Positions 1 to 46,832 of a stretch of DNA of 46,832 nt are shown here, piece after piece; positions within the stretch are counted from its first letter, which is position 1, and every line of letters begins with the position of its first letter. The DNA is from Emcibacteraceae bacterium (GTDB taxonomy: Bacteria; Pseudomonadota; Alphaproteobacteria; Sphingomonadales; Emcibacteraceae). Position numbers and translations under genes: made by a program. The notes under the pieces were generated by a model. It was not told the DNA's origin, did not search any database, and saw only the letters and a program-made list of their open reading frames with translations. The stretch lies in the NCBI GenBank assembly GCA_028281625.1, contig JANQJN010000100.1, forward strand, positions 1 through 46,832. The letters run 5' to 3'.

Positions 1-194
1 GCTTTAACTTCTGAAAAGGAAATAGAAACCTGGATGGAATACCCAACGAGCTTTGAAGCTAAACTTGGTGGCAAAGTTCTAATTAATTTTTCTGAAGATA
101 AAGCGGACCAAACTCGATCAGATGGCTGCTTAACTTCACGTTCAATCTCAATTGTGTGCAGCGACTCAATTTCAATATAGTCAGTATCGTCCAT
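1..194 (-). CDS. SRPBCC/AHSA1-like protein, N-terminal fragment truncated by window edge; appears disrupted by an inverted segment at 1-104
   Basis: Minus strand from ATG at 194 reads MDDTDYIEIESLHTIEIEREVKQPSDRVWSAL, typical of an AHSA1 N-terminus; starts about 10 bp after the amidohydrolase stop. The expected continuation (ALTSEKEIETWMEYPTSFEAKLGGKVLINFSED) is found on the plus strand of 1-104. Confidence 0.5.
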   Translation of the reverse strand, partial: MDDTDYIEIESLHTIEIEREVKQPSDRVWSALSSEKLIRTLPPSLASKLVGYSIQVSISFSEVK

Positions 195-204
195 ACTCTT
201 TTTA

Positions 205-1860
205 TCACTCCGCACTATAAACCTCGTTGCCCGCCACATAGGTTTTCAGCACTTTAATCTTCCAGATATCGTCGGCGGAAACTTCGAAATAATCTTCATC
301 CAAAATAATGAAATCCGCCCAATATCCGGGAAGCAGCGAGCCAATTTCCGTTTCCTGGTGCCCCAGAAAAGCCGCTTTGGCGGTGAAAAGATCAAATGCC
401 TGCACCCGGTCGAGCGTCTGATCCGGCATCCAGCCAGCGGTGGGCATGCCGTCCCGGTCTTTACTTGTCACCACCGCATGGAGGCCGTAGAAAGGATTCA
501 CCGGCTCCACGGGGAAGTCGGACCCGCCCCCCACATGGGCGCCGCTTAGATAAAGATCCCGCCAATGATAGCCTCCCTCTTCGATCCGCGCACGGCCAAT
601 ACGGGTTTCCACCATGCCTTTATCACTTGTGGCGTGGGTTGGATGAATGGAGGCGGCAACACCAAGCTCCTGAAACCGTCCGATATCCGCTTCATCCAGA
701 ATTTGCGCATGCTCAATGCGGTGCCGCATTTTTTTACGAAGGGGTGCATCCTGAAGCCGTTCAAACATATCAAGCACAACCCTGTTGGCCCGATCGCCAA
801 TGGCATGAGCGTTCACCTGAAACCCATGGGCCATGGCACGGACCATTTGCGCCTCTAAATCCTCAAGCGTATAGAGCAGGTCCCCGGTATGGCCCGGCAT
901 ATCGCTGAATTCTTCCATCATCGCCGCGCCGCGGGATCCCATAGTGCCGTCCGACAGGATTTTGACTGACCGGATTTCCATCATCGCCGTATCATCGGTT
1001 ATGATCCCTGCTTCCAGGTACGGATCATTGGTCGGATCAAGTACATCCAACATTCCGTATACCCGCGCGGGCATAATCCCTTTTTCACGGAGCGCGATCA
1101 GCGCGCGGACCTCGTCCGATTTAATCCCCGCATCATGGGCCGATGTCATACCAAGGCTCACCATATCATTAAGCGCGGTCATGATTTCGTCTTGTAGTAC
1201 ATTATGATCATTAGCCGGCATCTTATTGATCACCAAATTCATGGCGGTATCAATGAGCACACCTGTGGGTTCGCCATTAAAATCTTTCAAGATTTGCCCG
1301 CCTTGTGGTTCTGGTGTGTTGCGATCAATGCCCACAAGTTCAAGGGTTTTACTGTTCACCCATACCGCGTGACCATCAATGCGGTTAAGGACGATGGCGA
1401 TGTCGGTGGTGAGCGCATCCAGAGTTTCTTTGGTGGGAAACTGTTTGCTGGGCCAATGTTCCTGGTTCCAACCCCTGCCCCAGAGCCAGCCACTGGAATT
1501 GGGGCGCTTTAAAAATTCGCGCACACGGTCCTGCGCATCCCGTTCATGAGTGGTGCCGATCAAATCAACACTGCGAAGCGCGCGGCCATGCCAGCTGATA
1601 TGACCGTGGGTATCAATCAGGCCCGGAAGCACCGCTTTTCCGCCGCCATCAATCATGTTGGTCGCTCTTATATTCGGTCGCTCATCGTAAGTGCGCACCA
1701 CTTTACCATTATCAAATTCAAGCGCCGCGAAGGTCTTAAGCTCCCCATTTTCCATGGTGTAGCCCTTGATGTTGTATAGCAAGGTACTGGCCTGCGCCGA
1801 GTTAAGCATAAAAATTAATGTTGCGATGATCCCCGTTACGAATTTCATAATAATTCCCAT
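205..1860 (-). CDS. Exported amidohydrolase, YtcJ-like family
   Basis: 551 aa with signal peptide (MKFVTGIIATLIFMLNSAQA), GLIDTHGHISWHG metal motif, NAHAIGDRAN, HRIEHAQI, GSDFPVEPVNP. Confidence 0.9.
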   Translation of the reverse strand: MGIIMKFVTGIIATLIFMLNSAQASTLLYNIKGYTMENGELKTFAALEFDNGKVVRTYDERPNIRATNMIDGGGKAVLPGLIDTHGHISWHGRALRSVDLIGTTHERDAQDRVREFLKRPNSSGWLWGRGWNQEHWPSKQFPTKETLDALTTDIAIVLNRIDGHAVWVNSKTLELVGIDRNTPEPQGGQILKDFNGEPTGVLIDTAMNLVINKMPANDHNVLQDEIMTALNDMVSLGMTSAHDAGIKSDEVRALIALREKGIMPARVYGMLDVLDPTNDPYLEAGIITDDTAMMEIRSVKILSDGTMGSRGAAMMEEFSDMPGHTGDLLYTLEDLEAQMVRAMAHGFQVNAHAIGDRANRVVLDMFERLQDAPLRKKMRHRIEHAQILDEADIGRFQELGVAASIHPTHATSDKGMVETRIGRARIEEGGYHWRDLYLSGAHVGGGSDFPVEPVNPFYGLHAVVTSKDRDGMPTAGWMPDQTLDRVQAFDLFTAKAAFLGHQETEIGSLLPGYWADFIILDEDYFEVSADDIWKIKVLKTYVAGNEVYSAE

Positions 1861-1934
1861 ATTTACAAATTGTCTTTGTTATGCGCATAGTTTAGCAAAC
1901 GAGAAACGCAAAGCAATATGCTTGGGGAAGTAAT

Positions 1935-3365
1935 ATGCCAAAAAACACGAGACGAAATTTTATCAAAACCGCCGCTGCTACAACTGCAGGATTTATGATT
2001 GTACCACGTCATGTACTCGGGCAAGGTATGACCCCGCCCAGTGATCAGCTCAATGTGGCCGTGGTCGGTGGCGGCGGCAAGGGTTACTCCGATGCTGTCA
2101 ACGCCTGGAACAATGGTGCGTCCAATATCGCAGCAATTTGTGATGTGGACTTCAACATGGCCGCAGAAGCGTTTGAAAAATTCCCGAACGCCAAGAAATA
2201 TAAAGACTGGCGTCGCATGTTCGATGATATGTCGGATATTGACGCGATTACCGTTTCCACGCCGGACCACACCCATGCGGTGATCACCATGGCCGCCATG
2301 AAACAAGGCATCCATGCCTACGTGCAAAAACCACTTACTCATGATATCTATGAAGCGCGGATGCTCACAGAGGCAGCTGAGCGACACAACATCGTCACCC
2401 AAATGGGCAATCAGGGCGCATCTGGTGCCGGTGTTAAGCAGATGATCAAATGGTTTGATGCGGGGCTAATTGGCGCCGTGGATACGGTCCATGTCTGGAC
2501 CAATCGCCCGGTCTGGCCGCAAGGGATCAAAACACCCACCGAAATGCCCGCAATGATGGACGGTCTTGATTGGGACAGCTTCATTGGCCCGGCTGAGTGG
2601 GTGGATTATCATCCGCTTTATCATCCCTTCAAATGGCGCGGCTGGTGGAATTTTGGCACCGGTGCCCTTGGCGACATGGCCTGTCATCTTATTGATCCAC
2701 CGTTTCGGGTTCTTGGGTTAGGCTATCCCACTGAAGTGGAAAGCAGTGTCGGCGCCATTTATTCGCAGGACTGGGTACCGGATTATCTTCCGGAAAGCTG
2801 CCCGCCGTCATCGCGTACCCAGCTTGGCTTCCCGGCTACAGAAAAAAACCCGAAACCCATAAAAATGACCTGGACCGATGGTGGCCTGCGCCCGTTCCAT
2901 CCGGACCTTATCCCCGCAGATCACCCAATCGGCGATAACAACAGCACCAACGGTGTGATCATGATGGGTGAAAAGGGTATTATGACCTGCGGCACATACG
3001 CCAGAAACCCGAAAGTATACCTAAATTCAGGTGAACTGATCACCATGGACGAACCGGAAAACCCAACCGACCTTCCTGAAAATGGTCACTGCGCCTTCTG
3101 GGTGGATGCCTGCAAGGCTGGATACGGAAGCGAGGAGCATAAAGCACTTACGTCCAGCTTTGATTTTGCCGGACCGCTTACTGAAAGCATCCTGATGGGG
3201 AACCTGGCAATCCGCAGCTACGGACTTAGGGAACAAGTTGGTGAACGAACCGAATATCCTGGCCGTAAAAAACTGCTTTGGGATGGTGAAAATATGAAAA
3301 TCACCAATTTCGACCCCGCCAATCAGTTCGTCAGCCGAACATACCGCGAAGGCTGGTCGCTTTAA
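1935..3365 (+). CDS. Gfo/Idh/MocA family oxidoreductase with Tat signal
   Basis: N-terminal Tat-like MPKNTRRNFIKTAAATTAGFM; Rossmann AVVGGGGKG; VQKPLTHDIYEARMLTEAA motif typical of the family. Confidence 0.9.
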   Translation: MPKNTRRNFIKTAAATTAGFMIVPRHVLGQGMTPPSDQLNVAVVGGGGKGYSDAVNAWNNGASNIAAICDVDFNMAAEAFEKFPNAKKYKDWRRMFDDMSDIDAITVSTPDHTHAVITMAAMKQGIHAYVQKPLTHDIYEARMLTEAAERHNIVTQMGNQGASGAGVKQMIKWFDAGLIGAVDTVHVWTNRPVWPQGIKTPTEMPAMMDGLDWDSFIGPAEWVDYHPLYHPFKWRGWWNFGTGALGDMACHLIDPPFRVLGLGYPTEVESSVGAIYSQDWVPDYLPESCPPSSRTQLGFPATEKNPKPIKMTWTDGGLRPFHPDLIPADHPIGDNNSTNGVIMMGEKGIMTCGTYARNPKVYLNSGELITMDEPENPTDLPENGHCAFWVDACKAGYGSEEHKALTSSFDFAGPLTESILMGNLAIRSYGLREQVGERTEYPGRKKLLWDGENMKITNFDPANQFVSRTYREGWSL

Positions 3366-3385
3366 TTTTGATTGACACTTGACAA

Positions 3386-3408
3386 TGTAACCTGTTAGAC
3401 AGGTTACA
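3386..3408. promoter_or_regulatory. Perfect 9-bp inverted repeat TGTAACCTG-TTAGA-CAGGTTACA overlapping the start codon of the CGNR gene
   Basis: Arms 3386-3394 and 3400-3408; TTGACA at 3372-3377 lies 17 bp before TTAGAC at 3395-3400. Confidence 0.65.
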
Positions 3409-3953
3409 TGAAAAGAAATTTTGAGTATACAGCGGGTTCACTTGCATTGAATTTTGTGGATACGGTTGCGGATCGTCACGGTTCAACCATCGAATTACTG
3501 GATACACCCAACCAATTGAATCAATGGTTATTACGCGCCGACAATCGATTTGGCGAGATATCAATTACATCAGTGGACTTTCTGGCAGAAGCAATAGCAC
3601 TTAGAGAAGCGATCTATGATTGCTTGAACGCTGCCTTATCATCCAATAAGCTACCCGGAATCTCATTGGATTTAATCAATAAATTCAGTTCTTTGCCAGA
3701 TTTTCGTCCAAACATAAAAGCCAACAGGATAATGTATACCGCCCCAGATGCCGAGGCAGCTATATTATCCTCGATAGCGGCAGATGCTGTAATGTTACTA
3801 GGCGAAGCTTCATTGATGAAGTTAAGGCGTTGTCCCGAATGCCAAATGATTTTCAAAGATAATTCAAGACCCCAAAAACGTGTCTGGTGCTCCTCTTCAT
3901 CAGGATGTGGTAACAGAGCAAAGGTAAGAAGACATCGCGCCAATAAAGGATAA
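3408..3953 (+). CDS. CGNR zinc-finger / ABATE-domain putative regulator
   Basis: AGSLALNFVDTVADR N-terminal motif and C-terminal LRRCPECQMIFKDNSRPQKRVWCSSSSGCGNRAKVRRHR (CGNR zinc finger). Confidence 0.88.
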   Translation: MKRNFEYTAGSLALNFVDTVADRHGSTIELLDTPNQLNQWLLRADNRFGEISITSVDFLAEAIALREAIYDCLNAALSSNKLPGISLDLINKFSSLPDFRPNIKANRIMYTAPDAEAAILSSIAADAVMLLGEASLMKLRRCPECQMIFKDNSRPQKRVWCSSSSGCGNRAKVRRHRANKG

Positions 3954-3955
3954 AA

Positions 3956-4849
3956 ATGACGGAAAAGAGAGTCAAATTTGATTTTGAAGTGGATTTTTCC
4001 AATGGTGGAGGAATTCAGGGTCAGGGGTTTCGCCTTGATATTGAGGGAGAAGATATCGAGGATGAAGCCTTAATAGCTTACATCATAAAGGACCTTCGAC
4101 TGCTTATGGTTGGGAAGGTTCGCATCCTAAACAAACAAATTATCGAAGAAGCCCACAAGCGTAACGATTTAACCCATCAAAGCCAAGTGACTGGTCAATT
4201 CATTGATTTAAGTCACAAAATTGCTGATGGCATGATCACCTACAAAGGTCTGCCCGCTCCGCTCATTTGCGATCATTTAAGCCACGCGGAATCCGCTAAA
4301 AACTATGAAGAGGGTACCGAATTTCAGTTTGGCCGCATTGACATGGTGGGTAATACTGGTACCTATCTGGATACACCTTATCATCGCTACCGTGACGGTC
4401 ATGATTTAAGTGAGCTTGTGCTTGATAGAGTATCCAACGTCCCGGGAATAGTAGTTCGTGTCGGCGGCATTAGGGGGCGGGCCATCGATTGGACCAATTT
4501 TTTTGCCTCTGATGTTAAGGGTAAGGCTGTACTCGTTGAAACCGGATGGGACCAACACTGGGGCAGCGATCAGTATTTTGAAGGCCATCCCTTTTTAACC
4601 GAAAAAGCAGCCCTTTACCTGAGGGACCAGGGAGCCGTATTGGTTGGCATTGATAGTTTGAATATTGACGATACAACTACAGGCGCGCGGCCGGTGCATA
4701 CAGTGCTCCTCGCCGATGAAATTCCCATAGTAGAGCATCTATGCAATCTTTCAGCGCTGCCAGTTGAAGATTTTACGTTTACCGCAGTACCACCCAAGAT
4801 AGAAAAAATCGGCACTTTTCCTGTGCGCGCTCACGCTACATTATCATAG
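3956..4849 (+). CDS. Cyclase-family protein (kynurenine-formamidase-like) with about 75-aa N-terminal extension
   Basis: IDLSHKIADGMITYKGLPAP, GNTGTYLDTPYHRYRDGHDL, VLVGIDSLNIDD motifs of the cyclase (PF04199) family. Confidence 0.88.
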   Translation: MTEKRVKFDFEVDFSNGGGIQGQGFRLDIEGEDIEDEALIAYIIKDLRLLMVGKVRILNKQIIEEAHKRNDLTHQSQVTGQFIDLSHKIADGMITYKGLPAPLICDHLSHAESAKNYEEGTEFQFGRIDMVGNTGTYLDTPYHRYRDGHDLSELVLDRVSNVPGIVVRVGGIRGRAIDWTNFFASDVKGKAVLVETGWDQHWGSDQYFEGHPFLTEKAALYLRDQGAVLVGIDSLNIDDTTTGARPVHTVLLADEIPIVEHLCNLSALPVEDFTFTAVPPKIEKIGTFPVRAHATLS

Positions 4850-6019
4850 GTTCTTCAAGAATGGATCAAGCCGGTCAAAGGCATTATGAAGCCGGTCTTC
4901 GCTTTGGGCAAAGCAAAGCCTAAACGAGTTTTTATCCTGTGGGTCGAAGGCCGTGCCCGGTGCCAGGCCTACTCCAGTTTCATCAATAATCCGCTTGGCC
5001 ATCGCCATGGTATCTACAACTCCATCTAATTGAAAATAAGCATAAAAAGCTGCTTCTGGCCTTTTAAAACTGATGTTTGAATGTGCTGAAATTCTTCGCT
5101 CAACGACATCAAGTCCTGTTTCGTATCGCTTTATGGATTTTGAGATAAAATCTTCACCTTGTTCAATTGCAACCTGGGCTGCGCGCTGAGCAAACACGGG
5201 AACGCAGGCGACAGAATATTCCATCAATTTTTCTGCTGTCAGGAGGAGCGATGGTGGCATTGTCATCCAGCCAATACGCCAGCCGGTCATAGCCCAGGCT
5301 TTGGAAAAGCTATTTACTGCGATGACCCTGTCTTCCGCTTCGGCGAGCGACAGAAATGATGGCGCGGCGTCCCCTTTGTAATAAATGCGGTTGTAGACTT
5401 CGTCCGCGATCAACCACGTGCCGGTCTTTCTAAATTCTTCAAGTATTTTTCGTTGATCATCGACATTTAGTGTCCAACCAGTTGGATTACCCGGACTATT
5501 AAGGAGCACTGCTTTGGCACCCTTTGCCATATCCAAGAATTTCTGAATATCCAATGTCCATCCCCGTTCACCAAAATCGAGGTTCACTGCCTCAACTACC
5601 GCGCTTTGCAAACTTGGAATCGCGAGCAAATTAGGAAAAGCAGGCACTGTTGTAACCACACGATCCCCATCATTGAGCAACAATTGAAACGCCAGATTGA
5701 GCGCGTTACCACCGGAAAGCGTCACTGCGACACGCTCCATATCAATAGCATTCTGGTATAGACCTGACTGATATCCAGCGATACTGCTTCTTAGGAACGG
5801 TTTGCCAAGCCCTTCAGCATAAAAAGTTTCACCTTGACGCATTGAATTCGCTGCTGCTTCGCAAATAAAGTCAGGCGTCGGTACGTCAGGCTCACCGAAC
5901 CACAGCGGAATTAAATTTTCCCTTCCCATGGCCGAATTTGCAAGCTCGCGAGTTGCCGATCCGCGCACACGAAGTCCTTTGCTTTCAAGTCCGTCTATCG
6001 CCTTAAAACTTTTGCACAT
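4844..6019 (-). CDS. Pyridoxal-phosphate-dependent aminotransferase, class I/II
   Basis: NSPGNPTGWTLN, IADEVYNRIYY, VNSFSKAWAMTGWRIGW (PLP lysine motif). Confidence 0.92.
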   Translation of the reverse strand: MCKSFKAIDGLESKGLRVRGSATRELANSAMGRENLIPLWFGEPDVPTPDFICEAAANSMRQGETFYAEGLGKPFLRSSIAGYQSGLYQNAIDMERVAVTLSGGNALNLAFQLLLNDGDRVVTTVPAFPNLLAIPSLQSAVVEAVNLDFGERGWTLDIQKFLDMAKGAKAVLLNSPGNPTGWTLNVDDQRKILEEFRKTGTWLIADEVYNRIYYKGDAAPSFLSLAEAEDRVIAVNSFSKAWAMTGWRIGWMTMPPSLLLTAEKLMEYSVACVPVFAQRAAQVAIEQGEDFISKSIKRYETGLDVVERRISAHSNISFKRPEAAFYAYFQLDGVVDTMAMAKRIIDETGVGLAPGTAFDPQDKNSFRLCFAQSEDRLHNAFDRLDPFLKNL

Positions 6020-6750
6020 TAGTAGGTCGCCCTTCCGCCCGAAAGATCGAAAACCGCCCCACTGTTAAAAGTGCAACGGTCAGAACAGAGCCACATGGTA
6101 AGTTCCGCTACTTCATCAACCGTTCCCAATCTGTGTTGCGGTGATTTGTCGATCATGGTTTGAACATGCTCGGCTGACATTTGATCAAGGATTGCGGTTT
6201 TTACTGCCGCCGGGGCAATGGTATTGATACGGATATCATAGTCGGCAAATTCCTTACCCATAGATTTGGTAAGCGCGATTACACCCGCCTTAGCTGCACT
6301 ATAAGCCGAAGCATTTGGTGTTCCTTCCTTCCCTGCCAGCGAACTGATATTGACTATTCTGCCTTTTTTGTCTTTTCGCATCTGTTTTAATACCTGGCGA
6401 CAGGTTTCAAATACCCCAACCAAATTAACATCAACGATGTGGCGCCACTCCTCTGGATCATATTGATCCACAGATACTGTCGGACCAGCATATCCGGCGC
6501 TGTTTATCAAAAAATCCACTTTTCCATGATCGCTGAGCACTTTATCCAATGCAGACGACACATTGTCACCATCACACACGTCAACTTTGATGTACCCGGC
6601 ACTATATTGATTGCACCGATATTCATTGAGGTCCCAAACCACAGCGGTCACACCCGCTCTTACCAGATGTAAGGTTATTTCCTTACCGATCCCTGCGCTA
6701 CCCCCAGTCACCACAGCGACTTTTCCATTATAATCATATGTAACAGACAT
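6019..6750 (-). CDS. SDR family oxidoreductase
   Basis: VTGGSAGIGKEI, NSAGYAGP, SAYSAAKAGVIALTKSMGKEFADYDIRINTIAP. Confidence 0.93.
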   Translation of the reverse strand: MSVTYDYNGKVAVVTGGSAGIGKEITLHLVRAGVTAVVWDLNEYRCNQYSAGYIKVDVCDGDNVSSALDKVLSDHGKVDFLINSAGYAGPTVSVDQYDPEEWRHIVDVNLVGVFETCRQVLKQMRKDKKGRIVNISSLAGKEGTPNASAYSAAKAGVIALTKSMGKEFADYDIRINTIAPAAVKTAILDQMSAEHVQTMIDKSPQHRLGTVDEVAELTMWLCSDRCTFNSGAVFDLSGGRATY

Positions 6751-6755
6751 GTTTT

Positions 6756-7283
6756 CTACCTAATAAACTGATCCACATAATCGGCACCAAGGCCCACTTC
6801 TTCATAATGTTTTCGGCACATGTCAATCTTGGTAAAAACATCCTCATAGCCAAGATGATTTCCGTACGGATCCACATAATACATGATGCCATTTACCTGA
6901 AAAAACGTAATCATTTCATCAACATCATCGGGCACCACCAATGTATGGGTTTCACCAGGGGGTTCGTAGACATACCCCCCTTCTTCCGCTACCCAATCGT
7001 GTTCAAGATAGTGCCATCTCCCCTTGATCACATATCCGTGCACAGCATTTGGATGGCGATGTCGGCTGAGCACACCCGACTTCCTGACCCTCAGCAAATT
7101 CATCCAGTATCCCTGACTTACATTCAGGCAAAGCGGCCGAAAACACACATTTTCCGCTTGTGGCACCCAAATTCTTTCATCCTCTGGAATGGCGCTTGGT
7201 ACAACAATCTCCGGTGCGGCGTCCTTTGGCATAGGATATTGGTAAGGAATCTTGGCCTCTATGTCCTCTTTTTCGAGTGGCAT
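6756..7283 (-). CDS. Cupin, 2,4'-dihydroxyacetophenone dioxygenase-like
   Basis: RHRHPNAVHGYVIKGRWHYLEHDWVAEEGGYVYEPPGETHTL. Start placed at internal ATG (MPLEKED) because the ORF-track start lies in the upstream palindrome. Confidence 0.75.
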   Translation of the reverse strand: MPLEKEDIEAKIPYQYPMPKDAAPEIVVPSAIPEDERIWVPQAENVCFRPLCLNVSQGYWMNLLRVRKSGVLSRHRHPNAVHGYVIKGRWHYLEHDWVAEEGGYVYEPPGETHTLVVPDDVDEMITFFQVNGIMYYVDPYGNHLGYEDVFTKIDMCRKHYEEVGLGADYVDQFIR

Positions 7284-7305
7284 TACATTAACTCCATAAA
7301 TTATT

Positions 7306-7337
7306 GTCCATAATATGGACATTTATTCATAATATGA
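7306..7337. promoter_or_regulatory. Two tandem palindromes with shared core CATAATATG in the cupin/IclR divergent intergenic region
   Basis: GTCCATA-A-TATGGAC (7306-7320) and TCATA-A-TATGA (7327-7337); centres 19 bp apart. Confidence 0.6.
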
Positions 7338-7367
7338 TAATATTTGATTCTCTGGAAATAAGTCAAC

Positions 7368-8156
7368 ATGTCCTGTTATGGAAAGATATTTATGGTAAAC
7401 CAAGTTCAAGGCGCTGCGTCCTTTGCTAAGAATATGATGGTTTTGCAAGCAGTTGCTGAAGCCACCGGCCCGGTCTCTATTTCTGATCTTGCAGCCGATG
7501 TTTCCATGCCAAGACCCACTGTTTACCGCTTGGTTGCTGCGCTTGAAGCCGAAGGGCTAATTGAACAAACCAGAACCAACAGTTGGCAACTTGGCCCGCG
7601 ACTTTTAAGCCTTGCCTCGCGAGCCTGGCAAAATAACGATATTCGGACCACCGCTTATCCTTTCCTCACTCAGTTAAGGGATCAAATTGGTGAAACGGTC
7701 CATTTGGCTATACCCAGTGGTCTAGAAATGACCTATATCGAGAAGGTGGAAAGCCAGGAAAGTGTGAGAATGACATCCACCATCGGCGCCCGGGCGCCAT
7801 TTCATTCTACGTCCGTTGGCAAGGCATTCTTACTCGCTCTCAACGAATTTGAGCGAACCAAAATTATGTCTGAAATTAATTATACTTCAATTACCAAGCA
7901 CTCAATAACCACGCAGAATGAACTTGAAAAACAACTCCATGAATTTAAAAAATGCGGTTATACCATGGAACAAGAAGAAAACGAATTAAGCGTGGTCTGC
8001 TATGGCTCTGCGATTTTAAATGCAAATCATGAGCCAGTGGCGGCCATCAGCGTCAGCATCCCTCTTTTTAGATTAGATTCAGATCATCAGATCTATACAG
8101 GACCACTCCATGCGGCTTGCGCGGAAATTGGTAACCGCCTTCCGCCCTTCTTGTAA
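7368..8156 (+). CDS. IclR family transcriptional regulator
   Basis: HTH ISDLAADVSMPRPTVYRLVAALEAEGLIEQ; effector-domain GARAPFHSTSVGKAFLLAL. Confidence 0.92.
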   Translation: MSCYGKIFMVNQVQGAASFAKNMMVLQAVAEATGPVSISDLAADVSMPRPTVYRLVAALEAEGLIEQTRTNSWQLGPRLLSLASRAWQNNDIRTTAYPFLTQLRDQIGETVHLAIPSGLEMTYIEKVESQESVRMTSTIGARAPFHSTSVGKAFLLALNEFERTKIMSEINYTSITKHSITTQNELEKQLHEFKKCGYTMEQEENELSVVCYGSAILNANHEPVAAISVSIPLFRLDSDHQIYTGPLHAACAEIGNRLPPFL

Positions 8157-8169
8157 TATTTTACGTATT

Positions 8170-8994
8170 CTACTCTAATGAGCTTAGAAATTTCCTTACT
8201 TCAGCAAGCACGGTCACATCATAATTTGTCAGCAAATGATCACCTTCTGCATAGGTAATATGATTGCATTCACCGCCCGCATGACTACACACAACCTCTG
8301 CCATATCTGCCGCAGGCCATGACTTATCCTGCCCACCTGACAGTAAGAGCATCGGGACTTCAATTTTATTCACGTTAATCAGTGCGGCTTCAACCGCTTG
8401 CTTGTTTGTTAACGATGCTTCGTGGCGATTATCGTAGCCAAGCCTCTGTTGCTCAACGCGGGAAATATAAGACACAAACGGCAGACCTTTACCGTCCTTG
8501 CTCCAACTCGATGGGCTTTCCATAATCCTGGAAAAATCTTTCGGGTTTCCCTGCCAAACGACCATGCTTGGGGCAAGGGCAATGACCGCTTTATAGCCCT
8601 GAACATGACTTGCAAGCACCAGCGCCAATTCAGCGCCTTTGGAAAGGCCGTAAAGTACTACCCCATTACTTCGGGCTTCAAGCCATCTTTTGGGAGCTTC
8701 GAAATATTCAAGCGGGACAAGTTCGAGGGTTTCTGGCACATGGTCCGCGCCACTGCGATCAAAATAGGCAAGTGCAAGCACGTTATAGCCCAGGTCAGCA
8801 ATTTTCTGAGCGCGGTCATTATATTTTCCGCCGTCAGACCCCCCAAGGACAATGATTCCGGGTTTATCCAGACCACCACCAGCATAGTAATCACCGTTGA
8901 ATTTGACGCCCTGGACCGTTTGCTGCGCGAATGCTGAAAACCCTGCCATAGCAAGCGCCATGGCGAGAATGAGTTTTTTCATGATATCTTCCAA
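8170..8994 (-). CDS. Exported alpha/beta hydrolase (BAAT/acyl-CoA thioester hydrolase C-terminal-like)
   Basis: Signal peptide MKKLILAMALAMAGFSAFAQ; GIIVLGGSDGG, LYGLSKGAELALVLAS nucleophile elbow, C-terminal GDHLL. Confidence 0.8.
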   Translation of the reverse strand: MEDIMKKLILAMALAMAGFSAFAQQTVQGVKFNGDYYAGGGLDKPGIIVLGGSDGGKYNDRAQKIADLGYNVLALAYFDRSGADHVPETLELVPLEYFEAPKRWLEARSNGVVLYGLSKGAELALVLASHVQGYKAVIALAPSMVVWQGNPKDFSRIMESPSSWSKDGKGLPFVSYISRVEQQRLGYDNRHEASLTNKQAVEAALINVNKIEVPMLLLSGGQDKSWPAADMAEVVCSHAGGECNHITYAEGDHLLTNYDVTVLAEVRKFLSSLE

Positions 8995-9042
8995 ATATTT
9001 TTTGTTTTAGCGTATCGGCACGTGCATTTGGTTAAAAGACAA

Positions 9043-9103
9043 TTGCGATAAAGTAAAAATTATTTGCGATAAGTTAAAATTCATGAGAATATTTGTGATC
9101 ACA
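9043..9103. promoter_or_regulatory. Direct repeat TTGCGATAA x2 (21 bp apart) and 10-bp palindrome TGTGATCACA upstream of the Rieske gene
   Basis: TTGCGATAA at 9043-9051 and 9064-9072; TGTGATCACA at 9094-9103; gene starts at 9124. Confidence 0.5.
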
Positions 9104-9123
9104 TAATCAATGCGAGAAAAATT

Positions 9124-10278
9124 ATGGCAGATCAGGAAACAGGCGTTGTGCTAAGACAGGCGGAGAAAACACTCCCCGCGCACTATTACTACGATGAAGA
9201 TCATTACCAACGTGAGCTTAACGAAATCTGGTACAAAAACTGGATATATGTGTGCCGCGCGGATGATCTTGCAGAACCCCGATCCTTCCGAACCCTGGAA
9301 ATTGGTGATCAAAGCGTCATCGTTTTGAAAGGCGATGACGGCGAATACCGTGCCTTTCATAATGTGTGTCGGCACCGGGGCGCCCGTCTGATCACCGAAG
9401 AAAGCGGTAAGCTACGAAATAAATTCATTACCTGCCCTTATCATGCCTGGAGTTATCATCAGGATGGTGCGCTTAAAGCGACCACCACCAAAAGCGAAGC
9501 ATGCGATTTCGATTTTGATGATCACGCGCTTTTTACTGTCGCAGCCATAAATTGGAAGGGATTTTTATATGTGAATCTCGCCGGCAAGGATGCTCCTTCC
9601 TTTGAAGACTGCATTATGGAAGGATCCCCGGATATATCAAACTGGCATCCGGAAACTCTCAAAGTTGGTCACACATTGACTAAGGAACTTAAATGCAACT
9701 GGAAAATATTCTGGGAAAATTATAATGAATGCCTCCATTGCCCGGGGGTTCATAAATCACTCGTTCGAATGGTTCCCATTTATAAGCGTGGTAAGCAGGA
9801 TCTGATGGAATATGATGACTGGCGGGATCACGTAGGAAGCGATGATCCGAAGCTTATTGGTGGCATGCGCAAAGGGGCCCACACCTGGACCACAGACGGT
9901 CAGCCCATTGGCAAGACTTTTCCGGATCTGACCGAAGAGGAAATTAAAACAGCTTATAATTTTGTCGATATTTTGCCCAATACGTATCTTGTTTGTCATG
10001 TGGATTACATGCGCATCGTCCGCATTAGACCGACAGGGCCGGAAACAACAGAACTTCACGCAGAGTGGCTCTTTATGCCGGAAGTTTTGGATGATCCAAA
10101 CACGGACCTTACCCCCGCAATCGATTTTCCAACAACTGTTATCATGGAAGATGCTGAAGTAGCGGAGCTTAATCAAAAAGGTGTAAGGTCAATAGCTTAT
10201 AAGCAAGGCACGCTCATGCCAGAGGAATATAGCGTGCTTTACTTTAACAATTGGGTCCGCGAGCAATTGAATGAATAA
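9124..10278 (+). CDS. Rieske [2Fe-2S] aromatic ring-hydroxylating oxygenase alpha subunit
   Basis: CRHRGARL...CPYHAWSYHQDG Rieske motif; NWKIFWENYNECLHCPGVH non-heme iron region. Confidence 0.93.
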   Translation: MADQETGVVLRQAEKTLPAHYYYDEDHYQRELNEIWYKNWIYVCRADDLAEPRSFRTLEIGDQSVIVLKGDDGEYRAFHNVCRHRGARLITEESGKLRNKFITCPYHAWSYHQDGALKATTTKSEACDFDFDDHALFTVAAINWKGFLYVNLAGKDAPSFEDCIMEGSPDISNWHPETLKVGHTLTKELKCNWKIFWENYNECLHCPGVHKSLVRMVPIYKRGKQDLMEYDDWRDHVGSDDPKLIGGMRKGAHTWTTDGQPIGKTFPDLTEEEIKTAYNFVDILPNTYLVCHVDYMRIVRIRPTGPETTELHAEWLFMPEVLDDPNTDLTPAIDFPTTVIMEDAEVAELNQKGVRSIAYKQGTLMPEEYSVLYFNNWVREQLNE

Positions 10279-11589
10279 CTATTCACGTAAAGACCTTGAA
10301 AAATAATCGGTAAAGGGCTTCATCAAATATGTCATTGGCGAATGCTCACCCGTTTTTAAGAACAAGTCAACTGGCATGCCCGGTACCAATACTTGTTCAT
10401 CCAGAAGCGCGAGCTGATCCTCAGCAATATTGACCTTAAGCAAATAATATGAGGATCCTGTAGTTTTGTCTTCGATCGCATCAGCCGAAACATGGGAAAC
10501 AGATCCTTCAATTTCCGGTGTGGTCCGGGCGTTAAATGCCGTGAAACGAAGGTTGGCCGGCTGGCCTGGGAAAATATCATCAATTTTTGACGGATCCACA
10601 CGTGCTTCAACCAATAATTTACTATCGGAGGGCACCACATATAAAATTGGGTCCGCCGGGCGCACTACGGAATTCGGCGTATTCACCGCCATTTCAAGCA
10701 CGGTTCCTGTACGCGGCGCACGAACCTCAAGCCGATCAAGTTTTCTTGTTGTCGCGATGTATCGTTCTTGCAAGTCCTGAATTTGCGGCTGTATTTCACG
10801 TAGGCCAGCGACGGCTTCTTCCTGCCTTGACGATTTAAGCCGGAGCATTTCAATCTCAATCTCCGAAATACGGCCAAGAGACTCAGCAATCTGGGAATCA
10901 AACTCACCAATGCGCCCGTTTAGGCCTGATTGATTGCGTTCAAGCTCATAAATTTTTGTGATCCGCGCATAACCTTTTTCATAAAGCTCTCGTTGCTCCG
11001 CGAGTTCTTTTTCTATGATTCCCAGCTGGGTTATAGTCGCATTTTTTTGTGCCGTAGTCCCCTCAATATCTTTTTCAAGCTGACTTTGGCGAATTTTAAG
11101 CTGGGAAATTTTGCTTCTCTCCGTACTTAATCGTGCTTCAAACAGTTTTTGCTGTACTTCAAGGTTCTTGTTAAAGCTATCTGTTGCCTCGATTCCGTGT
11201 CGAGAAAGGTCTACGGCCGGGATTTCCCCCAGATCATCGCGTTCAGCAACCAAACGTGCAACCCGAAGTTCAGCGTCAAGTATTTGATTAGCCAGTATAT
11301 TCTGCTCAACTTCTAGAAGTGCTGGATCAAACTTCAATATAACATCACCTTCCTGCACAATGTCACCGTCTTTGGCAAATATATCTTTCACCACGCCACC
11401 ATCAGGGTGCTGGACCACTTGTTGCTGTGCTTCCACTTGCAACTTTCCAAAGGAAACCACTGCACCGGCAATTGATGCAAACACCATCCAGCCGCCAAGG
11501 CCAAACACTAGAACTGCAAGCGTCGCATAGCCAAGTTTCAGATATTTCTGTGAGCCCCAAAGTTTGTTTTTGTCGATACTTTCAATCAT
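10279..11589 (-). CDS. HlyD-family type I secretion periplasmic adaptor
   Basis: Single N-terminal TM, QQQVVQHPDGGVVKDIFAKDGDIVQEGDVILKFD lipoyl/barrel motif, coiled coil, C-terminal VLVPGMPVDLFLKTGEHSPMTYLMKPF. Confidence 0.92.
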   Translation of the reverse strand: MIESIDKNKLWGSQKYLKLGYATLAVLVFGLGGWMVFASIAGAVVSFGKLQVEAQQQVVQHPDGGVVKDIFAKDGDIVQEGDVILKFDPALLEVEQNILANQILDAELRVARLVAERDDLGEIPAVDLSRHGIEATDSFNKNLEVQQKLFEARLSTERSKISQLKIRQSQLEKDIEGTTAQKNATITQLGIIEKELAEQRELYEKGYARITKIYELERNQSGLNGRIGEFDSQIAESLGRISEIEIEMLRLKSSRQEEAVAGLREIQPQIQDLQERYIATTRKLDRLEVRAPRTGTVLEMAVNTPNSVVRPADPILYVVPSDSKLLVEARVDPSKIDDIFPGQPANLRFTAFNARTTPEIEGSVSHVSADAIEDKTTGSSYYLLKVNIAEDQLALLDEQVLVPGMPVDLFLKTGEHSPMTYLMKPFTDYFSRSLRE

Positions 11590-13316
11590 GCTTTTAGCCT
11601 TGTCAGTTTTCCAATTGTTTTTCTTTTGCGTGGTTCCAGCCGCTTCGTTTTAGCCAGGTCACCCAGGAAGTCATCGCGAGGGCCAAAAGCACTCACGCGC
11701 CCGTTCTCGAGCACAAGAATTTTATCGCAGATAGACACGATGTTTGGTCTATGCGCGGCAATTACGACGCATTTGTTGTTGTTCTTAAGTTCCTTAACGG
11801 CTTCGACGAGCGCAATCTCGCCATCCGCGTCAAGGTGAGCATTTGGCTCATCAAGCACCACCATAACCGGATCACCAAACAATGCGCGAGCAAGCCCGAT
11901 GCGCTGCCTTTGACCACCAGAAAGGAACGATCCACCTTCTCCGATCTGCGTTTCATAACCATCTGGAAGGCCCAATATCATTTCATGGGCACCAGCTGCT
12001 TTTGCTGCACGGATAATCAATCCTGAATGTACATCTTGTTCCATGCGCGCAATGTTTTCAGATACTGTACCGCTAAGAAGTGATATTTCCTGTGGCAGAT
12101 AGCCTATAAACTTTCCGAGTTCGTCGCTTGGCCATTGAAATAAATCAGCGCCACCAAGTTTGATCGATCCTGCTGCTGGCGGCCAGATATTTGAAAGCGC
12201 CTTTGTGAGCGTCGACTTCCCACTCGCACTTTTACCAAGCACACCAAGCACTTCACCGGGTTCAATATCAAATTTTACACCCACAAGGGTTAGCTTGTCA
12301 CTGGCAGGGGCAGTAACGGTTAGGTTTTTAACCGCAAGTTTTGCATCCGGCTTGGGAAGCAAGGTTCGTTTCGGCTCTTCCGGGTATTTTTTCAGAAGTG
12401 AGATCAAATTCTTATAGGCATTATGACCACGCAGAATTGTGGGCCATTGCGCGATCCCCTGCTCTATAGGGGCAAGCGCCCGTCCCATCAAAATGGACGC
12501 CGCAATCATCGCGCCCGGCGTGATCGCTCCACTGATCGCAAGATAAGCACCCACAGCCAGGATCGCTGACTGCACATAATATCGAAAGGATTTAGATCCC
12601 GAAGAATATGCCGCGCCACGGTCATTGGCTTTTAGAACCCTCTGTGTTGCCCAAACGCGGGCTGCCTGTATTTTTAAAACCACAGCATCCCGCATACCCA
12701 TCGCCCGGATAACTTCACTGTTACCGATGGCCTGGTTGCTTATCATTTCCGCTTGCTGCTCCAACGCCAGTGCTTCCTGCTGAATACCCTTGGCACCTCG
12801 ATGGTTGATCAGTGTAACCAAGAACATCACAACCCCGGCAAACAGACCAAAATATCCAAGCATCGGATGAAAAATAAACATGACCATTAAAAACAACGGT
12901 GCCCAGGGAAGATCCATAAATACGAATGGTGCCGGGCTTGATACTGCCTTGCGAAGCGCCGTCAGTTCCACCGGACCCTGCGACGGCGAAATGCCATCCT
13001 TATCCTTTGGTAATGAAATCGCAATATCGTCAATTCGATCAGACAGCAGCGTTTGAATTTTTGCTCCCGCCCGAGCCATAACCCGTCCGCGGGCAAAATC
13101 CAACAGACCAAAGATTAAAAATAAACCTGTAATAAGTAAAAATAGCGCCGTCAGTGTTTCAACAGAGCCGCTGGCAAGCACCCGGTCATAAACCTGAAGC
13201 ATGAACAAAGGACCAGTAAGCATTAAGAGGTTGGCAAATATACTAAAAATGGTGACGGCAACAAAAAGTTGCTTAACTGAAAATAACGCAATATCCATTT
13301 GATTTTTTTGTTTCAT
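11586..13316 (-). CDS. Type I secretion ABC permease/ATPase (PrtD-like)
   Basis: GKSASGKSTLTKAL Walker A, LSGGQRQRIGLARAL signature, MVVLDEPNAHLD Walker B. Start placed at MKQKNQMD; the ORF-track start (13373) lies inside a hairpin. Confidence 0.92.
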   Translation of the reverse strand: MKQKNQMDIALFSVKQLFVAVTIFSIFANLLMLTGPLFMLQVYDRVLASGSVETLTALFLLITGLFLIFGLLDFARGRVMARAGAKIQTLLSDRIDDIAISLPKDKDGISPSQGPVELTALRKAVSSPAPFVFMDLPWAPLFLMVMFIFHPMLGYFGLFAGVVMFLVTLINHRGAKGIQQEALALEQQAEMISNQAIGNSEVIRAMGMRDAVVLKIQAARVWATQRVLKANDRGAAYSSGSKSFRYYVQSAILAVGAYLAISGAITPGAMIAASILMGRALAPIEQGIAQWPTILRGHNAYKNLISLLKKYPEEPKRTLLPKPDAKLAVKNLTVTAPASDKLTLVGVKFDIEPGEVLGVLGKSASGKSTLTKALSNIWPPAAGSIKLGGADLFQWPSDELGKFIGYLPQEISLLSGTVSENIARMEQDVHSGLIIRAAKAAGAHEMILGLPDGYETQIGEGGSFLSGGQRQRIGLARALFGDPVMVVLDEPNAHLDADGEIALVEAVKELKNNNKCVVIAAHRPNIVSICDKILVLENGRVSAFGPRDDFLGDLAKTKRLEPRKRKTIGKLTRLKA

Positions 13317-13351
13317 GGCCCTCAAATCCTGACGTAGTAAATAAATATATA

Positions 13352-13376
13352 GCCATGCTCCACATGGGAGCATGGC
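13352..13376 (-). terminator. Perfect 10-bp hairpin between substrate gene and exporter genes (possible partial terminator, attenuator or processing site)
   Basis: GCCATGCTCC-ACATG-GGAGCATGGC; on the minus strand it is followed by AT-rich TATATATTTATTTA. Confidence 0.55.
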
Positions 13377-13387
13377 CTAAAGTTGAG

Positions 13388-16300
13388 TTAGATCATCATG
13401 TCATCGGACATACTTTCCGATGCCATCATGTCGTCATCCATGGAGGAAGTAATTGAGATTTTATCGATCCGCGCAAATTCATTATCATCGCGGTGACCAA
13501 CAAGTGTTATGGTATCTCCACGTTCGAGATGAAGATCCTCAACTACATAAGATGTAGCATTTTCAGCTGTTGGATAAATACCGCCAAGTTCCTGATCCAG
13601 ATCAATGGTATCGACAACCGCGCCATTGACCAATATATCGATCTGTGCTTGTCCATCGATCTCGTCAAAGTAGAAAACCTCTAGATCATACGCTCCACCA
13701 ACACCATCAAATGCAGTCGACGCTTCACCGGTCATTTTCTTAAGTTTGATCAGATCATACTCGGATGCATCTTCATTATAGCGAACGCTATAACCAGAAA
13801 GATCCATATCCTCTGCTTCAATGGTTATCGGTCCTTGGGCTTCCACTGGTAGATCAGCCGGAACAAGAACGCGATCGATGACATGGACAATGCCATTTGA
13901 CACCTCAACATCAGTAACAGCGAGCGAAGGATCTTTGAGATCTGGCTCATTATCCACTAAGGAAGTGCCGTCTGGTGAGAAGGTCGCGCCTTCAAGCAGG
14001 GTCGGAACATCTTCGAGCGCAGCCACCTCACCAAGCATTTTTGCACCTGGTGAAACATGATACAGAAGAATGTCTGTCAGTAGTGGAATTGGATCACCAC
14101 CGCCAAGTTCGGTAAGTGCACCGGCAATTGCACCAAATACACTCGCGTCATCACTTTCGTCAAACTCAAGGCCCAAATCTTTGGCTAGTTTGATAAATGC
14201 ATCATCGGTTGGTGCAAACACAGTGAGATCAGCATCTTCCGCAGACAGCGCACCGCCAAGTCCAGCAGCTCCGACCGCCATCGCAAGGATGTTGAAATCA
14301 TCTGAACCAGCTACCAGTTCGACAATATTTGGCGTATTTCCTGGAATATCAAGTGGGATCAACACGCGGTCGATTACATGAACAATGCCGTTTTCTGCCA
14401 TTATATCGGTTGCAACTAATGAAGGGTCCTCCAAGTGAGGCTCGTTGTCGACGAGCGATGTGCCATCCGGTGAGAAGGTTGCCCCTTCAAGTAACGTCGG
14501 CACGTCTTCCATCATCGCGACATCAGCGAGCATATTGCTGCCCGGTGATACATGATACAGAAGAACATCAGTTAGAAGCGGAATTGGGTCACCACCACCA
14601 AGATCGGATAGCGCGCCAGCGATTGCAGCAAAGATAGCACCTTTATCGCCAGCATCACCTTCGTAACCAAAATCCACTGCCAGCTTGTAGAAAGCTTCAT
14701 CCGTTGGTGCAAACACTGTAAGATCACTGTCTTTATCCGCAAATGGATCAACAAGATCGGCCGCTTCGAGCGCCATCAGCAGTATTTCAAAGCTACCTGC
14801 TTCAGTAGCAATTTCAGCGATTGTTGGTTTTGGAATAACCGGGTTAAACGATATTTTATCAATACGTGCGAACTCATAATCATCGCGATGACCCACCAGC
14901 TCCACTACATCACCATATTCAAGGTCAAGACCTTCGATCACGTGTGAAGTTCTGTTTTCATCTGTTGCAACAACTCCACCCAACAACTGGTCAAGATGAA
15001 TAGTATCAATATGCTCGCCATTTACCATAACATCAATAGTGCTTTCACCATCGATTTCGTCAAAGTAGAACACTTCAAGATCATATTTTCCTGCCTGTCC
15101 CATAAATGCTGTTGAAGCAGTTCCCATATCATCTTTAAGCTTGATCAGCTTGTCTTCGGAGGCGTCCTTGTCTTTTCTGACTTTGTAACCTGACAGGTCC
15201 ATATCTTCGGCTTCCACCATGATTTGTACCGGCTCATTGCCAGGAATATCAATTGGTAGAAGTACACGATCGATCACATGAACAATTCCATTGGATAGTT
15301 CAAGGTCTGTTGCTGCTAAGGATGGGTCCTTAAGATCAGGCTCATTATCAATTAGGCTGGTGCCATCCGGCGAGAATGTTGCGCCTTCAAGAAGTGTTGG
15401 TACATCATCAAGCGCTGCCACATCGGCGAGCATCTTGGCACCTGGGGATACATGATAGAGCAAAATATCTGTAAGCAGCGGAATTGGATCGCCACCACCA
15501 AGTTCGGTGAGTGCACCTGCAATCGCTGCAAACACGCTCGCGTCATCAGTTGGATCAAACTCCAAGCCGAGGTCATGAGCAAGTTTGATAAAGGCATCAT
15601 CCGTTGGCGCAAACACTGTCAAGTCAGCACCTTCAGCAGCCAAAGCTTCTCCAAGCCCGGCTGCGCCAACAGCCATGGCAAGAATATTGAAATCATCTGA
15701 GCCAGCAACCGCTTCCACAATATTTGGCTCATTGCCAGGGATATCAAGTGGGATAAGCACACGGTCAATAATATGGACGACACCGTTTGCCGCCATGATA
15801 TCGGTTGCAGCGAGTGATGGATCCGCTAGGTGCGGCTCATTGTCGACAAGTGTCGTTCCGTCCGGTGAGAATGTCGCACCTTCAAGTAGTGTTGGTACAT
15901 CTTCAAGTGCCGCAACATCTGCAAGCATCAGGCTACCGGGAGATACGTGATAGAGAAGCACATCCGTCAAAAGCGGAATAGGGTCGCCACCACCAAGATC
16001 AGATAGCGCGCCGGCGATCGCAGCAAAGATAGCGCCTTTGTCGCCAGCATCACCTTCGTAACCAAAATCCACTGCCAGCTTGTAGAAAGCTTCATCAGTC
16101 GGTGCAAAGACGGTTAAGTCACTGTTTCTATTTGTGAATGGTGAAACCAGATCCGCAGCTTCTAGCGCCATAAGAAGAATTTCAAAACTTCCAGCCTCCG
16201 TTGCAATTTCGGCAATGGTTGGTTTTGGATCAACCGGAATGATTTCTACTTTGTCAAGTCGGGCAAACTCATTTTCATCACGATGACCAACAAATGAAAT

Positions 16301-17137
16301 TTCGTCACCATATTCAAGGTGAACACCATCAATTACCATTGAGGTCAGGTTTTCCGAAGTCGCAACTTTGCCGCCAAGCTCTTGATTGAGCATGATTGTA
16401 TAAACAGTTTCGCCATTGACTTTAACGTCAATGGTTGCTTCGCCGTCGATCTCGTCGAAATAATGCACATTCAAAGCATACTCACCTGCAACGCCGGTAA
16501 ACATGCCTGATGCACTACCTGTATGCTCATCAAGCTTAATAAGCTTGTCTTCGGAAGCATCTTTGTCTTTTTTGACTTCGTAGCCGTCAAGCACCATGTC
16601 TTCTGCTTCTATCGTGATAGTTTCACGGTCATTGCCGGGGATATCCAGCGGAATAAGCACGCGGTCAATCACGTGAATAATCCCATTAGAGGCAGGCACA
16701 TCTGTAACGGCCAGCTCTGGATCTTTAAGATCAGGCTCATTATCAAACAAGCTTGTCCCTACCGGTGAAAATGTAGCCCCTTCCAGAAGAGTTGGCACAT
16801 CCTGTAGTGCTGCCACTTCGGCCAGCCCCTTGGCACCCGGTGAGACGTGGTAAGTTAGAATGTCAGTTAGAAGTGGAATTGGGTCGCCACCACCCAGTGT
16901 GGTGAGCGCGCCAGCGATAGCCGCAAAAATGCTGGCATCATCATCCGGATCAAAATCAAGACCCAAATCCTGTGCTAACTTTTTAAAAGCTTCATCTGTT
17001 GGCGCAAAAACAGTTAAATCTGCATCTTCCGCTGATAACGCACCCCCAAGGCCAGCCGTCCCCACTGCCATTGCTAAAATGTTAAAATCATCAGATGCTA
17101 CAACTATATCTACAATATTCTCGACCGTTTCAGTCAT
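13388..17137 (-). CDS. Giant FAS1 (fasciclin)-repeat protein with interspersed beta-sandwich/CBM-like modules; predicted T1SS substrate
   Basis: Five FAS1 units (LTVFAPTDEAF...LLTDILLYHVSPG...NGIVHVIDRVLIP) and three TIEAEDM-...-FYFDEIDG...FARIDKI modules; no N-terminal signal peptide; immediately upstream of T1SS genes on the same strand. Confidence 0.9.
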   Translation of the reverse strand: MTETVENIVDIVVASDDFNILAMAVGTAGLGGALSAEDADLTVFAPTDEAFKKLAQDLGLDFDPDDDASIFAAIAGALTTLGGGDPIPLLTDILTYHVSPGAKGLAEVAALQDVPTLLEGATFSPVGTSLFDNEPDLKDPELAVTDVPASNGIIHVIDRVLIPLDIPGNDRETITIEAEDMVLDGYEVKKDKDASEDKLIKLDEHTGSASGMFTGVAGEYALNVHYFDEIDGEATIDVKVNGETVYTIMLNQELGGKVATSENLTSMVIDGVHLEYGDEISFVGHRDENEFARLDKVEIIPVDPKPTIAEIATEAGSFEILLMALEAADLVSPFTNRNSDLTVFAPTDEAFYKLAVDFGYEGDAGDKGAIFAAIAGALSDLGGGDPIPLLTDVLLYHVSPGSLMLADVAALEDVPTLLEGATFSPDGTTLVDNEPHLADPSLAATDIMAANGVVHIIDRVLIPLDIPGNEPNIVEAVAGSDDFNILAMAVGAAGLGEALAAEGADLTVFAPTDDAFIKLAHDLGLEFDPTDDASVFAAIAGALTELGGGDPIPLLTDILLYHVSPGAKMLADVAALDDVPTLLEGATFSPDGTSLIDNEPDLKDPSLAATDLELSNGIVHVIDRVLLPIDIPGNEPVQIMVEAEDMDLSGYKVRKDKDASEDKLIKLKDDMGTASTAFMGQAGKYDLEVFYFDEIDGESTIDVMVNGEHIDTIHLDQLLGGVVATDENRTSHVIEGLDLEYGDVVELVGHRDDYEFARIDKISFNPVIPKPTIAEIATEAGSFEILLMALEAADLVDPFADKDSDLTVFAPTDEAFYKLAVDFGYEGDAGDKGAIFAAIAGALSDLGGGDPIPLLTDVLLYHVSPGSNMLADVAMMEDVPTLLEGATFSPDGTSLVDNEPHLEDPSLVATDIMAENGIVHVIDRVLIPLDIPGNTPNIVELVAGSDDFNILAMAVGAAGLGGALSAEDADLTVFAPTDDAFIKLAKDLGLEFDESDDASVFGAIAGALTELGGGDPIPLLTDILLYHVSPGAKMLGEVAALEDVPTLLEGATFSPDGTSLVDNEPDLKDPSLAVTDVEVSNGIVHVIDRVLVPADLPVEAQGPITIEAEDMDLSGYSVRYNEDASEYDLIKLKKMTGEASTAFDGVGGAYDLEVFYFDEIDGQAQIDILVNGAVVDTIDLDQELGGIYPTAENATSYVVEDLHLERGDTITLVGHRDDNEFARIDKISITSSMDDDMMASESMSDDMMI
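13388..17137 (-). repeat. 1395-nt (465-aa) tandem super-repeat [FAS1-A : beta-module : FAS1-B], about 2.7 copies
   Basis: Homologous landmarks are exactly 1395 nt apart: TTGGTTTTGG 14824/16219, TCGGA 13761/15156 and TGTCTTCGGA 15151/16546; 56-nt identical block at 14646-14701 and 16041-16096. Confidence 0.92.
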
Positions 17138-17421
17138 TTAAATTTCTCCATAAATTCGAGTATGTAAAAGGAACGCGTATTCGTACTATGTACAAATTGC
17201 TACGGGCCGTATTTACAGCTGGATCAAAGAGAATTATGACATTTTCGTGAAATGAGTATTTATAATGCATGTTTTACATGAAAACATTTAAACTATTTTA
17301 TCATTTATTTTCAATATATTAATTGTTAAATAAGAATGTTTTTAATATAAAAAAGGTCTGGATTAAAATAATTAAAAAATAATTAAAAATAACTAATCCA
17401 TTAAATTTCTGGCACTGAAAA

Positions 17422-19050
17422 TCACTTGCCACGCACGGGAGGGCGGAAATAAAGATGCCATGGAGCAGGAATATCAGCGAGATCCATTGTCACCTCAATA
17501 AGGTTCGGGCCGTCATGCGCAAGCGCATCCTTTAACAAGGTACGAAGACCTTCTGAGCTGTCTGTTCGCGCTGATTTAACGCCAAAGCTTTCCCCAAGAG
17601 CAACAAAGTCTGGATTTTGAAGATCAGAAGCGATCACTCTGCCATCATGAGACCGCTGTTGAATGCGCTTCACATTCCCGTAGGCATTGTCGTTGAACAC
17701 AATACATATCATTGGAATGTTAAACTGGGCAGCCGTCGCCATCTCTTGTACATTAAACAAGAAGCCGCCGTCACCAGCAATGGTAACAACCTTTTTATCC
17801 GGGTTTGCCACCTGAACGCCCAGGCCAGTCGCATAGCTGTGGCCCAGTGTTCCCTGATAACTTGGATAAAGATAAGTACGCGGATGATAAACAGGAAAAG
17901 CATCCCGTGACGCGTAGCCCATCTGCGTAAGATCATTGACCAGAAACCCGTCCTCCGGCAGTTCGTCGCGGATCACTTTAAGATACTCCACTTGCGGTGC
18001 CATGATGTTTACTTCTTTTTCTATTTCGCGACGAATTTCACCGATTGTGTCGGCGGGCCATTTGGCTTCGCAATCACCAATTTCAGCACTCAGCGCTTTT
18101 ACCCCTTCCGCAGCGTCGCACTCAATTGCCACATCTGGCGTACCAAATACCTGCATTTCCACGGCATCAATATCCATACGAATAATAGTCAGGTTGTCAT
18201 CCTGTCCCCAGTCTTCCATCGGGATGGCCATGCGGGTACCAATGCCGATCACCACATCGGCATCTTTCCAGAAGAAATGGCCCGCAACCGGTGGATAGGC
18301 GTGTTCATCACGGGCATCCAATACCCCGAGTGCATTTACAGTGGGCACAACGGGTGCTTTTAATCTTGTTGCCAGTTCGCGCACTTCCTCGGACGCATCA
18401 AGCGTTCCTCCACCGATCATAACCAAGGGTCGCTTGGCATTTTTAAGAAGTTCAGCCGCTTTTTTTAATGTTTTTTCTTTTGGCTTTTTCGGAGCGCGGG
18501 GCATAATCGCTTTTGCTGGATCTACATATTCCTTCATAGGCATGATGTCCATTGCCATTTCAATCTCGACCGGACGCACGCGTCCTGATGTAAGCTCGTT
18601 AAAAGCACGGGCCATAGCTGACGGCGTATCGGAAGGCGTGTCAATCCGATTGGCATGCTTTGTGATTTTCGCTGCGATCTCGATCTGGTCACGAATTTCG
18701 TGAAGCTGGCCAGTTTTACCATTAATTTTAGCAGAAGGAATCTGCCCGGATATACAAAGCATCGGTGTGTTGCAAGCATAACCCGTTGATATGGCAGCAC
18801 ACGCATTTAGCAGCCCCGGTCCTGGTACGACAAAAAAAGCGCCAACCTTTCCGGTTGATTGGGCGAAGCCATATGCCATATATGCTGCACCCTGCTCATG
18901 ACGGCAGTGGATGATGCTGATCTCATCTGAACGGTCGTACATTGCCGAAAAACTGTAATCAAGTTGCGCGCCAGGCACGCCAAAAACCTGATCAATACCA
19001 TTTGCAATTAAGCTGTCGACAATGGCCTGCCCGCCTGTCATTTCCACCAT
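17422..19050 (-). CDS. Thiamine-pyrophosphate-dependent enzyme (acetolactate synthase/decarboxylase-like)
   Basis: VFGVPGAQLDYSF, HEQGAAYMAYGFAQSTGKVGAFFVVPGPG, TIAGDGGFLFNVQEMATAAQFNIPMICIVFNDNAYGN (TPP motif). Confidence 0.92.
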   Translation of the reverse strand: MVEMTGGQAIVDSLIANGIDQVFGVPGAQLDYSFSAMYDRSDEISIIHCRHEQGAAYMAYGFAQSTGKVGAFFVVPGPGLLNACAAISTGYACNTPMLCISGQIPSAKINGKTGQLHEIRDQIEIAAKITKHANRIDTPSDTPSAMARAFNELTSGRVRPVEIEMAMDIMPMKEYVDPAKAIMPRAPKKPKEKTLKKAAELLKNAKRPLVMIGGGTLDASEEVRELATRLKAPVVPTVNALGVLDARDEHAYPPVAGHFFWKDADVVIGIGTRMAIPMEDWGQDDNLTIIRMDIDAVEMQVFGTPDVAIECDAAEGVKALSAEIGDCEAKWPADTIGEIRREIEKEVNIMAPQVEYLKVIRDELPEDGFLVNDLTQMGYASRDAFPVYHPRTYLYPSYQGTLGHSYATGLGVQVANPDKKVVTIAGDGGFLFNVQEMATAAQFNIPMICIVFNDNAYGNVKRIQQRSHDGRVIASDLQNPDFVALGESFGVKSARTDSSEGLRTLLKDALAHDGPNLIEVTMDLADIPAPWHLYFRPPVRGK

Positions 19051-19105
19051 ATTAGCTACCCGCTTGTTCCATTATTTAAGACTTGGTTACAATATTTGAG
19101 ATTTA

Positions 19106-19137
19106 TATCATTATGTGTATAATTACAAGTAATGATA
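19106..19137. promoter_or_regulatory. 8-bp inverted repeat TATCATTA-N16-TAATGATA in the TPP enzyme/IclR divergent region
   Basis: Arms 19106-19113 and 19130-19137, directly upstream of the IclR start at 19142. Confidence 0.55.
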
Positions 19138-19141
19138 AGGA

Positions 19142-19963
19142 ATGTGTGTGAATAAAGATATAGAAAATACCGAAAGCGGCACCATGGTAAGGTCCATTGC
19201 CGTCTCATTCAAACTTCTTGATACCATGGTTCGTGCTGGCGAACCCATGCGCATCACAGAACTAGCGCGCCAGCTTGGCGAAAGCAAAGCCAAGGTCCAC
19301 CGTCACCTGAGCACCTTAAGGTCGTTGGGTGTCGTTGAACAGGAAAAAACATCGGAAAAATACCGTCTGGGATGGAAGCTATTCCGGCTTGGCCAAGCAG
19401 CGTTCGAGCAGTTTGATCTTAAGACCATTGCCGAACCCCATATGGTCCGGCTTCGTGACCTGACAGCCCAATCAGCGGTCCTTGCCGTACCTTCGGGCGG
19501 GGAAGCAATGGTGATCGCAAGCCTTGATAATACAAGCGATACAAGCCTCCGAATCTCTGCGGTTCCGGGCGCAACGCCGCCAACCACAGCGTCCGCACAA
19601 GGCAGAATCGTTCTTGCTTACGCCAGCCCTGAACATCAGGAACAGCTTCTGGCTGGTCCACTCACCGCATATAATGAAAAAAGCATGACTGACATCGGCT
19701 CAGTCAGGGAGCGACTGGAACTGATTAGAACACGGCTTTACGATACCGCCATCGAAGAAGTGATGCTGGGATTCTCCACAATCGCTGCTCCAATATTTGA
19801 CGCTGACAACAATATGATAGGTACCGTAGGCGTCATTGGATCCGTTCAATATATCGCTGATCCACCAAAGCCCCAACAGATCGCCCATGTACAAAGCTGC
19901 GCAGCGACCATTTCGGAGGCCTTTGGATCCGATGCCTACAAAAACACCGCCGATCCTTTTTAG
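19142..19963 (+). CDS. IclR family transcriptional regulator
   Basis: HTH MRITELARQLGESKAKVHRHLSTLRSLGVVEQ; C-terminal effector-binding domain. Confidence 0.92.
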   Translation: MCVNKDIENTESGTMVRSIAVSFKLLDTMVRAGEPMRITELARQLGESKAKVHRHLSTLRSLGVVEQEKTSEKYRLGWKLFRLGQAAFEQFDLKTIAEPHMVRLRDLTAQSAVLAVPSGGEAMVIASLDNTSDTSLRISAVPGATPPTTASAQGRIVLAYASPEHQEQLLAGPLTAYNEKSMTDIGSVRERLELIRTRLYDTAIEEVMLGFSTIAAPIFDADNNMIGTVGVIGSVQYIADPPKPQQIAHVQSCAATISEAFGSDAYKNTADPF

Positions 19964-20026
19964 TAGATTTTCGGAACAATGTATCGTATAACGAGACAAG
20001 TTTAAAAAACCAATACGGAGCATCAC

Positions 20027-21472
20027 ATGGCAATTCGCACGGGACAACAATATTTAGAAGCAATCGCCAAACCAAGAGACATCAGGATTGACGGTGAAAA
20101 AGTCACCAATGTGGTCGAAGATCCACGCTTTTCCGGTGGTGCTCAAACCATGGCAGAGATATTCGACCTTCAACACCGCGAAGACCTGATCGATAAAATG
20201 ACCTACGAGGAAAATGGTGAACGTTACGGCCTTTCCCACAAAATGATCAAGACCAGAGAAGAGCTTGAAGAACGTAAGACCATGTTTAAAATTTGGTCCG
20301 ATTATAGCTGCGGCACTTTTGGTCGATCACCCGATTATATGAATGTCTACTTGATGGCTATGGCGGCAGCCGCTGATCAATTTGGTGAATATTCGGATAA
20401 TGTCAGAAATTATTATAAACATATCCGCGACAATGACCTTTCCATGACCCATACGCTGGTGAACCCGCAAGTGGACCGCTCAAAGCCGGTTGAGCAACAG
20501 GATAAAGACCTGGCCGCGAAGATCGTCGAAACGAATGATGAAGGGATTGTCATCCAGGGCGCACGGATGGTCTCTACCCTCTCCGCTTATGCTGATGAAA
20601 TCCTGGTCGTTCCAAGCGGCATCATTCAGAATAATCAGGAAGCCTTCCCTTACGCCTTCGCCTTCGGCATACAAACGGATGCTCCGGGTGTTATTCATGT
20701 TTCCCGTCCTTCAGTGGTTCATCAGAATGAAGGCCATGCCATGGATTATCCCATGTCCGGCCGTTTTGATGAAACGGACGCGATGATTATTTTTGATAAT
20801 GTCCTGGTCCCCTGGGAGCGAGTATTTACTCATGGTGACGTGACAATGTGTAATGAATTTTATAAACGAACCAACATCGGTGCTCATATTCTGGATCAAT
20901 CAACAGTGCGCAGCCTTGCCAAGGCAGAATTTTACCGCGACCTTGCCTATACCATTGTAAATACAACAAAAACCGATGGGTTTATCAATGTTCAGAACCT
21001 GCTTGCGGAGCTCATGACATCTGTGGAAATGGTCCGCAGTGTGATTGTCGCTGCTCATGCTGAGGCGAAAATGGTAAATGGCATTATGTCTCCCAACGCG
21101 GCACCATATGCGGCACTTCGCTTAAGGTATCCTGATATGTATCAACGCATGTGCGAAATCATCCGCACTCTCGGGGCGGGTGGCCTTGTCGCCGTGCCGT
21201 CTTATGCTGAATTTGAAAGTGAACACACCAAGGAATTCGTTGATAAATATTTCCAGAGCGCCAATGGTGACAGCCGCAGCAGAACCAAGCTTTTCCGCCT
21301 CGCCTATGACGCTTCCATTTCAAGCTTTGCGGGTCGTCAGCAGCTCTATGAGCGATATTATTCTGGTGACCCTGTGCGTGCTGCGGCAATCATGTATAAT
21401 AGCGCCGATAAAGAACCGGGAATGGCCCGCATTTGGGAGTTTCTCGATGAATATGAAAAGAGCCTTTCATGA
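20027..21472 (+). CDS. HpaB-family flavin-dependent aromatic monooxygenase (4-hydroxyphenylacetate 3-hydroxylase-like)
   Basis: DYMNVYLMAMAAAADQFGEYSDNVRNYYKHIRDNDLSMTHTLVNPQVDRSK, FDNVLVPWERVF, GRQQLYERYYSGDPVR. Confidence 0.88.
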   Translation: MAIRTGQQYLEAIAKPRDIRIDGEKVTNVVEDPRFSGGAQTMAEIFDLQHREDLIDKMTYEENGERYGLSHKMIKTREELEERKTMFKIWSDYSCGTFGRSPDYMNVYLMAMAAAADQFGEYSDNVRNYYKHIRDNDLSMTHTLVNPQVDRSKPVEQQDKDLAAKIVETNDEGIVIQGARMVSTLSAYADEILVVPSGIIQNNQEAFPYAFAFGIQTDAPGVIHVSRPSVVHQNEGHAMDYPMSGRFDETDAMIIFDNVLVPWERVFTHGDVTMCNEFYKRTNIGAHILDQSTVRSLAKAEFYRDLAYTIVNTTKTDGFINVQNLLAELMTSVEMVRSVIVAAHAEAKMVNGIMSPNAAPYAALRLRYPDMYQRMCEIIRTLGAGGLVAVPSYAEFESEHTKEFVDKYFQSANGDSRSRTKLFRLAYDASISSFAGRQQLYERYYSGDPVRAAAIMYNSADKEPGMARIWEFLDEYEKSLS

Positions 21473-21867
21473 CCGACGCGCCAGACAGAAATTATAAAAA
21501 AGTGGGTGACATAAAGACACCGGATGGACCGGTAACATTCACCATGGAGCATTCGCAAAATGGTTACCGAATGAATGCCATCTGCTTCAGCCTTAAACAG
21601 GAAAAAAACCGTATCGCTTTTAAAGAAGATTATGAAAAATATATGGCCAACTTCGGTCTGAGCGAGTTTGAAAAGGATCTGGTTCGAAGTCGAGATTGGC
21701 TCAAAATGATCCATTATGGCGTAAGCCCTTATGTGATAGGAAAAATGGCCCAGTGTTTTGGGCTTAGTTTTATTGATTGGGGTTCCTACATGCGTGGTGA
21801 GCCATCGCAGGAATTCATCGATCGCAATGTACCGCTACTTAAAAATTACAATAAGGATGAAGACTAA
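21469..21867 (+). CDS. LigA-like extradiol dioxygenase small (alpha) subunit
   Basis: YRMNAICFSLKQEKNRIAFKEDYEKYMANFGLSEFEKDLVRSRDWLKMIHYGVSPYVIGKM resembles the LigA fold; start overlaps the previous stop (ATGA). Confidence 0.85.
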   Translation: MTDAPDRNYKKVGDIKTPDGPVTFTMEHSQNGYRMNAICFSLKQEKNRIAFKEDYEKYMANFGLSEFEKDLVRSRDWLKMIHYGVSPYVIGKMAQCFGLSFIDWGSYMRGEPSQEFIDRNVPLLKNYNKDED

Positions 21868-22700
21868 TGGCGAATTTTGTTGGCGGTATATGTACTTCCC
21901 ATAACGGCGCGCTCATGCACGGCTGGGATAAGCAGCTTCGCGATGATCCGATTTGGACACCTCTGTTTGAAGGGTATGATCCGGTCAAAGCCTGGATCAA
22001 AGAAAAGGAAGTGGACGTTCTCTTCTTCGTCTTTAATGATCATGTCAGCAACTTTTTCTTTGATTGCTACCCTACCTTCGCCATTGGCATCGCCGAAGAA
22101 TATGAACATGCCGATGAAGGATCAGGACCAAGGGATTTGGCGATACCTTACGGCGATGTCCCTTTCTCCCGCTATATGGCTGATTATTTGATCCGCTCGG
22201 ATTTTGACCTTACTGTTTGCCAGGAAATGAAACTGGATCACGGACTTATGGGTCCTACACCCTATATGCTCGATCAGCCCTGGCCGGTTAAGTTTGTGCC
22301 ATTTTGCGTCAATGTCATTCAGCATCCAATCCCCAGCGTACGTCGTTGCTGGAACCTGGGTAAAAAAGTCCGTGAAGCCATCGAAGCCTATCCGGAAGAC
22401 ATTAATGTCGCAGTGGTCGGCACAGGCGGTCTATCACACGAACTGCAGGGTACAGAATTCGGCCGTATCGAGCTTGATTGGGACAATGAATTTATGGACA
22501 AATTCGAATTTGAGCCCGAAAGCATGCTCGATTGGGACGTGCAGGAATTTATGGATCGCGGCGGCGCGGAAAGCGCGGAAACAGTCATGTGGTTTGCTAT
22601 GCGCGGCGCCATGACACCGAAAGTGAAACGCATCCATCGCAATCTTTACCGCGGCATGCTTACCGGTATGGGTGTGCTTGTGTTTGAGGACGCGGAATGA
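21867..22700 (+). CDS. LigB-like class III extradiol ring-cleavage dioxygenase catalytic (beta) subunit
   Basis: GGICTSHNGAL, DVLFFVFNDHVSNFFFD, VAVVGTGGLSHEL, LDHGLMGP. Confidence 0.9.
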   Translation: MANFVGGICTSHNGALMHGWDKQLRDDPIWTPLFEGYDPVKAWIKEKEVDVLFFVFNDHVSNFFFDCYPTFAIGIAEEYEHADEGSGPRDLAIPYGDVPFSRYMADYLIRSDFDLTVCQEMKLDHGLMGPTPYMLDQPWPVKFVPFCVNVIQHPIPSVRRCWNLGKKVREAIEAYPEDINVAVVGTGGLSHELQGTEFGRIELDWDNEFMDKFEFEPESMLDWDVQEFMDRGGAESAETVMWFAMRGAMTPKVKRIHRNLYRGMLTGMGVLVFEDAE

Positions 22701-24049
22701 AGATTTTTTCCCATCGCAAACGCCCCCAGCATATGGGCAAATACCCGATGGAAAAAATCAAACGGGTCGATCACCCGACAACGCTTGTAATTGAAGATGA
22801 AGTGAAACGCGTGCCCCGCCGCGCGGATGGTTTTGTCCGCGCAGATCATGGGGATTTCGGAAAAAAACAAAAAGAGGCACGGGAGCGCACCGGATCATCA
22901 ACAAAAAAAGGAGCAAAAGTGCCACTAAATGGCGCCTTCGGCGACAATATCATGCCGCTGATGAAAATGCATGATGGGGAGATCGCGCTAGAAAAAGCTC
23001 CTATTTCTGATGATCCGGAAGTGCTTGCTAATAACCTCAAATCACTTGGTTATTTCCTTGATGCCGATGTTATCGGTATTTGTGAAGCAAAACCTTACGC
23101 TTGGTATTCCCATGATAAGGAAGGTAATGAAATCGAAGTTGCGCATAAATACGCGATCGTGATGCTGATTGATCAGGGATACTACACCAATGATGCCTCC
23201 ACCGGCGATGACTGGATTAGCGGGTCACAAAGCTACCGCGCGTATCTTCGCGGCGCTGAAATCGGTAATATCATGGCCGCTTATATCCGAAACCTTGGTT
23301 ACGGTGCCCGTTGCCATAGCGCCATGGACAGTCAGGTGATGCACCTTCCGCTTATCGTCTGGTCTGGCCTTGGAGAACTCAGCCGAATTGGTGAGGTTGC
23401 AATAAACCCGTTCATTGGTCCGCGCTTTAAATCGGTGGTCGTTACAACTGACGTCCCCGTGAAAATCGATAAGCCCATTGATTTTGGTCTACAGGAGTTT
23501 TGCAAGAAATGTCGCAAATGCGCCCGTGAATGCCCGGTCAGTGCTATACCCTGGGGTGATAAGATTATGTATAACGGCGCTGAAATGTGGAAGCCCGATG
23601 TCCCCAACTGCACCAGTTACAGGGTTTCAAACGCCAAGGGTGCCGGCTGTGGCCGCTGTATGAAGATGTGTCCATGGAATAACGAAGGCATAATGCTGGA
23701 ACGCTTTGCGGTTTGGCTTTCCATCAATTTGCCATTTACCCAGAAATTCCTGGCCTGGCTTGATGATTTTGTCGGAAATGGCAAACAAAACAAAGAGCGC
23801 AAATGGTGGTTTGATCTGGATAATGACCAAGGCAAAATCATTATCCCCAAAGCGACCAACAAAAAAGACTTAAAAGCCGATAAAAAAGAACCCAAGGGTC
23901 ACCGCATTTCCAACTACACCGTGGAAAGCCTTCCAAAACATAATGAAAAAGACCCATGGCCCTTTGATCGCAAGGGTGGCTGGGACCTTGCCAAGAAAAT
24001 TGAAAGCCCGGAGGAAGCAAGAAAAAGGGTCAAAAACAAGCAAACTTGA
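22697..24049 (+). CDS. Reductive-dehalogenase-like (RdhA domain) iron-sulfur corrinoid protein, cytosolic, no fused reductase
   Basis: LGYGARCHSAMDSQVMHLPLIVWSGLGELSRIGEVAINPFIGPRFKSVVVTTDVPVKIDKPIDFGLQEFCKKCRKCARECPVSAI and NCTSYRVSNAKGAGCGRCMKMCPW: RdhA core with two [4Fe-4S] motifs; 4-nt ATGA overlap with ligB. Confidence 0.85.
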   Translation: MKIFSHRKRPQHMGKYPMEKIKRVDHPTTLVIEDEVKRVPRRADGFVRADHGDFGKKQKEARERTGSSTKKGAKVPLNGAFGDNIMPLMKMHDGEIALEKAPISDDPEVLANNLKSLGYFLDADVIGICEAKPYAWYSHDKEGNEIEVAHKYAIVMLIDQGYYTNDASTGDDWISGSQSYRAYLRGAEIGNIMAAYIRNLGYGARCHSAMDSQVMHLPLIVWSGLGELSRIGEVAINPFIGPRFKSVVVTTDVPVKIDKPIDFGLQEFCKKCRKCARECPVSAIPWGDKIMYNGAEMWKPDVPNCTSYRVSNAKGAGCGRCMKMCPWNNEGIMLERFAVWLSINLPFTQKFLAWLDDFVGNGKQNKERKWWFDLDNDQGKIIIPKATNKKDLKADKKEPKGHRISNYTVESLPKHNEKDPWPFDRKGGWDLAKKIESPEEARKRVKNKQT

Positions 24050-24103
24050 ATTAATCGCTTAAAACTCTAAACTGTTATCAAAATAATACTTAGGGAGGAT
24101 CAG

Positions 24104-25447
24104 TTGAGTTCAGAAAGTACATCAGGGAGTATAACTCAAGGGGAACCAAAATCATTAGCCTACGCCTGGGGCGTGGCAATTTGCCTAAGCTTAGGGTACG
24201 CGCTGTCTTTCTTGGACCGTGAACTTCTTTCTATGGTGATTACGCCAGTTAAGGAAAGTTTTGACCTTACAGATTTTCAGGTAAGTTTGCTTCTTGGACC
24301 AGCGTTCGCCATCTTTTATACCGTTATGGGTATCCCTCTTGGTTGGGCCGCGGATAGATATAATCGAACGCGTCTGATCGCTGCCGGCATGGCACTCTGG
24401 AGCGCGATGACTGCCTTCTGCGGATTAAGCGCCAATTTCATACAGATCTTTATGGCCCGGATTGGTGTTGGTGTAGGTGAAGCCGTCCTCACCCCGGCTG
24501 CTGTTTCACTTCTTTCCGATTATTTTCCAAAAAACAAACTTCCTCTAGCCTTAAGCACTTATTCAATAGGCCTATTTATCGGTGCTGGCATGGCCGGAAT
24601 CGGCGGCGGAATTGTGCTGGGTATGCTTCGCGATGTCACTTGGACCATACCATTTTTTGGAACTCTCGAATATTGGCAGATTGTCTTTCTGCTTGCCGCG
24701 ACGCCAGGCCTTCTTTTAGCACTGTTAATATTCTTCCTTCGTGAACCACCGCGTAAAGAAATGGCAGTTGATGCCAGCGGGAGGGAACAAAAAGCATCGT
24801 TTTCTGCCGCTTTCTCATATATGTGGGAGCGTAAGAAAATGTTCCTGTGCCTGTTTATTGGTGGCTCCATGGTTGCGATTATTCAGTATCAGGCACTTTG
24901 GTATCCTGAGCATTTCATGAGAGCCTTTGACTGGGGACCAGAACAAGCAGGCCCAGCCACAGGTATACCGACCATTTTCGGTGGTATCGCCGGGTTGCTT
25001 TTGGGCGGGTATTATATGTCTCACCAATCAAAAATCGGTAACAAGGATGTATCATTGAAGCTCGCCTTTCTAAGTGCGGCTTGCATCAGTGTGCCAGCGG
25101 TATTTATGCCTCTACTGGGAAGTTCGACGGCAGCAATCATTGGCGTAACCATGGTTAAATTCTTCGTTGCCATGCCGTTGATAGCGGGCACAACCGCCAT
25201 TCGCATGGCCGTCCCCAATCAAATGCGCGGTCAATTTACCGCGATGTATTTTGTCGCAGTTGGTCTCGTTGGCGCAACAATTGGGCCAGTGCTTCCCGGC
25301 TATATCAATACTTTCATTTTTGCCGAAGCAATGGATACACTTGGCTATGCACTGGCAATTTCAGCTGCGCTAACTGTACCCTTTAGCACGGGGCTACTTT
25401 GGATCAGCTGGGGCGAGTTTAAAAAACATGTTTATCAGGACGATTAA
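24104..25447 (+). CDS. MFS transporter (spinster-like), TTG start
   Basis: MGIPLGWAADRYNRTRLIAAGMALWSAMTAFCGL, RIGVGVGEAVLTPAAVSLLSDYFP; GGGAGGATCAG ribosome-binding site then TTG. Confidence 0.92.
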   Translation: MSSESTSGSITQGEPKSLAYAWGVAICLSLGYALSFLDRELLSMVITPVKESFDLTDFQVSLLLGPAFAIFYTVMGIPLGWAADRYNRTRLIAAGMALWSAMTAFCGLSANFIQIFMARIGVGVGEAVLTPAAVSLLSDYFPKNKLPLALSTYSIGLFIGAGMAGIGGGIVLGMLRDVTWTIPFFGTLEYWQIVFLLAATPGLLLALLIFFLREPPRKEMAVDASGREQKASFSAAFSYMWERKKMFLCLFIGGSMVAIIQYQALWYPEHFMRAFDWGPEQAGPATGIPTIFGGIAGLLLGGYYMSHQSKIGNKDVSLKLAFLSAACISVPAVFMPLLGSSTAAIIGVTMVKFFVAMPLIAGTTAIRMAVPNQMRGQFTAMYFVAVGLVGATIGPVLPGYINTFIFAEAMDTLGYALAISAALTVPFSTGLLWISWGEFKKHVYQDD

Positions 25448-25462
25448 TCAGGGGAGACGCAC

Positions 25463-26803
25463 GTGAGCAGCGAGGAAATTACAACAGAAGAAAAGCTGGA
25501 CCACAGCGTTGGATACGCCTGGTTTATCACCATCGTTCTTATGTTTTGTTACACCTTTTCAATGCTGGACCGGGAAATCATTTCGCTTCTGGTAGAACCA
25601 ATAAAAGCCGAATTTAATATAACAGACTTCGAAATGGGTCTGCTGATGGGACCAGCATTCAGTTTGTTTTATACGGTGATGGGTATTCCTCTTGGCTGGG
25701 CAGCGGACCGTTACAACCGAAAAAACCTTATTGCGCTGGGGATCACCGTTTGGTCTATCATGACAGCGTTTTGCGGCCTAGCAGGAAGTTATATTCAGCT
25801 TTTCATAAACCGTATTGGTGTGGGAGTTGGTGAAGCGTCCCTCACCCCGAGTGCGTCTTCGCTTCTTTCTGATTTATTCCCCAAAGACAAACTTCCTTTT
25901 GCATCCAGCATTTATTCTCTTGGTGTATTTATTGGCTCCAGCCTTGCCATGATCGGTGGCGGAATTCTCCTTTTTTATATTAAAGATGTGACCGTTACCT
26001 GGCCAATCGTTGGAACGCTGGAATATTGGCAGCTCACCTTCATTATCGTCGGTCTGCCGGGGCTCATCCTCGCGCTTATGGTTTATCAAATAGTTGAGCC
26101 ACGACGTAAGGGCCTTGCTGTGGACGCCTCCGGCCAGGTTGAAAAGGTTTCACTTGTAAATGCCTTCAAATATATGATTGAAAATAAAAAACTTTTTCTG
26201 AATTTCTTCCTTGGTGGATCAATCATCGCCACAATCGGCTATCATTCGGTTTGGTATCCATCACTCTTCATCCGTACGTGGGGCTGGAGCGAAGTTGAAG
26301 CCGCCACTGCAACGGGGTTGCCGTCCCTCATTGGTGGGGTGTTTGGCTTGTTAGCCGGTGGATGGATCATGGGTAAACTCATTGAAGGGGGACGCAAGGA
26401 TGCTGCCTTGATGATCGCGTTTATTGCCGCACTGGGGATCGGTATCCCTGCTGTTGCCATGCCGCTTATGCCAAACGGAATTCTTGCTGCAATTGTTATG
26501 ATCGGCGCCAAAGTGTTCGTCGGCATCCCGCTTATTTCCGGTATTGCCATGATCCGCATGTCAGTGCCAAACCAAATGCGCGGACAGTTTACAGCTCTTT
26601 ATTTCGTTTTCATCGGTATCGTCGCCACTGGATTAGGCCCGGTGATTCCAGGTACATTTACCACCTACCTGTTTAATGAAAACACCGAAATGATCCGTTA
26701 CTCATTGGCGATCGCTGCAGGGATAGTCGTGCCCATAGGCGCCACCATGATCTGGTTCGGCTGGCAGGAATATAAAAAGGTGGTCTACGCAAACGAGGAA
26801 TAA
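25463..26803 (+). CDS. MFS transporter, paralogue of preceding gene, GTG start
   Basis: MGIPLGWAADRYNRKNLIALGITVWSIMTAFCGLAGSYIQLFINRIGVGVGEASLTPSASSLLSDLFP; same length and motifs as upstream MFS. Confidence 0.92.
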   Translation: MSSEEITTEEKLDHSVGYAWFITIVLMFCYTFSMLDREIISLLVEPIKAEFNITDFEMGLLMGPAFSLFYTVMGIPLGWAADRYNRKNLIALGITVWSIMTAFCGLAGSYIQLFINRIGVGVGEASLTPSASSLLSDLFPKDKLPFASSIYSLGVFIGSSLAMIGGGILLFYIKDVTVTWPIVGTLEYWQLTFIIVGLPGLILALMVYQIVEPRRKGLAVDASGQVEKVSLVNAFKYMIENKKLFLNFFLGGSIIATIGYHSVWYPSLFIRTWGWSEVEAATATGLPSLIGGVFGLLAGGWIMGKLIEGGRKDAALMIAFIAALGIGIPAVAMPLMPNGILAAIVMIGAKVFVGIPLISGIAMIRMSVPNQMRGQFTALYFVFIGIVATGLGPVIPGTFTTYLFNENTEMIRYSLAIAAGIVVPIGATMIWFGWQEYKKVVYANEE

Positions 26804-26808
26804 TTCCC

Positions 26809-27306
26809 ATGATTGGTTCTTTGGCTAAAATATTCGCTGCGTGCATGCTGGTTAGTGCGAGCGCTTACGCTCAAACACCACCTACCTCACTGCAAACTAC
26901 TGCAACAGATGCACCACTAACTGGTCTGATTACATTCGCTTTTTATAAGGATGTGGAGACAGCAGAAGATTTTTACATCAATGTGATGGGCCTTGAAAAA
27001 TCGTATCACCGGGATATCACCCGCGTGTTTCAGGTAACGCCGGGCGCAGCGATTGGTTTGATGGATCACGCAGCATCGCCGGACACCATAATTGATAACA
27101 AAGATATGGGGTTTAGCTTTATCGTTGCCAACACCGCGGACGTGGACCGCTGGTACGAATATTTAAAATCACTCAATGTAAATATCTACGCTCCGCCTAA
27201 CAACGGCACACGCACGCCGGTTCGATCCGTGCATTTTTATGATCCGGAAGGGTACGATGTCGAAATTTTCGCCTGGCTGCCGAATGCAGAAATGATTAAA
27301 GAATAA
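26809..27306 (+). CDS. VOC/glyoxalase-fold protein with signal peptide
   Basis: Signal peptide MIGSLAKIFAACMLVSASAYAQ; ITFAFYKDVETAEDFYINVMGLEK...SVHFYDPEGYDVEIFAW. Confidence 0.82.
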   Translation: MIGSLAKIFAACMLVSASAYAQTPPTSLQTTATDAPLTGLITFAFYKDVETAEDFYINVMGLEKSYHRDITRVFQVTPGAAIGLMDHAASPDTIIDNKDMGFSFIVANTADVDRWYEYLKSLNVNIYAPPNNGTRTPVRSVHFYDPEGYDVEIFAWLPNAEMIKE

Positions 27307-28389
27307 TCAACTTCCCGGCATAAAAGTATCCAGCATCAAATCTTTGACCACACGGCTACTGACACGATAGCGGTTCATAAAGACAATGAAGGACACCTGC
27401 TGGTCCGTAAAGCGGGTGAAATAGGCAACAAAGCCCGCTACCTGCCCGCTGTGACTGGTGTTCGCCATGCCCCGGTCCGGCTCCACATCCCAGCCAAGGG
27501 CGTAATAGGTGTTGGTGCCATCAGGTAGAATGGTGCTTTCCCACATGATTTCTTTGGAGGCCTCGCTAAGAAGGCCCGCCCCATTAAGCGCCGCATCCCA
27601 TTTGGCAAGATCCACAGCGGATGAAAGAAGCCCGCCTGCGCCAAGAGTTGATGACGTTTCAGTAGCGTTGCGGTTAATGAGCTCCCCACGTCTATTGACC
27701 CAATAGCCTTCAGCGCGCCCTTTGATGATGGCTTCCGGATCGGCAAAGCGGGTCTGCGTCATGCCAAGCGGACCAAAAATCCGGTTTTCAAGTACTTTAC
27801 CGATAGGAACGCCGTCCACCCGCTCAACAATCATGCTGGCAAGATAATGGCCGGTGTTGGAATAATACCAGCCCTGCCCCGGTTCAAAATCCATGGGTCT
27901 GCCGTTGGCAATTTTAATCACATCTTCCGGTGTCACCCGTAAGCGGTAAATATCATAAGTATAAATTTCTTCATAATCCGGAATTCCCGACGTGTGGTTA
28001 AATAGCTGCTTTACTGTGATCCCGGTCCAATCACTGGGAAGGTTGGGAAGATACTTATGGATCGGATCATCCAGGTTTAGCTTTCCTTCTTCCACCTGCA
28101 GCATGGCTGCTGCGGCGACGAATTGTTTACTGATGGATCCAATTTCAAACACGTGATCCGGCGCTACCGGCACATCGAGTTCCACATTGGATTTGCCGTA
28201 GGTACGAAGGGAGAGGATATCTCCCTGTCGCGCGACCGCGATCAATCCGCCGGGGATATTGTTTGCGGACATGTAAGCTTCTATTTTACCGTCCAGTTCG
28301 GAAAGCGCATCTTCATCCGGCATCACGAATTGCGCGTGAGCACTACTTACAAGAAGCCCGATTGATAAAAGTATGACCGCTATTTGCAT
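27307..28389 (-). CDS. Exported beta-lactamase-family serine hydrolase
   Basis: FEIGSISKQFVAAA (SxxK), YYSNTGHYLASMIVE (YxN), signal peptide from internal ATG MQIAVILLSIGLLVSSAHAQ. Confidence 0.88.
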   Translation of the reverse strand: MQIAVILLSIGLLVSSAHAQFVMPDEDALSELDGKIEAYMSANNIPGGLIAVARQGDILSLRTYGKSNVELDVPVAPDHVFEIGSISKQFVAAAAMLQVEEGKLNLDDPIHKYLPNLPSDWTGITVKQLFNHTSGIPDYEEIYTYDIYRLRVTPEDVIKIANGRPMDFEPGQGWYYSNTGHYLASMIVERVDGVPIGKVLENRIFGPLGMTQTRFADPEAIIKGRAEGYWVNRRGELINRNATETSSTLGAGGLLSSAVDLAKWDAALNGAGLLSEASKEIMWESTILPDGTNTYYALGWDVEPDRGMANTSHSGQVAGFVAYFTRFTDQQVSFIVFMNRYRVSSRVVKDLMLDTFMPGS

Positions 28390-28399
28390 GTGATTTTCC

Positions 28400-29068
28400 T
28401 TATTTCTGAACAAACTTCAGGATGTCTTTTGCCTTTTGTTCGTCGTCTTGTTTCACTTCCTCGGGCGGGGTATTGATCCCTTTAATCGCTGCTGGCCTCG
28501 CCGCAATATCATCCATCCAGCGCTTCATATGATCAAGCCCGTCAATTGATATACCGCTCCACTCATGCCCCCTGATCCAGCACCAGTTGGCAATATCAGC
28601 GATCGAATAGTCATCAGCCAGATACTCGTGATGGGCCAGATGACCATCAATCACTTCCATTAACCGTCTGCCTTCATTTTGATAACGGTCGATGGCTGGC
28701 TGGTATTTTTCTGGAAAATAGCGATAAAAAACGTTGGCCTGCCCCATCATCGGGCCGATACCGCCCATTTGGAACATCAGCCATTGCATCACCCGGCTGC
28801 GTCCCTTTTCATCCGTTGGGAGAAGCTTGCCTGCTTTTTCCGCCAGATATATCATAATTGCCCCGCTTTCAAACACAGCGAAATCATCGTTCGCGCGATC
28901 GATGATCGCCGGAATGCGTCCGTTAGGATTAATTTTTAAAAACCAGGGTTCCTTCTGTTCATTTTCCATAAGCTGTAAATGATGAACCGTATAATCCATT
29001 TCCAGCTCTTCCAGAGTGACAGTCGCTTTATACCCGTTCGGCGTTCTCGCCGTATATAGATCGATCAT
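28400..29068 (-). CDS. Glutathione S-transferase (YfcG/nu-like)
   Basis: [70 protein letters not shown]. Confidence 0.9.
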
Positions 29069-29332
29069 TATAATTCCTTCACATACTTCAGTTTTTCAAA
29101 TTATCAGTCTTTGTTAGCTATGCCAAACCAATAATTATTCAAGGGCAATGACTAATTCGTGAATTATTTCTGTCACATCCACAGTCACCAAACCATGATA
29201 ACCAATTGTTTTTAAACAACTTAATAGTAGTCAAAAATTCTACTTACCCAGCACTTCAGAATTTGTTGTTTGAATTCTATTCCGCCCGCCCTTAGCACTA
29301 GACTGAAAATAACTGACTTAAGGATTAGAAAG

Positions 29333-30727
29333 ATGAGCCGTTTTCCAATTTTATTGGATCTCGAGAATTCGAGCACCCTTGTTGCCGGCAAAGGACATTT
29401 GGCGATTGCCAAAATTCGTCTGCTTCTTGCTGCAGGTGCGCGCGTGACAGCACTTACTTATGATGATCCGAAAATCGAAAATGAGTTTGCTGGCAAAATT
29501 AAAGTCCTCGCAGGATCATTTAAGGAAGAGCATCTTCAGGATAAGAAGCTGCTTTATATTTCGGGTGTTGACCGCGATGAACTCGGAAGACTGGTGGATG
29601 CCGCCAGAAAGCTCAATATTCCTTATAATCATGTTGATGATCCTGAAAATTCAAACTTCACCACGCCAGCAATGGTCCGCCGCGGACCACTGACTGTCGC
29701 AATTTCAACGGACGGTAAAGCGCCGGTACTCTCCCGAAATCTTCGGGCGAAGGTTGAAAACCTGCTCCCTAAAGATCTGGGCGACATAATTGAAACACTC
29801 CACGAATATCGATCCGGCGTTAACAAGCTTATTGGTCGCGCCGCAGATAAGCTTAAATTCTGGAATAATGTTTATAGTGACCGTGAAATTGGCACACTGC
29901 TGTCGCTGGACGGTGCTCAACGTCACAACCGGATTCTTAAATTGATCGGGTCCTTTAAAGGTCACAAAAAAAGCGGCCATGTGCGGATTGTTGGTGCTGG
30001 TCCCGGTGATCCGGAGCTGCTGACCCTTAAAGCGCATCGCGCGCTACAGGAAGCAGATGTCATCATTTATGACAATTTGGTTTCTGAAGAGATATTAAGC
30101 CTCAGCCGCCGTGATGCTGAACTGATTTATGTTGGTAAAAAGCGCGCTGATCATTTTAAAACTCAGGACGAAATCAACCGGATCGTCATTGATCACGCCA
30201 ATAAAGGGCTTCTTGTTGTTCGCCTAAAAGGCGGCGACCCGATGATCTTCGGCCGAGTGGCAGAGGAACTTGATGCCCTCAACAACGAAAACATCAGCCA
30301 TGAAATTGTTCCTGGAGTTACTGCGGCAGCGGGTATTGCTGCCAGCACCGAAATTCCGCTAACACACCGCGAACACGCTTCAATGGTGACATTAAGCGCG
30401 GGGCAGTTAAAAGGCGGCACCTCGCAAAACTTCACCGGTCTTGCTGGCGCCGGGCGAACTGTAGTGGTTTACATGGGCATAAAAACGGCAGAAACCCTGT
30501 CTAATTCATTGATACGAGACGGTTACGCGCCGCACACACCAATTGCCATTATCGAAAATGGCACCTGCAAGAATGAACGCCGTATCTACGGTGAACTCAG
30601 GGATTTGAGTGAACTGGTAATGAATGAAAATGTAAAGAGCCCAGCCCTACTGATCGTGGGTAACGTTGTCGCTGAAGCACCTGATTACGCCTACCGCGGA
30701 ACAACACCATTAAAGATAGCCAATTAA
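29333..30727 (+). CDS. cysG: Siroheme synthase (dehydrogenase/ferrochelatase + uroporphyrinogen-III C-methyltransferase)
   Basis: MSRFPILLDLENSSTLVAGKGHLAIAKIRLLLAAGA; VRIVGAGPGDPELLTLKAHRALQEADVIIYDNLVS; VRLKGGDPMIFGR; VPGVTAAAG. Confidence 0.93.
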   Translation: MSRFPILLDLENSSTLVAGKGHLAIAKIRLLLAAGARVTALTYDDPKIENEFAGKIKVLAGSFKEEHLQDKKLLYISGVDRDELGRLVDAARKLNIPYNHVDDPENSNFTTPAMVRRGPLTVAISTDGKAPVLSRNLRAKVENLLPKDLGDIIETLHEYRSGVNKLIGRAADKLKFWNNVYSDREIGTLLSLDGAQRHNRILKLIGSFKGHKKSGHVRIVGAGPGDPELLTLKAHRALQEADVIIYDNLVSEEILSLSRRDAELIYVGKKRADHFKTQDEINRIVIDHANKGLLVVRLKGGDPMIFGRVAEELDALNNENISHEIVPGVTAAAGIAASTEIPLTHREHASMVTLSAGQLKGGTSQNFTGLAGAGRTVVVYMGIKTAETLSNSLIRDGYAPHTPIAIIENGTCKNERRIYGELRDLSELVMNENVKSPALLIVGNVVAEAPDYAYRGTTPLKIAN

Positions 30728-30737
30728 GGAAATTTTC

Positions 30738-31013
30738 ATGAGAGCAAGAGACAAAAATCAATATATCGCAACTGCCAACCAGCTTCATGACGGTGCAGTT
30801 GTTTATTTCACCGGCAAATACTGGTCCCAGGATATTGAGCAATCCTTCGTCACCTGGGACAGTGATTTTTTGCTGAAACTTGCCGAAGAAACCATTGAAA
30901 AAGAAAATCTTATCAGCCTGGAGGCGGCAAAAATTGATGAAAATGATCCTTCTATTTCACCGATCAGCATGCGTGAAAAGATCAAAGCCGCCGGCCCAAG
31001 CATAAATTATTAA
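30738..31013 (+). CDS. DUF2849 domain protein
   Basis: NQLHDGAVVYFTGKYWSQDIEQ; position between cysG and cysI is characteristic. Confidence 0.75.
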   Translation: MRARDKNQYIATANQLHDGAVVYFTGKYWSQDIEQSFVTWDSDFLLKLAEETIEKENLISLEAAKIDENDPSISPISMREKIKAAGPSINY

Positions 31014-31039
31014 CAAGATAAAGAAGCACGAGAAAAACC

Positions 31040-32698
31040 ATGTATCAATATGATGCGTACGACCATAAAATTCTTGAAAAAAGAATTGAAGAATTCAGAG
31101 ACCAGGTGAACCGCCGACTTAGCGGAGAACTTAGCGAGGAAGAATTTAAACCCCTTCGTCTGATGAACGGCGTGTACCTTCAGCTTCACGCGTATATGCT
31201 TCGTGTGGCTATTCCGTATGGCACATTTACGTCCACACAGCTGCGCAAATTCGCGCACATCGCACGAAAATATGACCGCGGATATGGCCATTTCACCACC
31301 CGACAGAATATCCAGTTTAACTGGCCGAAGCTTGTTGATATTCCAGATATCCTCGAGGAACTTGCGTCGGTTGAAATGCACGCGATACAAACCAGCGGCA
31401 ACTGCATCAGAAACACAACATCGGATCAGCTGGCTGGTGTGGCAGTTGATGAAGTTGCGGATCCAAGACCATATGCAGAAATCATTCGTCAGTGGAGCAC
31501 ATTTCATCCGGAATTTGCCTACCTGCCGCGGAAGTTCAAAATCGCAATCACAGGTGCGAGCCATGACCGCGCCGCGATTAATTTTCATGATATTGGCCTT
31601 GAAATGGTTAAGAATGACGCTGGTAAGATCGGTTTTAAAGTAATTGTTGGGGGCGGTCTTGGACGCACACCAATTATCGGCAGCGTGATCAGGGAATTCC
31701 TTCCAGAACGCCATTTACTTAGTTATCTGGAAGCAATTATGCGTGCCTATAACTTAGATGGGCACCGCGATAATAAGTATAAAGCTCGCATCAAAATCCT
31801 TGTAAAGGAAAACGGTATCGACGCTTATCGGGATACTGTCGAAAAGGAATGGGAAGCCATCAAACACGAAGGTAATACGGACCTTCCCGAAGCCGCTCAA
31901 CAGCTTATATTCAATCATTTTACACCGCCCACATACACGCATAGAGCACGTCACAAAATTGATTTTGAAGACTTCTTCAAAAATCAACAGGAGTACGCCC
32001 ACTGGTTATCAAACAGCCGGCATGATCATAAGGTTGAGGGTTATGCCGCCGTTACCATTTCCCTAAAGCCAGTGGGCGGCATCCCCGGGGATATATCAGC
32101 GGATCAAATGGATAAACTTGCTGATCTTGCTGATGTATTCTCCCTTGGGGAAATCCGTTCTACTCATGAGCAAAATCTTGTATTCGCCCATGTACATGAG
32201 GATGATTTACCGGCACTTTGGCAGGAACTTGATAAAATCGGCCTCGCAACACCAAATCATGGTTTAATTTCGGATATCATCGCCTGCCCTGGTCTTGATT
32301 ATTGCGCACTTGCCAATGCGAGATCAATTCCGGTCGCTCAGCAAATCAGTGAACGGTTTGGTAGTGACGAACGTGCCAAAGAAATCGGCGAATTAAAAAT
32401 CAAAATTTCCGGATGCATCAATGCCTGCGCGCATCATCACGTCGGTCATATCGGTATACTTGGTGTCGATAAGAAAGGCGTTGAATCTTATCAACTGCTC
32501 TTGGGGGGCAACGCGGACGAAAATGCTTCAGTCGGAAAAATACTTGGTCCCGGTTTTTCAGAGGATGAAATCGTCGATGCTGTCGAAACGGTGGTTGATA
32601 CGTACCTTGCGCTACGCGAAGACGGTGAAAGTTTTCTTGATGCCTATAAACGATTGGGCGCAGAGCCCTTTAAAGGAGCCCTTTATGATGCAAATTGA
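31040..32698 (+). CDS. cysI: Nitrite/sulfite reductase hemoprotein subunit
   Basis: GYGHFTTRQNIQFNWPKL, TSGNCIRNTTSDQLAG, ISGCINACAHHHVGHIGILG siroheme/4Fe-4S motifs. Confidence 0.92.
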   Translation: MYQYDAYDHKILEKRIEEFRDQVNRRLSGELSEEEFKPLRLMNGVYLQLHAYMLRVAIPYGTFTSTQLRKFAHIARKYDRGYGHFTTRQNIQFNWPKLVDIPDILEELASVEMHAIQTSGNCIRNTTSDQLAGVAVDEVADPRPYAEIIRQWSTFHPEFAYLPRKFKIAITGASHDRAAINFHDIGLEMVKNDAGKIGFKVIVGGGLGRTPIIGSVIREFLPERHLLSYLEAIMRAYNLDGHRDNKYKARIKILVKENGIDAYRDTVEKEWEAIKHEGNTDLPEAAQQLIFNHFTPPTYTHRARHKIDFEDFFKNQQEYAHWLSNSRHDHKVEGYAAVTISLKPVGGIPGDISADQMDKLADLADVFSLGEIRSTHEQNLVFAHVHEDDLPALWQELDKIGLATPNHGLISDIIACPGLDYCALANARSIPVAQQISERFGSDERAKEIGELKIKISGCINACAHHHVGHIGILGVDKKGVESYQLLLGGNADENASVGKILGPGFSEDEIVDAVETVVDTYLALREDGESFLDAYKRLGAEPFKGALYDAN

Positions 32699-33098
32699 GA
32701 TTTTAGAAAATCTACCGGCAGAAACACTGCATATCGCCAATAGCGACAGCCTGGAAAAAATTTGTGATGGTTATCTGGGTTCAAATGCAATTGTCCTTAA
32801 TTTTCCAACCTTTACTGATGGTCGCGCCTTTAGCCAAGCGCGGCGTCTTAGACGTTCTGGGTTCAAAGGCGAACTGATTGCTAGCGGCGATATACGCTCA
32901 GACCAAGCGCGCTTTTATGCGCAAGTCGGCTTTTCTGCGCTTTATTTTACCCATGGCTACAACAAAAAAGTGATTGAAAGCAATTTGAACCGATATACGG
33001 ATACTTATCAAAATTCAGCATTTACGGAATCAACGGTATTTGATCGGCGGATCGCGAAAATTGAAGCCGCTAGATTAAGTGGCGGCGGCGCATTTTAG
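32685..33098 (+). CDS. DUF934 domain protein
   Basis: FPTFTDGRAFSQARRLRRSGFKGELIASGDIRSDQARFYAQVGFSALYF; start adjusted to MMQIEIL overlapping the cysI end. Confidence 0.85.
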   Translation: MMQIEILENLPAETLHIANSDSLEKICDGYLGSNAIVLNFPTFTDGRAFSQARRLRRSGFKGELIASGDIRSDQARFYAQVGFSALYFTHGYNKKVIESNLNRYTDTYQNSAFTESTVFDRRIAKIEAARLSGGGAF

Positions 33099-33120
33099 CC
33101 ACCGAAAACCAAAGGAAAAC

Positions 33121-33828
33121 ATGATGAAATATTTGGAACTTGTAAAATTAGTCGATGAGCTTAACAAAAAATACAGCGCTTCTGATAGTTTCAACATGTT
33201 AAATTCTCTCGCACGGGATTTTCCTGATCTTACTATGGTGTCTTCCTTTGGTTCAGAATCTGCAGTTTTACTTCACCAGATTTCGAAGATAGATCCTGCT
33301 TTTCCTATTGTTTTCATAAACACCGGCAAGCTTTTTAACGAAACTCTGGATTACAAAGATACGCTGAAGTCTGAGCTGGGATTGAGCAATATTAAAATCT
33401 ATCAACCCAAATTGGATCTTGTTCAGAAAGAAGATCCGTATGGAATTCTCCATCAGAATAAGCCCGATTTATGCTGCTTCGTGCGCAAAGTGGAGCCACT
33501 TTCACGGGCACTCGCAAACACAAAGATCTGGATCACCGGACGCAAAAGGTTTCAGGGCAGTGACCGGTCCGATCTTCCTCTCTTTGAACTGGATGATATG
33601 CGCGTCAAAGTAAATCCGCTGGTGAGTTGGTCCCGGGAAGATGTTGACAAATACTTTCGTGAACACCATTTACCTAAGCATCCACTTGTTGAAAAAGGGT
33701 ACTTATCCATTGGATGCATACCCTGTACAACGCCTGTAAAGCCCGGTGAAGATCCACGCGCCGGCCGTTGGCGTGGACAGATTAAAACGGAATGTGGTAT
33801 TCATAACGCCACTTTCCAGCAAGTTTAA
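33121..33828 (+). CDS. cysH: Phosphoadenylyl-/adenylyl-sulfate reductase, APS type by cysteine motifs
   Basis: SFGSESAVLLHQISKIDPAFPIVFINTGKLF; PDLCCFVRK and GCIPCT [4Fe-4S] cysteines; TECGIHNA C-terminus. Confidence 0.92.
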   Translation: MMKYLELVKLVDELNKKYSASDSFNMLNSLARDFPDLTMVSSFGSESAVLLHQISKIDPAFPIVFINTGKLFNETLDYKDTLKSELGLSNIKIYQPKLDLVQKEDPYGILHQNKPDLCCFVRKVEPLSRALANTKIWITGRKRFQGSDRSDLPLFELDDMRVKVNPLVSWSREDVDKYFREHHLPKHPLVEKGYLSIGCIPCTTPVKPGEDPRAGRWRGQIKTECGIHNATFQQV

Positions 33829-33857
33829 GCGAGAATTGTTTAGGTAAAGGATTAAAA

Positions 33858-34763
33858 ATGAAACGGGCATTATTGCCGCTTAACGCATTACGGGCATTCG
33901 ATGCGGCGGCACGGCATTTAAGTTTTAAAAAAGCAGCTGAGGAAATATCTGTCACACCGGCAGCAATCAGTCAACAAATTCGCTCGCTTGAAGAATATCT
34001 GGATGTACAACTTTTCATACGCGACCGCCATACGCTTAGGCTTACGACGCAAGCAGAAATGGCGCTGGAAACACTGGATAAGGCGTTTGATAACTTTGAA
34101 AAAACAGTCGATATACTTACCGAAAGCGACAAAGATAATGATTTGCGATTGTCACTTTCGCCATCATTTGCATCAAAATGGTTAATCCCGCGCCTTGGGC
34201 GTTTCCACGACGAACATGAAGAAATCGCGGTCCGCGTTTCTGCATCCATGAGCCTGATCAATTTTAAAAACACCGACTTTGATTTGAGTGTGCGCTATGG
34301 GCGTGGCAACTACCCCGGCCTTTATGTTGAGGAATTGATGAAGGAAGAAGTTTTCCCAGTGTGTGCCCCCAGCCTTATCACTGGTAAGAATCCCATTCAA
34401 TCTTACGAAGATCTTCGCAAAATTACGTTAATCCACGACGATTCATCACTTGAGGACGAAAGCTGCCCCAATTGGGGAATGTGGCTGAAGGCAGTCGGTG
34501 TTAGCCTGCCCACAGATTCTAAAAGACTTCATTTTAACACAACGCAGCTTACCATCGAAGCGGCGCTTGCTGGCCGCGGTGTTGCACTTGCCAAGCGAAC
34601 AATTGCAAAAGATGATCTCGAAAAAGGAAAACTGGTGCGGCTCTTTGATCGCGCCCTGCCTGTTGATTTTGCCTACTACATCGTTTGCCCGGAAAACCGT
34701 CGCGAGGTGCCAAAAGTCAAGGCCTTCATTAATTGGCTACGTGAAGAAGCAAACCGGCTCTGA
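33858..34763 (+). CDS. LysR family regulator (GcvA-like), embedded in the cys operon
   Basis: LNALRAFDAAARHLSFKKAAEEISVTPAAISQQIRSLEEYLDVQLFIRDRHTLRLT. Confidence 0.92.
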   Translation: MKRALLPLNALRAFDAAARHLSFKKAAEEISVTPAAISQQIRSLEEYLDVQLFIRDRHTLRLTTQAEMALETLDKAFDNFEKTVDILTESDKDNDLRLSLSPSFASKWLIPRLGRFHDEHEEIAVRVSASMSLINFKNTDFDLSVRYGRGNYPGLYVEELMKEEVFPVCAPSLITGKNPIQSYEDLRKITLIHDDSSLEDESCPNWGMWLKAVGVSLPTDSKRLHFNTTQLTIEAALAGRGVALAKRTIAKDDLEKGKLVRLFDRALPVDFAYYIVCPENRREVPKVKAFINWLREEANRL

Positions 34764-34863
34764 TCAAGCATTAGATTATTTTACCTGTTAAGTAAGAAGA
34801 TGTTGTTTGAGTATCCAATAATCCACCCCATATATAATCAAGATTATATAAAGGTGGACTATC

Positions 34864-35862
34864 ATGGAATTTCGCAAAGGATTTACCGACCTTATCGGCA
34901 ACACTCCTCTTATCAAGCTTAAACATGTCTCGGAGGCAACCGGCTGCACCATTCTGGGCAAGGCAGAATTTTTAAATCCTGGCGGATCGGTCAAAGATCG
35001 GGCAGCGCTTAGCATCATAAGGGATGCTGAGCGCAGTGGCCGCTTGAAGCCAGGCGGCACCATTGTTGAGGGCACTGCTGGTAACACGGGAATTGGACTT
35101 TCCCTAGTGGGAAATGCACTTGGCTATAAAACTGTGATCGTTATGCCTAATACCCAATCACGGGAAAAACAGGATGCACTGAGGTTAGCAGGCACTGATC
35201 TTCGCCTGGTCCCCGCAAAACCATACAAAGATCCAGATAATTATATCCATTATTCAGAGCGCCTCGCTAAACTGCTTGATAAAACAGAACCAAACGGCGC
35301 GGTCTGGGCCAATCAGTTTGATAATGTGGCAAACAGGCGCGCTCATATTGAAACTACTGGACCGGAAATCTGGCATGGTACCAATGGAAAAATAGACGGC
35401 TTTACCTGTGCCGTAGGAACTGGCGGATCACTCGGCGGAATTTCTCTGTCTCTCAAGAAGTTCAATAAGAACATAAAAGTAGCACTGGCTGATCCTCTGG
35501 GATCAGCACTTTATAGCTACTATAAATTTGGTGAGCTTGCCTCTGACGGGGACTCCATTACCGAAGGCATTGGCCAGGGACGAATTACTGCTAATCTTGA
35601 GGGCATTCAGGTGGATAATGCGTATCAGATAATTGATGAAGAAGCACTCAATGCAATTTATGATCTTCTAAAATATGAAGGGCTATCGCTTGGTGGCTCG
35701 TCCGGTGTCAATGTTGCAGCCGCGATGCGTCTAGCGCGTGACATGGGGCCTGGCAAAACCATTGTCACACTTCTTTGTGACAGCGGCACGCGCTACCAAA
35801 GCAAGCTTTATAATCCGGAATTCTTGAAGGAAAAGAAGCTTCCTGTACCAAGCTGGCTTTAG
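34864..35862 (+). CDS. cysK: Cysteine synthase A-type, PLP-dependent
   Basis: [61 protein letters not shown]. Confidence 0.9.
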
Positions 35863-35878
35863 GCGAAAGGATAATCAG

Positions 35879-36469
35879 ATGATTAATAGAATTCGCGATT
35901 ATATCACCCATATTCGCGACCGCGACCCGGCCGCAAAATCAAGTTTGGATGTGCTCCTTTCCTATCCAGGTGCACACGCGCTGATGTTTTATAAACTATC
36001 CAGCACACTGTGGCGCTGGAAATTATATGTACTGGCCCGCTTCATTTCCCATCTGGGTAGGTTTTTCAGTGGCATTGAAATCCATCCAGGTGCCAAAATC
36101 GGAAAAAACCTGTTCATTGATCACGGCCTTGGAGTTGTGATTGGGGAAACCGCTGAAGTTGGCGATAATGTCACACTCTATCAAGGCGTTACACTCGGTG
36201 GCACATCCCTTCAGGACGACAAACGCCATCCCACGCTTAAAAACAACGTGATCGTTGGTGCGGGTGCAAAAATTCTTGGCCCCATTGAAATTGGAGAAAA
36301 TGTTTTGGTGGGATCAAATTCGGTCGTCGTTAAACCCGTTCCTGACAACACAACCGTTGTTGGAATACCCGCACATATTGTCCCCAAAAAGGAACAGGAA
36401 TTCTGTGCTTATGGTATAGAAAAGGACAGCAAAACCGATGAATGCGTGAATATTAGATTGACTAATTAG
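35879..36469 (+). CDS. cysE: Serine O-acetyltransferase
   Basis: Left-handed beta-helix: [38 protein letters not shown]...[20 protein letters not shown]. Confidence 0.92.
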
Positions 36470-36518
36470 GTGTGTTTCATTAAACCGTGCTCATTATGAA
36501 ACAGAATATTAAAAACAT

Positions 36519-36581
36519 CGCAGCTCAAAACCACCACAGAGAAGGAACATCTTCGGTGGGTTAATTTACTGCGTCTTTTTT
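36519..36581 (+). terminator. Large interrupted hairpin plus T-tract; terminator or 3' end of a small RNA
   Basis: CGCAG...AACCACC...GAAG-GAACAT-CTTC-GGTGGGTT...CTGCG followed by TCTTTTTT. Confidence 0.5.
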
Positions 36582-36594
36582 CGAATTTATTAAT

Positions 36595-36624
36595 GCCCCG
36601 ATAAGTAATTATCGGGGCTTTTTT
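36595..36624 (+). terminator. Rho-independent terminator
   Basis: GCCCCGATAA-GTAA-TTATCGGGGC followed by TTTTTT. Confidence 0.9.
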
Positions 36625-36626
36625 AT

Positions 36627-36701
36627 GGGTGGATGGTGTAATGGTAGCACGTCAGATTGTGACTCTGAAGGTTGTGGGTTCGAGCCCCACTCCTCCCTCC
36701 A
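36627..36701 (+). tRNA. tRNA-His (anticodon GTG), CCA encoded; no G-1/C73; T4:T69 mismatch
   Basis: D-stem GTGT/GCAC, anticodon stem TCAGA-TTGTGAC-TCTGA, T-arm GTGGG-TTCGAGC-CCCAC, acceptor GGGTGGA/TCCTCCC, T73, CCA. Confidence 0.9.
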
Positions 36702-38228
36702 TTAATCGGCCAGGATAAAGTTCCGCATTTCTTCATTCATGCGAAGAAGTGATGGCTCGTGAATATAGATCATGTGCCCTACTTCAAAATAACTCATTTC
36801 GATGCGAGACTTATCAAAACCATACAGGTTGAATGTCATTTCGGTACCGTGAAACGGTGTCGCCATATCATAGTAGCCATTGCTCACATAAATCCTCAGG
36901 TCCTTGTTCTCTGCCTGACCTTGGGCGAGCAGCGGAGCTACATTGGCATCACTTCTTTGGCCTTGCCAGTCCCAGCGGCCAATCCCACCAAGGATGTTAT
37001 ATTCACGGCGAATACCACTTACTTCCAAGTCATTGGCCATATAATGCATCAGCGCCGCGGTATAGGCTGCATCAATCCCGGCTGCTGATGGGTCATAAGA
37101 ATATGTCGTATTAGTACCGCTGCGTTCGTTTATGATATAGCGCCCATCAAGGCGGCCAACTGCCTTACGTTCATTGCGCATCAGTTCGCTGCGGTAATGA
37201 TCCGGCGTTACTTTTAGATCAGAATTTTCCAGATACTGTTTTGAAAGTCCCGTATAGGCATTGAGCTTGTCAATGATCTCTTCACGTTTTTCCGGCGCAA
37301 GCGCTGATCCGTGCAAAAGCGCTGGCGCATATTCATTGATGGTAAAGTCACGCACTTCAGCAAGGAATTCTTCGATCGACCCCATCTTGTCAGTGACCCG
37401 ATCATGATACCAGCTTGTGGCGGCCATTGTCGGCAGGTATGCAAGATAACCTTCAATATGACTATCCGCCATTTGACGGCTGTTAAAATCTAGGACTGCG
37501 GAAATCAAAATTACACCGTTAAAGGCTACATCTGTCCAGCCGCCTTCCAGCTCCCCGATCAACGCCGCTGCACGAGTGGTTCCATAACTTTCACCAGCAA
37601 GGTACTTGGGCGATTGCCAGCGATTATTTTCAGTAAGCCAACGATAAATAAAGCTGCCCACTGATTTTGCGTCTTGTTCCACGCCCCACGCGTCCCGACC
37701 AGTCGATTTACCCAGAGTACGCGAATAGCCAACTCCGATGGGATCAATTACCACCATATCCGTAACATCAAGAATGCTCGTCGGGTTATCCTGAAGATCG
37801 AAGGGGGCTGCCCCATCATCGGTCGCATTATCATCCAGCACCACCCGCTTGGGCCCAAATACACCCATATGAAGCCAGACGGAAGAGGAACCCGGGCCAC
37901 CGTTAAAAATAAAGGTCACCGGGCGGTTTTCACCTGCGCCGCTATCTGTACGGATGTAAGATACATTCCAGATCATTCCAGTCACTTCGTCGGTTTTTTC
38001 GTCATACATCAAGGTTTCCTGCGCGGTCGCAGTGTAGGATATGTTCTCACCGTTGATGCGCATTTGATGTTCGGTGACAAACTTCGCAGGATTTTCAGGT
38101 GTCGGCATATTTTGGGCTTCCCGGCGACCTTCACGCTCCTGAGCAACTGCAGACGTTATGACGAAGACAACACAAAGTGATACTTTTAGAACAAATTTCA
38201 TGACCCTCTCCCAAATTCTTTTTGTCAC
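36702..38228 (-). CDS. S10 family serine carboxypeptidase-like, exported
   Basis: FIFNGGPGSSSVWLHMGVFGPKRV, YLAGESYGTTRAAALIGEL, GHMIYIHEPSL; internal signal peptide MKFVLKVSLCVVFVITSAVAQ. Confidence 0.9.
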   Translation of the reverse strand: MTKRIWERVMKFVLKVSLCVVFVITSAVAQEREGRREAQNMPTPENPAKFVTEHQMRINGENISYTATAQETLMYDEKTDEVTGMIWNVSYIRTDSGAGENRPVTFIFNGGPGSSSVWLHMGVFGPKRVVLDDNATDDGAAPFDLQDNPTSILDVTDMVVIDPIGVGYSRTLGKSTGRDAWGVEQDAKSVGSFIYRWLTENNRWQSPKYLAGESYGTTRAAALIGELEGGWTDVAFNGVILISAVLDFNSRQMADSHIEGYLAYLPTMAATSWYHDRVTDKMGSIEEFLAEVRDFTINEYAPALLHGSALAPEKREEIIDKLNAYTGLSKQYLENSDLKVTPDHYRSELMRNERKAVGRLDGRYIINERSGTNTTYSYDPSAAGIDAAYTAALMHYMANDLEVSGIRREYNILGGIGRWDWQGQRSDANVAPLLAQGQAENKDLRIYVSNGYYDMATPFHGTEMTFNLYGFDKSRIEMSYFEVGHMIYIHEPSLLRMNEEMRNFILAD

Positions 38229-38263
38229 TTTAGCGTGGAGGATCAGAATTGAAAATGGGAAAA

Positions 38264-39397
38264 TCAGTCGAGGGTGGTTTTATAGCGGATCATAGCCATT
38301 GTGCCGACCACTAGCATGATCGCACCCAATGGCCAGAATGATGCGAACAGATCTGCTGCGTCTGCACCTTTCAGCATCACGCCCCGCATAAGGCGCATGA
38401 AATGGGTGGCAGGAAGCGCCTCACCGATATACTGCGCCCAGCGCGGCATACCAAGGAACGGAAACAAAAATCCGGACAGGAGGATTTGCGGCAGCAGCAA
38501 AAAGAAAGTCATCTGCAATGCCTGCATCTGAGTCTGGGCGATGGAGGAAAAGAAAAAACCGATCAACAGGTTCACAATGATATACAAGGTGACCGCCGCA
38601 AAAAGTGTTAAATGCGATCCCGCCATGGGAATTTCAAAAGCAAATTCGGCGGCAATAAGTACCACCACGGTTTGAACATACCCTATTATGACATAAGGCG
38701 AAATTTTTCCGATCATCATTTCAAGCGGTTTTATGGGCATGGCGAGCAGGTTTTCCATGGTCCCACGTTCTTTTTCGCGGGTGATCGCAACAGCGGTAAT
38801 CATCGTCATGGTCATAGCAATGATGATACCAAGTAGCCCAGGAATGATATTATACTGCGTTATACCCGCTGGGTTATAGCGCTTATGAATAACCACATCA
38901 ACAGGCGGCGGTGCCTGAGCCAATGCCCCAAGACTGCCGGATAAGTCGCGCCTTAGTCCTTCTGCAACAATTTGTTTCATTGAATTAACGGCGCCTGAAG
39001 AGGCCGAAGGATCAGTCGCATCCGCAACCAACAGCACTTGCGGATTTTCTCCCCGGGCCAGATTACGGCCGAAATTTTCCGGAATGATAAAGATAAAGCT
39101 CACTTCCCCTTCGCGAATCAGTCGTTCTGCCTCCATTTCCGTGGCTGGGTGGTGGGTAAAATCAATGAATGTCGAATTTTCAGCGGCATGTGTGACAGAT
39201 CTTGAAAACACCGACTGATCACGGTCCATAAGCGCTGCTGGTAAATGCCGCGGGTCCGAATTGATGGCAAAACCAAACAAAATCAGCTGCATTATCGGCA
39301 CCCCAATCATCATGGCAAAGGTTGTGCGGTCACGGCGCATTTGCACAAATTCTTTAAGAAGCACTGCCTTTACGCGTGCGAAGGAAAAAATGCTCAT
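38264..39397 (-). CDS. ABC-2 type efflux permease
   Basis: KEFVQMRRDRTTFAMMIGVPIMQLILFGFAIN; TREKERGTMENLLAMPIKPLEMMIGKI. Confidence 0.9.
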   Translation of the reverse strand: MSIFSFARVKAVLLKEFVQMRRDRTTFAMMIGVPIMQLILFGFAINSDPRHLPAALMDRDQSVFSRSVTHAAENSTFIDFTHHPATEMEAERLIREGEVSFIFIIPENFGRNLARGENPQVLLVADATDPSASSGAVNSMKQIVAEGLRRDLSGSLGALAQAPPPVDVVIHKRYNPAGITQYNIIPGLLGIIIAMTMTMITAVAITREKERGTMENLLAMPIKPLEMMIGKISPYVIIGYVQTVVVLIAAEFAFEIPMAGSHLTLFAAVTLYIIVNLLIGFFFSSIAQTQMQALQMTFFLLLPQILLSGFLFPFLGMPRWAQYIGEALPATHFMRLMRGVMLKGADAADLFASFWPLGAIMLVVGTMAMIRYKTTLD

Positions 39398-40323
39398 TGG
39401 AAATTATCCTCCGATCCCGTCATTAAATGAATGAAGGCTTCCTCAAGGCCTGGCCGTCGTTCCTGCCATTCCAAAAGCGGATCATCAAAATAAGGCTCCA
39501 GAGATGACCTTAGTTTCTCTTTATCAGTTCCTGTTATATGCAGCGCCGTACCGAAGCGGGCGATGTCGCCAACCCCTTCTATTTTCTCCAGTTTCCGGCT
39601 CAGGGCCTTAAGCCCTTTGCCTTCCACTCTCCAAGTGTGGATACCGACTTGGTCCACCAATTCAGCGGACGGCGCATCAATGAGTTTACGACCGTAGGCA
39701 ATATAAGCAATATAATCGCATTGGATTGCCTCGTCCATGTAATGGGTGGATACCAGGATGGTAACACCCCGGTCTGCCAGAATATGAATGGTGTCCCAAA
39801 ATTCGCGCCGCGCTTTTGGATCCACACCTGCGGTAGGTTCGTCAAGTAAAAGTAACGCCGGATCATGAAGCATGCATGCGGCAAGCGCGAGGCGCTGCTT
39901 CCATCCACCAGAAAGCGATCCCGCAAGCTGATGCGAACGGGCGCTTAATCCCAGATCGTCAAGCGCCTCACCCACTTTTTCTTCACGGTTTTCAACCTGA
40001 TACATGCGAGCGACAAATTCAAGATTTTCCCGGATGGTAAGGTCCTCCCACAAGGAAAATTTTTGGGTCATATAGCCAACACGTTTTTTTATTTCAGCGG
40101 ACTCCTTGACCACATCGTAGCCAAGAGCAGTACCGGATCCTTCGTTCGGCAGCAAAAGGCCGCAAACCATTCTTATCGTTGTTGTTTTTCCCGATCCATT
40201 TGGCCCCAAAAACCCATAAACAGTGCCTTTTGGAACCTGTAGATCAAAATCGTCGACTACAGTTTTCTCACCATATTTTTTGGTGAGCCCCTTAACGTCG
40301 ATTATGATTTCATGATCGCTCAT
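39394..40323 (-). CDS. ABC transporter ATP-binding protein
   Basis: GFLGPNGSGKTTTIRM, LSGGWKQRLALAACMLHDPALLLLDEPTAGVD. Confidence 0.93.
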   Translation of the reverse strand: MSDHEIIIDVKGLTKKYGEKTVVDDFDLQVPKGTVYGFLGPNGSGKTTTIRMVCGLLLPNEGSGTALGYDVVKESAEIKKRVGYMTQKFSLWEDLTIRENLEFVARMYQVENREEKVGEALDDLGLSARSHQLAGSLSGGWKQRLALAACMLHDPALLLLDEPTAGVDPKARREFWDTIHILADRGVTILVSTHYMDEAIQCDYIAYIAYGRKLIDAPSAELVDQVGIHTWRVEGKGLKALSRKLEKIEGVGDIARFGTALHITGTDKEKLRSSLEPYFDDPLLEWQERRPGLEEAFIHLMTGSEDNFQ

Positions 40324-41264
40324 TGCAACATCACATCCACAGGCTGACCGTTCAGGAATTTTTCCGGATCATCCGGCAGCGCTTCCACCAGATAAACCAG
40401 TTTCGCGCGGTCATTTTCTGAAAAAATTACCGGTGGGGTAAATTCCGCCTGATCGGATACAAAAACGATTTCACCACCAAGACCCGCTTCACAGTTGTCG
40501 CAGGAAAGTGACACACGCCCTCCGTGCTCAATTTGCGCCAAAATCGGTTCCGGGACAAAGAAGCGAATGCGCTTCTGATCCGGTGGTAATAGAGCCAGAA
40601 CCGGTTGATTTGGTCCGGCAATTTCACCGACCCGACGATAAACAATTTCGATCCTCCCTGCCGCTGGGGCCACAATGCTACGGTCACGAAGCTCTGTCTG
40701 CGCACGAACTATCGCTGACTTTCTTGCTTCCACTTCACGCATAGCCGCATCAATCACATCGGATCTAGCAGGAAGTTGAATAATTTCAAGCCTTGATTGA
40801 GCTTCCGTAACCCGCGCTCGGGTGGCATCAAGTGTTGCCTGATCCTGATCAAGACGTGCCGTGGAAAGTACTCCACGTTCCACAAGATTTTTGGTTCGCT
40901 CAAATGTTTGTTGTGCGAGCGTATAAGAAGCTTGCGCTTCCCGAAGTGATTCTTCAGCCGCTCGTATTTCTTCGGGCCGGCCGCCCTTGCGCAGGTTTTG
41001 AAGCTGCGCTTCTGCAGCAGCGCTTGCAGCAATTGCTTCATCCAGCTGGGCCTGTGCCCGCTCACTATCAACAGAAAAAAGCACTGAGCCTTCTTCAACC
41101 TTATCGCCTTCCCTAACATTTAGCGTCGTCAAAATGCCTGCAGAACGCGGCGCAAGATTTAATTGCCTTCCTTCAGCATAACCCTGCAAAACACCATCAT
41201 CAGGCTTTTCGCTACAAGCTGAGAGCAACAATACAGATATTAGTATTAGTAATATTCGCATCAC
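40320..41264 (-). CDS. HlyD-family efflux adaptor, putative lipoprotein
   Basis: Lipobox LLSACSEKP; LNVREGDKVEEGSVLFSVDSERAQAQLDEA; RSIVAPAAGRIEIVYRRVGEIAGPNQPVL. Confidence 0.9.
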   Translation of the reverse strand: MMRILLILISVLLLSACSEKPDDGVLQGYAEGRQLNLAPRSAGILTTLNVREGDKVEEGSVLFSVDSERAQAQLDEAIAASAAAEAQLQNLRKGGRPEEIRAAEESLREAQASYTLAQQTFERTKNLVERGVLSTARLDQDQATLDATRARVTEAQSRLEIIQLPARSDVIDAAMREVEARKSAIVRAQTELRDRSIVAPAAGRIEIVYRRVGEIAGPNQPVLALLPPDQKRIRFFVPEPILAQIEHGGRVSLSCDNCEAGLGGEIVFVSDQAEFTPPVIFSENDRAKLVYLVEALPDDPEKFLNGQPVDVMLQ

Positions 41265-41941
41265 GATTTAACCTCCGGCAATCGAATGCCATTTAAAAAT
41301 ATATCAAGATGAGTCTGCATCAATTTATCCATTTCCAACACTTTGTCTTCCTTGCGGGCGAATGCACCGTTCCAGACCACTTGCATGAGCATCATGCCCA
41401 TTAATGTCCTGACGGCGTACTCCGGTTCAACCGGCTTAAATTCACCCGTATCGACACCACGCTGAATAACGGCGCAAAGTGCGACCATACTGACTTCAAT
41501 CACTTCGTTTCGATAAAAGTCAGCGTGTTCAGGAAAATTTCCAGCTTCACCAATGATTAGCAATGGAATGGTGCCTACTTTCTTATCACCCAGACCACTG
41601 GCAATAAGCGTAATCATATTCATTAAAACTTGACCAGCCGGCAGGTCATTTCCTTTCGCCGATAGCTGCTCGGAAATGGTTTTTAGCTTCGCGGCAATTG
41701 GTGCAACCCTTCGGCGGACGAGCGCCTTGAACATTTCTTCTTTACTTGAAAAATAGAGATACACTGTTCCTTTGGAGAGGCCGGCACGACGCGCTATATC
41801 CTCTATCCTCGCCGCTGCAAAGCCGCGTGCGCGAAATTCTATTAACGCGCCATCAAGAATATCTTCCGGTCTTTTTTCCGGTTTTCTGCGCCATTTCGGT
41901 TCTTCAGCACTTGTTTCAGCAGCTTCATTCACGCGACTCAC
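41261..41941 (-). CDS. TetR/AcrR family regulator of the adjacent efflux system
   Basis: ILDGALIEFRARGFAAARIEDIARRAGLSKGTVYLYFSSKEEMFKALV. Confidence 0.92.
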   Translation of the reverse strand: MSRVNEAAETSAEEPKWRRKPEKRPEDILDGALIEFRARGFAAARIEDIARRAGLSKGTVYLYFSSKEEMFKALVRRRVAPIAAKLKTISEQLSAKGNDLPAGQVLMNMITLIASGLGDKKVGTIPLLIIGEAGNFPEHADFYRNEVIEVSMVALCAVIQRGVDTGEFKPVEPEYAVRTLMGMMLMQVVWNGAFARKEDKVLEMDKLMQTHLDIFLNGIRLPEVKS

Positions 41942-41955
41942 TCCTTCCTTGAGTT

Positions 41956-41985
41956 AATAAATAAATAACCAGTCATTTATTTATT
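41956..41985. promoter_or_regulatory. 11-bp inverted repeat upstream of tetR (candidate operator)
   Basis: AATAAATAAAT-AACCAGTC-ATTTATTTATT. Confidence 0.6.
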
Positions 41986-42058
41986 TGCAAGAATTTTCGG
42001 TTTGATACCTCCCGTTTCTTCACTATAGTTATCTTCTAACAATAACAGTGGGAACATT

Positions 42059-42505
42059 ATGAGTAAGACGACAGCTTTCTTTTATGGCCTATTTATGGAC
42101 CCTGATATTTTGCGGGATCAGGGTTTGTCCCCTTCTGCACCCATAGTCGCCAAGCTTCCTGATTATTCATTTGTTTTGGGCCAAAGGGCCTCCATGATTC
42201 CAAAGGATGGTGCAGAATGTTGGGGTACCATTATGCAGCTTGATCTGGCGGAACTGGATAGGCTTTATTCCGAACCTTCTGTAGAAATGTACCACCCTTG
42301 TGACGTAGTTTGTCAGGATATAAAGGAAAATCAGATCAAAGCCTCCACATACATTCTGCCGAAGGATTACCCGCTTGATCCTCCCTCCTCATCGGACTAT
42401 GCCCAAAAGCTTTTGAAAATTTGCAGCAAATTAGCCTTGCCAGCACCTTACTGCGATAAAATTAAAAACCTGGTTGTTGAAATTGATAAAAACTGTAAGG
42501 ACTAA
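42059..42505 (+). CDS. Gamma-glutamylcyclotransferase-like protein
   Basis: TTAFFYGLFMDPDIL; ECWGTIMQLDLAELDRLYSEPSVEMYHPCDV. Confidence 0.75.
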   Translation: MSKTTAFFYGLFMDPDILRDQGLSPSAPIVAKLPDYSFVLGQRASMIPKDGAECWGTIMQLDLAELDRLYSEPSVEMYHPCDVVCQDIKENQIKASTYILPKDYPLDPPSSSDYAQKLLKICSKLALPAPYCDKIKNLVVEIDKNCKD

Positions 42506-42506
42506 A

Positions 42507-43916
42507 ATGACACTCAAAAGAGCCTTTACCACTGCGCTTTTTGCAATCGCCGTTTCAGCGTGTTCACAGGACCAAAGCACCGAAACCGCGCAAACGGAAG
42601 TATTTGATTTAAAACAGGAACTTTACAAACTTACTTATAATGAAGAAAAGCAACCCACTGAAATATCAGGTTTGCAAATGGTGTTGATCAAAAATGGCGA
42701 CGTGGTGTTTCAACATGCGGAAGGAATGGCCAGGCGAACAGAGAACGCAAACGTCATTTTGACAAATGATCATAAAGTCCGCATCGCATCGATTTCAAAA
42801 TTTATACTGACGGCAGCCTTTATGAAACTGGTGGAGGAAGGCAAAGTAGATTTGGATGCAGATGTTTCTGATTATCTCGGGTTTGAGCTTAGAAACCCAA
42901 ACTACCCTGACCGCGCCATCACTACCCGCCAGGTTCTTGCACACACATCGTCCATTCGTGACGGTGCCTATTACTTTATGGGGCTCACTGAAGATTTTAA
43001 AGACTTTTTTATTCCGGGCGGCGAAAGTGAAAGAAGTGCGGAGCACTTTGACGATGGTGATCATTTTGCGTCAGGAGAAAATCAGGGGCCAGGTGATTAT
43101 TTCACCTATTCAAACCTGAACTTTGGCATTCTTGCTGGCATTATCGAAAATGTTTCAGGTACACGCATGGACTTATTCGTGAAAGAAAATCTGTTTGATC
43201 CGATGGGTTTAACGTCAAGTTTCAGCGTCTGCACATTACATGAAAATAGCTTTGACAGTTTAGCGACGCTTTACCGACGAGGTGATGGCGGTATCACCTG
43301 GAACCCTGACGGACCATGGATTGAGCAAGTAGATGGTGACCCCATCAGATGCTACTACGAAAGCGGCAGTTTCACCCGTGGCGAAACGCCTGATCTAACG
43401 CCGCTTGATCAGTATGAGCTTGGTAAAAACCCAACACTCTTTTCCCCGCAAGGTGGCCTTCGTGCCTCGTCAAATGACCTGGCCACCATTATGCAAATGC
43501 TCCTTAATGGTGGAAAGCACGGTGAAATACAGGTGTTATCACAAACCTCTATTGACGAAATGATGAAAACGGTCTGGCAGTATGACAATGATCTTAAAAA
43601 CGGCCACACGGGCGGTGAAGGTGCGCTCGACGACCCTGCCTCGCAAGGAATGATGACAGCGTACGGCCTCTCAACCCATATTGTGGATTTAAAAGACTGG
43701 GGGTTAAGCGAAGAAAGCCGTGTATTCTATGGCCATCTGGGTGAGGCATACGGCCTGCTTGGACAATTTTGGTTTGATCCGAGCACCGGTGACGGGATCA
43801 TAGCTTTCATTACCGGTGCGGGTGATGACCCAGGCAAAGCAACGGCGACAATTCCACTTTATGCTATTGAGGAAGCGTTGCTCAGATTGGCGCTTCAGGG
43901 ACTTGACCACTATTAA
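42507..43916 (+). CDS. Beta-lactamase-family serine hydrolase, lipoprotein
   Basis: Lipobox FAIAVSACSQ; RIASISKFILTAAFMKLVEEGKVDLD; YSNLNFGILAGIIE. Confidence 0.87.
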   Translation: MTLKRAFTTALFAIAVSACSQDQSTETAQTEVFDLKQELYKLTYNEEKQPTEISGLQMVLIKNGDVVFQHAEGMARRTENANVILTNDHKVRIASISKFILTAAFMKLVEEGKVDLDADVSDYLGFELRNPNYPDRAITTRQVLAHTSSIRDGAYYFMGLTEDFKDFFIPGGESERSAEHFDDGDHFASGENQGPGDYFTYSNLNFGILAGIIENVSGTRMDLFVKENLFDPMGLTSSFSVCTLHENSFDSLATLYRRGDGGITWNPDGPWIEQVDGDPIRCYYESGSFTRGETPDLTPLDQYELGKNPTLFSPQGGLRASSNDLATIMQMLLNGGKHGEIQVLSQTSIDEMMKTVWQYDNDLKNGHTGGEGALDDPASQGMMTAYGLSTHIVDLKDWGLSEESRVFYGHLGEAYGLLGQFWFDPSTGDGIIAFITGAGDDPGKATATIPLYAIEEALLRLALQGLDHY

Positions 43917-44401
43917 TCGAATGCACTTGCGTCGATATTCTTAGATTCCGCGATTTTTTTTGCGCCGAAACCATAGGCGAAACTTAGCACCAGCCAATTA
44001 ATCCCCAAAATAATGGCGGCGCCAATTGCTAACAAGGTGCTGGAAATTTCCGTGAACACAGCCATCAATTCACCAAATGGGACATCTTCAATCAGTGATA
44101 TAACATATATACCCAATATTGATGCTATGACTACAATTACTAAAGATCCACCAACCAGATTAAACTTTTCTCCTTTAGTAGGAACCCTGTTGTTATCGCC
44201 AACAAATTTATTGGCAACAAAAAATGCGGATGCCATCAATATTCCAATACTAATTCCTATATTGCGCTCAACTTCAAAAAACTGAAGCACAACGCTTGTG
44301 ACAACTGAAACCGCTATGTAGGTAATTGCGAAAATCCCGATATATTTCCCTGTATTTACGTCGGCCGATTGATCAGTCAATTTAATCCCCTTTATAAACA
44401 A
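43913..44401 (-). CDS. Hypothetical membrane protein (ABZJ_00895-like by appearance only)
   Basis: 162 aa with four predicted hydrophobic segments; family not firmly recognised. Confidence 0.55.
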   Translation of the reverse strand: MFIKGIKLTDQSADVNTGKYIGIFAITYIAVSVVTSVVLQFFEVERNIGISIGILMASAFFVANKFVGDNNRVPTKGEKFNLVGGSLVIVVIASILGIYVISLIEDVPFGELMAVFTEISSTLLAIGAAIILGINWLVLSFAYGFGAKKIAESKNIDASAFD

Positions 44402-44406
44402 GTATG

Positions 44407-44910
44407 TTAGTCCAAATATTTTGGCGGCAGGGGAAATTCATCCGTTTCTGCCTGCCAGAAAATTGTTTCAATGTACCAGCGCCCATCTTTATGGGCAAGT
44501 TGAATGCTGTTTATGCCCCGAAGGAAAGCTTCACCTTCTGGACTACGCCTGCCTGCATATGTGCTAAACACGTGGGCAATATTACCGAAAACTTCCGTAT
44601 CGCGTGAAATTTCTGTTTCATAAAAATCATTGGCGGCGAATGAGCTTTCAGCAACTTCCCTATATCCTTGTGGTGTCCTTGTTTGAAAACCCGATGCGGT
44701 TTCGCTTGAAGCAAATATAAGCCTTGCGTCCTCATCAAAAAGACTATTGAACCGATCCCAATCGCGCTTATGTTCCTTTGGCCCGGAAATCACGTCATAA
44801 AGTGCTTCAATGATGGCATCAATCGAATCCACATCTTCCATTTTTGCCTGTGCATTTGCACTAAGCGGAAGAATAAGAGCAATTAATACTAATAACTTGA
44901 TTTTTATCAT
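44407..44910 (-). CDS. Exported SnoaL/NTF2-like protein
   Basis: Signal peptide MIKIKLLVLIALILPLSANAQA; DWDRFNSLFDEDARLIF...HVFSTYAGRRSPEGEAFLRGINSIQLAHKDGRWYIETIFWQ. Confidence 0.75.
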   Translation of the reverse strand: MIKIKLLVLIALILPLSANAQAKMEDVDSIDAIIEALYDVISGPKEHKRDWDRFNSLFDEDARLIFASSETASGFQTRTPQGYREVAESSFAANDFYETEISRDTEVFGNIAHVFSTYAGRRSPEGEAFLRGINSIQLAHKDGRWYIETIFWQAETDEFPLPPKYLD

Positions 44911-44921
44911 GACTACATCCT

Positions 44922-45329
44922 TTAATTTTTGTCTGAATCAAATACGTCATCAACGGGGATTTGAAGTCCATTTGCGATATGATTTGTCCGCGCCGCGAGT
45001 GAAACAATTTTAACAAGCTCAGCATACTGACTGTCGTCCATCCCTTTCGCTCTTGCCGCCGCAGTGTGCGAATGCACACAATAAGAACAGCTGTTGGCTA
45101 TCGACACAGCGATGTAAATCATTTCCTTTACAAGAGGATCGATTGTGGATGGTTCTGCCATAACCCTTTTTACATCGGCCCAAGTCCGCTCCAACAGGTC
45201 TTCGTCAAAGGCTACATAAAGCCACATATTATTTATAAAATCTGATTTTCGCGTCTTTCTAATATCATCGAATACGGCTTTCACGCGCGGATTATTTTCA
45301 ATATTTGGATCAGGTTTTCTCGTTGACAT
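44922..45329 (-). CDS. Carboxymuconolactone decarboxylase/AhpD-like protein
   Basis: VKEMIYIAVSIANSCSYCVHSHTAAARAKGMDDSQYAELVKIV with CxxC-xx-H motif. Confidence 0.88.
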   Translation of the reverse strand: MSTRKPDPNIENNPRVKAVFDDIRKTRKSDFINNMWLYVAFDEDLLERTWADVKRVMAEPSTIDPLVKEMIYIAVSIANSCSYCVHSHTAAARAKGMDDSQYAELVKIVSLAARTNHIANGLQIPVDDVFDSDKN

Positions 45330-45468
45330 GTGTCTTTTTTCCTTTTGTTTCTAGATCCTTACAAAGATTATATTAAGCTGACCACGTGCTCGTTACAACA
45401 TCGCTTAAAAAATCTTAAACAATATTTTACGCATTAACAAATGCTAAAGAAGTAACTACTATTAGTTC

Positions 45469-45523
45469 CTGTCATAAAACTATAATTATTATGTAACATT
45501 TCTGTAATATAGTTCACATAAAA
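45469..45523 (+). promoter_or_regulatory. Pho-box-like array of phased 11-mers upstream of the porin
   Basis: CTGTCATAAAA CTATAATTATT ATGTAACATTT CTGTAATATAG TTCACATAAAA. Confidence 0.55.
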
Positions 45524-45591
45524 GCATAATAAATCTGCAACATAAGCGTAGAACAAAACATATATTGATTAACTGATATTAAGGAAAATTA

Positions 45592-46773
45592 ATGCCTGTA
45601 TCCAAAAAAATTCTTGCAGCATTCGCTACCACTGCTTTGCTTTCCACTTCAACCGTAGCAAAAGCGCAAGACTTCAATGTTACATGGAAAGGTGCGCCGG
45701 AGATTGCCAGCGCAGATGGTAACTTTAAAATTAAACTGCGTGGCCGCCTATTCACCGATTGGGGAACTATATCTGATAACGGCGGTAAGGCAGTGGATGC
45801 CACTGAATTTCGCGCCGCCCGCCTGGGTGTTGAAGGTGTGGTTATGAAAGATGTTAAATACAAGCTTGAACTTGATTTTGCCGGTAACGAAGTGAATATA
45901 ACCGACGCTACAATGGAATTGGCACTTAAACCTGTATCGGTGGTTGTGGGCCAATTTAAAACACCCAATTCACTCGAAGAACAAACATCAGGCCGTTTCA
46001 CCACCTTCCTGGAACGCGGAAGCTTTACAGACGCATTTAGTCTAAGTCGTCAAATCGGTATCGCGGCAAACTACAATCAGGACAACATAACTTTTAAAGC
46101 CGGTGTGTTCCAAGGCAACGCCAATGGCGGCGGCGGCACAATACAGGGACGCTCATACGCAGCACGTGCTACATTTGCACCGCAATTTGAAGGTGGATTT
46201 ATTCATATTGGCGCGTCCGCTCTTCACCGTGAGAATGATGATGGTGATCTGACAATCCGTTATCGCCAGCGCCCACATCATCACCTTGCAGGACGCTATG
46301 TAAATACAGATAACTTCCCGTCGGACTCTGACACATTTGTTGGTGTTGAATTCGCTGGTGTCATGGGACCACTTTCCGCACAAGCGGAATGGGGATGGAT
46401 GAGTTCAGCAGGCCTCAATGCAGCACCTGACGCAAAATTCAATGGCGGGTATGTTGACATTAGCTATATACTAACAGGTGAAAGTCGTGGTTATAAAGGC
46501 GGCGCCTTTGACCGGATAAAAGTAAACAATCCTGTATTTAGTGGTGGCTCTGGAGCTTTCCAAATCGCGGCACGTTATGATATTATCGATCTGACAGACA
46601 CCAATGCGGGTGTCATTGGCGGTAAACAAACATCATATATAGTTGGTGCCAATTGGCTTCTAAACAATTACTCTCGCATTATGCTCAACTATTCCAGGTC
46701 GGATATTGACGGTGGCGCCAATGATGGCCAGGAAATTGATACTTTTGGCATTCGTTTCGCTGCGGATTGGTAA
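45592..46773 (+). CDS. Phosphate-selective porin O/P-like outer membrane porin
   Basis: Signal peptide ...AAFATTALLSTSTVAKAQ; FKIKLRGRLFTDWGTIS, VKYKLELDFAGNEVNITDATMELALKPVSVVVGQFKTPNSLEEQTS, C-terminal ...GIRFAADW aromatic end. Confidence 0.9.
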   Translation: MPVSKKILAAFATTALLSTSTVAKAQDFNVTWKGAPEIASADGNFKIKLRGRLFTDWGTISDNGGKAVDATEFRAARLGVEGVVMKDVKYKLELDFAGNEVNITDATMELALKPVSVVVGQFKTPNSLEEQTSGRFTTFLERGSFTDAFSLSRQIGIAANYNQDNITFKAGVFQGNANGGGGTIQGRSYAARATFAPQFEGGFIHIGASALHRENDDGDLTIRYRQRPHHHLAGRYVNTDNFPSDSDTFVGVEFAGVMGPLSAQAEWGWMSSAGLNAAPDAKFNGGYVDISYILTGESRGYKGGAFDRIKVNNPVFSGGSGAFQIAARYDIIDLTDTNAGVIGGKQTSYIVGANWLLNNYSRIMLNYSRSDIDGGANDGQEIDTFGIRFAADW

Positions 46774-46814
46774 TCTTCGATTAACCAGCAGAAAATTCAA
46801 ATATTACAGCAAAG

Positions 46815-46832
46815 GCGGAATTATTTTTCCGC
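46815..46832. terminator. Hairpin at right window edge, probable porin terminator cut by the window end
   Basis: GCGGAA-TTATTT-TTCCGC, 41 nt after the porin stop; window ends exactly at the second arm. Confidence 0.4.

Follow-up and report, generated by a model that had tools for sequence, protein, structure and literature searches.

A compact hpaB-ligA-ligB-rdhA operon with a single-module reductive dehalogenase, a candidate route for aerobic use of halogenated phenolic acids in an alphaproteobacterium

Four overlapping genes, encoding HpaB, LigA, LigB and the reductive dehalogenase RdhA, lie at positions 20027-24049 of the window, the whole 46,832-nucleotide stretch of DNA that was analysed (Table 1). 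Stop and start codons overlap at the junctions (ATGA at hpaB/ligA, TAATG with a shared A at ligA/ligB, ATGA at ligB/rdhA), leaving gaps of -4, -1 and -4. An earlier, sequence-only reading had described these four genes with their junctions and had quoted both Fe-S motifs of the RdhA-core protein, all of which are present. The operon extends beyond the four genes first noted: the conserved block also contains genes for a TPP-dependent enzyme, an IclR-family protein that likely regulates the operon, two MFS transporters, the first of which is the probable importer of the substrate, and often a glyoxalase-fold protein, which in the window has a probable signal peptide as judged by eye. The operon itself lacks genes for a reductase, a ferredoxin or a flavin reductase. 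The host alphaproteobacterium is probably marine.

Table 1. Genes and motifs of the operon and the conserved block around it
Feature	Position	Strand	Description
TPP-dependent enzyme	17422..19050	-	acetolactate synthase / benzoylformate decarboxylase superfamily, NF006122; divergent from operon
IclR-family regulator	19142..19963	+	family profile; syntenic in genus
hpaB	20027-21472	+	481 aa; predicted FADH2-dependent phenol hydroxylase, oxygenase component
ligA	21469-21867	+	132 aa; predicted class III extradiol dioxygenase, small (alpha) subunit
ligB	21867-22700	+	277 aa; predicted class III extradiol dioxygenase, catalytic (beta) subunit
rdhA	22697-24049	+	450 aa; predicted single-module cytosolic corrinoid / 2x[4Fe-4S] reductive dehalogenase, catabolic (NpRdhA/BhbA) group
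First [4Fe-4S] motif, CxxCxxCxxxC	23501..23533	+	C269, C272, C275, C279; aligned with NpRdhA C512/515/518/522
Second [4Fe-4S] motif, Cx12CxxCxxxC	23609..23671	+	C305, C318, C321, C325; aligned with NpRdhA C548/561/564/568
MFS transporter 1	24104..25447	+	family profile; syntenic in genus
MFS transporter 2	25463..26803	+	family profile; syntenic in genus
Glyoxalase-fold protein	26809..27306	+	family profile; included in the block in some genus members

HpaB contains the HpaB_N and HpaB domains, narrowly exceeds the TIGR02309 cut-off (485.8 bits vs 480.2) and matches Thermus thermophilus HpaB at E=1e-113. It keeps the phenol-binding residues R100, Y104 and H142 as well as S197; T198, which we take to bind the substrate carboxylate in the T. 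thermophilus enzyme, is replaced by glycine. A search for an HpaC partner in the incomplete, 205-contig assembly found a sole PF01613 gene, at C122, unlinked to the operon. LigA matches its own family (PF07746, 6e-26), the DesB C-terminal domain (8e-15) and LigA itself (2e-9). LigB matches the LigB family (9e-49), scores 351.8 against NF009902 (cut-off 299) and is closer to the catalytic domain of the gallate dioxygenase DesB (E=2e-82) than to LigB of LigAB (1e-63), although DesB T13 is N13 in the operon protein. With the protocatechuate 4,5-dioxygenase LigAB the operon enzyme shares both subunits, the iron ligands (H12/H59/E238) and the catalytic histidines (H125/H191). The HpaB-type, LigA-like and LigB-like assignments of the sequence-only reading are borne out by these profile matches.

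RdhA scores 165.5 bits against the TIGR02486 RDH profile, above the curated cut-off of 160.35, and matches NpRdhA of Nitratireductor pacificus (PDB 4RAS, 6ZXU, 6ZY1) at E=4e-162, with the catalytic module aligned end to end, vs 0.06 for QueG. Y183, K245 and R309, invariant across 45 homologues, align with NpRdhA Y426, K488 and R552, the eight cluster-binding cysteines are common to both proteins, and the halophenol-binding residues of NpRdhA are all kept but M423, which is Y180 in RdhA. A cofactor-free AlphaFold2 model (pLDDT 88.8) superimposes on NpRdhA with a TM score of 0.92 and an rmsd of 2.1 Å, vs a TM score of 0.34 for QueG; its top structural matches are NpRdhA structures (TM 0.90-0.92), including the complex with 3-bromo-4-hydroxybenzoate. 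In a tree with long outgroup branches and a single respiratory row, RdhA groups with BhbA-type enzymes, apart from QueG, respiratory and short TAT-less forms. The sequence-only reading had called the protein RdhA-type and proposed a profile search and a phylogeny with BhbA/NpRdhA, respiratory RdhA and QueG; profile, tree and fold agree with its assignment.

Identity as QueG is rejected by a TIGR00276 score of 19.4 bits (cut-off 200) and by the fold, and the genome has its own QueG-like gene at L010; NpRdhA homology and the NpRdhA fold likewise speak against another non-dehalogenase. A respiratory RdhA is also rejected: MKIFSHRKRPQHMGKYPM contains no RRxFxK TAT signal, and no RdhB anchor gene is adjacent, the next genes encoding MFS transporters. 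The genome carries further RdhA homologues, one of them a reductase-fused, duplicated RdhA at a separate locus (L008:6880-10284), and a short RdhA class was found at C75 (L007).

The real peculiarity of the locus, missed by the sequence-only reading, is the architecture of RdhA: one module of about 450 residues, lacking both the N-terminal 'vestigial' duplication (about 250 residues in NpRdhA) and a fused reductase. In the published classification, catabolic RdhAs are marked by the N-terminal vestigial duplicate module. Judged by its sequence, the protein is a relative of the catabolic NpRdhA/BhbA group that falls outside the published definition because its 450 residues form a single module. 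Single-module relatives, some of them tandem pairs, are found in Alphaproteobacteria and Acidobacteriota and on one contig of Chloroflexota, and nearly all duplicated forms fall in one separate clade. A clade of all single-module forms is not rejected (AU test, p=0.61), and in the tree the N-terminal modules sit together on a single long branch that lies outside every catalytic module; on these grounds the single-module RdhAs are not established as the ancestor, and secondary loss of the duplicate is also a reading.

Eight genomes of the genus carry orthologues of HpaB, LigB and RdhA and the other six lack all three, a pattern drawn from one genus whose genomes are not phylogenetically independent. 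LigB (at least 81%) and HpaB (at least 87%) orthologues are found in exactly the eight RdhA-holding members, and the compact arrangement is repeated in five relatives from the genus in which none of the four genes is incomplete. A second lineage of two genomes (G500, L114), at about 50% identity, has the same genes reordered, with the same TPP enzyme, which is kept beside the operon at 73-80% in the genus and at 47% in G500/L114. Synteny and the all-or-none pattern lead us to reject chance adjacency of the four genes, and the neighbourhood search suggested by the sequence-only reading finds that they stay together in relatives: the operon is conserved as a unit.

The closest described system is the cluster on the soil plasmid pBHB of Comamonas sp. 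7D-2 (pobA-like/ligA/ligB/TTT SBP/bhbA), described as an aerobic bromoxynil pathway (PMC10463259), which likewise unites an aromatic hydroxylase, LigA, LigB and a catabolic RdhA; identity to the window proteins is 34% for LigA, 43% for LigB and 43% for the catalytic part of RdhA. Its BhbA converts 3,5-dibromo-4-hydroxybenzoate to 4-hydroxybenzoate (PMC13101508). A Nitratireductor OM-1 plasmid carries pobA/ligA/ligB/ligC-like genes near a fused rdhA, and PobA adjoins RdhA at L120 and L142. The combination of hydroxylase, LigAB and catabolic RdhA is already known, and its novelty, implied by the sequence-only reading, was overstated in view of pBHB and the Nitratireductor plasmid. What sets the operon apart from pBHB is that HpaB replaces the PobA-like hydroxylase and that RdhA is single-module and unfused, whereas BhbA has an N-terminal duplicate and a C-terminal reductase. 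The transporter genes also differ, and the window TPP enzyme is only remotely similar to the pBHB TPP-requiring protein and is not taken as its orthologue; the two clusters would work alike but are not the same. The literature searched, largely open-access, yielded no described hpaB-ligA-ligB-rdhA operon and no assay of a single-module enzyme from the catabolic RdhA group.

JtRdhA and the other BhbA-type self-sufficient RdhA-PDOR enzymes belong to the same catabolic group as the operon RdhA, which has neither their duplicate nor their PDOR domains; JtRdhA catalyzes NADPH-driven debromination under air, and characterised catabolic RdhAs work on ortho-halogenated phenols (PMC10463259). Ros_A3X954, from a marine alphaproteobacterium, is a TAT-less RDase that acts on 2,6-dibromophenol (PMC13101508). 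It is TAT-less and alphaproteobacterial like the operon RdhA, but its Fe-S motif sequences differ; compared by motif only, it appears to resemble the short class at C75 rather than the operon protein.

The locus is best read, with a probability of about 0.68, as an operon under IclR control that would let the cell use a 4-hydroxy-aromatic acid aerobically, one with an ortho halogen, probably bromine. The MFS transporters would import the acid, and cytosolic RdhA, which may homodimerise, would use cob(I)alamin to take off the halogen that sits ortho to the phenolic hydroxyl, with electrons passing through the two [4Fe-4S] clusters and a proton supplied by the Tyr183-Lys245 pair. HpaB, using FADH2 from a reductase encoded elsewhere, would then add a hydroxyl where the ortho halogen had been, and LigAB would open the ring of the resulting protocatechuate-like catechol next to the hydroxyls. 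The halogenated-phenolic pathway of the sequence-only reading stands in outline, supported by the pBHB precedent, RdhA identity and synteny; the halogen, substrate class, reactions and step order, like RdhA homodimerisation, we infer from NpRdhA, BhbA, HpaB and LigAB. Against this reading count the lack of reductase and ferredoxin genes in the operon, the T198 glycine of HpaB, the relatedness of the genomes behind the eight-versus-six pattern and the conserved TPP enzyme, which has no role in the scheme. LigC, LigK and HpaE searches give no clear lower pathway: in the incomplete 205-contig assembly the best LigC match, at 24%, is not convincing, and LigK and HpaE have no match above cut-off.

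Since gene order does not fix step order, HpaB could instead act on the halogenated phenolic acid and RdhA dehalogenate the resulting halocatechol, so that LigAB would not meet a halogenated substrate. Halogenated phenols are among the substrates of HpaB-family enzymes, HpaB has chlorophenol monooxygenases among its more distant relatives, and Pigmentiphaga degrades 3-bromo-4-hydroxybenzoate by phbh and pcaAB gene clusters (PMC12016517). This order is nonetheless unlikely, as NpRdhA, JtRdhA and BhbA were characterised on halogenated monophenols (PMC10463259) and HpaB scores 383 bits to 4-HPA hydroxylases vs about 146 bits to 2,4,6-trichlorophenol-type monooxygenases. Very unlikely is a route in which HpaB-LigAB serves a non-halogenated phenolic acid, as these enzymes do in known pathways, and RdhA, with homologues elsewhere in the genome, plays an accessory part in detoxification, its products joining the route by chance; gene overlaps, all-or-none retention in the genus and the same gene set in a second lineage speak against it. 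Least probable is another corrinoid-dependent reduction of an aromatic intermediate (e.g., of a C-O or C-S bond) with no halogen involved: the superfamily does contain the non-dehalogenating reductase QueG, and assayed single-module members are missing from the literature searched, but both the halophenol-binding residues and the fold are those of NpRdhA, M423 apart.

Dehalogenation by RdhA ahead of HpaB and LigAB can be extended to a joint reading, in which an unduplicated, probably homodimeric cytosolic RdhA of widespread architecture, ancestor of the duplicated NpRdhA/BhbA, combines aerobic debromination with meta-cleavage of a natural marine bromophenolic acid, HpaB replacing PobA; this is tentative, with the odds somewhat against it.

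Few enzymes are known to carry out reductive dehalogenation aerobically. The compact, conserved operon offers a defined system for testing how bacteria aerobically remove natural bromophenolics, and its single-module RdhA a way to study minimal catabolic RdhA function and electron supply, as well as a handle on the evolution of the duplicated, reductase-fused enzymes.

The operon is a variant of the BhbA-type route that uses HpaB and whose RdhA is unduplicated. Its four genes lie where the sequence-only reading had placed them. Consecutive genes overlap by 4, 1 and 4 bases, and profile searches assign the products to HpaB (TIGR02309, above cut-off), LigA, LigB (NF009902, above cut-off) and the reductive dehalogenases (TIGR02486, above cut-off). 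The conserved unit is wider than four genes: a divergent TPP enzyme gene and an IclR regulator lie upstream, and two MFS transporters, often with a glyoxalase-fold gene, lie downstream.

Coordinates of the operon and of other features in the window and source genome
Feature	Location	Strand	Content
hpaB	window 20027-21472	+	monooxygenase
ligA	window 21469-21867	+	dioxygenase subunit
ligB	window 21867-22700	+	dioxygenase subunit
rdhA	window 22697-24049	+	reductive dehalogenase
Likely second aromatic/organic-acid catabolic region	window 3956-10278		cyclase-family hydrolase, cupin, SDR, IclR regulator, Rieske oxygenase alpha subunit (9124-10278)
Fasciclin-like protein	window 10279-17137	-	1249 aa, repeated units; ABC exporter and HlyD-type adaptor adjacent; looks like a type I-secreted adhesin
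Duplicated, PDOR-fused, self-sufficient-type RdhA	L008:6880-10284 (G000:C98)	-	apparent neighbours: P450, intradiol dioxygenase, ferredoxin reductase, iron-containing alcohol dehydrogenase/maleylacetate-reductase-like, dienelactone-hydrolase-like
Third, shorter, TAT-less RdhA homologue	L007:963-2189 (G000:C75)	-	408 aa
Fourth RdhA-like gene	L009:1-408 (G000:C102)		fragment, truncated by the contig end
Unlinked aromatic-degradation cluster	L184 (G000:C122:1-10404)		mostly read by eye: sulfatase, LigB-superfamily-like dioxygenase, three RraA/LigK-like genes, the only HpaC-type flavin reductase found in the genome, xanthine-dehydrogenase-type enzyme, maleylacetate-reductase-like gene, FAD monooxygenase gene

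The window RdhA aligns across nearly its full length with residues 251-695 of the catabolic enzyme NpRdhA (E = 4e-162), as against 8e-26 for respiratory PceA and only 0.06 for the epoxyqueuosine reductase QueG. All eight cluster cysteines are retained. The listed NpRdhA active-site residues are F291, S422, M423, Y426, K488 and R552, of which Y426, K488 and R552 matter most (PMC10463259); F291, S422, Y426, K488 and R552 align with F46, S179, Y183, K245 and R309, and M423 is replaced by Y180. R552 was paired with R309 through the C548-C305 register; homologue alignments show R309 to be invariant. The predicted fold (AlphaFold2, 45 homologues, protein without cofactor; pLDDT 88.8, pTM 0.91) best matches NpRdhA (TM 0.90-0.92, ~2.1 Å), whose complex with 3-bromo-4-hydroxybenzoate is among the model's top matches; TM is ~0.53 to PceA and 0.34 to QueG.

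The window HpaB most resembles a T. thermophilus enzyme, the two-component 4-hydroxyphenylacetate hydroxylase (E = 1e-113); chlorophenol monooxygenases are more distant. Of five positions that we take to be substrate-binding in the T. thermophilus HpaB structure, R100, Y104, H142 and S197 are retained and T198 is glycine, so its natural acid may differ from 4-hydroxyphenylacetate. Aligned with DesB, LigB retains the iron ligands H12, H59 and E238 and the catalytic H125 and H191.

The pathway interpretation of the sequence-only reading is correct in outline, but an aromatic hydroxylase combined with LigAB and RdhA was already known from pBHB-type clusters. On pBHB, the Comamonas 7D-2 plasmid, a pobA-like gene (product 59% similar to PobA), ligA, ligB, a transporter binding protein gene and bhbA are consecutive; this cluster is described as encoding aerobic bromoxynil degradation to 4-carboxy-2-hydroxymuconate-6-semialdehyde (PMC10463259). 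Nitratireductor OM-1 carries pobA, ligA, ligB and a ligC-like gene close to a fused rdhA, and at two actinobacterial loci (L120, L142) PobA is directly downstream of RdhA. The idea of hydroxylase, LigAB and RdhA acting together is thus established in other systems; here HpaB takes PobA's place.

That the four genes belong together is borne out within the genus. Seven relatives have an RdhA orthologue (78-88%); five carry all four genes complete, with order and block unchanged, and in the other two contig ends interrupt the block. LigB (at least 81%) and HpaB (at least 87%) orthologues occur in precisely the eight RdhA-bearing genomes, the source genome being one of them, and are absent from the other six genus members searched (Fisher p = 0.0003, without correction for relatedness). 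A second lineage (G500, locus L083, and locus L114) has RdhA (51%), HpaB (53%), LigB (42%), LigA (35%) and the TPP enzyme (47%) as neighbours, in the order ligA-ligB-hpaB-rdhA with the TPP gene convergent; either the set goes back to one ancient origin and was later rearranged, or it was assembled twice. At most other single-module RdhA loci examined, hpaB and ligAB are not adjacent to rdhA; the association is a feature of two lineages and does not extend to the single-module group as a whole.

Neither an electron donor for RdhA nor a flavin reductase for HpaB is encoded in the operon; the sole PF01613 gene found in the genome sits on a separate contig, among other aromatic-degradation genes. 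Searches for a lower pathway in the incomplete assembly (205 contigs) gave no clear assignment: the best LigC match stands at 24%, and neither LigK nor HpaE has a hit above its cut-off. Conserved beside both cluster versions, the TPP enzyme probably takes part in the pathway; it might, for example, decarboxylate a 2-oxo acid before or after the ring steps. From the marine metagenomes that yielded some relatives, and from the characterised catabolic JtRdhA, whose substrates are bromo- and iodophenols only, we infer a marine setting with bromine as the halogen.

In total, and with QueG left aside, the source genome encodes about four RdhA-type proteins. The L007 homologue resembles a described Roseobacter debrominase in its Fe-S motif. 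Next to it lie a D-amino-acid-dehydrogenase-like gene and the gene for a sodium:neurotransmitter-type symporter; these neighbours hint at a substrate of the halogenated amino acid kind, for instance bromotyrosine.

The window RdhA has neither the N-terminal vestigial duplicate that is said to mark catabolic RdhAs nor a fused reductase. Since the vestigial module is stated in the literature to imitate the respiratory dimer interface, a single-module RdhA may form a PceA-like homodimer. At least 581 RdhA relatives were confirmed among the pattern matches listed; the fetched loci include single-module forms from Alphaproteobacteria, from Acidobacteriota and from a single Chloroflexota contig. A tree built on 88 catalytic modules unites duplicated and fused RdhAs in one group (support 97) except for the long-branch row L058, and once long rows are taken out they fall on one side of a branch. 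A clade of all single-module forms is not rejected (AU p = 0.61); these forms may be either a basal grade or a sister clade, and may also have arisen by secondary loss of the duplicate. Tandem single-module rdhA genes or pieces, overlapping or adjacent, occur at five loci (L081, L082, L103, L109, L111); at L081 both copies have the catalytic residues and a TRAP transporter is adjacent. Such pairs possibly bear on the origin of the duplicated enzymes.
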